From Syncephalis plumigaleata (taxonomy: Eukaryota; Zoopagomycota; Zoopagomycetes; Zoopagales; Piptocephalidaceae), in NCBI GenBank assembly GCA_025201365.1, contig JAIXMF010000004.1:248001-312000 (forward strand): a stretch of 64,000 bases of DNA, in the 5' to 3' direction. Below the pieces are notes generated by a model. The model did no database searches and was not told the origin of the DNA. It worked only from the letters and a program-made list of their open reading frames with translations. Positions 1-64,000 of this stretch are shown piece by piece; position 1 is the first letter of the stretch; every line of letters begins with the position of its first letter. The position numbers and the translations under genes were made by a program.

Positions 1-2007
1 ATGTCGTGGTAACACAAATACACGTATCACACGATACAAAGGCAGTTAGGAGTGAGAGATAGATAGATAGATAAATAGCAATCCACAAATAGAGTGTCAA
101 TAGTAGTCGGATGACAAGCTAGAACGTTGCAATGAGCAAGTGGAAAGGGGAGCGTGCTAAGAAAGAAGAAGAACAAGAACGAGAAATGTGATAGCCGAGC
201 TGGATAAAGACTGCAGCACCGCAAAAGCAGGTGATTGGCCAGCAATAATAAAGAGTACGGCAATAAGATTAATAACAATAGTAATAGTAATAATAATAAT
301 AAAGAGTATAACGGTGACAAAAATCAGTAGAGTTATAAGGAGTGAGTGAGAGAGAAAGAAGGGCAATGATATTTTGTTTATGTTTGTTTATAGCAGTAAG
401 AAACAGGTTAGTTCGGCATTGGGCAGTCTAGGAGCAGAACACACTTGCCTAAATTAGTTGTTATACGCCTATGATGCGGATACGGGCCACACACATGCAC
501 ACGAATACTAGAGTGGATAAACCAGCAAAGGATGTATGTTTGATGTCGTGTATCAACTCAAAATAACGACGAAAAAAGAAAATATCACTCGAGGAAAGGA
601 ATAAACGTTCGTATCTACTACTACTACTAATAAAAAACTACTGCAACTAATGATGATAATACGACTGCTACTACTACTACTATTGATCGATAAGGTACGA
701 TTATTAGTATGTAGACCAAGTAGGCAAAGTAACTAAATAAAAACTAGCCAAATCTTGTTGCAGCAATAAGTTATGCGTGGTGTAGGTTAGAAAAGAAATA
801 CGGGAAATGCCCACAATAGATAGAGGGAGACAGAAGGAGAGAGAGAGCGAGTATAAATATATGCACGTCAATGAACACGCATATACGCTCAACTCACTAA
901 TGCTTCAATACGTATACACAACTATATTATGCTATGGAAGCACTAGAGGCAAGTGAAGGGAAGAAGAAAAGGAAAAGAGACGTGCCGCGTATATGTTAGA
1001 AAAAAGTACTAAACAAGTGGAGCACTTGGCCAAGAAGTGTGCAATAATTGACTGGGCGGCAACTCCAAATACAAAGACCGACGTAACAGAAACAGGAAAG
1101 TAACGAGTACGAGAACGTGTGAGGTGTAGAACTAAAAGGAGATGGGATACGATGATAGTGAACGAGGAGTGCAAGCTATAGTAGTAAAGAAGAAATGATA
1201 CTAGCAAGCAAGCACACACACACGTAGTAAGAATAAGAAATAGATAGGAATTGCTACTTAATGAACAACAATAATGCGACCGTATAGATAGTGTAAAGTA
1301 AACAAGTAGGTCAATGTCAAGAAGAGTAGGTTGCTTTTAAACTAATGGATAAGACATTTGATCATTATCATCATTCCATTATCATATTCTTTGCAAACCA
1401 ATGTGTATGCATGTGTGTGTGTGTGGGCATGGCTTTGTGGATTTCTAAAGAGAGATTCGAGTAAACGAGACAGAGACAAATCAGCAAATGACTGACATAG
1501 ACACAAATTAACATGGAATGGATTGATAGCACATTCTATTTAGATTGTTCCATCGAAATCCCACTTCTTTTTAGTCCTGTACTTATCATTCTTCCATACA
1601 CGTCCACGAGACACCCATTGTGAATAGACGGGAAATGCTCGTCAACTCCGAGAAAGGCTGATCTTTCCATCCAACAAAAAAACCATAGTATTTTCACGTA
1701 TGCTTACTACTACTACTATTACTATTTAGTCTCCGTCTAATTTTTATAACCGATGATGTTGAACACACATCCACTCGTAAGAGATATGTAACAAATGATT
1801 ATCTTATATAATAACAGGCATGTTTCAATCTATTTAATAAGAAGAATACTAATAGGAAAACCATTTTGCATAAGAACGCATATGACATGTACAACAGCAA
1901 ATAGGCTGGCTATTTTTAGTAAAGAAAAGAATTCGATCAATTGTAATCATGTCATCATTGGCAATAATTCACGAGATAATTAATTAGCTAGTTAGTAACT
2001 GATTATC
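1..2007. other. gene-free, purine-skewed intergenic DNA
   Basis: No coding region is supportable here. Positions 1-1330 are strongly A/G-rich on the plus strand, with ATAG, ATA and AC microsatellites; frames on the minus strand stay open only because of this composition and have no family features. The skew ends near 1330. Positions 1340-2007 are ordinary AT-rich DNA leading into the 3' end of the cysteine-synthase-like gene. Confidence 0.6.
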
Positions 2008-4020
2008 CTAAATGATAAAATCCAAATTCTTGGCAAGCTTAATGGGAATGTTCATCTTTTCCAAATAAGCATCACTCCTACAACATGGTCAATCATGTAA
2101 CCATTATTACACGCACCGGTTAGCCATGTAAATAATGTCTCTACTATACAGATGTTGCCACTCACCAGAACTTTGTCAAATGACGTTGACCCGAATCACA
2201 CAGTATAGTAACAATGGTGTGACCGGGTCCTAATTGACGAGCTAAGCGTACAGCACCTACACAATTCACGGCCGATGAACTACCAACGAATATACCTATC
2301 CACAATGATTGTTGATATATATATATGAATGATAATAAATAAAGCTATCTTAATTGTTAATTAATTAACTCGGCTAACTACCTTCACGATTGACTAGATA
2401 GCGTGACATGGCCACGGCTTCCTCATCTGTCACTCGTATTGCCGTGTCTATCCAACCGTTTCTATTCGCGATACTACTCCAATCGTCCATTAACTCTTTC
2501 TCTTTTTCTTCTTCTTCATCGCTCATCAATACTGAATGTTGCGCTAATTCATCTCGGAATGACGCACGTTGTATATCCGGTAGAGCGAGTGCAAAATTAC
2601 GAGTCAATCGATTTATGCCAATACCCTCGACTACCGTGTCTACCTGGTGACGTCGTCGTGTTCCCTCCGCTTCTTGAGGCGAGTAGAACACGCCATGACG
2701 TACTTTGTGATATAAACCAGATCCCGTTGGATCCACCAGTGTAACATGAATATCGGCTTTCTGTCGCTTCAGATAGTTAGCAACACCTGCAATAGTGCCA
2801 CCAGTACCTAAATATACATCGTAGCGAATGATCTAATAGTTAGTATTTTTCTCTCTTTCTTCCTTTTTATTATTATCGCTAATCGTATTGCGGTTACTTA
2901 CCTGCACCTGCAACGAATGCATCGATATGTCCCTCGGTTTGCCGCCATATCTCGGGCCTGTCGTTTCATAATGAGCCTGGAAATTGGCCAAATTCTCGAA
3001 TTGATCGGCAAAGAATCCGCGAGCCCGTTCCGTTTCAGATAGTTGATGTCGTTCTGCGTAATGCTTCGCTTTCGTATCGAATTCCTGAGCACGTTGACGC
3101 GCCGTATTAACAAATTGCCGCTTATCCACAATAGAGGCGGGACGCACACGTTCTACATGAGCGCCATGTCGTTCTAACAACGCGTATTTCTCCTGTGCCT
3201 GATCATCCGGTACAACAATATGACAGGCATAACCAAGGGCGCGTGATATCATTGCTAACGAGATACCCGTTGAGCCGACTGTACCCTCGAACACTGTAGA
3301 ACGTCGTATTGGACGATCTTCATCTAGTGTTGCACTATCGCCCTCGCCCTCTCCTTCCTCTTGTTGTTGTTGTTGTGGCGGTCCAAGTAGACCATCTTTC
3401 TCGGCTTTTTGTATAATGTAAAGGGCGACTCTATCCTTGGGACTACCGCCTGGATTCAAATACTACAATAGACACAGACTGAGTAAATGATCAACATTCT
3501 TTATCATTGCTAATAACGAATGATAATAGTAGCGGTTGTAATAGGATGCCTACCTCAGCTTTGGCCTATAACAATAATGATAACAATGATAGCAATAACA
3601 TTGGATGTTTATCGAGTTAATCTTCAGATTGTTCTATAATAACACAAGGGAACTTGCCAGAATTTCACAACCTGTCTCGGTTGATAGCGCATTAAGGCGT
3701 AGCAGCGGTGTATTGCCTATAAGTCCCGCCACACCATTTGCTATCTGACCGTATTGCCGTCCTGTCGTTCGAGATTGTTCTCTATGCTTGTTTCGCGACT
3801 TTAAGCTGTCGCTCGAGTGACGGCTTGCTAACGAGCGTCCCTGCGCTACTGTCTTCTTCTTTTTACGACCAGCACTCCATAGATTCGTTGCTAAATATCC
3901 AAGTAGTTCGGTGGCAGCTACACCTACCACTATACCAAGCAAAATCTTGTGCCAGTCAGCCTGCGATAGTGATTTCACATTCGATGGCTGTAATGAGTCC
4001 ACCCACGGAATAGTAGGCAT
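2008..4020 (-). CDS. membrane-anchored cysteine-synthase/CBS-like PLP enzyme, apparent frameshift
   Basis: Six exons: 3658-4020, 3554-3565, 2902-3462, 2382-2807, 2166-2295, 2008-2077. The product is a fold-type II PLP enzyme like the fungal mitochondrial cysteine synthase-like proteins (yeast Ygr012w/Mcy1 type). Visible: an N-terminal hydrophobic anchor (about residues 25-48, KILLGIVVGVAATELLG), a basic Ser-rich linker, IGNTPLLRL, AKAE + YLNPGGSPKDR (PLP lysine), GTVGSTGISLA, GAGTGGTI, and the C-terminal SGQRHL..FW region. The start is the ATG at 4020; the frame upstream lacks an ATG. Exon 2 is only 12 nt (AKAE), and the intron before it starts GC, not GT. Near 2958 the frame slips by one base: ETTGP continues as PEIWRQTEGHIDAF in another frame, and total exon length is one base short of a multiple of three. 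This is either a sequence error or a young null allele. Expected role: O-acetylserine or serine sulfhydrylation, probably at the mitochondrial outer membrane. Confidence 0.85.
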
Positions 4021-4137
4021 GGTAAAGTTTATAGCTATAATGACGACAACGACAACAACGACAAGATAAGGTAGAAAAAACGAACGCAACTATACTGTGA
4101 TATCGCAGTGATTATTGTTAAAGTGAATTAGGAAAAA

Positions 4138-4679
4138 CAGAGTGTTTTTCCATCCAATTTGCGCATTTATCCTTTAACATTTGCAGTTTATTAATAAACA
4201 GATTAACGCAATTGTTAACACTATTATTACCATAGAAATGCCAATTGACACAGCATGATAATAATAATAACAATTCAGTATTAGTAATGGATCATTTATT
4301 GATAGTGATAACTATTATCATCAATTCTATAAGATAGATGATACAAGTGTACTAGTATAGTTGGATATTGCCATGTCATGTACTTACAAGTAGCTATTGA
4401 TTATCGTTTATGGAATCGGGATATGGCTGCATGTCTGAATTTTATTCAGATTATCCGCAGTGCTCGTAATGGAAGTCGTATTCCAACACAATTCCAACGA
4501 GGTGCCGTTCCTTCTAAGCGTTCAAAGAAAGAAGGACAAGGACAACGGGGGTCCAAACAACGAAAACCAAATTAACCGTGGCGTTATCGCGACCACATCT
4601 AAATACGTAAGTGTTAACATCATCATTATTTATTCATAAAACTGAAGGCTAACTGCGCAAATTGGATGGAAAAAGCCTG
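4138..4679 (+). mobile_element. Fanzor-family deletion derivative (MITE-like, 0.54 kb)
   Basis: This is a short copy of the 43081-47223 element in opposite orientation. Its left 250 bp match the promoter-side end of the full element (46975-47223, reverse complement). Its right 290 bp match the nuclease 3' end (43081-43370, reverse complement) almost base for base. The right TIR (ATTGGATGGAAAAAGCCTG) abuts TA at 4680; the left end has two extra bases and lacks a clean TA. The internal deletion joins the two halves near 4390. It lies 118 bp upstream of the cysteine-synthase-like start codon. Confidence 0.85.
4378..4575 (+). pseudogene. Fanzor C-terminal remnant (RuvC-III segment)
   Basis: A 65-codon open frame whose last 55 or so codons are the C-terminus of the full Fanzor: LWNRDMAACLNFIQII, then the basic tail PSKRSKKEGQGQRGSK, ending KPN versus KSN in the full copy. 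It has no RuvC-I, RuvC-II or zinc finger and cannot be a nuclease. The conserved DNA may be kept for another reason, such as a guide-RNA 3' region; that is inference. The full copy is at 43186-45535 on the minus strand. Confidence 0.8.
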
Positions 4680-4694
4680 TAGAATTTCTTATTC

Positions 4695-7600
4695 ATACAT
4701 TCGTAATGCCACCACTTCGTTACTATCATTCACTTTTATCCGGCAGCCATTTGCTTGTTGAGGCAACAACTACGTATTTATCATTATAAATGACTTGCGA
4801 GTAATATATAACTAGTATTGAGTGATGACGTGTTAAGAAATGTCACACTTGATGCAAGTGACATGATACGAGTGGAATATCATATGGTAGTAGTGGCAGT
4901 AGTTAATGCTACGAATGAATATTTCCTAAGCTAGATGATTGTATCTACTACTAGCAAAGAGACAAGCTGTGATCATTGAAAACCAATATTTATTAAATGC
5001 TTGCATATTAATTATCAGGCCATGTATACACAAGTAAATAAACAGCGAATATGTAGATTGCTAAATGTAAAAGGTTTATTGACTGAATTTCGAGTGTAAT
5101 AAATTAAACATTTGCCATTCTTCATAGCTTGCTACTTATTATATCATAATGACTACTAAGTATGAAATGTAGCATCGCAACAGATGATCTAGTAGTACTC
5201 ATCGCCTTACTTAGGTCTAGTAAACTCTGTCGCTGTCGATTGTATTGTTGAAGCTGACTAGGTGTAATGATGTCATCCGGCTGAAACTCGATATTAAGTA
5301 TTTTCTTGTAGAGGTGAAATAGCTTGTAAATGAATTGACCGGTTTTTTCAACATCAATCGCAAAGGACTGATAAATCCTCGTTAACTTAGGTGATGGTGA
5401 TAAGCCAGAGTTGGCCACTAATTCTTTGAAATCCTCGTGGACAGCTGAACGATCAAAGTTGATCAGCTTGATATCACCAATATTCTTCTTCTCATCTTCA
5501 AAAACCATAATATCTATTATGATAGCGGTTAGACTCATTCATATGTAGAAGCAATGACTTACGATCTATTCCTACGCTATTGTACAAGATTCCTATTTCA
5601 TTAAGGATTGAAACAGCTAAACAATGTTATGATTAGCATTACTATTCAAATCGTTGCTTCTAATGATACACGTACCTTTCATTATTCGAGCAACCATGTT
5701 GGGTATTTGCTTAGCTATGGCGAATTTAGGCCTTCGTCCAAGGAGACTGGTCATGGTAACATAATTGCCATGCGTTTCGAGCACAAAACATCCTATTTCT
5801 CCATCTTCTGTCTGACCGCTAGCTATACGTTTAAATAAAATGTCGTCTAACCTCCTCTGGTATTCTGGATCATCTATTCTATCGACATACTAATAATAAT
5901 AGCGTAAGCCAATGATATAAAGTATTATAGCTGTAACTTACATCATAGAATCTCTTTGCATTTGCATATCTCTCCTTTCCTTTGTAGCATGAGATAAGGA
6001 CATTTTTCTCACCTAACTTCTCGTTCATTTCATATCGATAAACATTAGAGCTGAGTGGCCATTGCATCTGTTGGAATCTGTACTTTCCGGAAAATTGTAT
6101 ATATAAATCCTTATTATTAGGACCAAATGCTTTATGTATAATCATCTCCTCTGCTGATTGAGGTTGTATTTGATTATTACTTTGAGGTACTGGAAGTATT
6201 GGTCTGAATGCATTATTCCAGTTAATACTTCCAGATTGCACATTAGAATTTGGCTGTTGGTTCCGTTGCTGTGCTGTCATCGACATTTGATTGGGATTAT
6301 TATTGGTGAATGATGATGGCGCACCTCGCATATCAATGCCATTTGTGTGATGCGATAACATCATGCACACACACAGTGTGATTGCAGATAATGAGGTCGT
6401 GCTGTATTTCATGACTATCCCGGTCGAGTAACTTGTTAATATATCGTCAATAAACTCGATTCTTGTGACCGCACTTGTGCTGATCTATATCGACGACTGG
6501 TGCAGTGTATTTCGTATACTAAACGGAATGGCGTTGACGTGTAGTTCTATGAGGAGAGTTGACGACGGTAAAAAAAGAAAAGAAGAACGTGTAACTAATA
6601 TCGCTAGTCAGTTTTGACATTTCTAATACTCTACTTATAGGTACAATGATGCAGTTTATTTCTATTACAACGACACGTGTAGTCCATAAGCGTACACACG
6701 TTGCTCATTGTATTCAAACTGAATCATGGTTGTATACATGCGTGCAAATAAAACATTTAGTAAAATAAAATTGGAAATGGAATAGAATCGGTATGTTTTT
6801 GATACATTGCTTCATCAAGTCATTCAAGCAAGATACCAGAATTAGTGATCAGATAGTGTTGTCATTCATAAGTGCTTGTCTATACGCGCTATCAATCAAG
6901 ATTACAATCACAGTTGACATGTTTCATCAGTGTAAGTAGATGGCAGAGAACACTAATTTGCTTATCCCATAGAATTGAATGAATAGACGCCAGAAGAAGT
7001 GGGATTCAATTTATTATGTTTCGATTTAGTAAGTATTGGAGATTGAAGCACCAGAAGGAAATCCATACTTTAGACTGTGCAAATGTGTACAACGAGTGAA
7101 GAGTAAGCCGTGGATACGCTGTAGCTTATTAGCGTACAAGATGTGCTAGGATGCAAGCTAATCGAACGCACAGCTACATTACAGACAAATGTGACGTGCA
7201 ATGCCATTGGATTCAAGCATGTTGTCGTCATTAGCAAGTCGCTAGGTAATAGCAGTACACTTTTTATGGTACATGAGACACTATTAGCTCGCTACAAACG
7301 CATGATTACCGAGGCTAGTTGCCATCCAGCTTTCACGATAAGAATAGCCGACACATTGACATTCGATCCATGTCTCCCTTTCAGCTTCTTCGCTTTGATC
7401 ACTCCCGCACACACTTGTGTCCTATGGTCCTCGTTTGTCAATAATACATCGGTAGACATCGCACTTGATACAAAACAACTTTAGTATATCCAGTCTATTG
7501 CGAGTAGATCGACACCACATCATCGTATCGATCGTATGGACAAGTCTTTCTGCGTAAATGGCAATGACCACTATCGACATGTCATGATAGTCAGTACTCT

Positions 7601-7790
7601 CATTTTGCTTTAACTATGCACCATCGTATTGAATCAAACATAAATATCCCATCCTCGTATAGGCATACTTGTCATCGTGTCCTTCATATGTAGTAACAAA
7701 AAGAGAATTACCCTATAATGATAAATGATTTACGCTAAGGTATGTATAAGCACATATCATTAATAATCTAAACAGCATACACTTGTTGAA
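4695..7790 (-). repeat. left copy of a large inverted duplication
   Basis: This block matches the plus strand of 51105-52480 and 54560-56445 in inverted orientation. It holds a kinase-like gene, its conserved 5' flank and a further 1.3 kb that is nearly identical to 51105-52475. Its outer edge starts within about 20 bp of the Fanzor MITE at 4138-4679. The 7143-7484 part differs from 51404-51745 by only a few bases, whereas the gene itself is much more divergent between copies. Confidence 0.85.
5122..6412 (-). CDS. secreted kinase-like (pseudokinase) protein, left copy
   Basis: Four exons (5942-6412, 5676-5889, 5563-5616, 5122-5513) encode about 376 aa. A signal peptide is clear (residues 1-25, MKYSTTSLSAITLCVCMMLS). 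An Asn/Gln-rich linker follows, then a degenerate protein-kinase fold: a beta-3-like VLISCYKG (the usual Lys is Ser), a hinge-like GCFVLETHGNYV, SILNEIGILYNSVGIDHIMV where an HRD loop would sit (no Asp), and IKLINFD where DFG would sit. Lacking the Lys and HRD-Asp, it is probably inactive. The last about 15 codons of the 54724 copy are lost here through a short indel before the stop. Function unknown; a secreted binding or effector-type protein is inference. Homologs: 52476 (broken) and 54724 (intact). Confidence 0.75.
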
Positions 7791-8055
7791 TAGTTAAGTT
7801 TAAAGAAACAATCACAACACATTATGACACTATAATGAATAGGATCTATAAGCGACTTTTTTAAATAATAAATAAAGCAGATTTTGCTAGAAATGAATAA
7901 ATGTAATATTATTATTCATAATAAAGACAAGTCGGCAGAGTGTATACATTCGTACTGTTCAAATGTGAATCGACAGTGTATATATCTCGACAGCACGTAC
8001 AGTACAAGTTTACGAAACAAATAAGCCAAAGACCAATCATAAGCAGGCCTACAAA
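6413..8055. other. duplicated 5' flank plus gene-free DNA
   Basis: Positions 6413-6580 are the 5' flank of the kinase-like gene, conserved in all three copies. Positions 6580-7790 are the rest of the duplicated block; it contains a 113-codon plus-strand frame (7143-7484) that recurs nearly unchanged at 51404-51745, but no family resemblance and no clear gene model. Positions 7790-8055 are AT-rich, with nothing recognised. Confidence 0.5.
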
Positions 8056-8649
8056 TTAAATGAGAGCCTGCATGGCGTAAGTAGCGACGAATGCTGCAGC
8101 CAAGCCAAATACTGGCTGTTGAACCAATGCAGGAACGGCAGCGGAGGTATCAGAGTCGCTGGTATTATCAGCGCTGCTTCTGGGAGTGGTGCTTGACGTG
8201 GGTGAGCTGGTAGCAGAGTTGGAGGCACTGCTAGGACTGCTACTGGTGGTGGTGGAAGAAGGAGTAGACGCGGCTGGTGTGCTGGCAGCAGCAGGATTGT
8301 TATTGGCGTTATTATTATTATTATTGCTGTTGCTGTTGGTGTTGGCATTGGTGTTGGAGGCTGGACTTGGGACTGCAGGTGCTTGCGCGCCATTAGGAGC
8401 CGCAACAGTAGCAGGTGAATTAGCGACAGCCGGTGCTGGTGCTGACGGAGCAGCAGGAGTTGAAGGAGCAGCAGGGCTTGCTGGGATAAGTGGAGGAGCA
8501 TTGGCTCCAGTCTCTATCGAGCCATTGGGGTCAGTGTCTTTATCGGCAGACCAGGCGCTACCATCCTTAAAAGTGTTGCCTTGCGGGAGAGCCGCGACAC
8601 CAATAGCCGAGCAGGCAAGAGCGATGAAAAGAACACGAAGTGAAATCAT
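8056..8649 (-). CDS. Ser/Pro/Ala/Asn-rich secreted surface protein, probably GPI-anchored
   Basis: A single exon of 197 aa. It has a signal peptide (residues 1-21, MISLRVLFIALACSAIGVAA) and a long low-complexity stretch rich in Ala, Pro, Ser, Thr and Asn with a poly-Asn run near the middle. It ends in a hydrophobic tail (VFGLAAAFVATYAMQALI) with small residues upstream, the layout of a GPI signal. Such proteins are commonly O-glycosylated wall or membrane mannoproteins. There is no catalytic domain. The opposite strand is also open for 158 codons, only because of the repetitive composition. A similar but unrelated-looking protein lies at 13129. Confidence 0.75.
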   Translation of the reverse strand: MISLRVLFIALACSAIGVAALPQGNTFKDGSAWSADKDTDPNGSIETGANAPPLIPASPAAPSTPAAPSAPAPAVANSPATVAAPNGAQAPAVPSPASNTNANTNSNSNNNNNNANNNPAAASTPAASTPSSTTTSSSPSSASNSATSSPTSSTTPRSSADNTSDSDTSAAVPALVQQPVFGLAAAFVATYAMQALI

Positions 8650-10038
8650 AATGCCAAATTGATAGAAGGAGAAAGAGAAGAAGGAGAATGTTTAGAGAAC
8701 GAAAGAAATGTGTAAGGTTTACTTGGTGCTAATGTGATGTAAAGAAATGAGATAGTAAGTAAGGCTAGACTAGACGTTATAGCGAGCAGGCAGGCAAGCA
8801 AGCAGACTGGCAAACAAGTAATTTAAAAAATAATGCAAACTAAAGGAATATTAGTTGAAGGGGGGAGATAATGCGAAAAGGCAAGCAATATAACGGAGTT
8901 GGGGATGGGTACGATATTAGTAGACACGGCTAAAGGATGAGACAGTGCTAAAGGCAGATGGTAGTGAAACGCGGTTACAAGAGTGGCAAGTGAATGTTGA
9001 TCAATGTGTTTGTAGTCGCAAACTAGGAAATGAGGCGAGCGAATGGATTACGCATGCAGGTGGAGGGATTTTTTTTGTTATTAACTACTCGTGTTTATCG
9101 GGGCACGATGATACTGTTCATTTATATAATGATGCCACATGTTACTCCGCCATATTCAGAGGATGGGATACTTGATGGTGGAACCACATCGGATTTGTAT
9201 AGAAAGAGTAGCAATAGGAAGAGGAAGGCCCCAATCTGGTAGTGACTAATTTTAGACCTGCCCAGTGTGGTAGTGGGCAACTAATGCCGTACGACATGAT
9301 GTGTGAATAAAAGGAAGAGGAAAAGAGAGAGAGATGGGAGACAAGAGACGAAAAGTGCAAATGCTCGTGTGACTAGTAAGGTTGAAGTTCCGTGCATTTA
9401 TCCATAAAGCAACTCTACCTTGGACGAGGTAACAATGATAAAGATGATAAAGATGATAATGTACTTGTTAATGGTTGACACGCCATCAACGTCAATGCAT
9501 ATACATTTATGCATGCATGCATGTGTTGCTAGGAACAGATCTAATCGATACAGTGAAGCATGTTTTATTTTGTACATTGTCGATGAATGGAACGAATGGT
9601 ATATGACAGTAATAATGAGCAAGTCAACAATAATAACAATAGGAATAGTAATAATACACAATGGATTGATACATCAATGCTAAATAGCAGTACTTGCCTT
9701 ATCATTCATTCATTCATTCATGTTCATTCTACAATCTGGTAGTGTTCCTGTCATATCATATGCACTTCACCCCTTGTTCCATTACCAATTAACTAGTGAT
9801 CAATGCACATCACCATCATCATCATCATCATATCCTAAGCCGCCATGCCATTAATTCATTGCATTGCGTGGGTACTAAACTCAATGTTTCATGGTTTAGT
9901 AACACAACAACGTGTTACCTTTTTTCCTTGTCTTTTTCCGTAAATATTGTTGTTATTGTTATTGTAACTGTCGTTGTCGTTGTAATTGTTGTAGTTCAAC
10001 ATTGTTGTAATACACCCACGCATACGTGAAAAAAAAGG
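8650..10038. other. intergenic, microsatellite-rich
   Basis: No gene is supported. It holds the promoter side of the 8056 gene, purine-rich DNA to about 9340, ATGC and GTT/GTA simple repeats (9508-9525, 9950-10000) and a CAT run (9803-9832). Plus- and minus-strand frames here overlap each other and show no protein character. Confidence 0.55.
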
Positions 10039-12475
10039 ATGACATTATCCGATTTTGCTCAGAATCAGTTGCAACTGCCACAGCTGCCATTACCGCAGCT
10101 GGAAACGACGTTCAATGAGTACCTTCGCATGTTGAAACCGTTGCTTACGGCAAATCAATTTGAAGAGGCAAGGCTGCATGTGGCGGACTTTTTGAAACCG
10201 AATGGTTTTGGCGAGCGTTTACAGCGTCGATTGAAGGACGCCACCGTTCATGGTCGACAAAGTCAGGGCAACTGGTTATGGCAAATGGCCATCAACTACG
10301 AGTTTCTCCAGTGTCGTAATCCACTTCTCGTCAAGACCAATACATTTACACTTTTCCGCGACGATCCTACACTTGTACGCGCTAGCACCATCACCACCCC
10401 CACTACTATTACTACTACTATTAGTACCACTACCAGTACCACTGATCCTAAGCAGTACAGTCGACAAGGCGTGTACACCATGCCACAAATAAAACGGGCC
10501 GCTCGTTTAATTAACGGATTCCTCGACGTGAGAGACGCCATGAACGAGGGACGCTATCCGGAAGATCAATTAAGCGCGGGCCGTGTCTGTTTACATCAAT
10601 ACCGTTACCTATTCGGTGTGGCTCGTATTCCCATGCTAGAGTGTGATGTTCTACGCGGGGGTAACGAGCAAACTTACACCAATCCCGTACGTCATATTAC
10701 CGTGCTAATTAACAATCAGGCATATCATATGCCCGTCTATACCGAAGAGGGCAAGCGAGCCACTGATGCTGACCTGGAATAGTAAGTGGATGATCGGTCG
10801 TTTACTATTCTGTAAATACTAAACGTACTCTTGGTGACGACTTTCAGCCAGCTGTGGTCCATTGTACGAGATGTCGAGTCACGTACCAGATTAGACGATC
10901 CCGTCTGTATCTGGACTGGTACCGAGCGTAATCATTGGGCCATGGTATGTTAACTAACTGATTTGCAAGTGTGTACACTTTGACTAACATTCGATGCCAT
11001 GCACACACACACACACACACACACACGCATAGGCTCGAAAACGATTAATTGATCATTCCGATGTTAATCTAGCTTCATTACATGATATTGAGGAAAGTTT
11101 ATTCGTGGTAGCGTTGGATCGATTTTGCGGAAAGGATATTGCTCAACAGGAGGGAAAACGTATTGTTGGACTGGATGAAAGTCATAGGAATGGCTTTAGT
11201 TCTAACGAGAACAGGTGGTTCGACAAGAGCTTCTCGCTAATCATCGAGTCTGATGGTCGTGCCGGTATACAATGCGAGGTAAGCGGGCATCAACAAGTTC
11301 GATTCGCGTGCAACTGAATAGACTTCTAATGAATTTTAATGTGTGAAATAAGCATGCCGCCTGTGATGGACTAGTTCCAAGTAAAGTGGCGGCAGAAGCA
11401 TTGAGACAACCGGTGCAACTTGTAGATACGGACGCCACTCGGCATTGCCATTCAAATCTAGCACCGGTGAAAGCACTTCACTTTGAACTAGACGAGCAGT
11501 TATACTTTATGCTATCGAAAGCTCGTCAAGAAACACTAGATATCTCGAATAATTCCGATTCTTGTTGTTTACAGTTTAATGACTATGGATCTGAATTTAT
11601 AAAACACGTTGGTGAGTAAATGCATGAATATAGATATAGATATGTCAATGAACGATTGCACATTCTAACGCTCCTTCTTTATAGGTCATCTGAGTCCTGA
11701 TGCCTATATAGAAATGGCATTTCAATTGGCATTTTTCCGAATGCACAATGAATTCGCATCGGCTTGCGAGTCTATCGGCATGCGAGGTTTTATCAAGGGA
11801 CGTACCGAGATCGGTCGAGTGTTCAGCATGGAATGTCGCGACTGGTGTATAGCCATGAATGATCCGGAGACAACGGTTAGTAAATGATGCTATCACTCTC
11901 ATTCTATACCCGTGATTGATCCATTGTCAACAGGTCAAGGAGCGATACAATCTGTTGGAAAAGGCGTGTCTAGTGCACAAGGATATGATCCGACGTGCAC
12001 TTCGTGGAGAAGGGGCATCCTGGCATTTACACGCGCTCTATCTGATGCATCGTGAAGGAGAGGAACACCCGGTATTCACGGGTACCGCGGCAAAAGAGGG
12101 CAATCGATGGCGAATCTATGCCGGCTCACTCAATTCAGCCGAGGCATTCTATTGTATGTGATGTATTGCCACTGTTGTGTATACACTTATCATTGACCAA
12201 TATTTACTTATATTTATTTGTACATCATTATAGGTGGTGGATTTGCATCCTGTGCCAAGGATGGTTATGGTATTGGCTATCATTTTCGAAAGAATGCAAT
12301 CAATATCGGTATTGAATGCGAGCGGAAAAGCAGCTTCACCAACTCGATCGCTTATCGGAGTACGCTAACAAGTGTGCTACGCGAGATGGCCGACATTTGC
12401 AATTTAGTCAATGACAACGACGAGATGCCATCGCAGCAACAGTCTAGCGCAATTCAATACGATGCATATCTCTAG
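10039..12475 (+). CDS. carnitine O-acetyltransferase family protein
   Basis: Seven exons (10039-10781, 10848-10944, 11033-11278, 11353-11611, 11685-11875, 11934-12153, 12234-12475) encode 665 aa. It belongs to the choline/carnitine acyltransferase family, which moves acyl groups between CoA and carnitine, typically in mitochondria or peroxisomes. Visible: the N-terminal LPLPQLETTFNEYLRMLKPL, the catalytic-His motif HAACDG (His 363, first codon of exon 4), GHLSPDAYIEMAFQLAFFR, the substrate-site FIKGRTEIGR and the C-terminal KDGYGIGYHF. The stretch before the last motif is GGGFASCA where most members have FGFGPV, a mild divergence. There is a Thr-rich simple insertion at about residues 115-135 encoded by ACC/ACT repeats. 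No targeting tail is seen (it ends DAYL). It would pair with isocitrate lyase in growth on C2 compounds or fatty acids. Confidence 0.9.
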
Positions 12476-13128
12476 GTATACCCAGTAAGAGGAATGGTTA
12501 CATATACCAATGTCCAACTCGTGAATAGTAATAATTAGAATGCAGTGCTGTCTATAATGGATGGCGTGTATTTCATTTATAAAGAATAAATGTAAATATA
12601 TATCACAAATGATGTTTATTTCAGTTGAAGGAAACAAGCTATAGAGTAAATCAATATCGTAGAATGAGAATGCTTCTGCATCACGTGTTTTCTTTTCGTT
12701 CTCTTCTCTTCTCTTCATCCTTATTCACCTACAACTTGTACAGTATGTAGTGTCGCCCATTCGAATACGGGCCTATGAGCGACCTTGACCAACGCCATAT
12801 TTTTCCCTGTTCAAATTTTTAATCTGCCGAAGGAAAAAGCATAGCTGTATAAATAGAACGAAGAAATTCATTGTCAGGCACGCATAAACTTTCTCATCCA
12901 AAAAAAACTCCATCGTTATCCTATTAAAATATTGCTGCTGCTGCTGTTGCTGCAACTTAATCATCAGATATCGCCGACTTGCACCGTGATAGCTGAATAT
13001 AAATAAATTCTGTAGGGATTTCCTCACGCACAGATTTCTTATTCCTCATTCTTTCTTTTGTCTCTCTCTCTCTCTGTTCTTATTTTATTATTTTCGGCTC
13101 ATTCAGCGATTATTGCCACTATTCCACT
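12476..13128. other. intergenic
   Basis: 3' region of the carnitine acyltransferase, then the upstream region of the 13129 gene. It contains a CTG run (about 12930-12950) and a CT tract (13050-13075) close to the start. Minus-strand frames here have no protein character. Confidence 0.5.
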
Positions 13129-13614
13129 ATGCGCTCGACGACATTAACTTACGTACTATTTGCATTGGCCGCTATAGCCGCTGTAAACGCACAGGGCGAC
13201 TCGCCATCCCCTGGTCCTTCGCCGTCTGCTCCGGCCCCTACACCTAGTCCGTCCCCATCGCCTGCACCTTCGAGCCCTGCACCAGGTAGTTCCAATCCAC
13301 CTTCGAGCAGCAATCCACCGAGCACTTCTGGTCCCACGCCAACACCCGCGCCAGGACCAACACCCGCGCCAACCTCACCATCCGCGCCACAACCAGACTC
13401 ACCTGCACCAGGATCCAGCACCACTATCGTCACGGTTATCGATCCGGCTAACTCGGCGGGTGGCACGAAGGCTACCGCACCAACAATGCGTCCAGACAGT
13501 AGCAGTAGTGCAGCGAGCGAGCGAGTCATCGAGTTTACCACGACTGCTGCCACCACAACCATTGTATCGGTACTGACCGCCACTATAGGTTACATTGCTG
13601 CTCGTTTCCTTTAA
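13129..13614 (+). CDS. Pro/Ser-rich secreted surface protein, probably GPI-anchored
   Basis: A single exon of 161 aa. It has a signal peptide (residues 1-21, ending VNA), a Pro/Ser/Thr-rich region with PSPSP, PAP and PTPTPAP repeats (residues 22-100), a short non-repetitive stretch (TTIVTVIDPANSAGG), and a C-terminal hydrophobic tail (TIVSVLTATIGYIAARFL) preceded by small residues. This is the usual build of a GPI-anchored wall protein. No enzyme domain. A CT-rich tract just upstream may be part of the promoter. Confidence 0.75.
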   Translation: MRSTTLTYVLFALAAIAAVNAQGDSPSPGPSPSAPAPTPSPSPSPAPSSPAPGSSNPPSSSNPPSTSGPTPTPAPGPTPAPTSPSAPQPDSPAPGSSTTIVTVIDPANSAGGTKATAPTMRPDSSSSAASERVIEFTTTAATTTIVSVLTATIGYIAARFL

Positions 13615-13757
13615 TCGAAGCGACTCAAGTAGTGTTTCATACGATAATAGTTATAATAATAAATATGATTTTTATTTAAAGAAAACACTCGATTTTAGTA
13701 ATAGTAATAATAACATCATTCTAGCGAATATCATCAATTCATAGTTATGTGATTCAT

Positions 13758-14921
13758 TTATTCACGACGATCACGACTATAACTGCGTGAACTATGATGG
13801 CGATGATGACGCGTACGACTACGACTACGACTACGCTCGCTAGGTCGTGAACGCTCCTTTTCATCATGGTCTCTATCACGAGAGTGCCTACGATGATGAT
13901 GACTACGATGATGATGATGACTACTACGATGATGATGTTGATGTCGGTCACGCGATCTCGACCGGGAACGTGTTGTACGACGTTGTTCATCATTGGAACG
14001 AGTGTTCTGCTCTTCTTGACGTTTCGCCTCGCGTAGTCGGTCTTTCTCTCGTTCTATCTCGCGTAGTCGTTTACGTTCGGCTTCCGCTGCCGCCTCCTCT
14101 TCAGCCTCCAATTCATCGGCTAGTGGACTGACACGCGGCTCGAGATCGCCCATTTCCTCGAGAACGTGTCGTTTTTGCAAGCGTGGTAAAATAATATCAC
14201 ATACGCGTTCCTCATGCAATAAAGCATCGATTAATTCATCCATGCAAATAAGATCGAATCCACCTAGAAATAAAATATCTAATAAGTGAATGATGCCTTA
14301 TATTCGAATACTATCGCGCTACTATTACTGCTATTACTGCTATTAGTAATAGTGCATATGTCGAATATAATTACCATTACCACGACGACGTAACTTTCTA
14401 TAGTCTGCCAGTAATGGCTCTAAATGTCGATATATCTCTACGCTATTACCCACTAGACGCAGGTAGAATGCAGCTAATGCAGTTAAATATCTAAGCAATA
14501 ATTATTAAGTATTTCGTGCCGTGCTTTGATGGGATAATCACACCTACTTGAAGTCTTCGTTCATTAAATACTCTAGAATGATTTCTTTTTCCGGTTGAAT
14601 TTGTAATAGTTTGAGCGTTAAACATAGGAATTCGGTAGGTCGTATGTTTGCATACTGTCCACCGATATACTCGAGATCTACTGCTTTATCTATGAGTGAT
14701 TCCGCTTTACAAGCAAAGATCAATAACTATTAGCAATGATCATACAAGAGTTGCCGTTGTCGTCGTCGTCGTTATCGTTTATGGAACTCACCTGTCAACG
14801 CAAAGCAGTGCTCCTTCCAGTACATCGAATCATAGATTCGTGAGCGTATAATCTTTTCTACTAGGAACTGTGGATTGGTTCCATGTACAGAAATAACCTC
14901 GGGTTGTGTTGTGTCAGCCAT
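13758..14921 (-). CDS. PRP38: pre-mRNA-splicing factor 38 (PRP38)
   Basis: Four exons (14792-14921, 14548-14704, 14375-14490, 13758-14263) encode 302 aa. PRP38 is a tri-snRNP protein needed for spliceosome activation in the nucleus. Family signatures: IRSRIYDSMYWKEHCFALTAE near the N-terminus, LEYIGGQY..IRPTEFLCL, YLTALAAFYLRLVG, and MDELIDALLHEERVCDIILP with the following RHVLEE. The C-terminal 130 residues are a Glu/Arg helix and then an RS/RD/His-rich tail with SRSRSR and poly-His stretches, as in animal and fission-yeast homologs. It is divergent from the YIPF gene, with only 92 bp between start codons. Exon phases and total length close exactly. Confidence 0.95.
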
Positions 14922-15013
14922 GTTGATGTGAAGGGAAACAGGAATGAATCGCGTAAAAATTCGACTAGCTTGTTTCTTTTCCTTCCACTTTGTTGTAATA
15001 CCGATTCGTCATC
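14922..15013. promoter_or_regulatory. 92-bp bidirectional promoter, PRP38 / YIPF gene
   Basis: The start codons of PRP38 (minus strand) and the YIPF gene (plus strand) are separated by 92 bp, so both 5' UTRs and the core promoters must lie here or overlap. A pyrimidine-rich stretch (about 14965-14990) faces the YIPF start. No TATA box is obvious. Confidence 0.5.
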
Positions 15014-16365
15014 ATGTCAGATAAAGGTTATAACGTTGTCAATATGCCGGAGGTAGGGCCGTTTCTATAACGCTTATGTACGCTACGCATAGTTGTGGCA
15101 CGACACTAACTATTTCATCTAATAGGATGACGGCGAGCTAAGATTTCAAAGTAAGTCTCTCACTATTATAAATATATCGCTCTCCTCCTTCTTTATTGGT
15201 GTGTACGTCAATACTGACGTCACGAGTAAATAGCGTTTACGCCTAATTCCACCTCAACTGCCGGTCCGTCTACTGCACGTAAGCTGCTATCCTTTAGCTA
15301 ATACTACCATACTGCTAACAGTTCTTTCGCCTTAGCGCCAGCTTATCAGGATCCTAACCAGCTTGAAAGCCAACCAGCACTGCAGAGTAGCGGTTACTTT
15401 TTTAATCTTGACTATTACAAGCAGTATTTCAACGTGGATACCGATCAAGTAAGACCAATTGAATTGAATGATACTCTGTAGAGACAAACACATAGTGACT
15501 ACAGGTTGACCATTGAAACATCATAGGTACTTGTCCGAGCGAAAGCTGCACTTATTCCACAGGGTAGTTTCATTGATAGGATAGCGCTTACACCCGATTT
15601 ATACGGTGAGCCCATTTGACGTGCCTATTGTCGAATGATACATTTCACTGACAACGCGCGATGTAGGTCCTTTCTGGATCCCAACTACAGTCATTTTTAC
15701 CTGCTTTGTGACTTCATCGTTGGCCGGTTCATTGGCCGCTTACTTGTCGCACAAAGCGTATGCATACGATCTGAGTGTGCTTAGCTTCGCCGTGTCGACC
15801 ATCTACTCCTACGTAGCTGGGATGTCGTTGGCGGTATGGGCGGCGGCTAAATACTTTGGCTGTCAGGCTAGTTGGCTTGAACTTCTCGCCGTCTATGGTT
15901 ACGGCATGACCATATGGATTCCGGTATCGGTAAGTAACTGCGCGGATATCCTCATGATGATGATGATGATGCTAACAATATACTAATGGCTAATCCTCAA
16001 TGCAGATATTGTGCGTGCTACCTTACAATGGCCTACGCTGGCTACTCGTGTTAATCGGGTTTGCCAGTTCAGGTAAGAAGTAACGCACATGCTCGTTCAT
16101 TCGTGTATACTTATCTAATGAATCATTCAATATACCATTAGGCTTTTTCATATTCCGTAATGTTCGACAAGTTCTAATGCGTTCGCAGCATCAACGAACT
16201 CAAGCGCTTCTCATTATTGTGCTAGCAGCGCACGCCATACTTGCACTGCTATTCAAAATAGAATTCTTCTCATATGCAGTGGAATGGCCTGTAATTACCA
16301 ATCCGGCACCTAATCCAGCACCTGAACCCTCCACACCACCACCACCCGCTACTCCAACATCGTGA
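15014..16365 (+). CDS. Yip1-domain membrane protein, YIPF1/YIPF2-like
   Basis: Eight exons (15014-15052, 15126-15150, 15234-15278, 15336-15448, 15527-15605, 15667-15929, 16006-16072, 16142-16365) encode 284 aa. The YIPF family works in ER-Golgi traffic with Rab GTPases. The SSGYFFNLDYYKQYFNVDTDQV segment (shown in part) and LIPQ..FIDRIALTPDLYGPFWIP are diagnostic. Five hydrophobic segments follow, and the C-terminus is a Pro-rich luminal or cytosolic tail (NPAPNPAPEPSTPPPP). Three of the first exons are 25-45 nt. It shares a short promoter with PRP38. YIPF1/2 is favoured over YIPF5 by the N-terminal pattern. Confidence 0.88.
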
Positions 16366-16546
16366 TGGCTCTACACTTTGGGGGTTTCTTTCTTGTAATA
16401 AAGAACGTGGTGTGTGTGTGTATGTGTGTGTGACACGTGAATCAGTTACTATTCAATGAACATATTGCAATCATTATAATTATTAAGCAAAGTGTTAATT
16501 ATCCATTAATATTTCTTTGTATTGTCTCTATGATTTATCGGTAGGT

Positions 16547-17475
16547 TCATTGACATTTGACGAGTACAGTGTTCAAATACTTTGCGGTACGCACCGCGGA
16601 ACGAGCAATAAACATGTTTACACGTTCCGCGTTATCTTGATAGTAAGCCTGATTCAAATTGAGATTGCCGCTCTTTTGCGCTGCTGCATATTGAGGAAAT
16701 ATGTAATCGCAGTTAAACTTTTGAGCCTCGTCGATCCATTTAATAGCGCAACTATTCAAGTCTGACTGCTGGAAACAGCTTAACCAGCTTTCCTTTTGAT
16801 TCGCATATTTACCCTTGATATCCTTTTCCAATAATGCCACATAACCATTAAAGTCATCATTAATGGATTTGTTGATAATCTGATAATCCCAAACGGCATG
16901 TAGATTCGTGGTTTCCGTTCCCCATGTACATTTGTCGTCATTGCCGCCACGATCTTTACCGCTGGCATGTAATGGCTGTCCAAGATCGCCGAGGAAATGA
17001 ATCAAGAATCGCAGCGCATCATATCTTGCGGGACTGTTCACGTCACAAGCGGTGACTTGCGTTGTGAAGTTCTGTATCGCCGTGATAAGGCATTTACCAC
17101 CATTGCAATCCTTTGCTGAATAATGCTTGAAATCGCTCGGTTTCTCGCCCATCATATCGGTGAAATGTAACTTTGATGACCATGCGTACGCGTCTTGTTT
17201 TTTAATGTCATCCGCCCAAGTGGATAATTCGGAAAACTTCACCTTAGCGTCCGAGTTCTTGGTTGAAAGAGTTTTTATATTGTTTAGCGCATTCGGTGTT
17301 AACATTCCCTCGGTTAGAAGACCAATAGCGGCATGGCCTATTTAGCAACAAATTAGCTGAATGTGTAAAATAGACTAGTATCGTTTTACGTACCATTTAC
17401 GCCCCATGCATCTGTAACTGATGCCGTCGATATACAAAAAAGAATAGTTGATACGGCTACGAGATTAGATAGCAT
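16547..17475 (-). CDS. secreted S1/P1-type nuclease
   Basis: Two exons (17394-17475, 16547-17337) encode 290 aa. A signal peptide (MLSNLVAVSTILFCISTAS) is followed by DAWGVNGHAAIG: Trp at the mature N-terminus and the His of WGxxGH bind the zinc cluster. Further ligands and motifs: SELSTWADD, LHFTD, HFLGDLGQPLHA, GGND and NLHAVWD. These Zn3 enzymes cut single-stranded DNA and RNA and release 3' phosphate from nucleotides, outside the cell. Length and motif order fit the family. The intron lies just after the Trp codon. A GTA/GTT microsatellite is upstream (17513-17550). Confidence 0.93.
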
Positions 17476-18160
17476 CTTGTATGTATTGTTGGTAGGAAAT
17501 AAAACTGAGTGGTAGTAGTAGTAGTAGTAGCTGTTGTTGTTGTTGTTGCTTTCATTTAATTGTGCATTCTATCGCTGCTTTTATAGTAAAATTGGACATT
17601 GCTAATTCATAACAGAAAGTGATCCACCCGAGTTATCCAACATGGTTGTAACCATCTGTAGAAGCATTTAGCATTGTACAAGGTCATCTAGCTAGCGAAT
17701 ACAATTATTCAAGGCATAGGTACTATTACAATATGGTACGTGCCTACCATGGTATTGGATGTGCATGAATACAGGATGATAAAGTAAGTAACGATTAGTT
17801 GGATTGGTTTAATGATAAGGATAAACTTGTTTATTGAGGCATGCTTCATCTATCGTAACTACGCTGATTCGACACTTCTTTCTATGTAAAACTTGTTTGT
17901 CAAGGATTGGCTGATTCCATTTCCAACTTATTCAATATTCGGCATAGCAAGATTGTCTAGACTCGCATTCGAGCACTTTGCATTATTGAATAAACCATTA
18001 ACCACCACATGTAACATGTTCTCGCCTATGCTTCCATTCATATTGCAACGACCTGTACTTCATTGCAGACTTATTCATGCGCGAGAATAGCACGGCTATA
18101 TCGTCATATGCTATGATAGAATCAATCAATACATCCATGAAAATATAGAGTCTAGGCCTA
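17476..18160. other. intergenic
   Basis: Upstream region of the S1/P1 nuclease with a GTA repeat (about 17513-17530) and a GTT run (17533-17550), then unannotated AT-rich DNA up to the TA at 18159-18160 that flanks the next transposon. A 65-codon frame at 17893-18090 has no ATG and no family features. Confidence 0.5.
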
Positions 18161-18269
18161 CAAGGCTATACCTCTTAATTAACGCTGTTAGCCTTTAGTT
18201 TTTACTAATAAATAATAGTCACGTTAATATGTATTTAGATGTGAGTAGCGATAGTATCACGGTTAAGTT

Positions 18270-18589
18270 GTTTCTTGTTGTCCTTCATTTCTTGAATGTT
18301 TAGAAGTAATGGCACTTTGATGTAGTTGTGTTGGAACACCATTTCCATTGCAAAGGCTGAGAATAATCTGAATAACATTCAGACATGCTGCCATATCCCG
18401 ATTCCATACACGATACTCGAATCCTTTACCTTTCATGTCATCTATACAATTCTGATGTGTGCATCTAATAGAATAATGAATTAGTATATTGTTATAGATT
18501 GTACTCATCTTAAGAAGGCATGACAAGTAACAATAGAATATCTCGTCAATTAGGAAGACATGAACACCATGCTTCATTATTATCCACAT
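18270..18589 (-). pseudogene. decayed Fanzor 3' half (zinc finger and RuvC-III)
   Basis: In frame with the Fanzor C-terminus: HVFLIDEIF (family HFKVFLIDEYMTS), a worn first Cys pair, CTHQNC, then WNRDMAACLNVIQII and a shortened tail. The intron that separates the two zinc-finger halves in the full copy is recognisable, but its donor GT has become AT, so the segment now reads through. The acidic insert of the full copy (after CTHQTC) is absent; here only about 10 residues separate the zinc finger from NRD. It is not functional on its own. Confidence 0.8.
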
Positions 18590-18675
18590 ATGTGTATGAT
18601 TTATTTGTGTATTATTGATTAAAATAACGTCATCCTATTTCTCTACCCATATCGCCTTTCTTATTCTATTTCACT

Positions 18676-20220
18676 ATGTCAACTACTACTACTGCTGAAG
18701 TATCGAGTAATTCCAACTCGTCTTGTAGATTACTAGACTGTCTGAATACTCTTCCATTTCATGACCAGCGTGTCTTCCGTAGTCTACTTGGTCATATCGA
18801 ATTAGTGCGTTTATCAGCATGTTCTCGCTCATTAATAAGCAACGTTCGAAATGATAGAGCATTATGGCAAGAACTATATCATAGGGATTTCCTATCGGGA
18901 GCCCATTACGTTAAAGAAATGGATTTCGTATTGTGGTGTATACGCACGGGTGCCAACAATCCATGTACATCGGATAAACGAGCCGATCTACTAGAGAATG
19001 TAGATTGGTACAACACATATCGTCGACGAGTGAGCACCGAGAATAATTGGCGATATGGACGATGCAAGACCACGTATATCAATATGGAACGTGACAAGGA
19101 TGGAGTACGCTATCGCAAATATGCTGATAATAGTCGTATAGTTATCATACAACAAACTTGCTCAGACGAAGCACCGAGTCATTATTATAGTTTAGAATAT
19201 CTGCCACATTCAAACCTTAGAGCAAGCAACAACATTGTATATAACAGTACATTCTCCACATCGCCAAACATTATTTCACTGGATAGTGGTAATGAAACTA
19301 AGTACAATTATGTCTCGGGTGATCACTATATAGCCGTATCTCCTGAAGTATTCAAGAGCAATGCCAACTATAATGTAAAAATACTATCCCGCAAGCATGG
19401 TGGTATTTTCACTACATTCGATGTCCCAGTACCATATCGAGTGGATACAATCGAGGGGAAATGGGTATTATTAGTGGACGGATCACAAGAGGTAGTCAAC
19501 GCAATGGTATTCGATATAGATAACAGTATCATGTGTCCAGGAAGCATAGATGATACATGGGATGCTATTCGTTTCTACAAAACAAACAATAATACAGCAA
19601 TAGTATACACAGCAAGACTAGTTAAAGATGATGATGTGGATCGTATTGAATGGGCATTATACCAGTTCTCGAGCAATAATCCTGTTGTACAATTGCGAAA
19701 TGGATGGTTTCATCTACCTAAAGGGATAGCGACTGAGTGGCTATTGGCGTATAATTCATACGATTCGTATATGATAATTGAATTTGGTGGCCATCCTAAT
19801 TTTTATCCATATGTAATGCATAGTGTAGTATCCAATGATCAAAGCCATACTCCACGTAATTGCTACACCATAATTGATCAACATATGCCTACTCCATTGT
19901 TAAGAGCTGGATGCAATTATTCAGGACTTAATTCCAGACCAGTAAAAGTATGGACAGACTTATCTTACATTGACGATCAAGTATTACGAATACGGGGTAC
20001 AGATTTTATTGACAATATTATTGGAGATCTCTATGTTTTTAATGTAGAGCATAATGATATAGAAAGTCGATTGCTTGTAGACATCAATACAAAGGAAATA
20101 ATACGCGAATTGGAAGCACCAAACCATAAATGGGGATTACCTATTTGTACAATGTTTGGCATGCTATGTAGTGCAGATAATATGAGTATGCACATAATAC
20201 AAGAATACGGCGAATTATGA
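18676..20220 (+). CDS. F-box protein, 514 aa
   Basis: A single long exon. Residues about 17-70 form an F-box: LNTLPFHDQRVFRSLLGHIE, then LVRLSACSRSL, then RALWQELYHRDF. The remaining 440 residues are rich in Asn, Tyr and Ser with no recognised repeat motif, though alternating beta-like segments are plausible. F-box proteins bring substrates to SCF ubiquitin ligases through Skp1. The frame is intact and intron-free, unlike most neighbours. It lies inside or between Fanzor-family element ends (18161-20492), so it may be mobile or recently moved. The substrate is unknown. Confidence 0.75.
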   Translation: MSTTTTAEVSSNSNSSCRLLDCLNTLPFHDQRVFRSLLGHIELVRLSACSRSLISNVRNDRALWQELYHRDFLSGAHYVKEMDFVLWCIRTGANNPCTSDKRADLLENVDWYNTYRRRVSTENNWRYGRCKTTYINMERDKDGVRYRKYADNSRIVIIQQTCSDEAPSHYYSLEYLPHSNLRASNNIVYNSTFSTSPNIISLDSGNETKYNYVSGDHYIAVSPEVFKSNANYNVKILSRKHGGIFTTFDVPVPYRVDTIEGKWVLLVDGSQEVVNAMVFDIDNSIMCPGSIDDTWDAIRFYKTNNNTAIVYTARLVKDDDVDRIEWALYQFSSNNPVVQLRNGWFHLPKGIATEWLLAYNSYDSYMIIEFGGHPNFYPYVMHSVVSNDQSHTPRNCYTIIDQHMPTPLLRAGCNYSGLNSRPVKVWTDLSYIDDQVLRIRGTDFIDNIIGDLYVFNVEHNDIESRLLVDINTKEIIRELEAPNHKWGLPICTMFGMLCSADNMSMHIIQEYGEL

Positions 20221-20492
20221 CAAGTATTAATAAACCATACTATATTGTTATTGATTACATTAGAGCAAGCAACATGTTTCATTAACTAATAATGTGAAGT
20301 AATAATGAGGAATAGCTATTATTTATTATCACTCATTGTAATGTATGATATCGCAATCCTTAGCATCTCCCTCAACCGCTAGTGCCATAACAGCTACTCA
20401 ATAATAATAGCAATGCGATAATGGTGCTAACTAGTTTATTAATATACATAAAAGCAAAAGGCTAACAGCGCTAATTGGTTGGAAAACTCCTG

Positions 20493-20852
20493 TATTTCGT
20501 GTTGATGTTTATGATGGCACATAGACAACATTACATCCAATAAATGATGTAAAGCGTATACCCAATCACTTTTTTCTTTTTTTTTTGCCTTTTTCTCCTT
20601 ACTGAGTTTTATGATTGTGTTGGATTTTTTTTACCATAGTTTACTCTTGTCTTCTTTTCTCTCTAGTTGACACAGATCCGGCTTATTCACTGCCAATCAC
20701 AATCTTAGATCGTTCAAGGTATGTTTGCTTCTTGTATGCTACACGTACTCTAGCGTGATAACTGTGATTATTCCCTTTGAACACATACTGATTTTATTTA
20801 TAGAGTTTACGGATAACGAATATATACCTGTGACCCTTCTTACCCTAGCACA
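20493..20852. other. intergenic / CBF5 5' region
   Basis: Begins with the TA at the right end of the Fanzor-type element, then a T-rich stretch (20570-20660). CBF5's 5' UTR probably starts downstream of it and may contain an intron (GTATGTTTGC at 20720 to an AG near 20804 or 20849); that is unproven. Confidence 0.4.
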
Positions 20853-22725
20853 ATGAGTCAAGCTAACAAGGTGTCTGAGCAACAGACGCAAAATGATTTC
20901 ATGATCAAGCCACAATCCACGACACCAACGTTGGATACTTCTCAATGGCCACTACTATTGAAGGTATGCGATATACGATATATGTATATACTCATAATGA
21001 TAACATATGACTATCCTTTAGAACTATGACAAGTTGCATGTACGCACTGGTCACTACACCCCTATTGCCGCTGGCTGTTCCCCATTGAAGCGTCCACTCA
21101 AGGAGTATATCCGGTAGGTGACAGTGAATGCCAAACAAACAATCAATATATATATATAAAACAACATGACATCGATACTAATCTCTATATCGACACGCGT
21201 GCATCTATTTAGCTATGGTGTAATTAATCTTGACAAACCGGCCAATCCATCATCTCATGAGGTTGTGGCATGGATTCGTCGTATCTTGCGTGTAGAGAAG
21301 ACCGGCCATTCGGGTACATTGGATCCAAAGGTTACCGGTTGTCTCATCGTGTGTATCGATCGTGCCACTCGTCTAGTCAAGTCGCAACAAGGTGCCGGTA
21401 AGGAATACGTGGCAGTCCTTCGTCTACACGATAAGATCGAATCGGAGAAGAAGTTGGGCTCGGTAAGCGTTGTACCTCCTCTTTATTATTATTATTATTA
21501 TTATTAACTCGGTTCATTGCTTGATTATCTTCATCTTCTTCATCTTCATCTTCATCATATAGGCTATTGAAACCTTGACTGGTGCATTGTTCCAACGACC
21601 ACCACTTATCTCTGCTGTAAAGCGTCAATTGCGTATTCGTACTATTCACGAGTCAAAGTTGATTGAATTCGATAACGAGCGTCACTTGGCCGTGTTCTGG
21701 GTGAGCTGCGAAGCCGGTACCTATATCCGTACACTCTGCGTGCATCTCGGTCTATTGCTCGGTGTCGGCGGTCATATGCAAGAACTGCGTCGTGTGCGCT
21801 CCGGTGCCATGTCCGAAGACGACGATATGGTCACGATGCACGACGTACTTGATGCTCAATGGCTATACGACAATGCAAAGGATGAGACGTACCTACGTCG
21901 TGTGGTTCGTCCATTGGAAATGCTACTCACCTCCTACAAACGTATTGTGGTGAAGGATAGCGCGGTGAACGCCATCTGCTACGGTGCCAAGATGATGATT
22001 CCGGGTCTTCTTCGCTACGAGGCCGACATTGAAGTTGGCGAGGAGGTCGTTCTCATGACCACTAAGGGCGAGGCCATTGCCCTCGGTATCGCCATGATGA
22101 CCACTGCCGTGATGGCAACATGCGACCACGGTGTAGTGGCCAAGATTAAGCGTGTTATCATGGAACGTGACACTTATCCACGTCGTTGGGGATTGGGACC
22201 AAAGGTAAGCGCATTCGTTTGATATTTTAGTTAGTCTATCAATAAGGAATAGTAGTTTATTAATATGAATATGATCATATGATCGAATAGGCATCCGAGA
22301 AAAAGAAGATGATCAAGGAGGGTAAACTCGACAAGTTCGGTCGTGTTACTGAGGCCACACCCGAGTCATGGAAGAAGAACTATGTCGACTATCAACGTGA
22401 TGATGCTGCACCAGCCGTGTCATCATCAGCCTCCACTCATGCCACAGTCGAGATGTCCGTGTTGAAGCGTAAGGCCGAGGAAAGTGCCGCCGAGGATAAC
22501 AGCGCTTCAGGCAGTGACAGCGAAGTAGAAACGAAGAAGGAGAAGAAGGAAAAGAAAGAGAAGAAAGAGAAGAAAGAGAAAAAGTCAAAGAAATCCAAGT
22601 CAGATGAGGTAAGCAACATGCGATGTATATATAGATATATACATACATACGCAAATAGTAGTAGCAACATACTGACTTATCATGCTTATTAGACACCGAA
22701 GAAGAAGAAGAAATCCAAGGATTAA
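20853..22725 (+). CDS. CBF5: H/ACA snoRNP pseudouridine synthase (dyskerin/Cbf5)
   Basis: Six exons (20853-20963, 21022-21113, 21213-21462, 21563-22204, 22291-22608, 22693-22725) encode 481 aa. Cbf5 is the catalytic subunit that isomerises uridines in rRNA and snRNA under H/ACA guide RNA, in the nucleolus. Seen: the dyskerin N-terminal segment ([14 protein letters not shown]), [34 protein letters not shown] with the catalytic Asp, the TruB fold, and a PUA domain ([19 protein letters not shown] ... [17 protein letters not shown]). The C-terminus is Ser-rich and then a KEKKEKK/KKSKKSK basic tail typical of fungal Cbf5. Codons here are more G/C-ending than in many neighbours, consistent with high expression. 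Confidence 0.97.
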
Positions 22726-23631
22726 TGAGAAGTAGTCTATTTTTGCGTTCGTAATAGTCAATTATCAGTTACACACAGTATCAAGCATTTGAGAGATGGT
22801 TTACCCTCGTCTACGTGGTTAATATCATAGTTTTGTGCATAGCTGTGGTAGTTGTTTTTTTGATTTTATTTAACCAAGTTGGATACAAAAATCTATGTCA
22901 AACGCTTAGTATATGATGATGGTAGCTCATTTTCCTATGAATAAAGAGATGTTATCCTTTTCTTTTACATCTCCGTTTATTGATACAATGATTGATTATC
23001 AGTAGTAAGAACGGCCAACATCATCTTTAATATCATGTGCGTGTGAATCCATAATAGAAATGAACTGAACCAATAAAATACTTGACATCACTTTTAGATT
23101 GTTAACATCGCGACACTTGTCTCGTATGTATTTATTCGTTGTCAGTTACGGAAGTTGTATGCCGTTCCGACACGTGAACTAACGGACAGCGATGTTAGCC
23201 ACACGTTGATTGGTTGAAACTGTCAGATCAATGGAAATCAGGATTTGGAATGTGTGAATCGGTATTATTTTATAAATAGCGTACGGGTGTGCGTACGTAC
23301 GTATATCGCATACATATTGCGTATATCTCCTCTTCTCACTTCACTTCTCTTCTCTCGTTCGCAGCTCTTATTTCTTACTGTTGCTTGTTGATATCGTTGC
23401 TATTGTTTATATCAGCGTGTCTACGCACTTCTTCTTCTTCTTCTTCTTCTTGACTACACGAAGGACAACAACAAAGCCCTGACTGACTTGTATACGTCAC
23501 GCTATTGTTATTTTACTTTTGCACACACGCTACACTACACTATCGTATAAACAGCAAGCTAGTTGTAGCTGTTTTATATTTTATTTGACACTGTCTACTA
23601 TCGAGATTACAGTTATTTCCTATTAGCAACC
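22726..23631. promoter_or_regulatory. CBF5 3' region and isocitrate lyase promoter
   Basis: A 900-bp gene-free stretch. TATAAATA near 23270 lies about 360 bp upstream of the isocitrate lyase ATG. It is followed by CGTACG-type repeats, CT-rich tracts (23330-23360) and a CTT run (23431-23451), then the start context GCAACCATGG. The long upstream region fits a regulated (carbon-source-controlled) gene; this is inference. Confidence 0.4.
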
Positions 23632-25251
23632 ATGGTCTCGCAACAAGATTATATTGCCGCCGAGGAGCGTCAATTCCAGCAGGAGGTCGAAGCAATCAAG
23701 CGCTGGTGGAAGTCGGAACGCTTCCAATACGTCAAGCGACCATACACCGCCGAGTCTATCGCCATGAAGCGTGGTACCATCCAGCAGGATTACCCTTCCA
23801 ACCAACAGGCCAAGAAGCTATGGTCGTTGCTTCGCACGCATCAGCGTAACAAGACGCAAGCACACACCTTTGGTGCGTTAGATACCATTCAAGTCACTCA
23901 AATGGCCAAATACCTCGATACAGTCTATGTGTCCGGTTGGCAGAGCTCGTCCACCGCCTCTACCAGCAACGAGCCAGGACCGGATTTGGCCGACTACCCC
24001 ATGGACACCGTGCCCAACAAGGTGGATCAGCTATTCCGCGCCCAGTTGTTCCACGACCGAAAGCAACGTGAGGCCCGTTTGTCGATGTCACCGGCCGAAC
24101 GTGCCAAGGTTCCCTACGTCGATTACCTACGTCCAATTGTGGCCGATGCCGATACCGGTCATGGTGGTGTTACGGCCAACATGAAATTGGCCAAGATGTT
24201 CGTGGAACGCGGTGCTGCCGGTATTCACTTGGAAGATCAGGCCGCCGGCACTAAGAAGTGTGGCCATATGGCCGGTAAAGTGCTAGTGCCCATTTCCGAG
24301 CACATTAATCGATTGGTCGCCGTGCGCGTTCAATTCGACATTATGGGCGTTGACAATTTGATCGTGGCACGTACCGATTCCGAGGCTGCCACCCTCATCA
24401 CCAGCAATATCGACGCGCGTGATCATCCATTCATTATCGGTGCCACTCGCAAGGTGCAACCATTGGTTGATGTTATGGCTGCCGCTGAGGCCGAGGGTAA
24501 GGCCGGAGACGCCCTACAAGCCGTGGAGGATCGCTGGGTTGCCGAGGCCGGCCTCAAGCTCTTCTCGGAGGCTGTTGCCGATAAGCTCAAGGAGTCGGGC
24601 AAGAAGGCTCAATTGAACGAGTGGTTGTCCCGTGTCGACCATCTATCGCATGAACAAGCGCGTAAACTTGCCGCCTCCTACGGTGTGGAAATCTTCTGGG
24701 ACTGGGATCTACCACGTACCCGCGAGGGTTTCTACCGCTACCAAGGTGGTACAAAGTGCGGTATTGCTCGTGCCATCGCTTATGCTCCATACGCCGACTT
24801 GCTATGGATGGAGACGGCTAAGCCAATTCTCGAGCAAGCACGCGAATTCTCTCGAGGTGTATTGTCAAAGTCGCCACACACCATGCTCGCCTATAACCTG
24901 TCGCCATCATTCAACTGGGATGCCGCCGGTATGAACGACAAGCAAATGCACGACTACGTGTTTGAATTGGGTCGTCTTGGCTTCTGCTGGCAATTCATCA
25001 CATTGGGTGGATTCCACGCCGATGCACTTGCCGTCGACACGTTTGCCCGTGACTTTGCCAAGCGTGGTATGTTGGCCTATGTCTCGCGTATTCAACGACA
25101 AGAACGCGAAGAGGGTGTCGAGACGTTGTCCCATCAGAAATGGTCGGGTGCACACTATGTCGACTCGTTAATCAAGACCGTACAGGGTGGTGTTGCCTCT
25201 ACCGCCGCCATGGGTAAGGGAGTGACAGAAGATCAATTCGGCAAAAAATAA
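23632..25251 (+). CDS. ICL1: isocitrate lyase
   Basis: A single exon of 539 aa. It splits isocitrate into glyoxylate and succinate, the first step of the glyoxylate bypass. The catalytic loop KKCGHMAGK is at residues 208-216. Other signatures: [18 protein letters not shown] (Mg2+ site), [20 protein letters not shown] (bridging), [20 protein letters not shown] and [12 protein letters not shown]. It carries the roughly 100-residue eukaryotic insertion, including [15 protein letters not shown], and has full fungal length. The C-terminus is QFGKK, so there is no SKL-type peroxisomal tail. It is intron-free with strong codon bias, as expected for a highly induced enzyme. The carnitine acyltransferase at 10039 would supply acetyl units to the same pathway. 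Confidence 0.97.
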
Positions 25252-25710
25252 GCATTTATTTTAATAACAACAACAACAACAACAATAACAATAAGCGAAG
25301 AATAAAAAACCACTCTTGGTATACTATTTTAACAATGACTGAACGAATATGTTATACTGTCTGTCAATATGTGATTTCAAGTAAAGCAATAGTCTAGTAT
25401 TTCTCGTATACAATGTGATAGATACATATTACGCTAGAGTTCTTTTTGTATATATAATAGTCATTACAATTTATATGATTAATAGCAAATTAGAACTGTA
25501 ATAAACGGGTTGTAATAACATATATATATCCACTAATTGATTGATAATGACACAGATGCCACATCACCTAACTACACACCAATACAATATTTATATACTC
25601 ATATGTAGAAGGCGGTAGGAGGACACAAACAATATGCTAGGTTAATATGGATGAATGATTGATTGGCAGATTGGTAGGCAGTAGTGATAACAGTGCTGCT
25701 GTGATGGTGT
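25252..25710. other. isocitrate lyase 3' region
   Basis: Contains an AAC repeat (25265-25285), a likely polyadenylation region (AATAAAAAA near 25300) and AT-rich DNA with TATA runs, ending at the GTGT target-site copy next to the LTR at 25711. No gene seen. Confidence 0.5.
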
Positions 25711-25977
25711 TGTGATGAGTTGGGTGATTCAGGATTTAGTTAGTTCGCTATCAGAGACAGGATGTAAGACACTTCACAGTAAAATAGTAGTTCAGATATC
25801 GGGTTGATAATGGTTAATTGTTTATTGAATACTAATTGTTTGCACATATTTATACTAAAGTTAAGTAAGGAGAGTGGAGGATCTTCGGGAAGAAGATCCC
25901 TTTAGCTGACCCGAATTTGTAAAGTTCGGGAACGAGCACAGGCGACTTAGGTGTGCCACAATTTTTATTTCGTGACA
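25711..25977 (-). repeat. 3' LTR of the Ty3/gypsy element
   Basis: 267 bp, apparently identical to 32201-32467. A purine-rich tract (reverse complement of 25978-25994, GGGTAGGGGTA) lies just inside it, as expected for plus-strand priming. Confidence 0.95.
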
Positions 25978-26006
25978 TACCCCTACCCTAGGACGAAGCT
26001 AGTCCC

Positions 26007-27278
26007 TTAGCGCGTCAGATCGGTGATGATGTTGTGTGCCAGTTTCAAGCGATCGCGATGTATCAAGCGTTCATGCTTGTCGATACGAATTAAGTAGGTA
26101 GCAGGGTTAGGATGATCGAGGATAGGATGTGGCCCCGTCCAGCGAGGTTCCAGTTTGGTGTCAAATCGATTTTGTAATTCACTTCTTTTGACATAGACGT
26201 ATTGACCTATTGTCAACGGTGGTCTTCCTCGTCTCTTACCGTCATATCGTTCTTTCATACGTTGTTGTTTCTGCTTGATCTTCTCTTGTATTAATGGTAG
26301 TTGCGCATCAAATTGATACTGAAGTTGAGCCCCTCGAGCGTAAATTTCGCTCGCGGAAGGATACGGATATTCCGGGGGAGTTGGTAAGGTGAGGGATTCA
26401 GGAGCTTTAGGTTGATAACCTAACAATAGTTGGGCTGGGGAGAAACCGGTGGTGGCTTGCTTGTTGATATTATAGGTAAAAGTAACAGTGGGTAAGTATT
26501 GAGGCCATGTAGACTTATCTGACGATAGGGCGACAGAGCGAGCGAGTGCTTCGCCGAGTGTCTTGTTAAGTCGCTCGGTCAGGCCGTTAGTCTGTGGGCG
26601 ATAAGGTGTAGCGAAGGTGTGTTTGATGTCGAACTGCGCACAAAGCGCTCGAATGGTTTGATTGCGGAATTCGAGACCTTGATCGGTGAGTATTATTTGA
26701 GGTGTTCCGTAGGTGAGACAGACTTTCTTGTATAAGAATAATGCCACTGAAGCTGCGCTCTTGTCAGGTACGGCTTTAGTGATAGCCCACTTGGTTAAGT
26801 AGTCGGTAGCGACAATAATGTATCGTTGACCTCGAGCGGCGACAGGGAGAGGTCCAATAAGATCGATACCTACGCGATGAAAAGGAGTATGTACAGGTAT
26901 GGGATGTAAAGGTTCAGTAGGTGGTTCATTACGGCGAAGTTGACACGAGGGACAGCCACGGACGTAAGCTCGCGTGTCGTCCTTCATAGTCGGCCAATAG
27001 TAAGATTGGTGTAAACGGCGTATAGTTGCGTCGACACCGGGGTGTCCGGTTTGTTGATGACAGAGTCGAAGAGCTTCTAAAGCGCCTTCCGGTTGTAAGA
27101 CTAATAATGGATTGCGGTTAGATGTATTACGAGGATTAGTATAATATAGGTGTCGTTCTTGTAAGTGATAGGGTTTGGCGAATTGTCGAAACTTCTTTTC
27201 GGCATCTTGGTCCATGCCTTCGGGTAGCCGCGTTTCCTCGAGGAAGTTTACCAACTCTCGGTAACGCCACGGCTCCAT
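26007..27278 (-). CDS. integrase frame of the Ty3/gypsy element
   Basis: A 423-aa open frame. It shows an HHCC zinc-binding region (H..TGHPG...C..C near residues 85-120), the catalytic core with GIDLIGPLP, TDYLTKW, LTDQGLEFRN and TNGLTERLNKTLGEA (D, D, E positions), and a C-terminal GPY/F-like module (RWTGPHPIL). No chromodomain is evident. It catalyses insertion of the cDNA copy. It lies directly after the pol frame on the same strand. Confidence 0.93.
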   Translation of the reverse strand: MEPWRYRELVNFLEETRLPEGMDQDAEKKFRQFAKPYHLQERHLYYTNPRNTSNRNPLLVLQPEGALEALRLCHQQTGHPGVDATIRRLHQSYYWPTMKDDTRAYVRGCPSCQLRRNEPPTEPLHPIPVHTPFHRVGIDLIGPLPVAARGQRYIIVATDYLTKWAITKAVPDKSAASVALFLYKKVCLTYGTPQIILTDQGLEFRNQTIRALCAQFDIKHTFATPYRPQTNGLTERLNKTLGEALARSVALSSDKSTWPQYLPTVTFTYNINKQATTGFSPAQLLLGYQPKAPESLTLPTPPEYPYPSASEIYARGAQLQYQFDAQLPLIQEKIKQKQQRMKERYDGKRRGRPPLTIGQYVYVKRSELQNRFDTKLEPRWTGPHPILDHPNPATYLIRIDKHERLIHRDRLKLAHNIITDLTR

Positions 27279-27284
27279 GATGAC

Positions 27285-30200
27285 TTACTGTTGCGCGGCC
27301 AAACCTGTCGATCCTAGGCCGGCCTGATCTCGTTGAGTAGTGGTAAGCTCGTTCGCTTCTTCCACGTTAGGTGTACAGTGTTGTTCCAAGATTAATTGGG
27401 CGATGCGGTCGTGTTCTTGGAAGGTGACCGCGTTTTTGCCTAGGTTAATTAACAATATTTTCAACTCGCCTCGATAGTCAGCGTCAATTACGCCAGCTAA
27501 CACGTCAATACTGTATCGAGCAGCCAATCCGCTTCGTGGTGCGATGCGTCCGTAAGTGCCAGGCGGTAGTTGAATGGCGATGCCGGTATTTACTTGTTGT
27601 GTCTCCATAGGTTCGATAGTGATTGGGTGAAGCGTGTGTAGGTCGTAGCCTGCCGCGACTTCGGTACTTCTCGTCGGTATCTTAGCGTACGGTGAGATAC
27701 GCCTTACCTTTAGATTTTCGTTATCGTTTATCGCTAGTAGCGCGTCGATAACCTCGGGAGCGAATGGTGGTCGAGACAGAGCGTCAGCGTTGGCGTTAGC
27801 TCTTCCTTGTTTATAGGCGATGGTATAGTCGTAGTCGCTTAACTGGGCGATCCATCGAGCGAACTTCCGGGGTACTGGTCGAGTTGCTCCGCGTGCAAAT
27901 ATAAATGGCACTGCTTGATGATCGGTACGTATCGTCACCTTCTTACCATGTACGTAGTGACGAAAGTATTCTAATGCCCACATTACGGCAGCTGCTTCTA
28001 ATTCCGTAGTAGTAGCTAGTCGTTGCTCGTGGATAGTGGTGCTGCGACTGGCATAGTGAATTGGATGTTCCTTGCCGTCTTCTCCTACTTGTGACAACAC
28101 AGCTCCAAGGCCTGCGACCGATGCGTCCGTTTCCAATACGAAGTTCTTGTCGAAGTCGGGGAACGTCAGCACGGGCTCCATGGTGAGTGCTGCTTTCAAT
28201 TCGTCAAAGGCTTTCTGTTGATTGTCGCTCCATTGCCAGGGGGTTTCCTTTCGAAACAGGAGGCGTAAAGGCTCGGATATTCGGGCAAAGTTGGGAATGA
28301 ATCTTCGGTAATAAGAGGCTAGACCGTGAAACGATCGAAGCTCTTTCACGTTGATGGGTGGCCGACACTCCGATATACGTTGTACCTTGTCGGGGTCAGT
28401 GGTGAGCCCGTTGATGCCGGTACGATAACCTAGGAAGGCGACTTCTCGTTTACCGAATTCGCACTTCTTCAGTTTGAGCTTGAGCCCGGCTTCCCGTATT
28501 CGGTCCAGAGCTCGTTGTAAGTGTACCAGGTGTTCGTCGAAGCTTTTGGAATACACTTGAATGTCGTCGAGATAAACGAATACCGACGTCCAGAGTAGTC
28601 CCGTGTACAGCTCATTCATAAGGCGTTGGAAAGTTGCTGGAGCGTTCATTAAGCCGAAAGGCATTACGTTGAACTCGTAAGTACCTTCTCTCGTAACGAA
28701 TGCTGTCTTGACCTTGTCCTTCTCCTCCATGCCGATCTGCCAATATCCTGCTGCTAAATCGACACACGAGAACCACGTTGCTCCGTTGAGTGCGTCGAAG
28801 ATCTCGTCGACCCTAGGTAAAGGGAATGCGTCGCGTTTCGTTACGGCGTTGAGTCGTCGATAGTCCACGCAAAATCGAATGGAGCCGTCCTTTTTCGTAA
28901 CCAATACAATTGGGAACGCCCATGGTCCGTTCGATGGTCGGATTAACTGCTGTTCCAACATGCGTCGTACCTCGGTCGCGATAAACTCGTTATCTTTAGG
29001 TGAGTAACGATAGGGTCGACATAATATTGGGTCGGTGTCTCCGGTATCGATCTTATGGGTGATGCGCCGAGTGTGTCCCATGTCATTTGCGTCCTTCGCA
29101 AAAAGATCGCTGTTTTTATGTAGGACTTCCATCAGCGATTGTCGGTGTGTGGGTGACAATCCGGGGTCCAGCGTTTGGGCCAGCTGTTCCTCCGGGTATA
29201 TAAAGGGTGTTTCCTCGGTGGTCACGTAAGCATCCACACTTCTTTCCTTTTTCTCCCATTCCACCCGTAACTCAGCTTTGTTTTTGACCGTCTTTACCTT
29301 TTCGATATTGGTTGACGCTAAGGCCAGCTTAGTGCCTGCAGGTAAGTGAACATCATGGTTAGTGGGGTTGATTAGGGGGAGGCCTATCTTTGCCGCGGGT
29401 CCTAGTGCGGGTAGACCTATTAAGTGATGTTGTGTTAGTTCCAGATGAGCTGGTTCTAGTAAGATTTCGTCGTTGCGCAGCGGTAATGCGTCGGGCTTCC
29501 AGACGTATTTGCCCTGCGCCTTGATGCATATGGGAGTGGTTGTATGCGTGATGTAAGCGTCTACTTCGGTTGCTGTTTCCTCGTTTCCTTCGAAGAGTGC
29601 TGCCATTGCTTCACCTTCCTGATCCGTTTCGTCGTCCTTTGGATCGTATACTTGTTGCATGGCCACTACGGCCTCCGCTTCCGTAGCCCAGGTGGTGAGG
29701 CTGCGGGTTGCTCCTTGGTGTTGAAAGTGTATAATCCTCTCGGCACAGTCCAAACGGGCTTCCGTACGTAGGATCCAATCCATTCCGAGCAATAGCGAGA
29801 ACCGGGCATGTGGCATAACGTGTACGTCGATCTCGAAGGGGACTCCGGCGACGCGTATAGTTAATCCTCTTAGCATGCCGGCGGGTTTACGTGATTGCCC
29901 GTCGATTCCGACCATGCTATACGGGGACTCGTCGTCTATGAGTAATTCGAACTCGCGTAAGAATGTCTCGCTGATCATGCTGTATGCTGAGCCGGTGTCG
30001 ATAATGGTGGGTACTGGCCGTTGCTTCACATACGTGTGCGCGTGTAATGCTTTGATTCCTGTGATTTCGCTATGAAGCGCGTCCGCCTCGTTCTTCTCGT
30101 TCTTCTCGTTCTTCTTTGGCTTTAACTTACGTATGGGCGCGTGCGTACCTCGATCGGGGTGTAGTTGCGCGTCTATTAGTTCCGCCAGTTCTCCGTATGT

Positions 30201-30755
30201 GATGCCAATAGCTTGTTTGCTGAGTCCTCCGGGCAGATCGTAAGCGTGACTTCCTTTGGCTCTTCTCATGTTGAGTAGTTGAATCAGAAGCTTGCGTTCG
30301 CGGCTCGTTTGATTGGTGTTGAGGCGTCGCTCGTTCTTCTTCTCGTCGTCTTTTCCTGGTTCATTTGTGTCTTCTTCTTGTTGCATCTCCATTACTACGT
30401 CTTCCGCGTTATCGCTTAGCATAGGCTCCGGCTGCTGCGGCTCCAGTGGCTGTTCTTGCTGTTGCGATTCCGGTAGTTCTTGTTGTTGCAGTTCTTGTAG
30501 TTCTTGCTGTAATTCTTGTTCCTGTGCAGTCTCTTCCGTTGTCTTCCTGCTTGGTCGTAACGTTCTTGAATACGGCTCCTTGGGCTCCTTCCGCGTACGT
30601 CTCTCGGCCGCGAAGGCGTCCGTCTCGTAGGGTTCTTGTAAATGGACCGCAACCTGACCCTCACAATGGGCTGCGGTTACTGAAAATCCGTACGTTTCTT
30701 GTCTCGACACTCTTTCCAGCTGTGGTTGGGGTCCACCAGGTTGCAGTTCGGGCAC
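27285..30755 (-). CDS. pol frame: protease, RT, RNase H and dUTPase
   Basis: An open frame of about 1150 aa. In order: a Gln/Glu-rich leader, an aspartic protease (IIDTGSAYSMI), reverse transcriptase (FCVDYRRLNAVT, FVYLDDIQVYS), RNase H (FVLETDASVAGLGAVLS) and a C-terminal dUTPase with all five family motifs (AGYDL, APRSGLA, GVIDADYRGELKI, HDRIAQLIL, GLGSTG). A dUTPase would lower dUTP during cDNA synthesis. The start of the frame overlaps the end of gag in another phase, as is common in this family. Confidence 0.93.
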   Translation of the reverse strand: MPELQPGGPQPQLERVSRQETYGFSVTAAHCEGQVAVHLQEPYETDAFAAERRTRKEPKEPYSRTLRPSRKTTEETAQEQELQQELQELQQQELPESQQQEQPLEPQQPEPMLSDNAEDVVMEMQQEEDTNEPGKDDEKKNERRLNTNQTSRERKLLIQLLNMRRAKGSHAYDLPGGLSKQAIGITYGELAELIDAQLHPDRGTHAPIRKLKPKKNEKNEKNEADALHSEITGIKALHAHTYVKQRPVPTIIDTGSAYSMISETFLREFELLIDDESPYSMVGIDGQSRKPAGMLRGLTIRVAGVPFEIDVHVMPHARFSLLLGMDWILRTEARLDCAERIIHFQHQGATRSLTTWATEAEAVVAMQQVYDPKDDETDQEGEAMAALFEGNEETATEVDAYITHTTTPICIKAQGKYVWKPDALPLRNDEILLEPAHLELTQHHLIGLPALGPAAKIGLPLINPTNHDVHLPAGTKLALASTNIEKVKTVKNKAELRVEWEKKERSVDAYVTTEETPFIYPEEQLAQTLDPGLSPTHRQSLMEVLHKNSDLFAKDANDMGHTRRITHKIDTGDTDPILCRPYRYSPKDNEFIATEVRRMLEQQLIRPSNGPWAFPIVLVTKKDGSIRFCVDYRRLNAVTKRDAFPLPRVDEIFDALNGATWFSCVDLAAGYWQIGMEEKDKVKTAFVTREGTYEFNVMPFGLMNAPATFQRLMNELYTGLLWTSVFVYLDDIQVYSKSFDEHLVHLQRALDRIREAGLKLKLKKCEFGKREVAFLGYRTGINGLTTDPDKVQRISECRPPINVKELRSFHGLASYYRRFIPNFARISEPLRLLFRKETPWQWSDNQQKAFDELKAALTMEPVLTFPDFDKNFVLETDASVAGLGAVLSQVGEDGKEHPIHYASRSTTIHEQRLATTTELEAAAVMWALEYFRHYVHGKKVTIRTDHQAVPFIFARGATRPVPRKFARWIAQLSDYDYTIAYKQGRANANADALSRPPFAPEVIDALLAINDNENLKVRRISPYAKIPTRSTEVAAGYDLHTLHPITIEPMETQQVNTGIAIQLPPGTYGRIAPRSGLAARYSIDVLAGVIDADYRGELKILLINLGKNAVTFQEHDRIAQLILEQHCTPNVEEANELTTTQRDQAGLGSTGLAAQQ

Positions 30756-32146
30756 GGGCGAGATCCTTTCTGCGGACGCGCTGTGAGTTCCTTGACTTGT
30801 GCCGCTAACTTATTGACTTGTTCTAGCAACATTTTGAACTCGTTGCTGCTGTTGTTGCTGTTGTTAGTCGAGCGGGTATCCTGGCGTTCGCGTTGAGTTT
30901 CCAGCTCGAATAGAGGTTTGATGCGTGACGGGTTATCGTTATATCTCATAGGGGCCTTGTCGTCGTTGTCCGGTTGAATCGATGGAAGATTGTTCGAAAA
31001 TCGATGATTGAGCTCGTATTTGATAGCTTGTTGGACTCTCTCTTCAAACGACATCCTTCCCTTGATCTGGTCCGTCTCGTAATCGAGGATCTTGTTCCGG
31101 AGTAGTGTCGGTAAGCCTTGCAGAAATATGTCTCCGATCTGTTCGTCGAGGATGGTGCGAGTGAATCGTACTCGTTTGGTGAGTTCCCTTATACGCATCG
31201 CAAATTGACTAATATCTTCGTCCCCGCATTGTTGGCAGTTCATTAGATATTTGAACCAATTGTTCTGCAGTTCGGGAGTGATGAAAGCACTGATGAAAGC
31301 GTAGTAGAAGCTGCCTGGTGTCGACTTCCTGGGATCCGCATTAGTCTTCCAGTGGTTGACTTGATGTCTAGTCGCGTTCCACCAAGTGGCGGCCGAACCA
31401 TTCAAATAACTTCCTACCCATCGTATCATATGGGCATCGTTCCACTGGTTTGCAAAGGAGGCTTGTTCGTAATGTTCGAGCCATAGCACAGCATCTTCCT
31501 GCGTAGGTGAGCCAGAGAAACATTTAATATGCTTGTCGTAGGTTTGCCGCGGTCCGCTGTGCCGTCCGTGATTCTCTTGGCCGAAACCTGACATTAGACC
31601 GTAACCATCTACGTTCCCTCTGGGCTCATGAGCAGCATCTCCGTTATGCGTGGTAACTACCGGCGGTGCCGCAGTCCGTTGCAAAGGAGGAGCTCGATGT
31701 GCCTCGAAACTCTGGTTCGTGTCCATGGACGGGAGTGGTTCCAAGAATCCGGTGTGGTTTGGCAATACCGTGCTGTTATACGCTGGCTGGTTCACCGTGT
31801 TGTAAGGTAACGTGTAATGCGATGCTTGTGCCAAGAATGAGGCTCTCACTTCTCTTGGTAAGGTAATGAATTGTTGATATTCGCCCATCATGCTATTGGA
31901 TGATGGCGTCTCTGCTGGCGAACCTTGTACGGGTGCCCAGTAATATTGATTCGGGGCCGGTGCTGCCGCGCCCGCTGGTATGGTCTGTTCTTGGGTGGCC
32001 GATGTCGTCGGTCCTGCTGGTATGGTTCGTTCATATGTGGTCGACGTAGTCGCACCTGTTGTTGTGTTGACCGTTTCGCCGCCACTTCCCATGACGGTGC
32101 CAGAATCGCTGGCCGGTCTTGTCGGTTCTTGTGCTTGGTTATTCAT
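30677..32146 (-). CDS. gag frame of the Ty3/gypsy element
   Basis: Capsid-type protein, about 489 aa from the first ATG. The N-terminus is Thr/Ala/Pro-rich; a retrotransposon gag core follows (DAVLWLEHYEQASFANQW ... SQFAMRIRELTKRV...FLQGLP). It ends with a CPNC...H....C zinc knuckle. The frame is open upstream into the region next to the LTR, but the first ATG is at 32146. The sequence just inside the LTR (TTGGCGAGCAAGCACC on the coding strand) is the likely tRNA primer site; the tRNA is not identified. Confidence 0.88.
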   Translation of the reverse strand: MNNQAQEPTRPASDSGTVMGSGGETVNTTTGATTSTTYERTIPAGPTTSATQEQTIPAGAAAPAPNQYYWAPVQGSPAETPSSNSMMGEYQQFITLPREVRASFLAQASHYTLPYNTVNQPAYNSTVLPNHTGFLEPLPSMDTNQSFEAHRAPPLQRTAAPPVVTTHNGDAAHEPRGNVDGYGLMSGFGQENHGRHSGPRQTYDKHIKCFSGSPTQEDAVLWLEHYEQASFANQWNDAHMIRWVGSYLNGSAATWWNATRHQVNHWKTNADPRKSTPGSFYYAFISAFITPELQNNWFKYLMNCQQCGDEDISQFAMRIRELTKRVRFTRTILDEQIGDIFLQGLPTLLRNKILDYETDQIKGRMSFEERVQQAIKYELNHRFSNNLPSIQPDNDDKAPMRYNDNPSRIKPLFELETQRERQDTRSTNNSNNSSNEFKMLLEQVNKLAAQVKELTARPQKGSRPCPNCNLVDPNHSWKECRDKKRTDFQ

Positions 32147-32200
32147 ATTTCGCAGTGTCCCTCTTATTACTCGAGTCTCGTTCTGGTGCTTGCTCGCCAA

Positions 32201-32467
32201 TGTGATGAGTTGGGTGATTCAGGATTTAGTTAGTTCGCTATCAGAGACAGGATGTAAGACACTTCACAGTAAAATAGTAGTTCAGATATCGGGTTGATAA
32301 TGGTTAATTGTTTATTGAATACTAATTGTTTGCACATATTTATACTAAAGTTAAGTAAGGAGAGTGGAGGATCTTCGGGAAGAAGATCCCTTTAGCTGAC
32401 CCGAATTTGTAAAGTTCGGGAACGAGCACAGGCGACTTAGGTGTGCCACAATTTTTATTTCGTGACA
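32201..32467 (-). repeat. 5' LTR of the Ty3/gypsy element
   Basis: 267 bp, apparently identical to 25711-25977, offset by 6490 bp. The coding-strand order is TGTCACGAAATAAAAATTG at one end and CATCACA at the other. It probably holds the element's promoter and polyadenylation signals. Confidence 0.95.
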
Positions 32468-32563
32468 GTGTAATAATGAAAGGAGAAGAAAAAATAAGAG
32501 TGTATACACGATAGATCATGTATCGCGTGAATACGGAGGGGAGGGGACTTGTGTGGACTAGTG

Positions 32564-35500
32564 TTAACAACGATCTACGGCTGCAGGCAATGGTACACGA
32601 TCACCACTGGGTGAAGGTGCCAATGCTGTAACTGTAGTGTTTGATGTTGCTGATGTAGTAGTTGCTGCTGCTGCTGCTGCTGTGCTAGTTGCATTTGTCA
32701 TTGCATTTGACGTTGCATTGGTTGCTATTGTCGAATTGGCAGTCATACTCATGGGCACCGATGAACTTGACATGTTATTATGACTGTGTGGAGGTGGCGG
32801 TGGGGATGATGGCGATTTTAGGCCACTTGTCATGGCCAAGGATGATGATGTAGCTGCCGTATGATTAGCAAGTCCTAGATCAATGGGTGCACGCGCCGCA
32901 TTGCCTCCGTTATAGTTGCTATTCGGTGCGATACGTCGACGACTAGGATCACGACGTGCTTTTACCACTGTCTCGCATTTCTTTAGAATATCCTTGCTCG
33001 ACAAACTTGTATTATTAGTGTCGACGAAATCTTCGTAAAGAATGTCGGCCACTTCCTCTGGTACCTATAATAATAATAATAAGATTAGCCATCAATATAC
33101 TCATTGCTAATACTACAAAGTCGATCATATTATCGTAGCAATAGAAAAAAGAAATACATAGAAATGCACACGTACCGTAGCGAATTCTTCCAAGTCATGC
33201 AGTAGACTATGTATCGCCTCGTTGGCCAAGAACGAATCGTCCTTTGATGGATCCTTTGATTTTGAGTATAGAATACTTGGTGTAATCACGGTGGCCATAT
33301 TACTTAGGTCCATCTTGTTACCGGTCATCTCATCGATATAAGCATGCGATGAGATCCAGTTAAAGAACGTGAATAGAACCTCCATTAATTCGCGGTTCTC
33401 CTCGGGTAGAAGACAGCAAGCGTAGTGTAGTACTTTTTTACGTGTCTCCGCATCATCAATACCTATTATGCGAATGCATTATTATTAGCATTTTTGCTAT
33501 GGTTAGATAGTAAATGATCACTTACGTTGTGATGTGGTAAACATGCGATGCAACTTGAACGTAAGCAATGGTTCCGGTAGATCTCGAAGGAAACGTTTGA
33601 GTAAAGCTGCTAGTTGAACCGGATTCTCCTCGCTCAATTTAACCGAATTCGGATTACGATTCATGGCCTCGATTTGTTCGCTCATTCGACGGATGTTACC
33701 GTTTTTACGGAATATACCCTCGACCGTAACATCTATTTCATAATATAATATAATAGTCGTATTCATTATCGTTAGATAATCCGAATGTATCACACTATCC
33801 TAGCAAGCAAGTAAGCAAGCAATGCTACTTACCCATATGTCGCATGGCTGTAATGCATCGATCGACAAACTCTGGTATACGCACGATACCTGGACTAACG
33901 CCGAGAGTGGAGTCAACGCCGCCCTTCTCGACTAGCAACTCGAGTGGTACACAGAACGTGCCCTCTAACCAATTGATTATTATATAAGAATGTGATTAAT
34001 AATACTGCTCGATCATATGCATATATATGTGTGTGTGTGTATGTATACCTTTAGCCGCCTTCTTGCCCTGTTTCAACGATGTCTTGAATCGTGACCAGAA
34101 TGTGTTCTTTTGCGGATCGACCAGTTCAAGTAGTTCGTCCATGGTAAAGTAATCTTGTACTAGCGGTGCCATAAGCATCACCGCAATATGACGTACGATG
34201 AAGGCGTGTAGCGCCGATAATTCCGACAAATACTGACGTGCTCCATGGCGTCGACCATCGTAAGCGTGTCCACCAGCGGTGTTTGGATCGTCGACACTCG
34301 ACAATTGCGCGTTCTTAATCGAGGCGGAATCCTCGCGACGTGCCACTTTAGCACCCGTGCCCACATCGACGAGCGTGTGATGAGCCGGTTCATCCTGATG
34401 TCGAACAAGCGTTTGACGTCGTGCCAAGTAGGTCGAGTTACTAAGTCGTTTGTCGAGTTGCGGTGCTCGTTGCAGTGCCGCAAAAGCTTCGCCACTCGCA
34501 TCGCCCACTGTCGGTGTCGCTGCACTGATGCTTTTGGCGTGATCACGCTCGGGTGTTGTGGCGAGTTTGGCGCCCTTCATCTTTAGCAAGCCTGTAAGTC
34601 GTTGTTGCGCCACACGAAGTAGGAAGGTGTACTGCTCGAGCTGCGTGATACGACGGAATCCATCGACTACCTCGACGTTGGCTGTCGTCGCACACGGCAC
34701 GCACATCAGCTTGTGTTCGTCGGGCTGGAAGCGAGCCATACTCAAATCGTCACTCAATGTACGATTGCATAGGGAGCAGCGTAGACACGCGAGATGCCAG
34801 CGAGAATTGCCGTGACGTATACACGGCTCCTCGAGTGTGATATGACAGGAACGACACTGGTCTGAAGTGAGATTAAGATCGAGATCCACGGTCGCTACAT
34901 GCGAGTGACCGGCCAATTCTGTGATTTTGTTAAGGAAATCAAAAACCGCCATTGTACTGCCATATTGGTGTTCCTATTAGTGGAATTGAACGAGGAAAGA
35001 GAAGAGAAGAAAAGAAGACAAGCGTCGTCGGTAAGCAATGCAGTCTAACTAAGCTTGAACTATCGACGAAACGTCATTTATAAAAATAATTACCAGACGT
35101 AATGCACCGGTCAATGCAACTCGAATCAGGTTTTTAAGGAAATGTGCCAAGCGCGTTACCAATTGTAGTAAGTCTTGTGTAACGCCAACCATTTGCACGC
35201 CCACTTCTTGCGTATGCGATAGAATAGTAAAGAAGCTGATGATTTTTCGACATAGTAGTTTTGGTTCCTTCGTATGTACTAGACCTAAATGAGTAAAGTA
35301 ATCGGTTATTATTATTCATACGTATATATATATATACACTAAAATATCATATTGTTATCTCATAATAGCACTTTACCTGTGTTATCATTGTGTTCCGCCA
35401 TTTTCTCCTCCAACGAGTCAATACTGGCAAATAGAACTTCGACGTGAAGTATAAAGGTACCAGCCATACGGACACCATCGAGGTATGCTCCGTTAGAGAC

Positions 35501-37217
35501 GTATAGAAGCATGTCCGAGATACATGCTGCCGATGACTCTTCAAAGGCAGATAACGCCGTCCATATCTGGTATACCTTTTCCTCCATCTGTTCCTGTTCA
35601 TACTTTAGTCGTTTCGTTGTCTGAGGATGCATATCATCGGCTACATGCACACACATATATATATAGACATTATTATTAGTTAGAACAAACTATTCAAGCA
35701 AAGCTCATTAAATAAATTACCGGATAATTCAATATCTTCTTCGGCTTTCAACGTGTTCGCTAATCGAACATTCCAAAACTAAAGAAAAAACAAAGAAAAC
35801 AAGATTGCCGTCAGTCATGTCACATTGTATACAACTAGCAATATTATATGTGCATTCCTCCTATTTGTATTACACGCTTACCTTATTGATCATATAGCAC
35901 TCAGGATGCCAGTGTTCATCCGTGTCCGCCTTGCTAATCTCGACAAACTGTTTCATAATGGCATACCGACAACCGGCGCATTTACCGGCAAACCGAATAG
36001 AATAATGATAATGACAATAAACTTTCCCGTTGTGTTCGTAGTAGGAATCCTGTGGTCCGAACACTGTGTTACAAGCCGAGCACGAGAAATGATCCATGTG
36101 GAATTTACGTCCCAGTGCCGTGATGTACGAGCCTCGTAGCGGATCTTTACAATGGTCGCAAATTAGGTTAAGTCGACGGAAGTAGTCGCGTTCGCATGTT
36201 GGATGCTGGTTATTATCGGCATCCGTCGTTGGAAAGAATTTGTTAGCGACAATCTCATTACAATCCTAATACGTCATGTTTATAAATAGTTAGCTAATCG
36301 CCTATAATTAACCGGCCAGCGAACCGGTCAAATCAAGTAACTGGAGCATCGTTGCTGTTAACCTACAATACATCGGAAACAATCCATATGATAGTCGCCA
36401 CCTAGTGCTCGTACAAGTGGCTCGTCCGCGATAAGTTGCTTACAACGACGACATGTGGAGGATTGCGCATCGCTCTTCAGCTCATGGATCTCCTCGGCCG
36501 ATAATTCCGTAGGATCGGACTTGGGATTTCCACTACCGCTTCGCTTATTCATTGGAGTACTAATTGTACCTATTTGTGCTTGTATCGGTGAACCAGGTTG
36601 CGATCCAGCAGTCTGGCCAATCTCCAGTTCATGTGTCTGTACGGAAATAGGTCGACCAGCCGGAATGGTATGAGCGCCATTCGTTTCGGTGGCTATACAA
36701 GGACCACTCGCCGACTTGTTGCCTAAAGCAACGGTGGTATCGGTTGGCATAACGATGCTATTAAAAGTAACCGTACCGCGAAAGGTCAACTATAGTAATA
36801 ATAATAATAATAATAACACTAGCAATTATATTGGCACAAAGAAATAGTGGCTATCATAGTTATTATTCAGTTCAAATCATAAGATACACACACATATATA
36901 TATATGTATATATACATATATGTACTAGTTAGATAACGTAAAACTTACCTGCTTCTATAGTATTCCCCAGCGATACAATAATTATTTGGTTGCTCTAGAA
37001 TAATGGTGGCTTGACCTGGCGTGCTACACCAATATTTCCAATGGGTTAGAGTTATCGGGATTCTCAAGGTCTACCGTATACAATTTTGTTAGTATGTCAC
37101 CACTTTTGTGTGTATGTGTGCGTGTATATGCGTGCTAGATACTAGGCAGACCAGTGACGGTATGGAAGAGCATTTTGCACGTCGGCCTTGGCAGCCATGA
37201 GGATTATCATGGCTCAT
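32564..37217 (-). CDS. LRG1: LIM-domain Rho GTPase-activating protein, Lrg1-like
   Basis: Twelve exons in my model: 37143-37217, 36949-37070, 36367-36757, 35882-36265, 35721-35778, 35377-35640, 35094-35284, 34049-34973, 33833-33964, 33526-33732, 33176-33462, 32564-33064 (1178 aa; phases close). Lrg1-type proteins turn off Rho1 to control cell-wall synthesis and polarity. Seen: LIM 1 (CRRC...H..CFRC, split by an intron), LIM 2 (CDHC...HFSCSAC...CHYHY), a partial LIM (CAGC...HWHPEC), a helical middle, LIM 3 (CRSC...HLACLRCSLC...CVPC) and a RhoGAP domain with VEGIFRKNGN (Arg finger) and LLKRFLRDLPEPLL. The Ser/Thr/Ala-rich C-tail is low complexity. The first two exons are tentative; without them the start would be the ATG at 36750. 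A Ty3 element sits 97 bp past the stop. Confidence 0.9.
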
Positions 37218-38121
37218 CTAGCCACCCACATGTAGTTCATACAAGCGGTGTAGCATGACCGTAGAGACTACAGATTCATTCGCTATTGGTAGACGAAACT
37301 CTTCGCAATATCGTCCCTAGTCTACTGGCGTAATACTACTGCTACTAGTACTGCTGCTACTACTGCTACTTACCCAAGACTAGCACTGAACGGAAATTCC
37401 CCGCCACCACCGCAATAATAACAAATAATAACACGGACAATAGTCAGATAGATGTGTTTGGATGCTACCAACGACAGAAGGTATCAGATGAAACGACAGG
37501 CAGATTGAAATAGTAAACGAGACCGTAGCAAAGAGCAGACGAATGTGAAAAGTTGTAGCAATGGCAAGATGATGAAAGGTTAAGCGTGCGAAGAAAGAAA
37601 GCGTGAACGAGTGAGTGTGTACTTGAGTGTGCGTGTGGATGTGTGTGTGTGTGCTTGTGTGTGTGCTCGTGTGTGTGCTCGTGTGTGGACAGTAACAGAA
37701 TGCGGGCATGGAGCGGACCTGCGCTTATTATTCTGTAGTGTATGGAACACAATGAAGGTTCAAAGTCCTTCTTTCTACTAGGATATCATTTAATTTGGCT
37801 ATACATATCAATGACTAATGTAACATTCTTGTATTTACAACAATTGATTTCTTTGTCATGCTATGCAGCAATAATAAATAGATAGAATAATATGTGTATA
37901 TGTTTATTGCCTTATCATAAAACATACAATAATACAGTTATAGGAAGTTTATGATTAGACAATCTATGCTAATAACAAGCGATCATGCTACATATGCTGT
38001 CAGTACTCCTAGTCTCTCTCTCTCTCTTTCTCTCGCTTTACATGACTATTCCGTTGTAACCTATACCTCTAGTAATTATTTGAATAAGAATAACATTAAG
38101 CATTATGGTCAGTGGTATTGC
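37218..38121. other. intergenic, microsatellite-rich
   Basis: Upstream of the LIM-RhoGAP gene and downstream of DUO1. It contains CTA/CTG repeats (37337-37375), a long TGTG/GTGCTC tract (37610-37690), an ATAAT-rich stretch and a CTCT run (38015-38033). Minus-strand frames at 37380-37752 are translated repeats only. Confidence 0.5.
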
Positions 38122-39203
38122 TTAGCAAGTATTGCCACGACTGGTTTTTCTTGTCCTTGTCACGCTTTGATATCGTGATTGTGTGGTAGATGCAGCTAGT
38201 TTGGATTGTGTTCTAGGTATTTTCGTCGTTGTCGTTGTAGCAGTAGTAGTTGAATTTCTGCTGTTTGCTGCTGCTGATACACCACCACGACCACGACCTC
38301 TTGTTCCACGACCTCTACCACGACCCTTAGTCGTTGTACTAGTGAGTTCATCATCCCCGTGAGTGACTTGTGTTGCTGCCGCTTGTTTAGCTGCTGCCTG
38401 AGCTAAAGCCGCTGTATATGTATACAAATACTATAAGACAATGTCCTATCTAATAGTCACTGTATTATTATTCATTCAATTACCTTGTACTCGCTCCTCC
38501 TCTTCCAACGCGAGACGACGTTGTTCCTCCTCCCTGTGAGCTAACATTGCATCCTATCATGACATTGAAAGTCTCATTGTTATATAAAACAGCAAAGTAT
38601 AACCATCATTCACTAGCTTATCCTACCGTCGATGCACCTTGCCATTGTTCGTTTTGTAACAGTGCTTTCGTATGTTCCGCTTGCGATAAAAGATGTATCC
38701 ATGTATCAAGTAGACGATCTGTTCGAATGGTAGTCTCCGTAAATTGCTAATATTTCCAACACATCGTTACTCATAGTTCTCGCGTCTATCTCCCTACAAC
38801 TTACAAGCATGTTTTGTTGCGTTCTCTTGAAGTTGTCCGTTATCTTTTCAATGGAGGCACTCATACTACGAATCGACTCGGATTCCTTGGTTAATAGTTG
38901 TCGCTCACGTTCCAACCGACCTTCCTCTGCTAATTCACTGTTCAACGGTGTCTCCTTGGAGATATGACTATCGTCATTCAGGTCTTCATTAAACGAGATC
39001 GACGTCGACGACAAGTCTGATTCATACGGAGGCGCGTCCAGATTGAGAAGCTCATTGTCGTCTATCCCTTCTAGAGCCTCACTGACCGAGCGTTTCTTCC
39101 TAGTCGACGCGAGTGACAAAGACGCGTTTGATTCTGGACCCCCTTCCGAATCTTCCATACTTTGATCATTTAGATCATCAAGTGGCCGTTTACCGTCAGC
39201 CAT
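38122..39203 (-). CDS. DUO1: DASH complex subunit Duo1
   Basis: Four exons (38771-39203, 38627-38718, 38484-38553, 38122-38411) encode 294 aa. The DASH/Dam1 ring couples kinetochores to microtubules and is fungus-specific in most surveys. The Duo1 signature is IEKITDNFKRTQQNM, then, across the first intron, NRLLDTWIHLLSQAEHTKAL and NEQWQGAST. The N-terminus is acidic. The C-terminal tail is Ala/Gln-rich helix, then a KGRGRGRGTRGRGRGG basic patch and Ser/Thr-rich sequence, which could bind microtubules (inference). The first intron uses the GTAACG donor near 38770, not the better-looking GTAAGT at 38814, because only the former keeps the frame. It is divergent from the LYR gene. Confidence 0.88.
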
Positions 39204-39491
39204 ATCGTATATGTATAGACACGCGTAGTAGTCAAAACAGTAGAGAGTAGATACAGCAACACTATGCAGTACAGTGATGGATAAGGGAAGTGAGAGAGAG
39301 TGCGTGTGTGTGATTGGAAAGGAATGTAAACAAAAAGCGTTAAAAACACCACCAGCATTTCTCGTTTATTAACTTCTTTTTTTTCTGATTCCATATTAGC
39401 GACATACCGTTTGCTATTCCTGCTTCTATACACACTAGCAGGATCGTGATTGTTCCTTACAGACACGAATAGGATCACTGGTTATAGTATA
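39204..39491. promoter_or_regulatory. 288-bp divergent promoter, DUO1 / LYR gene
   Basis: Region between the DUO1 (minus) and LYR-protein (plus) start codons. It contains an alternating GAGAGTGCGTGTGTG tract and an A/T-rich centre. No recognised operator. Confidence 0.4.
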
Positions 39492-39919
39492 ATGAATAGT
39501 AACGTGTCCACACGTAGTTTATACCGTCGTCTTTTGAGATTGGCCTATCGCTGGCCAGATGATCCTTTACGACCTAATGCCAACTTTTCCGTAGCACTCC
39601 AGCAAGCTATTCGTAGTCAGTTTGATGCGTCGTCTACGAGTGACAAGAAGGTCTGGAGCAATCACGAGATAAGTGAACATATCAAGGCATTGGAACAGCT
39701 GCTTAACAATCAATACAAGACAGAGGTACGTTATTGATGGCGCGCGTGTATAGTAACGTAACATGATATCGGTATAACTTGTAGAATCCACTCTCGGAAC
39801 GTATGCTAAGTCCGGCGGGTAATCCTCACTATTATACCAAGTTGATGCGAGAATTAGACCGTGTTCAAGCGAATCCCAACGTACGCCCTAGTCTATGGAA
39901 TCGTTTATTCAGTGGATAG
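39492..39919 (+). CDS. LYR-motif protein, probable mitochondrial assembly factor
   Basis: Two exons (39492-39725, 39785-39919) encode 122 aa. The N-terminal SLYRRLLRLAYRWPDDPLR carries the LYR tripeptide with the downstream Arg typical of the Complex1_LYR family. These small basic proteins bind the mitochondrial acyl-carrier protein and help assemble respiratory complexes or Fe-S enzymes. The rest is predicted helical (ALQQAIRSQF, HIKALEQLLNNQYKTE, YTKLMRELDRVQ). The exact subfamily is not clear to me. The start is the first ATG. COX16, another mitochondrial assembly gene, is convergent with it downstream. Confidence 0.75.
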
Positions 39920-40183
39920 TCAAGTTTATTTGCTTATACGATCATATTGAAACTACTCTTTATCACTAGATGATGATGATGATGATGATGTCTACTCGTT
40001 GATATGTCTTGTTAGTTGTCGTATTCTTATAAAATAAATATATTGCTATTAATAAAGAAAATACACCACTTGATCCATAATAATGATCATTATGAGGATT
40101 GCATTACTCGATTATGATTATATAGACCAGTAAGGTTGTATTGACATTTATTTATTAAGAACATAATAGACGCCATTGAGCTA

Positions 40184-40646
40184 TCACGCTTCGCCATCGG
40201 GTCGTTCAATTCGTTTCACCTCCCATGTACTGTCCTCGTCATCCTCGTGCATTAAACGCTAGTTGTTAGTGTGAACAGATGAATATCCATGAGTAACTTG
40301 AATGATCATCGTATTCTATCGCTTTACTTACCCAGTACTCCTCTTGTAGTGATAGGGAACGTTTATTCGACTCTAGACGTAGTTCGGTCTCTTTGTTTAC
40401 CTTGGTCACTTTCTGTTTCTGTAGGTCATATCGTGTTTGTGTCAACTCAGTGAGCAGGAACGAGCCGGCTACCATAAGTGCGCAGAACGGGAATCCGAAC
40501 AGTAAAATAGGATGACGTCGTGCCAATTGATTAAGCCGAGTTTTCGGACGAGACGCGGTCCGACCTGTCGACCAACTGCTATACGTGCACCGTCGTGTAT
40601 GTCCTCTAGATAGACGTGTCGATACAATAGACGAGCGAGGTAACAT
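40184..40646 (-). CDS. COX16: cytochrome c oxidase assembly protein COX16
   Basis: Two exons (40332-40646, 40184-40258) encode 129 aa. COX16 is a single-pass inner-membrane protein that helps copper and subunit assembly of complex IV. Seen: a basic presequence-like N-terminus (about residues 1-40), the family core RHPILLFGFPFCALMVAGS (transmembrane) followed by FLLTELTQTRYDLQ, and the C-terminal EYWRLM ... WEVKRIERP. Length and motif order fit fungal COX16. It shares a 116-bp upstream region with CWC15. Confidence 0.9.
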
Positions 40647-40762
40647 GATATTAAAGAAACAAGAATGAATGGAAAAAAGCCTAATGTTGTGTACACAAGT
40701 ATGTGGATGTGTGGTTGCTTAATCCTGCTATTGTATTCCTTCCTTTTCTTCTTTTCGCAACA
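40647..40762. promoter_or_regulatory. 116-bp bidirectional promoter, COX16 / CWC15
   Basis: The start codons of COX16 (minus) and CWC15 (plus) are 116 bp apart. A pyrimidine tract (40738-40757) precedes the CWC15 ATG. No TATA box is evident. Confidence 0.5.
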
Positions 40763-41662
40763 ATGACCACTGCTCATCGTCCTACATTCGATCCTGCTCG
40801 TGGCAAGGATAATAAGGCACCGACCTTAAGTGTTAGTGCTCAGGCACTACCAGCACACACTAAGCTAAAGTATCGGTAAGTAACAGGGAGTCTTGCTATA
40901 TACATAGTCATCTAAAATTATCTAGAGCATTGGATGCGTTCGTCAATGAGAAATCTATTCTACGAGAGGAACTATTGCGTGCTGAGCGTAAACACTATGG
41001 CAAATCGCTTGACGACGAAGATATCGACGAGGAGATCTCTAACAAATATATACAAGATGCTCAAGCCATCACCAGTAATACTATTGCAGCACTGAGCGAT
41101 GAACAACGACAGAAAATGATGGAGCAAGCACGTAAATTAGATGCTGACGATGATGAAGATGATGAAGATAAAGAGGACAAAGATAGTGACGAGGATAGTA
41201 GTAAAGAGGATGAGAGTAGCGATGATTCAAGTGAGGATGACGATGACGACGATGACGATGATGATGATGCCGAGGAATTACTACGAGAATTGGAGAAGAT
41301 TAAACGGGAACGAGCCGAGGAGAAGGCACGACAAGAGGCAGAAGCAGCGGAAGAGGAGGAGAGACAACGAGGAGAACAAGTGTTAACGGGTAATCCACTG
41401 CTTAGTCTTGGTAAACAGCATGATTTTACCGTAAAACGTCGGTAAGTGTCTCGCGTATATCGCATTATTATCATTTGTTATACGTTATTTGTATGTATTC
41501 ATGTATTTATGTATTTATGTATTTGCGTATATTAGCTGGGATGACGATGTCGTATTTAAGAATCAAGCCAAAGGCGTGGACGATAAACCGAAGAAACGAT
41601 TTGTTAACGATCTAATTCGATCCGATTTCCATCGTAAATTTATGGATAAATACGTGAAATAA
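40763..41662 (+). CDS. CWC15: spliceosome component CWC15 (Cwf15)
   Basis: Three exons (40763-40875, 40926-41441, 41536-41662) encode 251 aa. CWC15 belongs to the Prp19-associated complex of the active spliceosome. Signatures: the N-terminal [17 protein letters not shown], the [10 protein letters not shown] region, a long acidic middle (KED/DDD runs), a charged helix ([18 protein letters not shown]), TGNPLL, and the C-terminal [13 protein letters not shown] ... [21 protein letters not shown], which is the most conserved part of the family. Length fits. It is the second splicing factor in the window after PRP38. Confidence 0.95.
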
Positions 41663-41864
41663 TGCATACATATACATACGCGTGTGTATGTGTGTGTGTG
41701 TCTACGTATTGTTCTCTACTTATATTGCTTTGTTTTCATCAATACATTACGCTGCTGCCGCTTCTTTTTAAATAACATAAAATAAAGATATATTCACATA
41801 TTATTAATTATAAGCATACATTTGAATGAATGATCGCCTATAATGATGGCCGTGTCATGTGGGG

Positions 41865-42858
41865 TTAATTGCGTAATGCTTGCAAACGAGCTTGCATCGC
41901 TTCAAGTTCTGGTTCACTTTCTTCTGCCGCATCAATTGGCTCCACAGTAATCGTCTCAGATGGGACCTGCGTATATACACGTCAGTCAATGATGACAAGT
42001 ATACAAGCTATCGTGTGATAATTAGTGATTACAATTACACTTACCTCAAGTGGTGGAGGCACAGCACTCGCTTCGCCCAATTTGCCTAGAATACCAAGTA
42101 CAAATAGTTAGCATCGAGTAGGTCAGCGTAGGATAAATAGAGAAAAAGACCACTATACCATCGGTAACTTCGAATAGCACTTTTTCCACTTCTTCATCGG
42201 CTTCATCCTCCAACTCGTCGTCATCTATCATGTCCATGGTGTCCTCCATCATCTCCCCGATAACGCCCGCTTTCATCATCTCCATCGACATGGCCTGCAT
42301 TTGTGCCGAGAGTTCCGGTACACGTACCAATCGATTGACCGCCTTCATTACTTCAGTGCTTTGCTTGAGCGTACCCGACATTTTTAGCATAGCTATTTAC
42401 ATACATAACTACATGTAAACTAATAGTCTAGCAACCGTATATGATTCAACCTACCTAGCTGATGTTGCAGTTGCATATTGATCGAATTTAAATGTGCCTT
42501 ATTCGTGTGAAGTCGTGTCTTTTGGTGTCGCGACCGTACCAATTCCTTGGCCAGCATTCGACAACTAGTTGTATCCTTCCTTCCGGCTGCTTGTTTTATC
42601 GTTCGCTTCACCTTGAGCTCTTCCGCTTCAATACTACGTATTTGACGCTCTAACTGTCGTTCTTGACCACGAATGTGTTGTCGCCATTCTCTCACCTTGA
42701 TTGAGATTTAGTTAATATACAAAAGTGATGTAGAGCCTTATGGTTGCCGCTACTACTACTACTACTAGCAATATCATGACTCGTAATCTCCAACAAAAAC
42801 CACCTACCTGTTCTTCAGGTTTTTTAGTACGGAATATAAAACGCGATACAGCTTCCAT
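41865..42858 (-). CDS. VPS24: ESCRT-III subunit Vps24/CHMP3
   Basis: Five exons (42808-42858, 42455-42695, 42159-42392, 42045-42085, 41865-41966) encode 222 aa. ESCRT-III filaments cut membranes in endosomal sorting. The N-terminus MEAVSRFIFRTKKPEEQVRE and the basic helix (LERQIRSIEAEELKVKRTIK) fit Snf7-family alpha-1. Next come a long second helix, then the acidic autoinhibitory half (EMMEDTMDMIDDDELEDEAD). The C-terminal PELEAMQARLQALRN is a MIM1-type Vps4-binding helix. Exon 1 (17 codons) and the 41-nt fourth exon are short. The gene is tail-to-tail with CWC15. Confidence 0.92.
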
Positions 42859-43080
42859 ACTTAAGCGATAAATAGAATAAAAGGAATAGAAGGAATGAAA
42901 ATGAGCAAATCTGATGTAGACACAAGTCGATGAAGAAGGGTTAAAGGTAAAGATTGTAGGTATCGCTATTTTTTAATTGTCTAAATAATAATAACAATGA
43001 TGATTGATGAATTTGTATTTACATTATAGTATACGTGTCTAGACATCTAAATGATCATTTTAAAATAATGTAGTGACTTA

Positions 43081-43113
43081 CAGGCTTTTTCCATCCAATT
43101 TGCGCAGTTAGCC
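43081..43113 (+). repeat. Fanzor element terminal inverted repeat, nuclease-3' side
   Basis: Pairs with 47191-47223. The first 26 bases differ at two places (CAGGC versus CAGTG). The same end, with small changes, occurs at 4679 (inverted), 18161 and 48495. It is 73 bp from the nuclease stop codon. Confidence 0.9.
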
Positions 43114-43185
43114 ATTTGTTGTTACGAATAAATAATAGTTATAATAACACTTACGTATTTAGATGTGGTCGCGATAACGCCACGG

Positions 43186-45535
43186 TTAATTTGATTTTCG
43201 TTGTTTGGACCCCCGTTGTCCTTGTCCTTCTTTCTTTGAACGCTTAGAAGGAACGGCACCTCGTTGGAATTGTGTTGGAATACGACTTCCATTACGAGCA
43301 CTGCGGATAATCTGAATAAAATTCAGACATGCAGCCATATCCCGATTCCACAAACGATGCTCGAATTCTTTAATTGGCTTGCCGTCTTTATCCAGCTCGA
43401 CCTCCTTGTCCTTCGTGCCCTTCGTGCCCTCTTGATTCTTCTCGTCATCCACGTCCATCATATCCTCTTGCTCCTCCTCATCATCTATGTCCATCATATC
43501 CTCTTGATTCTTCTTCTTCTCCTTGTCCTTCTTAGCCTTTATATTCTTCATGGCCTCTTTACAAGTTTGATGTGTGCATCTAATAAAATAATTAATTAAT
43601 AAATTGTAATAAATTGCAAAGTGTAATAAATTGTACTTACCTTAAGAGACCATGTCGAATAATTTTATGGCTGTCTTCATGTTTCTTGGGTCGAGGATTT
43701 GTGACCATCTTGAACGTCTCGAGCGTGGGTTTGTTGCAGGCTGGGCAGCACTTACTGGTCATATACTCGTCGATTAGAAAGACTTTAAAATGATGTCGTC
43801 GTAAAAGTCTTCTAAAGCCAATACCACGTATGGGCTCGTGGTATCTGGCGTGAGGAGCGGACCAGTTCCCCATCACAAAAACCGCATCCTTCTTGAACTT
43901 ATCAGTCAGCTCATGGATCAGCTTTTGATCACTCTGTTGTTTGCTGATGTAGGCTGACAGTTTCAACTTCCTAAAGAGAGGATGTTGAGTAGAATGGGCG
44001 GTGGGGAGGGTGAGAGTATCTCGGTAAAAGCTGGTGAGAACATCTGTGTGCTGTGCTCGACACCTCAGATAGTCCTCATATTCCGGTAGAGATACAGAGT
44101 TGCCCTTGGTTCTTGAGAGAGCCTCCTCGGCCTGCTGCACCGCCAGATTTCCCTTCTTGCACTCCTCGCGAATCTTGCGGTATTTCTTCGTCCTCCGCGT
44201 CTTGTCTTGACATGACTTTGTGTACCGATATTTTTTTGGCTTTTTTACTGTCGATTTTTCGTGTACACAAAATAGTAAATCCCTTCTTCCTGGGTCCACG
44301 GCCACGCATTTGTCTTTGAACTTCTGTTGCGCCGTAACACTTAAGTCGGTGAGATACTTGAAAGGCTTCTCTGATGGTTTTGCTGCTGGTGACTTCGTTT
44401 CCCCTTCCTCGGCGTCCTCGGCGTCGCTCTCGTCGTCGTCATTCTTGTCGTCGTTCTTCTTTTCGTTCTCCTTTTTCATCTTCTTGATGACCGTGACACC
44501 AACGCCATCGGTGTCAATCGAGCCAGAAAACTTGAGCTCACCCCTCATTTGAGTATCGAACGGCTTCAACTCGAGCTTCACGGCATCCTTCCAATGTTCC
44601 TCCATATGATCTTTACCCTTATACGCGCATCCTAATATGTTGTGACAAAGAATAACGGTGTCGATGTGGATGTAACACGGTGAGAAGGATCGGCGCAGAG
44701 GGAAGCAGTTGAACCCCTTTAAGTCGAGGTCCTTAAACAGGCGCGCAAGCTTAAAGAACGCCTTAAAGTGCTTCACCGGGCGCGCTACACAGTCGTAATA
44801 ACGGCCGTTTTCACCGAATTCATAGCCATCAGGGTAAGCACTTAAAACAGGCTCAAAGATGTCGAATGCCTCAGCAAGCTTAGGCATTTTCCTAAATGTC
44901 GTTTTACGCACACCTTGCTCGGCTATTTCCACCTTGAATGTTCTTACTTCCTCAGTAATTTCCTTACTGATTTTGTTGCGAAGGTCAGTTTCAGTTAATT
45001 TCTTGTAGAATTGCTTCCTCATATCCTTTACCCGCTTCTTGACATCGAAGTGCTTGTTGACGGCACGCCGAAGGAACTCGCCAAAGCGCAGCCTGACGTT
45101 GTTGGTGTAAGCAACGTACATCTTCCTTGCCTCATAAGTTGCTGATTGCTGAGCATAGAGTAACACCAGCGGTTGATAGCGAGCAATGCGAAGGTAATCA
45201 TCCAAATGGCTGTAGATGACTGCGCGAAATTCTGCTGTTGTGCCTTCGGTATGCTTTGTTTCCCGCTGGATTAATGCAAGCCATACTTCTGTGAAAAAGC
45301 CTACACTTATATACTTTTCGAACCTAAAGTTTGGCTTATCAAGTTCTTTGAGTAGGATATGTTTCGCGAAGGAGTAGGCGTGGAAGGTCGTGGTGTGTAC
45401 AATGTTTACAAAGTCGCGTAAAACACCACGACGCTCCTTCTTCCAACCAATGCCAGAAAGCGAAGACTTCACAGCCAGAACTCGTTCACTGTCGGCAGAA
45501 GTAGACGAGCCATGAGTGCCTGGCTGTGACGCCAT
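43186..45535 (-). CDS. Fanzor (eukaryotic TnpB-like) RNA-guided nuclease, 762 aa
   Basis: Two exons (43641-45535, 43186-43579) encode 762 aa. Fanzors are OMEGA-type, RNA-guided DNA nucleases related to TnpB and Cas12. Visible: a long helical N-terminal half; an acidic-basic low-complexity insert (about residues 360-395); RuvC-I VAVDPGRRDLLF with Asp 414; a basic helix (RRTKKYRKIREECK) that could be a nuclear signal; IDEYMTSKCCPAC with the Thr-Ser pair at 593-594 and the first zinc-finger Cys pair; the second Cys pair CTHQTC after the intron; and RuvC-III LWNRDMAACLN with Asp 712. This follows the known D-x(125-275)-TS-xx-C4-RD plan. Unusual: about 70 charged residues lie between zinc finger and RuvC-III. 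All key residues are present, so it may be active. The start is the only ATG near the 5' end. A guide RNA is expected near the 3' end. Confidence 0.92.
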
Positions 45536-47190
45536 GGATGAAATGGATGGATATCAATGCAATAGCAGTATGTTAAAACGAGCACAGTTACAATATGAAG
45601 GGTTAATTAATCTTTTATTTTATTGTAGTATAGACGCTTCTTTATATACGTGGCATGCTGGTAGTACTAACTGCGTGGATCTGATGACGTAGGGGTGAAA
45701 CGCTCGTGCAGACACATACAGGAAGGGTGAATCTATTATGGTAAGTAGTATCATTTACAGCGCAACACAGTAAGACTCGTATCATCTAGTGTCATTGTAG
45801 CAATGGTATAACGCCGCTTATAATTTAGCAATCGGTAAGCATTAATAAGTACTAGTAATCTTGTTAACACTTTATTAAATATATTTGTTATTAATAAATG
45901 AACAGAGTCTTGTAATGGATGTTAATATATTCATTTGCATTCTACTAATGCTTCCATTAGCAATTTCTCCTTAACTATTTGCTAACACTTGATTAATGGT
46001 TTACCAATCCATTTCCAAGTATCCATTTCATCGTTGCTTTTCTTTCCCCTTTCCCTTTACTTCATTACCTACATTATTTCCTCCTCCTTTACTTCGTTAA
46101 CAATTCTAATACATTTCCATTCCTCATTATCGACTGATGTATAAACTCCTGATTTTCTTTATTAGTCAATGAAAGCACCTTTCTTTCTCTCTCTTTACTA
46201 ATGCTGTCTTCTTCGTACTAACCTCTTTTTCCTTGTCATTCAGTAACACACTTATTTGTGTCAACTACATTCTAGTTGTTTCTTTTCTTTTTATTTCCCT
46301 TTTCTCTCTCTCTATAACAACACACGTCTACTTCCTCTTGACTATATGCTAGTTATTTCTTTTCCTTTCTCAGTAATGCGCGTCTTCTTCGTATCATTCA
46401 CATTCCACTTACTTCCTCTCTCACTTTAGCATACACATTCCCAATAGCAGCTATTCTGTCATACTATCTCTAAGCCGTTTATTTATTTCTTTGCTTTCCT
46501 CTTGCTCTAACCTATCTACATGCTCTCTTGTCGTTATTATTACTCTACCAATAAGCCTTGTTTATTGTTTGTTCTAGTCCTTTGTTTTCTATCACTGCCC
46601 TGCTTATTTATCAATGTTTAAGCATTTACTGCTCTCGTTGTAATATGTACCTTTTACTTTTACCGCTCTTTTCCGTCATCTGTTTGTATGCCACCCTTAC
46701 GTCATGCTTTTATTTGTATTTTCATTTGTTTATTGCCATCTACATACTCTATTCACCTACAAGCATATACTGCTTCTTCAAATAAACTGGCATACGTGTT
46801 CATGCACCATTCCTCGCTCATTCCTTGCTCCTTCGTGTCAACTCAGTCATTTTACTAGTTACTGCTTGTTTATTACATTGTTTATCGTATATTCACTTCG
46901 TTCACTCGTTGCTCTCTATGCAATTAATCGTAAGCATTATTATCATAATTTATCTACCATACTAGTTTATTACTACTTGTAAGTACATGACATGACAATA
47001 TTCAACTATACTAGTACACTTGTATCATCTACCTTATAGAATTGATGATGATAGTTATCGCTATCAATAAATGATCCATTACTAATACTGAATTGTTATT
47101 ATTGTCATGCTGTGTCAATTGGCATTTCTATGATGATAATGGTGTTAACAATTGTGTGAATCTATCTATCAATAAACCGCAAATGTTAAA
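45536..47190. other. non-coding promoter-side arm of the Fanzor element
   Basis: 1.65 kb between the nuclease start and the right TIR. No transposase or other gene is seen. From about 46000 to 46980 the plus strand is pyrimidine-rich (CTTT, CTCT, TTCC), so the nuclease strand is purine-rich. It has no tandem repeat. The outer 250 bp are shared with the 4138 derivative. It may hold promoter or RNA functions. Confidence 0.6.
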
Positions 47191-47223
47191 GGATAAATGC
47201 GCAAATTGGATGGAAAAACACTG
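47191..47223 (-). repeat. Fanzor element terminal inverted repeat, promoter side
   Basis: Pairs with 43081-43113. The subterminal sequence (GGATAAATGCGC and about 250 bp further in) is shared with the left end of the 4138-4679 element and, in part, with the right end of the 48495-48732 MITE. Confidence 0.9.
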
Positions 47224-47300
47224 TATCATACGTAGTAATAGTAATAGTAATAGTAGTAATAGTAGTAATAGTAGAAGATGACGGCGTCTTTCTTTTCCTC

Positions 47301-48248
47301 TTATACTTGATCGCTTTCAAACTTTTTGTACGGAGCACTATGCGATGACATGAAATTGGTCTTATGCGATCCCGAGTCTGCCAGTTGCCTTGATTTAATG
47401 CCTAAACCATAAGCTATTGTCTGACCAATAATAACGAAATCCATAGTCAATTGGAATAATCCACATAGTAGGAATTGTAATGGCGCTTCCGTCATGTAGT
47501 AATAACCTGTTTTGAATAGGTCACCGCCCAACCAACTTAAAAGTACCACCGGACTAATAGATATAGATATATAGGCGATATATAGATGATATATCGATGA
47601 GCATACTATTGCAACTGTAGAGTAATACTCACCTGAAACCTTCCACGGATTTACGACGATAATTGGTAAGTACTTGCGGTACAGGTAGCATGGCCTCTGT
47701 ACCAACTGCCAAATAGCCGATAATATCGATATACCATTCCTTAGGTCCTAGCAGCAATTGTAGTACACCCAGGGCGACTGCAATCTGAGCCAAAAAGCTC
47801 ATATAATCAGAGAACTGCGGCCAGCGCCAAATACTACGTTCATGCATCCAGGAACCGTTTGGCTCGTCAAGTGCCCGACAACGAATGCAAAGATGGAGTA
47901 GTACAATTTGAGCACCTATCATGAGTAAGCTTTGCCATAATAGCGTATCGTCAAAGCGACGTCCAAACCTATAAAGTATCGAGGGATTAGTATATCATAG
48001 CTGTGTCAACAAGTGTTCAATAATACCAGAAGAATATACGTAATAAGCTGTAATTATGAAATAAAAGGTTAACATCTTGTGAGCGCACTAGACAATTGCT
48101 CTGTAACTCACTTGCCAACCAGTAGTAGACCGCAAATAGCGGTAGAGAAACCACGACTGGATCCTGTACGTCGCATAGTAGTGTATTGGTCGATATAGGC
48201 CGCTGGTGGGCCAAATATCATGGCTAATTGAAGTGCAGCACCAATCAT
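47301..48248 (-). CDS. PQ-loop repeat membrane protein, SLC66A2/Any1-like
   Basis: Four exons (48112-48248, 48027-48047, 47633-47968, 47301-47553) encode 248 aa. The family includes animal PQLC1/SLC66A2 and yeast Any1, a Golgi/endosome protein that opposes phosphatidylethanolamine flippases. Seen: the first PQ-loop region (MIFGPPAAYIDQY...RTGSSRGFS), NLLRIFFWFGRRFDDTLLWQ, the second PQ loop (TEAMLPVPQVLTNYRRKS), SWLGGDLFKTGYYY, and seven likely transmembrane segments with a polar C-tail. Exon 2 is just 21 nt (LLRIFF plus part codons), inside the most conserved motif. It lies beside the right end of the Fanzor element. Confidence 0.88.
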
Positions 48249-48494
48249 AGCGAATACGTAGTAGTAGTAGAAGTAGAAATATTGAGGAATGAAAAGAGTG
48301 TTAAAGAATCGTGTTTACACGAAAGCGTTTCGTTGTCAATGATGTGATCACACACACACACGCATATATCTATCCAGTTTGAAAATGATATCACCGTCAT
48401 CATCATTATCATCATTATCATCATTATCTGATATTTGATATTTGAAATAAAAATACTTTATTCAATCTTTATCCTATCATTTAATCATCTAGTA

Positions 48495-48732
48495 CAGACC
48501 ATTTCCATCCAATTTGTGCAGTTAGCCTTCTGTTTTTACGAATAAATGATAGTTATCACTAATTGTAATATATGATATAGCGATCATTAATATCTCCCTC
48601 AACTGCTAGGGCAATGACAACTACTCAATAACAATATCAATGCGATGATGGTGTTTACAATTGTGTAAATCTATTTATTAATGGACTGCAAACGTTAAAG
48701 GATAAATGCGCTAATTGGATGGAAAAACACTG
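48495..48732. mobile_element. 238-bp MITE of the Fanzor family
   Basis: TIRs CAGACCATTTCCATCCAATT and (inward from the right) CAGTGTTTTTCCATCCAATT, each next to TA. The ends match the Fanzor element, while about 80 bp of the middle match 20330-20440 only. No coding capacity. Its right end lies 5 bp from the S1P lyase stop codon, so the element now forms that gene's 3' UTR or terminator. Confidence 0.88.
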
Positions 48733-48737
48733 TAGGA

Positions 48738-50586
48738 TTAGGCAATGTAGAGGGCATCGACAAAGCCTTTAGCAACCTCGCCAATAAGCGATTTGTCCGG
48801 AATGGTGGCTGCCATGCCATAAATCGCCGCTTGTCCCTTCTTGTTAAGTGATGGATCAGCGCGTACTTCATCCACCGCCGCTTGCAAGTCTTTGCAAAAG
48901 TCGTCGGCGCGCTTGACTGTCAACAATGTACATGAAATGTGTACTGCATCTGGTTCCTGCAGCGAGCTCAAATGCCATCCACGACGTGACATGGCGTCAT
49001 TAACGGCGTGTACATTCAATGGGGCATCCGCCGCAAATGAAAGCGCCGTCATAAGAGGCTTGCCAAGTATGTGTAGTCCGCTGATCTCCTCGATACCTTT
49101 AGCGATACGACGCGCGCACTCAACAATCTCACGTGTCGATTCGACGTAGCCGGCCTCGCCTATCGACATGAGTGCCGTCCAGCATGAGGCAATCAACGCG
49201 CCAGGACGTGACCCGGCAATGGAGGGTGAGGCGTACACGCCGCCCACCCAGGTAGGCGTGACAAAGTACTGATAGGAGCGTAGTTCCTTGGTGCGGTACA
49301 TGATAACTGACGTGCCCTTTGGTGCGAATCCATACTTGTGCGTATCGCATGAGATGGAGGTCACGCCGTCAACGCGGAAATCGAACGGTGGCATATGGAA
49401 GCCGGCCTTTTCCATGAATGGTGCGATAAATCCACCGAGGCAACAATCGACGTGCATGCCGATGCCGTGTCGTTTGGCCAGCTTGGCTAGCGCGCTAATG
49501 TCGTCAATGGTACCGTATGGGAAATTGGGAGCAGATCCGGCTAGCATAATGGTGTTGCGATTAATGGCGCGTCGTACTGCCTTCAAGTCCACTTGGAAGG
49601 TCGTTTGATTGACAGGTACATGCACTAGACGAATACCGAAATAGCTGGCCGCTTTATCGAAAGCCGCATGTATCGATGCTGGCACGACCATTTCCGGCTC
49701 GGTGATGCCTTTCGTTTGGCGTGCCCAGTCACGATAGGCTTTACAGGCCATGAGTAGACTTTCCGTGCCGCCACTCGTCATGACACCGCCGGCTGATGCT
49801 GGCGCATTGTACATGTCTAGAATCATCGCAACAGCTTCAGCCTCCATTTTCCGTACGCCAGGGAATACTTCGGGATGCAACGGGTTGCTAACGCTGAATA
49901 GACGATAGGCATCAGTGCACAGATTAGTGAGTGATTCACCGCCGTGATAGACGGCACCCGAGATACGACCGTCCTTCCAGTCAACCTTGGACATGCCGTG
50001 ATACCTAAAGATTAATGATGGAAAACATCATAACAACAAGTGTAAGTATTATATAGCAAAATATAAAATAAGAAAGAATCATGCAATTATGACTATTGTT
50101 GTTGTTGTTGTTGTAAGCGTACTTTTCTAATTCTGCACGGATTTGTTCCTCGCTAAATCCTTGTTTCGGTAGATTGAAATAGCGAGTTTCTCCAGGACGC
50201 ATTGGCGCCACATCTTGTTGCATCTTATGAATTACTTTATCCAGTTCCGCTTGTATCTTGCCACGAACACCAGGAAGTTGCTTGGCCCTATTCAGTAGTA
50301 TCTATTGCCATTTATAGTGGTAACAGCATAAACAGCAGTAGCAGTAGCAGTCTTTTAGTTTGCATTCGATATTACATTGTTGCGTACATACCCTAAAGAT
50401 ACTCTGCTTCCATTCCACTAGCAAGCCCACCGGACCACGTAGACGTAGCAGATAAACGAAACGTGATAGGAAACGATAGATAACCATAATGACGATTATA
50501 TTCTTGGCCAGTTCCACTCGTGGCGACTTCAGCCACTCTTGCGCTAATAGCCACGATATGGCCAGTCGAGATTGCACATTAGCCAT
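48738..50586 (-). CDS. DPL1: sphingosine-1-phosphate lyase
   Basis: Three exons (50392-50586, 50123-50301, 48738-50004) encode 546 aa. It is an ER PLP enzyme that cleaves phosphorylated sphingoid bases to an aldehyde and phosphoethanolamine, the exit step of sphingolipid breakdown. Seen: an N-terminal hydrophobic anchor (about residues 27-50, NIIVIMVIYRFLSRFVYLL), GAVYHGG, PLHPEVFPG, MTSGGTESLLMA, MHVDCCLGGF and the PLP-lysine motif CDTHKYGFAPKGTS, then TPTWVGGVYASPSIAGSRPG. Length matches fungal Dpl1. A Fanzor-family MITE ends 5 bp after the stop codon, so native 3' signals may be displaced. Confidence 0.96.
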
Positions 50587-51104
50587 CGTAAGTAATGGTA
50601 AGGTGTAAAGTAAAAAGAAAAAGGAAGCTAGCTCAACGGTAACTGAGGCGACAAGAAAGTAACAATAAAGAAGTAGCAATTAACGGCGAGACCATAGACA
50701 TTGAAATGGGTTAGGCGAGAACAAGTGGTGCAGTCAAACAATGAATAATGTCTCAATTGGCATTAAAGGCGGCAGACTTCGGCATTCAATCCCGTGGAAT
50801 TCAAAGTATGTCATTGTTGTGATTCGTGTCACAATCGTGATTGGTCAGGCCTATCAGCTCACGTCCTGTAATGGATAGACTGGCACGTAGAATGGCAATC
50901 AATGGGAAAGAGAACGAGTCAGATGGCTAACAAGTGATCATGGTCAATAGGCAAGATATCATTCATGTACATGCCGTAATACAGTAACAACGTTCTATCC
51001 TATAATAAATGCTGAAACACATGAACAATCATCATCAGTAGTTGTGTTCTACTTGAACTAATGATGTATTTCATATCATTTAGAAAGAGAGAGAGAGAGA
51101 GTAA
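50587..51104. other. S1P lyase upstream region
   Basis: No gene seen. Ends near an AG repeat (51084-51102) at the border of the inverted duplication. Confidence 0.5.
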
Positions 51105-51403
51105 TGATTGCTGTTTAGATTATTAATGATATGTGTTTACACATACCTTAGCGTAAATCATTTATCATCATATGGTAATTCTCCTTTTTGTTACTACATA
51201 TGAAAGACACGATGACAAGTATGCCTATACGAGGATGGGATATTTATGTTTGATTCAATACGATGAGTGCATAGTTAAAGCAAAATGAGAGTACTGACTA
51301 TCATGACATGTCGATAGTGGTCATTGCCATTTATGCAGAAAGACTTGTCCATACGATCGATACGATGATGTGGTGTCGATCTACTCGCAATAGACTGGAT
51401 ATA

Positions 51404-51745
51404 CTAAAGTTGTTTTGTATCAAGTGCGATGTCTACCGATGTATTATTGACAAACGAGGACCATAGGACACAAGTGTGTGCGGGAGTGATCAAAGCGAAG
51501 AAGCTGAAAGGGAGACATGGATCGAATGTCAATGTGTCGGCTATTCTTATCGTGAAAGCTGGATGGCAACTAGCCTCGGTAATCATGCGTTTGTAGCGAG
51601 CTAATAGTGTCTCATGTACCATAAAAAGTGTACTGCTATTACCTAGCGACTTGCTAATGACGACAACATGCTCGGATCCAATGGTATTGCACGTCACATT
51701 TGTCTGTAATGTAGCTGTGCGTTCGATTAGCTTGCATCCTAGCAC
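51404..51745 (-). other. 113-codon frame conserved in both duplication arms
   Basis: An open frame starting ATGCTAGGATGCAAG that recurs at 7143-7484 with two residue changes (A/T and F-K versus S-E). There is no signal peptide or known motif. The opposite strand also has short exon-like stretches (about 51205-51290 and 51430-51596), so the true coding strand, if any, is unclear. High DNA identity over the whole block makes frame conservation weak evidence. Confidence 0.25.
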
Positions 51746-52318
51746 ATCTTGTACGCTAATAAACTACAGCGTATCCACTGCTTACTCTTCACTCGTTGTA
51801 CACATTTGCACAATCTAAAGTATGGATTTCCTTCTGGTGCTTCAATCTCCAATACTTACTAAATCGAAACATAATAAATTGAATCCCACTTCTTCTGGCG
51901 TCTATTCATTCAATTCTATGGGATAAGCAAATTAGTGTTCTCTGCCATCTACTTACACTGATGAAACATGTCAACTGTGATTGTAATCTTGATTGATAGC
52001 GCGTATAGACAAGCACTTATGAATGACAACACTATCTGATCACTAATTCTGGTATCTTGCTTGAATGACTTGATGAAGCAATGTATCAAAAACATACCGA
52101 TTCTATTCCATTTCCAATTTTATTTTACTAAATGTTTTATTTGCACGCATGTATACAACCATGATTCAGTTTGAATACAATGAGCAACGTGTGTACGCTT
52201 ATGGACTACACGTGTCGTTGTAATAGAAATAAACTGCATCATTGTACCTATAAGTAGAGTATTAGAAATGTCAAAACTGACTAGCGATATTAGTTACACG
52301 TTCTTCTTTCTTTTTTTT

Positions 52319-52475
52319 ACCGTAGTCAAGTCTCCTCATAGAACTACACGCCAAAGCCATTCCATTTAGTATACGCAATACACTGCACTAGTCGTCGATA
52401 TAGATCAGTACAAGTGCGGTTACAAGAATCGAGTTTATTGACGACATATCAACAAGTTACTCGGCCGGGATAACC
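52319..52475 (+). promoter_or_regulatory. conserved 5' flank of the secreted kinase-like family
   Basis: About 155 bp before the ATG, from TTTTACCGTAGTCAAGTCTC to TACTCGGCCGGGATAACC. It is almost unchanged at 54563-54723 and in reverse at 6413-6575, more so than the coding exons that follow. It probably holds the promoter and 5' UTR. Confidence 0.6.
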
Positions 52476-53778
52476 ATGAAATACAGCACGATTTCATTAT
52501 CTGCAATCACACTATGTGTGTGCATGATGTTATCGCATCACACAAATGGCATGGATATGTGGAGTACACCATCACCATTCACCAATAACAATCCGAATCA
52601 AATGTCGATGACGGAACAGCAATGGAATCAGCAGCCAAATATTAATATGCAATCTGGAAGCAATAACCAAATTAATGTAGCTACACCGATACATCCAAAC
52701 AACATCTAAGGACAATCTCAATCACCAGAGAGAATGATTATACATGCTACAGTAAATCCTGATGATAAGAACGATATAACTATACATTTCACTGGAAAAA
52801 TACAATTTCGAATCAATGAAATGGCCAAAGGACCCTAAATATACACAGCATCAAATGAAAGAAGAGTGGAATGATAAAAATGTCCTAGTTGTATGTTACA
52901 ATGATAATGAAGGATACGAAAGAGTGAAGGCATTCTATGATGTAAGTAGTTGTAGCTATATCGCCTAATGACATTAGCTCACATTATTAGTTAGTATATC
53001 GAGGGAATAACAGATCCAATATACAAGAGGAAATTCGACGCCATACTATTTAAGCGTATGGATAATGCTCAAACAACAGATGGAAAAATAGGCTGTTTCG
53101 TATTCAATTTACCTAGTAATTATATTACACTGAGGCGATATTTTTTCCGAAATCCCACATTCGCCATGGTTAAACGTGTACCAAACATGATTGCCCAATT
53201 AATGGAGGGTATGCATGTTGGCAATAGCAACAACTTAGGCATTAGCACTAATATTAATAATAATGCTGTCTAGGAATTTCATCTCTTAATGAAGTAGGCG
53301 TTGCGTATAATAACATTAAAGCAAGGCGTAAGTCGGTGCTTTATTATACCAACAAAAGCTAACCGATATTATAATAGATGTCGTGCTTTTAACGGATACT
53401 CTGAGAAATGTAAATGGCCTCAAGCTGATCAACTTTGACTACTCGATTGTCTACAAAGATTTTGGAGAAAGTATGGCCAGGTCAAGATTTTACCAAAACA
53501 TAAACGAGCTGTATGCAATTCGGCAAGCTTTCTTGGTGGATGTTGGGCAGACTAGTGCGCTCATTACCAATTTATTTTATAATTACGATAGTGTACTAAC
53601 CACAGAGTTCAAATTCACCGATCCTGCCATGTCCGCTCAATTGAAGCTATACCATGCGCAGCGAAAATCCTTATGGAATATAAGCAAATTGATGCGTAAA
53701 GACGATGCAAATCGTATTATGTTGCATTACATACTCAGCAATGACTACAACGTAATAAAAATACCAATCAAGGAGTAA
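52476..53778 (+). pseudogene. secreted kinase-like protein, broken copy
   Basis: Same four-exon layout as 54724 (52476-52941, 52995-53208, 53274-53327, 53378-53778). The signal peptide and Asn/Gln-rich linker are intact, but exon 1 has an in-frame stop at 52707-52709 and a frame change about 110 bp later. Exons 2-4 are open: GCFVFNLPSNYI (hinge-like), GISSLNEVGVAYNNIKARHV where the HRD loop would be (it keeps an NIK like kinase DIK), and LKLINFD. The N-terminal 77 codons could still give a short secreted peptide. Copies: 5122-6412 (inverted) and 54724. Confidence 0.75.
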
Positions 53779-54562
53779 TTAAATAAACAATATATTGCTA
53801 TCATTCACTGTAATGATTGCTAGACTATTGATAGACTACTATAAATAGCTTCATTCTTATAAGAGATGTTCGCTTGTTTAATCGATCATTATTCCAGTGA
53901 CATTGTTGATTTGTACTGACAGATTGATATTTCATGTAATGTACGACTGCTTAATGATCAATTCATTGCAATACAAACAGCACTAGTTGGCATGTACACG
54001 TATGATCTATGCCAACCATCATTGATAGTATCACTTGATAATTCATTCAGTATGCCTAAGCAACATCAACTTGAATAGATAGATAGTGAGAAATGGTTTA
54101 TATAATAGCGAGCAAACAAATGCTTATTCATTTCCGTAATAAAACTCAATTCCATAGAAAATCATTGTCATTTTATTAGGAATGCTACTTTAATGGTGCA
54201 AGCTACCACTGTCTGATGCTTGGCTTTACTATGTCATGGTTGACGTTGATCCATAAGATGGAGACTGTTTGCATCCTGCATTGTATTTATTTGTATATGG
54301 TATCCATTCTCGTCATTCGAATGATCTATAGAACATTCATAACGAATAGTTGATTGACAATTTTGAATACAGCATCCAAAAACAGCTACCCATAGCCATG
54401 ATTCAGTTCAAATATAGTACACGACCTATGAGTGTTTGTATAGACTGCACGTGTCATTGTAAGATATTTAAACTCCATCATTGTATTTACAACTATAAAT
54501 GGGTGATAAAAATGTCAACACTTGGCTATCAATAATAGCAGTGTACGCTCTCTTCTTCTTCT
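53779..54562. other. spacer between tandem kinase-like copies
   Basis: No gene seen. The last 250 bp are a diverged repeat of the 52150-52320 region (GCACGTGTCATTGTAAG and neighbours), so the tandem unit includes upstream DNA. Confidence 0.45.
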
Positions 54563-54723
54563 TTTTACCGTAGTCAAGTCTCCTCATAGAACTACACGCC
54601 AAAGCCATTCCATTTAGTATACGCAATACACTGCACTAGTCGTCGATATAGATCAGTACAAGTGCGGTTACAAGAAACGAGTTTATTGACGACATATCAC
54701 GAAGTTACTCGGCCGGGATAACC

Positions 54724-56072
54724 ATGAAATACAGCACGACCTCATTATCTGCAATCACACTGTGTGTGTGCATGATGCTATCTCATCACACAAATGGCAT
54801 GGATATGTGGGGTACACCATCACCATTCACCAATAACAATCCGAATCAAATGCCAATGACGGAACAACCATGGAAGCAACAGCCAAATACTAATATAGAG
54901 TTTGAAAGTATTAACTGGAATAATGCATTCAGACCAATACTTTCGGTACATCAAAGTAACAAACAAGCACAACCTCAATCGGCAGAGAATATGATTATAC
55001 GTACGGCGGTAGATCCAAGAAATAAGAATATATATATACATTTTCCCGATAAGTACAAGTTTAAGCCAATGGGATGGTCAAAGAATCTTAGAATTTACCG
55101 ACAGCAAAAGGAAACAATGTGGGGAGATAAAAAAGTACTTGTACTATGTTACAAGGGAAGCGAAAGATATGAGAATGCAAAGAGATTCTATGATGTAAGT
55201 TACAGCTATAATACTTTATATCATTGGCTTACACCATCATTATTATTGTTATCTAGTATGTCGATAGAATAGATGATCCAGAATACCAGAGGAGGTTAGG
55301 CGACATTTTATTTAAACGTATAGCTAATGGCCAAACGGAAGACAAGAAAATGGGATGCTTTGTATTTGATAGATTTCACAAATATATTTTCATGCAATCT
55401 TTCATTAGGCGAACCACTACATTCACCATAGCTAAACAAATACCCAACATGGTTGCTCGAATAATGGAAGGTACGTGTATCATTAGAAGCAACGATTTGA
55501 ATAGTAGCGCTAATCATAGCGCTGTTTAGCTGTTTCAATCCTTAATAAAATAGGAGTCGTATACGGCAGCGTTGGAACAGAGCGTAAGTCATTGCTTTTA
55601 CATATGAATGAATCTAACCGCTATCATAATAGATATTATGGTTGCTGAGGATGGTATGGGGCGTATACATGATATTAAACTGCTCCACTTTGATCGTTCA
55701 ACTGTCCACGAGGATTTCAGAGAATTAGCGGCCAATCCCGATATGTCTCCAACATCTAGATTAACAGCAATTTATAGTACTTTTGTAGCGGATGTTCAAC
55801 AAACTAGTTATTTTATCAGCTCACTATTTCTCTTCTACAGGAAAATACTAACCGTAGAATTTCAATTGAATGATTATAGTATGGCTTCTGAGCTCCGGCT
55901 ATACAACATGCAACGAATAGCCTTAGTAGAACTGAGTGATATGATGGTTAAAGCTGAATCTCCTATGATGGTGATGAGTTACATGGTTTACGACCAATAT
56001 CACATAATAGCAAGTAAAAGTTATGAAGAATGGCAGATGTTTTATTTATTACACTCGAAATTTAGTCAATAA
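54724..56072 (+). CDS. secreted kinase-like (pseudokinase) protein, intact copy
   Basis: Four exons (54724-55194, 55257-55470, 55530-55583, 55633-56072) encode 392 aa. It has a signal peptide (residues 1-25), an Asn/Gln/Pro-rich linker, then a kinase-like fold: VLVLCYKGSERYENAKRFYD (beta-3/alpha-C-like, no VAIK lysine), YVDRIDDPEYQRRL, GCFVFDRF (hinge-like), VSILNKIGVVYGSVGTEHIM (catalytic-loop position, HRD Asp missing) and IKLLHFDRSTVHEDF (DFG position reads HFD). The helical C-lobe follows. Catalysis is unlikely. Exon 3 is only 54 nt and encodes the loop that would carry HRD. Role unknown; secretion and rapid divergence suggest an outward-facing binding role (inference). Confidence 0.78.
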
Positions 56073-56595
56073 ACCTTTTACATTTAGCAATCTACATATT
56101 CACTGTTTATTTACTTGTGTATACATGGCCTGATAATTAATATGCAAGCATCTAATAAATATTGGTTTTCAATGATCACAGCTTGTCTCTTTGCTAGTAG
56201 TAGATACAATCATCTAGCTTAGGAAATATTCATTCGTAGCATTAACTACTGCCACTACTACCATATGATATTCCACTCGTATCGTGTCACTTGCATCAAG
56301 TGTGACATTTCTTAACACATCATCACTCAATATTAGCTGTATATTACTCGCAAGTCATCTATAATGATAAATACGTAGTTGCCGTCTCAATAAGCAAACG
56401 GCTTCTGGATAAAAGTGAATGATAGTAAGGGTGGTGGCATTGATATGATATCCGGTGAGCAAATAAAATCATTGCCCGATCATTAAAATCCATCGTGCTT
56501 GTTTTTTTTCTTCTTTTCAACTCTACCAACCATTGTTACGAACAGCCTATTTTATTTTATTTTAACTGCACGGAACCACTTTAAATTCTAGAATC
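56073..56595. other. intergenic
   Basis: The first 370 bp are still part of the inverted duplication (matching 4695-5060 reversed). The rest holds a T-rich tract (56505-56518) before the methyltransferase start. No gene seen. Confidence 0.5.
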
Positions 56596-57618
56596 ATGGT
56601 GCTCATTTGGATGAAAGACGAAGTCCTTCGGACCTTTCCAAAGGGTCTTCGGTTTATACGATCGCCGCAAGATCAATTCATTTCTAAGCTAGTACAATTG
56701 CGCGAGAAAAAAGCGCATCGCCTACGAGAAGGGCGTATTCTTGTAATGACAAAGAAAACGATAGACAAGCTTGTAAAGAAGGACATTCCCATTCGTACCC
56801 TAGGGTTAACCGTGGATCCTCGTGTGCGTAAACCAACATTCGCTCCTAGTAGTGAACTATTAGACGCGCCGTGGGATCACTACGAAGCCGACAAATATAT
56901 CGCCGTCAATGTGGACGTGGTGCGTCGTATGTTCGGCAGTAAGGCACGACCCGATCCTCATGAGCTATGGGCGGAGGTCGACTGGCCAAAAACCAGCATG
57001 CCCGAGCATCCAACACGTATTCTCGCTCTCTACGGTGTGAACGGCGAGGAGGATTTCGCCTATCTCATGCGCGCCATTCGAGCTTACAATTGGGACGGTG
57101 CCTATTTATTACCAAAGACGTGCGACATCTACAATGATACGGTGCAGCGTGTTTCGCGCGACACCGTCTTCGATTGTCCCTATGAGGAGGGTCGTTTTAC
57201 AGACTTCATCGAATATACGCAGAAGCACGGCCTTACACCGATTGTTGCCCTACCTCCCTACAGGATAAGAAGAGCGCTTTCAGATAAGGAAGACATTAAG
57301 GGAAAGATGCACAACGGTCTAAGATTTTATAACTGGCCAGAGGATCGTCCTTTAGGCGAGTTCCCAGAGAAATTCGCGCTTTTCATTGCTTCCGGCACTT
57401 TCCAACCGATACTTAGTAAAATGCCGAATGCCATCGGTGTCTCCATTCCTATGCACAACAATACACCATCACTAGGTGTTTCCAACGCCGGTGCCATTCT
57501 AATGAACGCCTTGAGCGTGAAAACACAATCCGAATCTAACGAAATGATTCCATTGGCAGATGCAGAACCTGGTGTTGAAGAGAATGAGTTCGAAGAAGAG
57601 GAAAAGGAAAGCGACTAA
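56596..57618 (+). CDS. SpoU/TrmH-like RNA 2'-O-methyltransferase homolog
   Basis: A single exon of 340 aa. SPOUT-class enzymes methylate ribose in rRNA or tRNA; eukaryotic members often act in mitochondria. Residues about 135-170 (ILALYGVNGEEDFAYLMRAI ... YNWDGAYLLP) align with motif 1, and VSIPMHNNTPSLGVSNAGAI followed by LMNAL with motif 3 (the SAM-binding knot). Motif 1 has lost the usual N(P/V)GxxxR pattern except the Arg, and motif 2 is weak, so activity is uncertain. The N-terminal 130 residues are basic and may bind RNA or target mitochondria. The C-terminus is acidic. It is close to IMP1, convergent. Confidence 0.7.
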   Translation: MVLIWMKDEVLRTFPKGLRFIRSPQDQFISKLVQLREKKAHRLREGRILVMTKKTIDKLVKKDIPIRTLGLTVDPRVRKPTFAPSSELLDAPWDHYEADKYIAVNVDVVRRMFGSKARPDPHELWAEVDWPKTSMPEHPTRILALYGVNGEEDFAYLMRAIRAYNWDGAYLLPKTCDIYNDTVQRVSRDTVFDCPYEEGRFTDFIEYTQKHGLTPIVALPPYRIRRALSDKEDIKGKMHNGLRFYNWPEDRPLGEFPEKFALFIASGTFQPILSKMPNAIGVSIPMHNNTPSLGVSNAGAILMNALSVKTQSESNEMIPLADAEPGVEENEFEEEEKESD

Positions 57619-57731
57619 CTGATTTGAATGTGTTGCCACTTCTTCGTATATAAACTATATGTATACGAGCTAGAATAAATGTTATTAATGTTGCAAATAA
57701 ATACTACGATGTCGTATCATTTTTTATATGT

Positions 57732-58538
57732 TCAACTGCTTTTTATTACATGTAATCCATTGGTGATCCAGCATGGATCTGGCCATATCTATACGAATAT
57801 TCGTACAAGTATTAGTGTTATACCGTAGATGATTTATCCTATTAGTATGTAGATATGTATAGATACTTACACGCGCAATAACTCGTCCACGTAGTAGAGC
57901 TATAGGAACTGGTCCATATTGTCGGGAATCGGTAGAGTTCTCCATATTATCTCCTTGCAACCATACATGACCACGCGGTACCTAGGCGAGTTACATTGTC
58001 AATACATTTATTATACAGTCATGAATACAAGAGAGAGAGGGAGAGAGGGAGACTTACCGTGACAAAACGCGTTGGATCCTTAGTAGGATCGATACAAATA
58101 TTGTCGCCCGGCTAATAGAGATGCATCATCGATGTCGATCGATTAATTGATTGATAGGTCATTGTAGAATGACACTTACCAGACCAAGTATTCGTTTACA
58201 AACGTGTCGATGTGGATCGAGCGGTGATACACTTACTACGATATCGCCTAGTCCAATACCTTTTGGTGTCAACGAGCTAACAGGGCTGGATTGCATATGG
58301 CGTATGCTAATCTTTTCAACTACAATCGTATCGCCTTCATTATTGAGGGTAGGCAACATGGAGGGGCCCGTACACTACGATAGGTTATGTCAGTTCAATA
58401 ACCGCGCTGTTCCAATTTGTGTCTACTCACATTACTGATGCCTGCAACATATTCATTAATACAATGAGCAAAACAACCGAATTGTAAGGTAAATATGGCG
58501 TATTGACCGTAGCGTGCCAAACGACCAGTAATTGGCAT
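57732..58538 (-). CDS. IMP1: mitochondrial inner membrane protease subunit Imp1
   Basis: Five exons (58431-58538, 58180-58374, 58058-58111, 57871-57981, 57732-57788) encode 174 aa. IMP is a signal-peptidase-type Ser/Lys protease that removes intermembrane-space sorting signals. Seen: one N-terminal hydrophobic segment, GPSMLPTL with the nucleophile Ser 41, KRILGLPGD with the general-base Lys about 96, then [24 protein letters not shown] (box E) and the C-terminal IWPD. An extra loop of about 12 residues ([11 protein letters not shown]) lies between Ser and Lys. Phases close. A LINE begins about 100-200 bp upstream of its start. Confidence 0.94.
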
Positions 58539-58739
58539 CGCGAGAGTAAAAAGAAAGAGAGAGATAGAAAGATGTTGATCTTTCTTAATAAGAAAAAGGT
58601 TAAATCATATACGGACTCAACAATGATTGTTTCTTTATTATTGAATGGCATAACACGTTAAGCACCCAAAAAGCTCTTTCTCCCATTTTATTTTTTCAAA
58701 GAAAAAGAAAAAGGAAAAATCAAAGTTAACCAGTACAAC

Positions 58740-59936
58740 ATGGAACAACCGACCCCATACGCTGTAGCGGCAGCCAGAGCAGAAGCAGAAGCAGCTCAGC
58801 AGCAGCTAAAAGAAAAGCGTATAAAGAGCCACTGCATCGCAGTCCCGATTACGACCAACCTGGTAGAGATACTATCAGCCATGGATAATAAGCTCGGCAA
58901 GACCCATTGGAGAGCTAGCCACGACACAGCCGCTGGCGAATACATTATCAGCACGAAAAGCCAAGATCAAGCGAGAACCTTAGTCAAAGAGGGTCTACTA
59001 GTGAACGGCAAGAAGCTGGAAATCCGTGGATTCGAAGGAATCACCCCGGTAAACCTACGTCTTGTAGGTTTGGACGCTAGTGACGAGGAGGAGGAGGTCG
59101 CTAGGATAATGCAGCAGAGCCTGGGAGGAGCAGCGAGAGTACTGTCTGTCAGACGAGTAACTCGCAGGTATGGTGATAACCATTACTTTACCTCAACCGC
59201 GATTTGCAAATTTGAAGGGATTGTAGCAAACATACCTAAGGCAATAAAGTTGAATACTTCTTACATTAAAGTATTTAGAAACGACGCGTGTTATAAGTGT
59301 CATACTGTGGGACACATTGCGAAATTCTGCCCCGCGAGCGAAAGCATGAGGAGTCCGCCGCGAGCGACGGAAGAGAAGCAAGCCGGAAGCGAGTGGCTTC
59401 GCAAGAGAGTGGATACGACGAATGAAGACGACACGCAACAACGGAATGTGCCAGAAGAGAATGAAGAAGCAGTTAGCACCTCACCCACCCCTCATGGTCC
59501 CCAGAGAACTGGGAAACCAGTGGCGGTAGGAGAGCAAGGTACGGGCGGTTACACACACGGAAAGAAGCGCGATTTCTGTGATGTAAACGTCGATGGCCTA
59601 GCTATGCTAACCGGCAACAGTCTGGAGCCAGCTAAACCCAGACAGCAGAAGACAGCGCCAGTCGACGAAAACGACGAGCAACCAGCGAGTATGAGCAGTG
59701 AAGAGGATCAAGAGAACAACAACGCAGAAGAACGCGAGGGAACCGACGATGAGATGGACTATGATGACAGCAACTCACATGAACAGCAAGAAAACATACC
59801 AGATGGATCAGCAAACGAATTTGACGACGACGACAACGCCAACGCCGACGACGACGACAACGACGATCCAGACCGAACACCAAAGATACACATGGTTACT
59901 ACAAGAAGTATGGGACTGGGTCAAACCAGTCAATAA
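58740..59936 (+). CDS. LINE ORF1 (RNA-binding, CCHC knuckle)
   Basis: 398 aa. An Ala/Glu-rich helix at the N-terminus; an RRM-like region (residues about 30-170); one zinc knuckle CYKCHTVGHIAKFCP near residue 183 (C-x2-C-x4-H-x4-C); then a disordered acidic tail with Asp/Asn runs, ending TTRSMGLGQTSQ. ORF1 proteins coat the element's RNA and help reverse transcription. The spacing to ORF2 suggests re-initiation or a separate start. Confidence 0.88.
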   Translation: MEQPTPYAVAAARAEAEAAQQQLKEKRIKSHCIAVPITTNLVEILSAMDNKLGKTHWRASHDTAAGEYIISTKSQDQARTLVKEGLLVNGKKLEIRGFEGITPVNLRLVGLDASDEEEEVARIMQQSLGGAARVLSVRRVTRRYGDNHYFTSTAICKFEGIVANIPKAIKLNTSYIKVFRNDACYKCHTVGHIAKFCPASESMRSPPRATEEKQAGSEWLRKRVDTTNEDDTQQRNVPEENEEAVSTSPTPHGPQRTGKPVAVGEQGTGGYTHGKKRDFCDVNVDGLAMLTGNSLEPAKPRQQKTAPVDENDEQPASMSSEEDQENNNAEEREGTDDEMDYDDSNSHEQQENIPDGSANEFDDDDNANADDDDNDDPDRTPKIHMVTTRSMGLGQTSQ

Positions 59937-59979
59937 TATACAGGATATATCTAGAATATTATATATAACATAATATATA

Positions 59980-62900
59980 ATGAATAATACAATTATACCC
60001 GAAAACCCAAACGAAATTATAGAATGGCCGTACGTTGGCACGTATTCGAACTTTCACCGAATACGAAGAGACGGGCCGAAGAAGATGCGTATAGTACATT
60101 GGAACGTCACAAGTGCGGCGAACGAGACTAAGCTGAGCTTAATACTCAACGCACTAGAACCGCTAGATATAGACTGTATAATATTGACTGAGACTCGCTG
60201 GTCGAGCGCATTAGAAAGAAGCATACCGTACCGACCGGACATCCAGAGGAGATACTCAGTTATCACCGCGGGAGCCGGAGACGACGACACACCAAATTAT
60301 CATGGAGTGGCGATGCTGCTGAAGAAGGAATGGACGAAGCACATCCAGGAGATCTATAAAGTAGATAGGAGAATGCTAGGAGTACGTATGGCTTTTCGCG
60401 GTAGAGGTCTGTTGATTGTCGGGCTCCTATATCCCACAGATCAGGGGAGAAGAGATGCCGGGACAGCAAACAACATGTACAATACCTTAAAAGTCTGGTT
60501 GAACAAAGCCCGTGAGAAGAGAGCCGAGACGATAGTCGCAGGCGACTTTAACGCAACACCACAGCCATGGATTGACAGGAGCTCGGTACGTCACCACGCG
60601 TTGCCATCAACGCAACAAGAAGGAGATGCACCGGACTTTACTGCTCCGGCGAGTAGTAGAGCAGAAACGCAACTACTAGAGTACTTACTTGATCAACGAC
60701 AGCTCATTGACGCATGGCGATATCGATTCCCCGATGTCCGACAATTCACCAACACGATGATCGGTTCCACATCTACTTCGAAGGCACGGCTCGACCTATT
60801 CCTGGTATCGGCAAACCTCTTGGAGCAGGTAACAGGAGTGGGCATAGAGAACGCGCTAGATACCTCTGACGACACCAGTTACATAAACGAAGGTATACCT
60901 GGGTCTCACCAGCCCATCCTATTAGAGCTGTCCACCTCTATGATGTTCCCGCAGGCCGAGGACAGAGTTACCCAACCTAGAAAGATACTGAACAACAAGA
61001 GTGTGACTGAAACGCAATGGAGTAACTACTCTGAGGCGACAGACAAGGACTGGTGCAGCATGATGGAAGAAGCAGAGAGATTTACGCGTACTCAACCGAA
61101 CCTACCACACTCGAATATGCCTTACATCAGCGAGCTATGGAACAAGCTCTCCACTCACCTGATGAAATGTGCCGAGGACACCTTACCGTTCACGACCGTC
61201 CGCAAAAGGAAGCCCAACAAACCTATGATGTTAAATCCCACGCTACAAGTAACCAGGAAGCTAGCAAGGATCCTGCGCAAAGGTGGATCAGATAGAAGGA
61301 TAGGAGGCGAGATCAGAAGAATAGCCGCGCAACATCCTAGCGTGGAGCTATTGGCCGAATCGGCGAACAGTCATGGTGGGATCATCCTAGGAGAGATTAG
61401 AAGGCTGAGGACGAGATTGCACAACCAATATAGTCGTGCAAGGAAAAGAGAGGTAGCTGACAAGATTCAAAAGGCAGTTACAGCAAGAAACTTCAACTTC
61501 CATACGGACATGAAGAGAACCTTGACGAACATATTGGAAAGAGGGAAACCTCTGCAAACCATCACGGTCGTGCAAACGAGCAGTCATGAGATCGAGGATA
61601 GACCGGAGGAAGTACGCCAGCGGGTTCGAGACTACTTTATACAGTGGATGTCGATTAGAAACGGTACGGACCCAATGACACACCCTAGGTGGAGAGACGC
61701 CTACGCGCCAATGCCGCACGTTCACGAAAGTATATACGACAACCTCATGGACCACGTGTCGGTGGAGGAGCTGGAGGCCACGCTTCATCAACTTCCCTCC
61801 GCTAAAGCGCCAGGAGAGTCGGGAGTCACAAACGAGATGTTGAAACAAGCCAGCAAGCGAATCCATAGAATCATGGCAGCTATGATAACGACGTGTTTAC
61901 AACGCAGCGACATACCGCAAACTTGGAAACACGGAAAAATCATACCCATCCCGAAAGTGACAGACTGGTGTGGAGATATGGCGCAGCTGCGGCCAATCAC
62001 CCTGCTAGAGACGATGCGCAAACTATTCTCGATATCCATGACGAAGCGCTTACAAAACATACTGGAGAAGAATCATGTACTGCGAGGAGGGAACTTCGGC
62101 TTCACTAGGGGGAACCAAGCTACCGACTTTGTACAAATTCTGAGATCAGTAATGGATGATTCGATCTGCTACAAGAAAGGACTAGAGGTGCTCATGCTGG
62201 ACGTGAAACGAGCATATGACTCGGTCTCATGGCAAAGCCTAGCCTGCTCGCTACGAAGAATAAAAGTGCCGGAAGAGTTCATAACTCTGTTAGAGAACAT
62301 ATTTAATAGCAGAACAGCTTCGGTTATTACAGCGCACGGTCAAACAGAAGCCCACCACCCTGAGTGCGGCTTGGACCAGGGAGAAGTGAACTCACCCACG
62401 TTATGGCTGATATTCTACGACACTCTACTCAGCAAACTCGATGAATCCAAAATAGGATACGCGATGAGAGAACGACAACCGGGCACTACACAGAAGATAG
62501 TAGCATATGGAGCCTTCGCAGATGACCTAACTCTAGTAGCAGAAGATCGTGACACCTTGCAAAAGCTGGCAGATATCTGTAGATCCTTCTTCGAACTACA
62601 CGATATCGAGGTGAATTGCAACAAAACGATTCATACGGCGAAAGATCCTCTAGGCAACTCAGTAGCGGAATCACTACCGAAAATTCGATTGGCGGAAGGA
62701 GAAGCGGGTCTGGTACAGACGGTAGCGCCACCGACAATACCTTTCCGACTACTCGGCTGCTGGCTGTCCTTGGACGGCAAGAGCAAAGAGCCACTCAGAA
62801 TCATCCATCAATCAGTTAAAGGGCTTTGCAGTATCATAAGGCGGAAGGAGATCAGTCACGAGATTGCGATATATATCATCAACTCAGTGATAATACCGGC

Positions 62901-64000
62901 GATTACTCACAAAGCAGCTACTCTACCGCTGTCGGACTCACAGTGCGACGAGCTGGATAGAAGCTGGCTCACGCTAATCAAACGCAAAGCACACATGGCT
63001 AGGTCTATGCCAAACGTATTGCTATGGGCGCCGCAAGGATTCAATCTGACCAACGTTAGAGACGCTATGGACACTTCCCAAATAGCGGACTTAATGAGGA
63101 GGTTGGATAGCCCAGGTATGCTAGGTGAATCAGCGAGAGCACAAGAAGAAGCAGCATGCAGTCTTGTCAACAGCATCAGATCGATATACAACAGTTACAC
63201 GGAAACACGCGAAAGAAATAGAGTGTACGCTATTCACCTGGCATACCGACTGCATACGAGGGAGCTGAAGGTGGTACTAGGGGACGAACTCGAACAATCC
63301 AAGAGGATAGAGGATATTTTGTTAGAAGACGCAGCGACTCCATCGACTCGAAGAGACGTTAGAGAAGCAGCGGAGAGGTTCGACCTAGTGGAGATGAAAG
63401 ACATAGCACTGACTGACGGACTCGATACACCCAGGCTAGCGAGCTATAATGCCATCACAAATCGAAATGAAAGGCAGGGAGGCGCACCGAAATGGTACAA
63501 GAAACTGGAGGAAAGGTGGCCCAAACTTGCATCTAAAGCCAAGAGTATGGCCATAGCAGCTAGACTGGCAGATCGAGAGGAGTACAGTACGCTGCTACCA
63601 TTCACCGAGGAAAACCTAGCGGCGAGGTCCACAGACGCGCAAGGCAGACAGTACAACTGGTCGGAGATCCAAGACAGTGAGACGGTGCTTATATGGACAG
63701 ATGGATCAGTCACAAATCCAACTGGCCCAGACAAAGCAGGAGGCTACGCAGCGATAGTTATGAGAGGAAACGCGAAGGTGGCAGTAGCAACGGGAAGGTA
63801 CGCAGGTCCACACTGTCACTCAGATATGCTCGAAGCTATGGCGATAGCCCACGCGATAGCATGCGCGCCAAACAGCATAGCAATCAAGATCATGACGGAC
63901 TCTATGACCTCGGTGGCCTGGTGGAAGCAGTATGTCACGGAAGCGGTGCCCTGGTCCAGAGCGAAAAGAAGAGCAACGCCCACATACAAAATATGGGAGT
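59980..64000 (+). CDS. LINE ORF2 (endonuclease, reverse transcriptase, RNase H), partial
   Basis: Open for at least 1340 codons with no stop before the window ends. APE-type endonuclease: VHWNVTSA, LTETRW and AGDFNATPQPW (residues about 40-200). Reverse transcriptase: LRPITLLETMRKL, MLDVKRAYDSVSW, ECGLDQGEVNSPTLW, and the catalytic FADDLTLV at residues 846-853. RNase H: LIWTDGSVTNPTG with Asp 1241, then MLEAMAIAHAIA and MTDSMTS. The start is the ATG at 59980, 43 bp after ORF1. The 3' end is outside the window. Confidence 0.93.
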   Translation, partial: MNNTIIPENPNEIIEWPYVGTYSNFHRIRRDGPKKMRIVHWNVTSAANETKLSLILNALEPLDIDCIILTETRWSSALERSIPYRPDIQRRYSVITAGAGDDDTPNYHGVAMLLKKEWTKHIQEIYKVDRRMLGVRMAFRGRGLLIVGLLYPTDQGRRDAGTANNMYNTLKVWLNKAREKRAETIVAGDFNATPQPWIDRSSVRHHALPSTQQEGDAPDFTAPASSRAETQLLEYLLDQRQLIDAWRYRFPDVRQFTNTMIGSTSTSKARLDLFLVSANLLEQVTGVGIENALDTSDDTSYINEGIPGSHQPILLELSTSMMFPQAEDRVTQPRKILNNKSVTETQWSNYSEATDKDWCSMMEEAERFTRTQPNLPHSNMPYISELWNKLSTHLMKCAEDTLPFTTVRKRKPNKPMMLNPTLQVTRKLARILRKGGSDRRIGGEIRRIAAQHPSVELLAESANSHGGIILGEIRRLRTRLHNQYSRARKREVADKIQKAVTARNFNFHTDMKRTLTNILERGKPLQTITVVQTSSHEIEDRPEEVRQRVRDYFIQWMSIRNGTDPMTHPRWRDAYAPMPHVHESIYDNLMDHVSVEELEATLHQLPSAKAPGESGVTNEMLKQASKRIHRIMAAMITTCLQRSDIPQTWKHGKIIPIPKVTDWCGDMAQLRPITLLETMRKLFSISMTKRLQNILEKNHVLRGGNFGFTRGNQATDFVQILRSVMDDSICYKKGLEVLMLDVKRAYDSVSWQSLACSLRRIKVPEEFITLLENIFNSRTASVITAHGQTEAHHPECGLDQGEVNSPTLWLIFYDTLLSKLDESKIGYAMRERQPGTTQKIVAYGAFADDLTLVAEDRDTLQKLADICRSFFELHDIEVNCNKTIHTAKDPLGNSVAESLPKIRLAEGEAGLVQTVAPPTIPFRLLGCWLSLDGKSKEPLRIIHQSVKGLCSIIRRKEISHEIAIYIINSVIIPAITHKAATLPLSDSQCDELDRSWLTLIKRKAHMARSMPNVLLWAPQGFNLTNVRDAMDTSQIADLMRRLDSPGMLGESARAQEEAACSLVNSIRSIYNSYTETRERNRVYAIHLAYRLHTRELKVVLGDELEQSKRIEDILLEDAATPSTRRDVREAAERFDLVEMKDIALTDGLDTPRLASYNAITNRNERQGGAPKWYKKLEERWPKLASKAKSMAIAARLADREEYSTLLPFTEENLAARSTDAQGRQYNWSEIQDSETVLIWTDGSVTNPTGPDKAGGYAAIVMRGNAKVAVATGRYAGPHCHSDMLEAMAIAHAIACAPNSIAIKIMTDSMTSVAWWKQYVTEAVPWSRAKRRATPTYKIWE

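Follow-up and report, generated by a model that had tools for sequence, protein, structure and literature searches.

What benefit a Fanzor nuclease brings to the transposon that carries it was left open in the discussion of PMC10432273. A 4.1-kb element of the fungus Syncephalis plumigaleata raises the question anew: how does an element that encodes a nuclease and no transposase keep its copies, and where do the interiors of those copies come from? The element lies in a stretch of 64,000 nucleotides of contig JAIXMF010000004.1 (the window), where an earlier note, made from the letters alone, had described it as bounded by terminal inverted repeats (TIRs) that abut TA. TIR alignment and the sequence itself confirmed this layout:

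43081..47223, minus strand: Fanzor1 element of 4143 nt with a TA on either side (TIR alignment; same element family genome-wide)
43079..43080, no strand: target-site duplication TA at the element's 3' end (sequence; single-TA natural empty sites at four sibling elements)
47224..47225, no strand: 5'-end TA; the base ahead of it, read along the element, is A, which gives ATA, the predicted TAM (sequence; genome-wide bias)
47188..47223, minus strand: 5' TIR (TIR alignment)
43081..43116, plus strand: 3' TIR (TIR alignment)
45536..47187, minus strand: leader without a long open frame (longest 112 codons, stop to stop)

The two TIRs can be aligned over 38 nt including the TA, with five mismatches. 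As had been claimed, no transposase lies inside, the frames of the 1.65-kb leader being at most those 112 codons long. The nuclease gene is read from two exons on the minus strand:

43641..45535, minus strand: exon 1, with REC/WED, RuvC-I D414, RuvC-II E590 and the first zinc Cys pair (alignments, fold)
43580..43640, minus strand: 61-nt GT-AG intron (best of the enumerated GT-AG pairs; junction agrees with the solved homologue)
43186..43579, minus strand: exon 2, with the second zinc Cys pair, RuvC-III RLWNRD with D712, and the stop (splicing, homologue alignment)

To place the intron, we enumerated the GT-AG pairs between 43541 and 43660; the best of them yields 762 codons, and its junction, HGLLR-CTHQTC, is the one that agrees with the homologue. 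In the spliced translation of 762 aa, D414, T593-S594 and D712 are exactly where the earlier note had put them, and of its two Cys pairs, the first is C597/C600 and the second the C-x4-C within CTHQTC. Its list of catalytic positions, right for D414 and D712, had omitted E590. By residue count on the alignment, D414, E590 and D712 correspond to D383, E541 and D606 of SpuFz1 (catalytic residues from PMC10432273), and the product thus has the RuvC D-E-D, with the Glu immediately ahead of the zinc Cys pairs. In a 17-sequence alignment that takes exon 1 as its reference, with D712 outside it, D414 and E590 are at least 90% conserved. The claimed Fanzor identity held in sequence and in structure. 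Among characterised Fanzor1 proteins, phmmer aligned the product with PpFz1 of Parasitella (1.1e-107), SpuFz1 of Spizellomyces (3.4e-36) and GtFz1 (0.067), while the Pfam search gave Cas12f1-like_TNB at 0.12 only, under the cut-off. The AlphaFold model of exon 1 alone, with RuvC-III outside it, has a pLDDT of 74.6, and a fold search with it returned 59 PDB matches, of which the seven at E<=0.001 are all Fanzor1. Finally, dN/dS was 0.32-0.54 in 28 exon-1 pairs among eight family copies. Sequence, fold, catalytic residues and dN/dS support the assignment of the window product as a Fanzor1 nuclease; judged from these ratios, the family is under purifying selection, and the window gene looks intact.

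Bacterial TnpB of IS200/IS605 is an RNA-guided nuclease with its guide in the element flank, and TnpA and IS605 ends are features of those elements. Unlike them, the window element has neither, and carries TIRs and a TA duplication instead; it also departs from TnpB in the RuvC-II Glu just ahead of the zinc Cys pair, which is the rearranged site described in PMC10711439. The closest solved relative is PpFz1 (PDB 9cf0-9cf3), whose RuvC contains an FRI domain of about 100 aa that binds cyclophilin (PMC11423790). The two phmmer segments are separated by 112 residues in PpFz1 and by 14 in the window protein, and we therefore take the FRI domain to be absent from the latter. SpuFz1, from another fungal phylum, is 23-24% identical in the fold matches. 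Its element, Spu-1, resembles ours in having a Fanzor1 gene inside inverted repeats without a transposase, and in its ghosts, which have some 550 nt conserved and retain the guide-RNA end (PMC10432273).

Ghosts, known as such from Spizellomyces (PMC10432273), also occur in S. plumigaleata, where they have both inverted repeats and the predicted guide-RNA end and lack the Fanzor gene. Fanzor matches in the assembly fall into 41 places. TIR homology in other copies, which the earlier note had named beforehand as a test of its reading, extends to 1038 matches to the TIR core at up to three mismatches, against one for a reversed-pattern control; the window holds seven at the same threshold, against a shuffled mean of 0.01. 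By comparison, 42 Fanzor and 134 ghost loci are given for S. punctatus in PMC10432273. The short copies that we fetched are chiefly 545-bp ghosts, which kept the 3' RNA end and lost the enzyme, and 230-bp copies, the latter an addition with respect to Spu-1; 40 of 58 non-redundant fetched elements measure 500-650 bp. The window contains one of each class:

4138..4681, plus strand: 545-bp-class ghost, consisting of 253 nt of the element's 5' end and 280 nt of its 3' end; 5' TA lost
48493..48734, minus strand: 230-bp-class short copy with both TIRs, consisting of the 5' 91 nt and the last 64 nt of the element

The arms of this ghost match the Fanzor element at 93 and 96% identity. Another TIR pair, 4.1 kb apart on contig C1 (L048/L049), was discarded as a further large element, as its open frame reads by eye as a LINE reverse transcriptase.

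The earlier note had proposed a nuclease-only unit, possibly mobilised in trans. This fits the absent transposase, the TIRs common to many short copies and the four empty TA sites; the mobilising transposase was not found among the DDE_3 representatives compared. The assembly contains 31 pieces of DDE_3 transposases in four groups, and the representative examined from each (four of four) lacks these TIRs. A DDE_3 transposase beside the Fanzor copy at C1:572852 was rejected as a partner: it sits between two parts of a split Fanzor frame and is therefore a nested insertion. PUl-4, a mariner-type element, likewise has nothing but Fanzor1 between its TIRs, next to TA duplications, and differs in that its TIRs match confirmed mariner elements (PMC3627910, Bao and Jurka 2013), a partner for which we found no equivalent among the DDE_3 representatives here. 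Judged by how its sequence is organised, the window element is best read as a non-autonomous Fanzor1 transposon that has Tc1/mariner-like ends and TA as its target site.

At its 3' end a guide RNA is predicted, by analogy with SpuFz1, for which a 3'-end RNA with its guide in the flank was measured in Spizellomyces (PMC10432273):

43081..43210, minus strand: predicted scaffold of the guide RNA (fRNA/omegaRNA), which reaches into the last codons, start approximate (compensatory hairpin; retained in ghosts)
43165..43183, minus strand: hairpin directly after the stop codon, GTGGCG TTATCG CGACCAC (co-varying arms)
43059..43078, minus strand: predicted guide, the host flank directly beyond the 3' TA (analogy with SpuFz1, PMC10432273)

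Across Fanzor and ghost copies we counted 26 distinct hairpins, with arms that co-vary in most, and the hairpin is retained in most ghosts. Native hairpins average -5.4 kcal/mol, against -2.9 when arms are swapped among nine hand-picked types, some with an arm in common; 12 of 72 swapped hairpins are as stable as the native mean or more. Folded singly, the sequences did not exceed their shuffles in stability (z 0.31, 0.32, -0.07, -0.71 and 0.82), and a search of the window against Rfam gave nothing. RNAalifold found double changes in 2 of 22 pairs for the Fanzor copies and in 0 of 15 for the ghosts, low counts that we ascribe to misalignment of the hairpin in the automatic alignments. The untranslated end and the final stretch of coding sequence are equally conserved, so conservation alone does not mark the RNA.

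At the other end, A precedes 206 of 322 exact 5' ends (both haplotypes counted), compared with 32.5% of NTA in the window, and in the fetched sample A is commoner on the 5' side (38/57, against 19/78 on the 3' side; Fisher p=1.3e-6). From this bias we predict that the element's TAM is about 5'-ATA. However, four of seven short copies without the hairpin share the preference, so it may belong to the transposase and not to the nuclease; that the bias merely records where an orientation-sensitive transposase inserts is a serious contender, to which we give somewhat less than an even chance. Against it stand S. punctatus, with the TAM CATA and a conserved base pair of letters, CA, ahead of the 5' repeat (PMC10432273), and PpFz1, whose TAM, ATN, resembles the ATA seen here (PMC11423790, where the TAMs of SpuFz1 and GtFz1 appear the other way round). 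In S. punctatus, we infer, TA joins the conserved CA and the 5' repeat.

New here is the finding of a Fanzor copy on one haplotype and a ghost at the same TA on the other; such same-site alleles were not found described in the portions of PMC10432273 available to us. At 19 Fanzor places, the second haplotype carries a ghost at the same TA in seven, an empty TA in four, a Fanzor in three and a complex arrangement in one, and was not found in four. The empty alleles have a single TA in all four cases (one sibling, L029, lacks a recognisable 5' TIR). At the window site the empty allele was not seen, as a ghost occupies the other haplotype: contig C321 is collinear with the window for 4.8 and 4.7 kb on either side, at 98.9 and 98.6% identity. 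Such paired contigs are probably haplotypes rather than duplications, although the flanks of one pair, C1/C189, are strongly diverged (20/160). Every Fanzor/ghost or Fanzor/empty pair does include one contig of at most 108 kb, and short-read polishing could blur paralogues inside repeats. Error correction that mixed repeat interiors, with small chimeric contigs, nevertheless seems to us quite unlikely as the source of these pairs, given the collinearity of C321 on both sides and an end protection that is asymmetric where polishing would protect both ends alike. In the seven Fanzor/ghost pairs, the outer 120 nt of the 3' end differ at 10 of 840 positions, against 38/1120 in the 3' flank and 88/910 in the inner 3' arm; the 5' ends are not protected (outer 70 nt, 18/420), with 62/1080 in the inner 5' arm and 25/882 in the 5' flank of six pairs. 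Moreover, for two Fanzor copies on large contigs, L008 and L010, identity to family A is 71-73% across exon 1 but 83-90% over the 170 nt that precede the final 110, and exchange is therefore visible without any haplotype comparison.

Could each ghost simply be what an abortive gap repair left of the Fanzor element at the same site? The C351/C106 pair fits such a local internal deletion, as its arms are nearly identical and joining those of C351 through an overlapping TA gives the ghost junction. The other six pairs have the canonical ghost junction, with a CTATTGATTA stretch that the local Fanzor arm lacks, and their inner arms diverge more than the outer 3' end. Junctions of this type occur in 40 of 41 ghosts and all seven ghost alleles, and in one of 11 Fanzor copies, the other ten carrying the other form. 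If the contigs are correct, junction sequence rules out local deletion in six of the seven pairs, and as a general source of ghost alleles we hold it very improbable. Because the ghost junction cannot be derived from the local Fanzor in those six, we infer that interiors were exchanged by templated repair. Consistently, in seven same-site pairs (three Fanzor/ghost, four ghost/ghost), both states of 135 of 163 substitutions are present in at least two other copies, over a background in which 13.7% of possible substitutions segregate. When 40 candidates out of 1075 and 40 out of 1041 were scored against two of the ghost alleles, the best ghosts elsewhere reached 93% and 95% identity, and no other Fanzor copy exceeds 93% identity to window exon 1, so the exchange may have run in either direction.

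Dispersed repeats are well known to undergo gene conversion, which could account for the exchange without the nuclease: interiors would pass between copies by ectopic conversion or template switching after transposase excision, with ghosts as passengers. Three of four ghost/ghost pairs shuffle interiors with no Fanzor gene present (L075/L078 has hardly any interior difference), and the target bias is the same in short copies without the hairpin. We put this account at even chances; on its own, it leaves unexplained both the purifying selection on the nuclease and the co-varying RNA hairpin in most ghosts.

The reading that we favour, and regard as probable from the sequence comparisons, is that of a non-autonomous Fanzor1 transposon moved in trans, in which RNA-guided cutting of empty sites, with templated repair after it, would retain copies. 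A Tc1/mariner-type transposase encoded elsewhere would move the element ends; the 3' RNA and adjoining flank would then guide Fanzor to the empty site through the TAM of about 5'-ATA. TGTA stands at all 63 of the element 3' ends aligned, so that an occupied site would lack the ATA motif and be spared. Cutting of the empty site and templated repair would retain copies in place, and in the course of this repair, or of ectopic gene conversion of the ordinary kind, the polymerase may copy another family member, turning a ghost into a Fanzor copy or the reverse. Ghosts might even serve as docking sites with site-specific guide RNAs, where Fanzor cutting in trans leads repair to copy the Fanzor interior into them. 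We think this unlikely; were it true, its RNA-only relatives would gain the nuclease gene through RNA-guided homing, a route of spread separate from transposition.

The family adds new members to the Fanzor1 orthologues, with a short TAM predicted for them, and its 3' RNA end exists in many natural variants. Fanzor cutting may be what drives the exchange of interiors, and the natural Fanzor/ghost haplotype pairs at the same TA offer a ready-made system in which to ask, in the living fungus, whether the nuclease causes it.

The element at the centre of this analysis lies in the genome of Syncephalis plumigaleata, a mycoparasite of the Zoopagomycota whose assembly comprises 32.6 Mb in 383 contigs. 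The window holds the following features:

43081-47223, minus strand: Fanzor1 element of 4143 nt with TA on each side, from TIR (terminal inverted repeat) alignment and sequence
4138-4681: ghost, a short copy keeping both TIRs and the predicted 3′ RNA end, with the Fanzor gene missing
48493-48734: short copy
26007-32200, minus strand: Ty3/gypsy retrotransposon, from Pfam domains
5879-6412, minus strand, and 54724-55272, plus strand: similar ORFs, 48 kb apart, sharing the N-terminus MKYSTTSLSAITLCVCMMLSHHTNG

The pol frame of the retrotransposon (27285-30755) encodes protease, RT and RNase H followed by a terminal dUTPase domain (PF00692, E 6.9e-38). The MKYSTTSLSAITLCVCMMLSHHTNG N-terminus is signal-peptide-like by eye, and no Pfam family was found for the one such ORF tested.

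The Fanzor1 gene has a single 61-nt intron and a product of 762 aa, which an earlier note had assigned to the Fanzors. A Pfam search of this protein returned almost nothing (best Cas12f1-like_TNB, E 0.12); a PDB sequence search recovered the Fanzor1 proteins of Parasitella (E 1.1e-107) and Spizellomyces (E 3.4e-36). An AlphaFold model covering exon 1 (631 aa, from 17 sequences, pLDDT 74.6) gave 59 PDB matches at E ≤ 10, and all seven at E ≤ 0.001 were Fanzor1, so that sequence and model both uphold the assignment. Residues D414, E590 and D712 align with D383, E541 and D606 of Spizellomyces punctatus Fanzor1, which PMC10432273 gives as metal-binding, in keeping with the catalytic role proposed for Asp 414 and Asp 712. 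Also as the note had described, the terminal repeats stand between TA dinucleotides, with 5 mismatches over 38 aligned positions. Among the 30 proteins listed (8000 candidates scored), named homologues outside S. plumigaleata came from Mucor, Rhizopus, Bifiguratus and Coemansia.

Searching the assembly with the exon-1 protein yielded 95 pieces, which we grouped into 41 places that include fragments and some haplotype pairs of one site. Across 28 exon-1 pairs from 8 copies, dN/dS was 0.32-0.54. TIR homology extends to other copies, as the core had 1038 matches with at most 3 mismatches. The 58 non-redundant elements fetched comprised 40 ghosts (500-650 bp), 11 copies of about 230 bp, 2 of about 1.1 kb and 5 Fanzors of family A. 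The sample is biased by the choice of its ghosts, which either resembled the window's 3′ end (40 of 715 candidates scored) or were among the first exact TIR matches of contigs C1 and C2. The main ghost class joins positions 1-253 and 3868-4147 of the Fanzor element; the 230-bp copies retain 78-178 nt of its 5′ end and 63-99 nt of its 3′ end. Our literature search found no paper on a Fanzor in Syncephalis and, judged by titles, none on MITEs in connection with Fanzor elements; for ghosts it gave PMC10432273 alone, which describes them in S. punctatus. The window element is a further Fanzor1 representative, and ghosts were already known from that species.

Contig C321 aligns with both flanks of the window element, over 4801 bp at 98.9% and 4703 bp at 98.6%, and carries 9 bp in place of 43359-46972, which means that a ghost occupies the same TA as the window Fanzor. 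When a second haplotype was sought for 19 of the 41 Fanzor places, it held a ghost at seven (C318, C340, C23, C351, C223, C1:1615k and C362), an empty TA at four, a Fanzor at three and a complex arrangement at one (C4/C340); at four it was not found. The C223 Fanzor has no recognisable 5′ TIR, and the flanks of the C1/C189 pair are far more diverged than in other pairs. The same test on C1, applied to 14 flanks of ghosts or short copies, gave no clear second haplotype among the 40 of 688 candidates scored; given this scope, and because two of the flanks are repeats, it provides no baseline for the survey. We found no earlier report of allelic Fanzor/ghost alternation in a search that covered few subscription papers.

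A ghost allele might be a deletion of the local Fanzor. A single junction, built on the arm CTATTGATTA, is shared by 40 of 41 ghosts surveyed and by 7/7 ghost alleles, and this arm occurs in just one of 11 Fanzor copies, that of C351; local deletion is therefore ruled out for six of the seven. Between the alleles of seven same-site pairs, differences numbered 10/840 in the outermost 120 nt on the 3′ side, 38/1120 in the 3′ flank and 88/910 in the inner 3′ arm; the six pairs with a readable 5′ end gave 62/1080 in the inner 5′ arm, 18/420 in the outer 70 nt and 25/882 in the 5′ flank. An initial comparison of seven pairs (three Fanzor/ghost and four ghost/ghost) gave 163 substitutions, of which 135 had each of their two states in two or more further copies; the ghost/ghost pair L075/L078 showed almost no difference. 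Relative to family A (L001, L003, L005), the B-type Fanzors L008 and L010 are 71-73% identical in exon 1 and 83-90% in the 170 nt preceding the last 110 nt, where a third, L011, reaches 71-74%; L007 and L012 show 70-74% and 36-39% (the 170-nt values are from global alignment, length differences included). Together, these identities and the pair differences indicate that interiors and ends reassort. Among the papers listed, and judged by titles, we found none on gene conversion of Fanzor elements.

Some copies may be further rearranged. Locus L048 (1485-1817) and window 61387-61866 share an antisense ORF of a LINE-like element, which on C1 adjoins a ghost TIR, an arrangement suggesting that a LINE has landed within a ghost. 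At C86:308-1364 and C99:52-806, pieces of ghosts in inverted orientation lie immediately behind a ghost and may represent nested or head-to-head insertions.

The last 280 nt are conserved in 20 Fanzor copies (mean pairwise identity 0.68-0.95 per 20-nt window), and because their coding and untranslated parts are equally conserved, conservation alone is no marker of an RNA. Directly after the stop codon stands a hairpin whose arms co-vary between copies (GTGGAG/CTGCCAC, GTGGCG/CGACCAC, GGTTG/CAACC, GATTG/CAATC, GATAG/CTATC, CGGTTG/CAACCG). A pattern search recognised 26 distinct hairpins across Fanzor and ghost copies and had no match at three ends (the window's short copy, a weak window TIR hit and L051). 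RNAalifold on automatic alignments gave weak support for a structured 3′ end, and five single sequences folded no better than shuffles. From the co-varying hairpin, the 3′ end is likely to encode a guide RNA. The hairpin region is mosaic or broken in a few ghosts (L058, L092, L103). L092 (425-609) combines the left arm of one type with the right arm of another, breaking the stem, possibly at a recombination point within the predicted guide-RNA end.

The base preceding exact 5′ ends is A in 206 of 322 cases (both haplotypes counted), whereas A stands before 32.5% of TA dinucleotides in the window and, in the fetched sample, at 19/78 of the 3′ sides. By class, the 5′ A occurred in 23/35 ghosts, 6/9 Fanzors, 4/7 short copies, 2/2 of the 1.1-kb class and 3/4 unclassified elements. 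As TA is palindromic and the bias one-sided, the orientation of the element must be read at the target. The bias resembles the TAM (the short motif beside a nuclease target) of Parasitella parasitica Fanzor1, given as ATN in PMC11423790, and also the CA before the 5′ repeat and the TAM CATA reported for S. punctatus in PMC10432273. It could quite conceivably reflect a transposase preference instead of a nuclease TAM, an explanation to which we give somewhat less than an even chance.

For the exchange of interiors, we propose that repair of a broken element would use another copy of the family as its template. A transposase acting in trans or Fanzor itself could cause the breaks, or neither of them. 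Among the matches listed, no close donor was seen for the Fanzor or the ghost state. During such an exchange, the end encoding the predicted guide RNA would remain with its site. In all 63 aligned 3′ ends the bases ahead of the flank are TGTA. An occupied site therefore has no ATA, whereas about two in three sites would present one when empty, which fits a retention model like that of TnpB.
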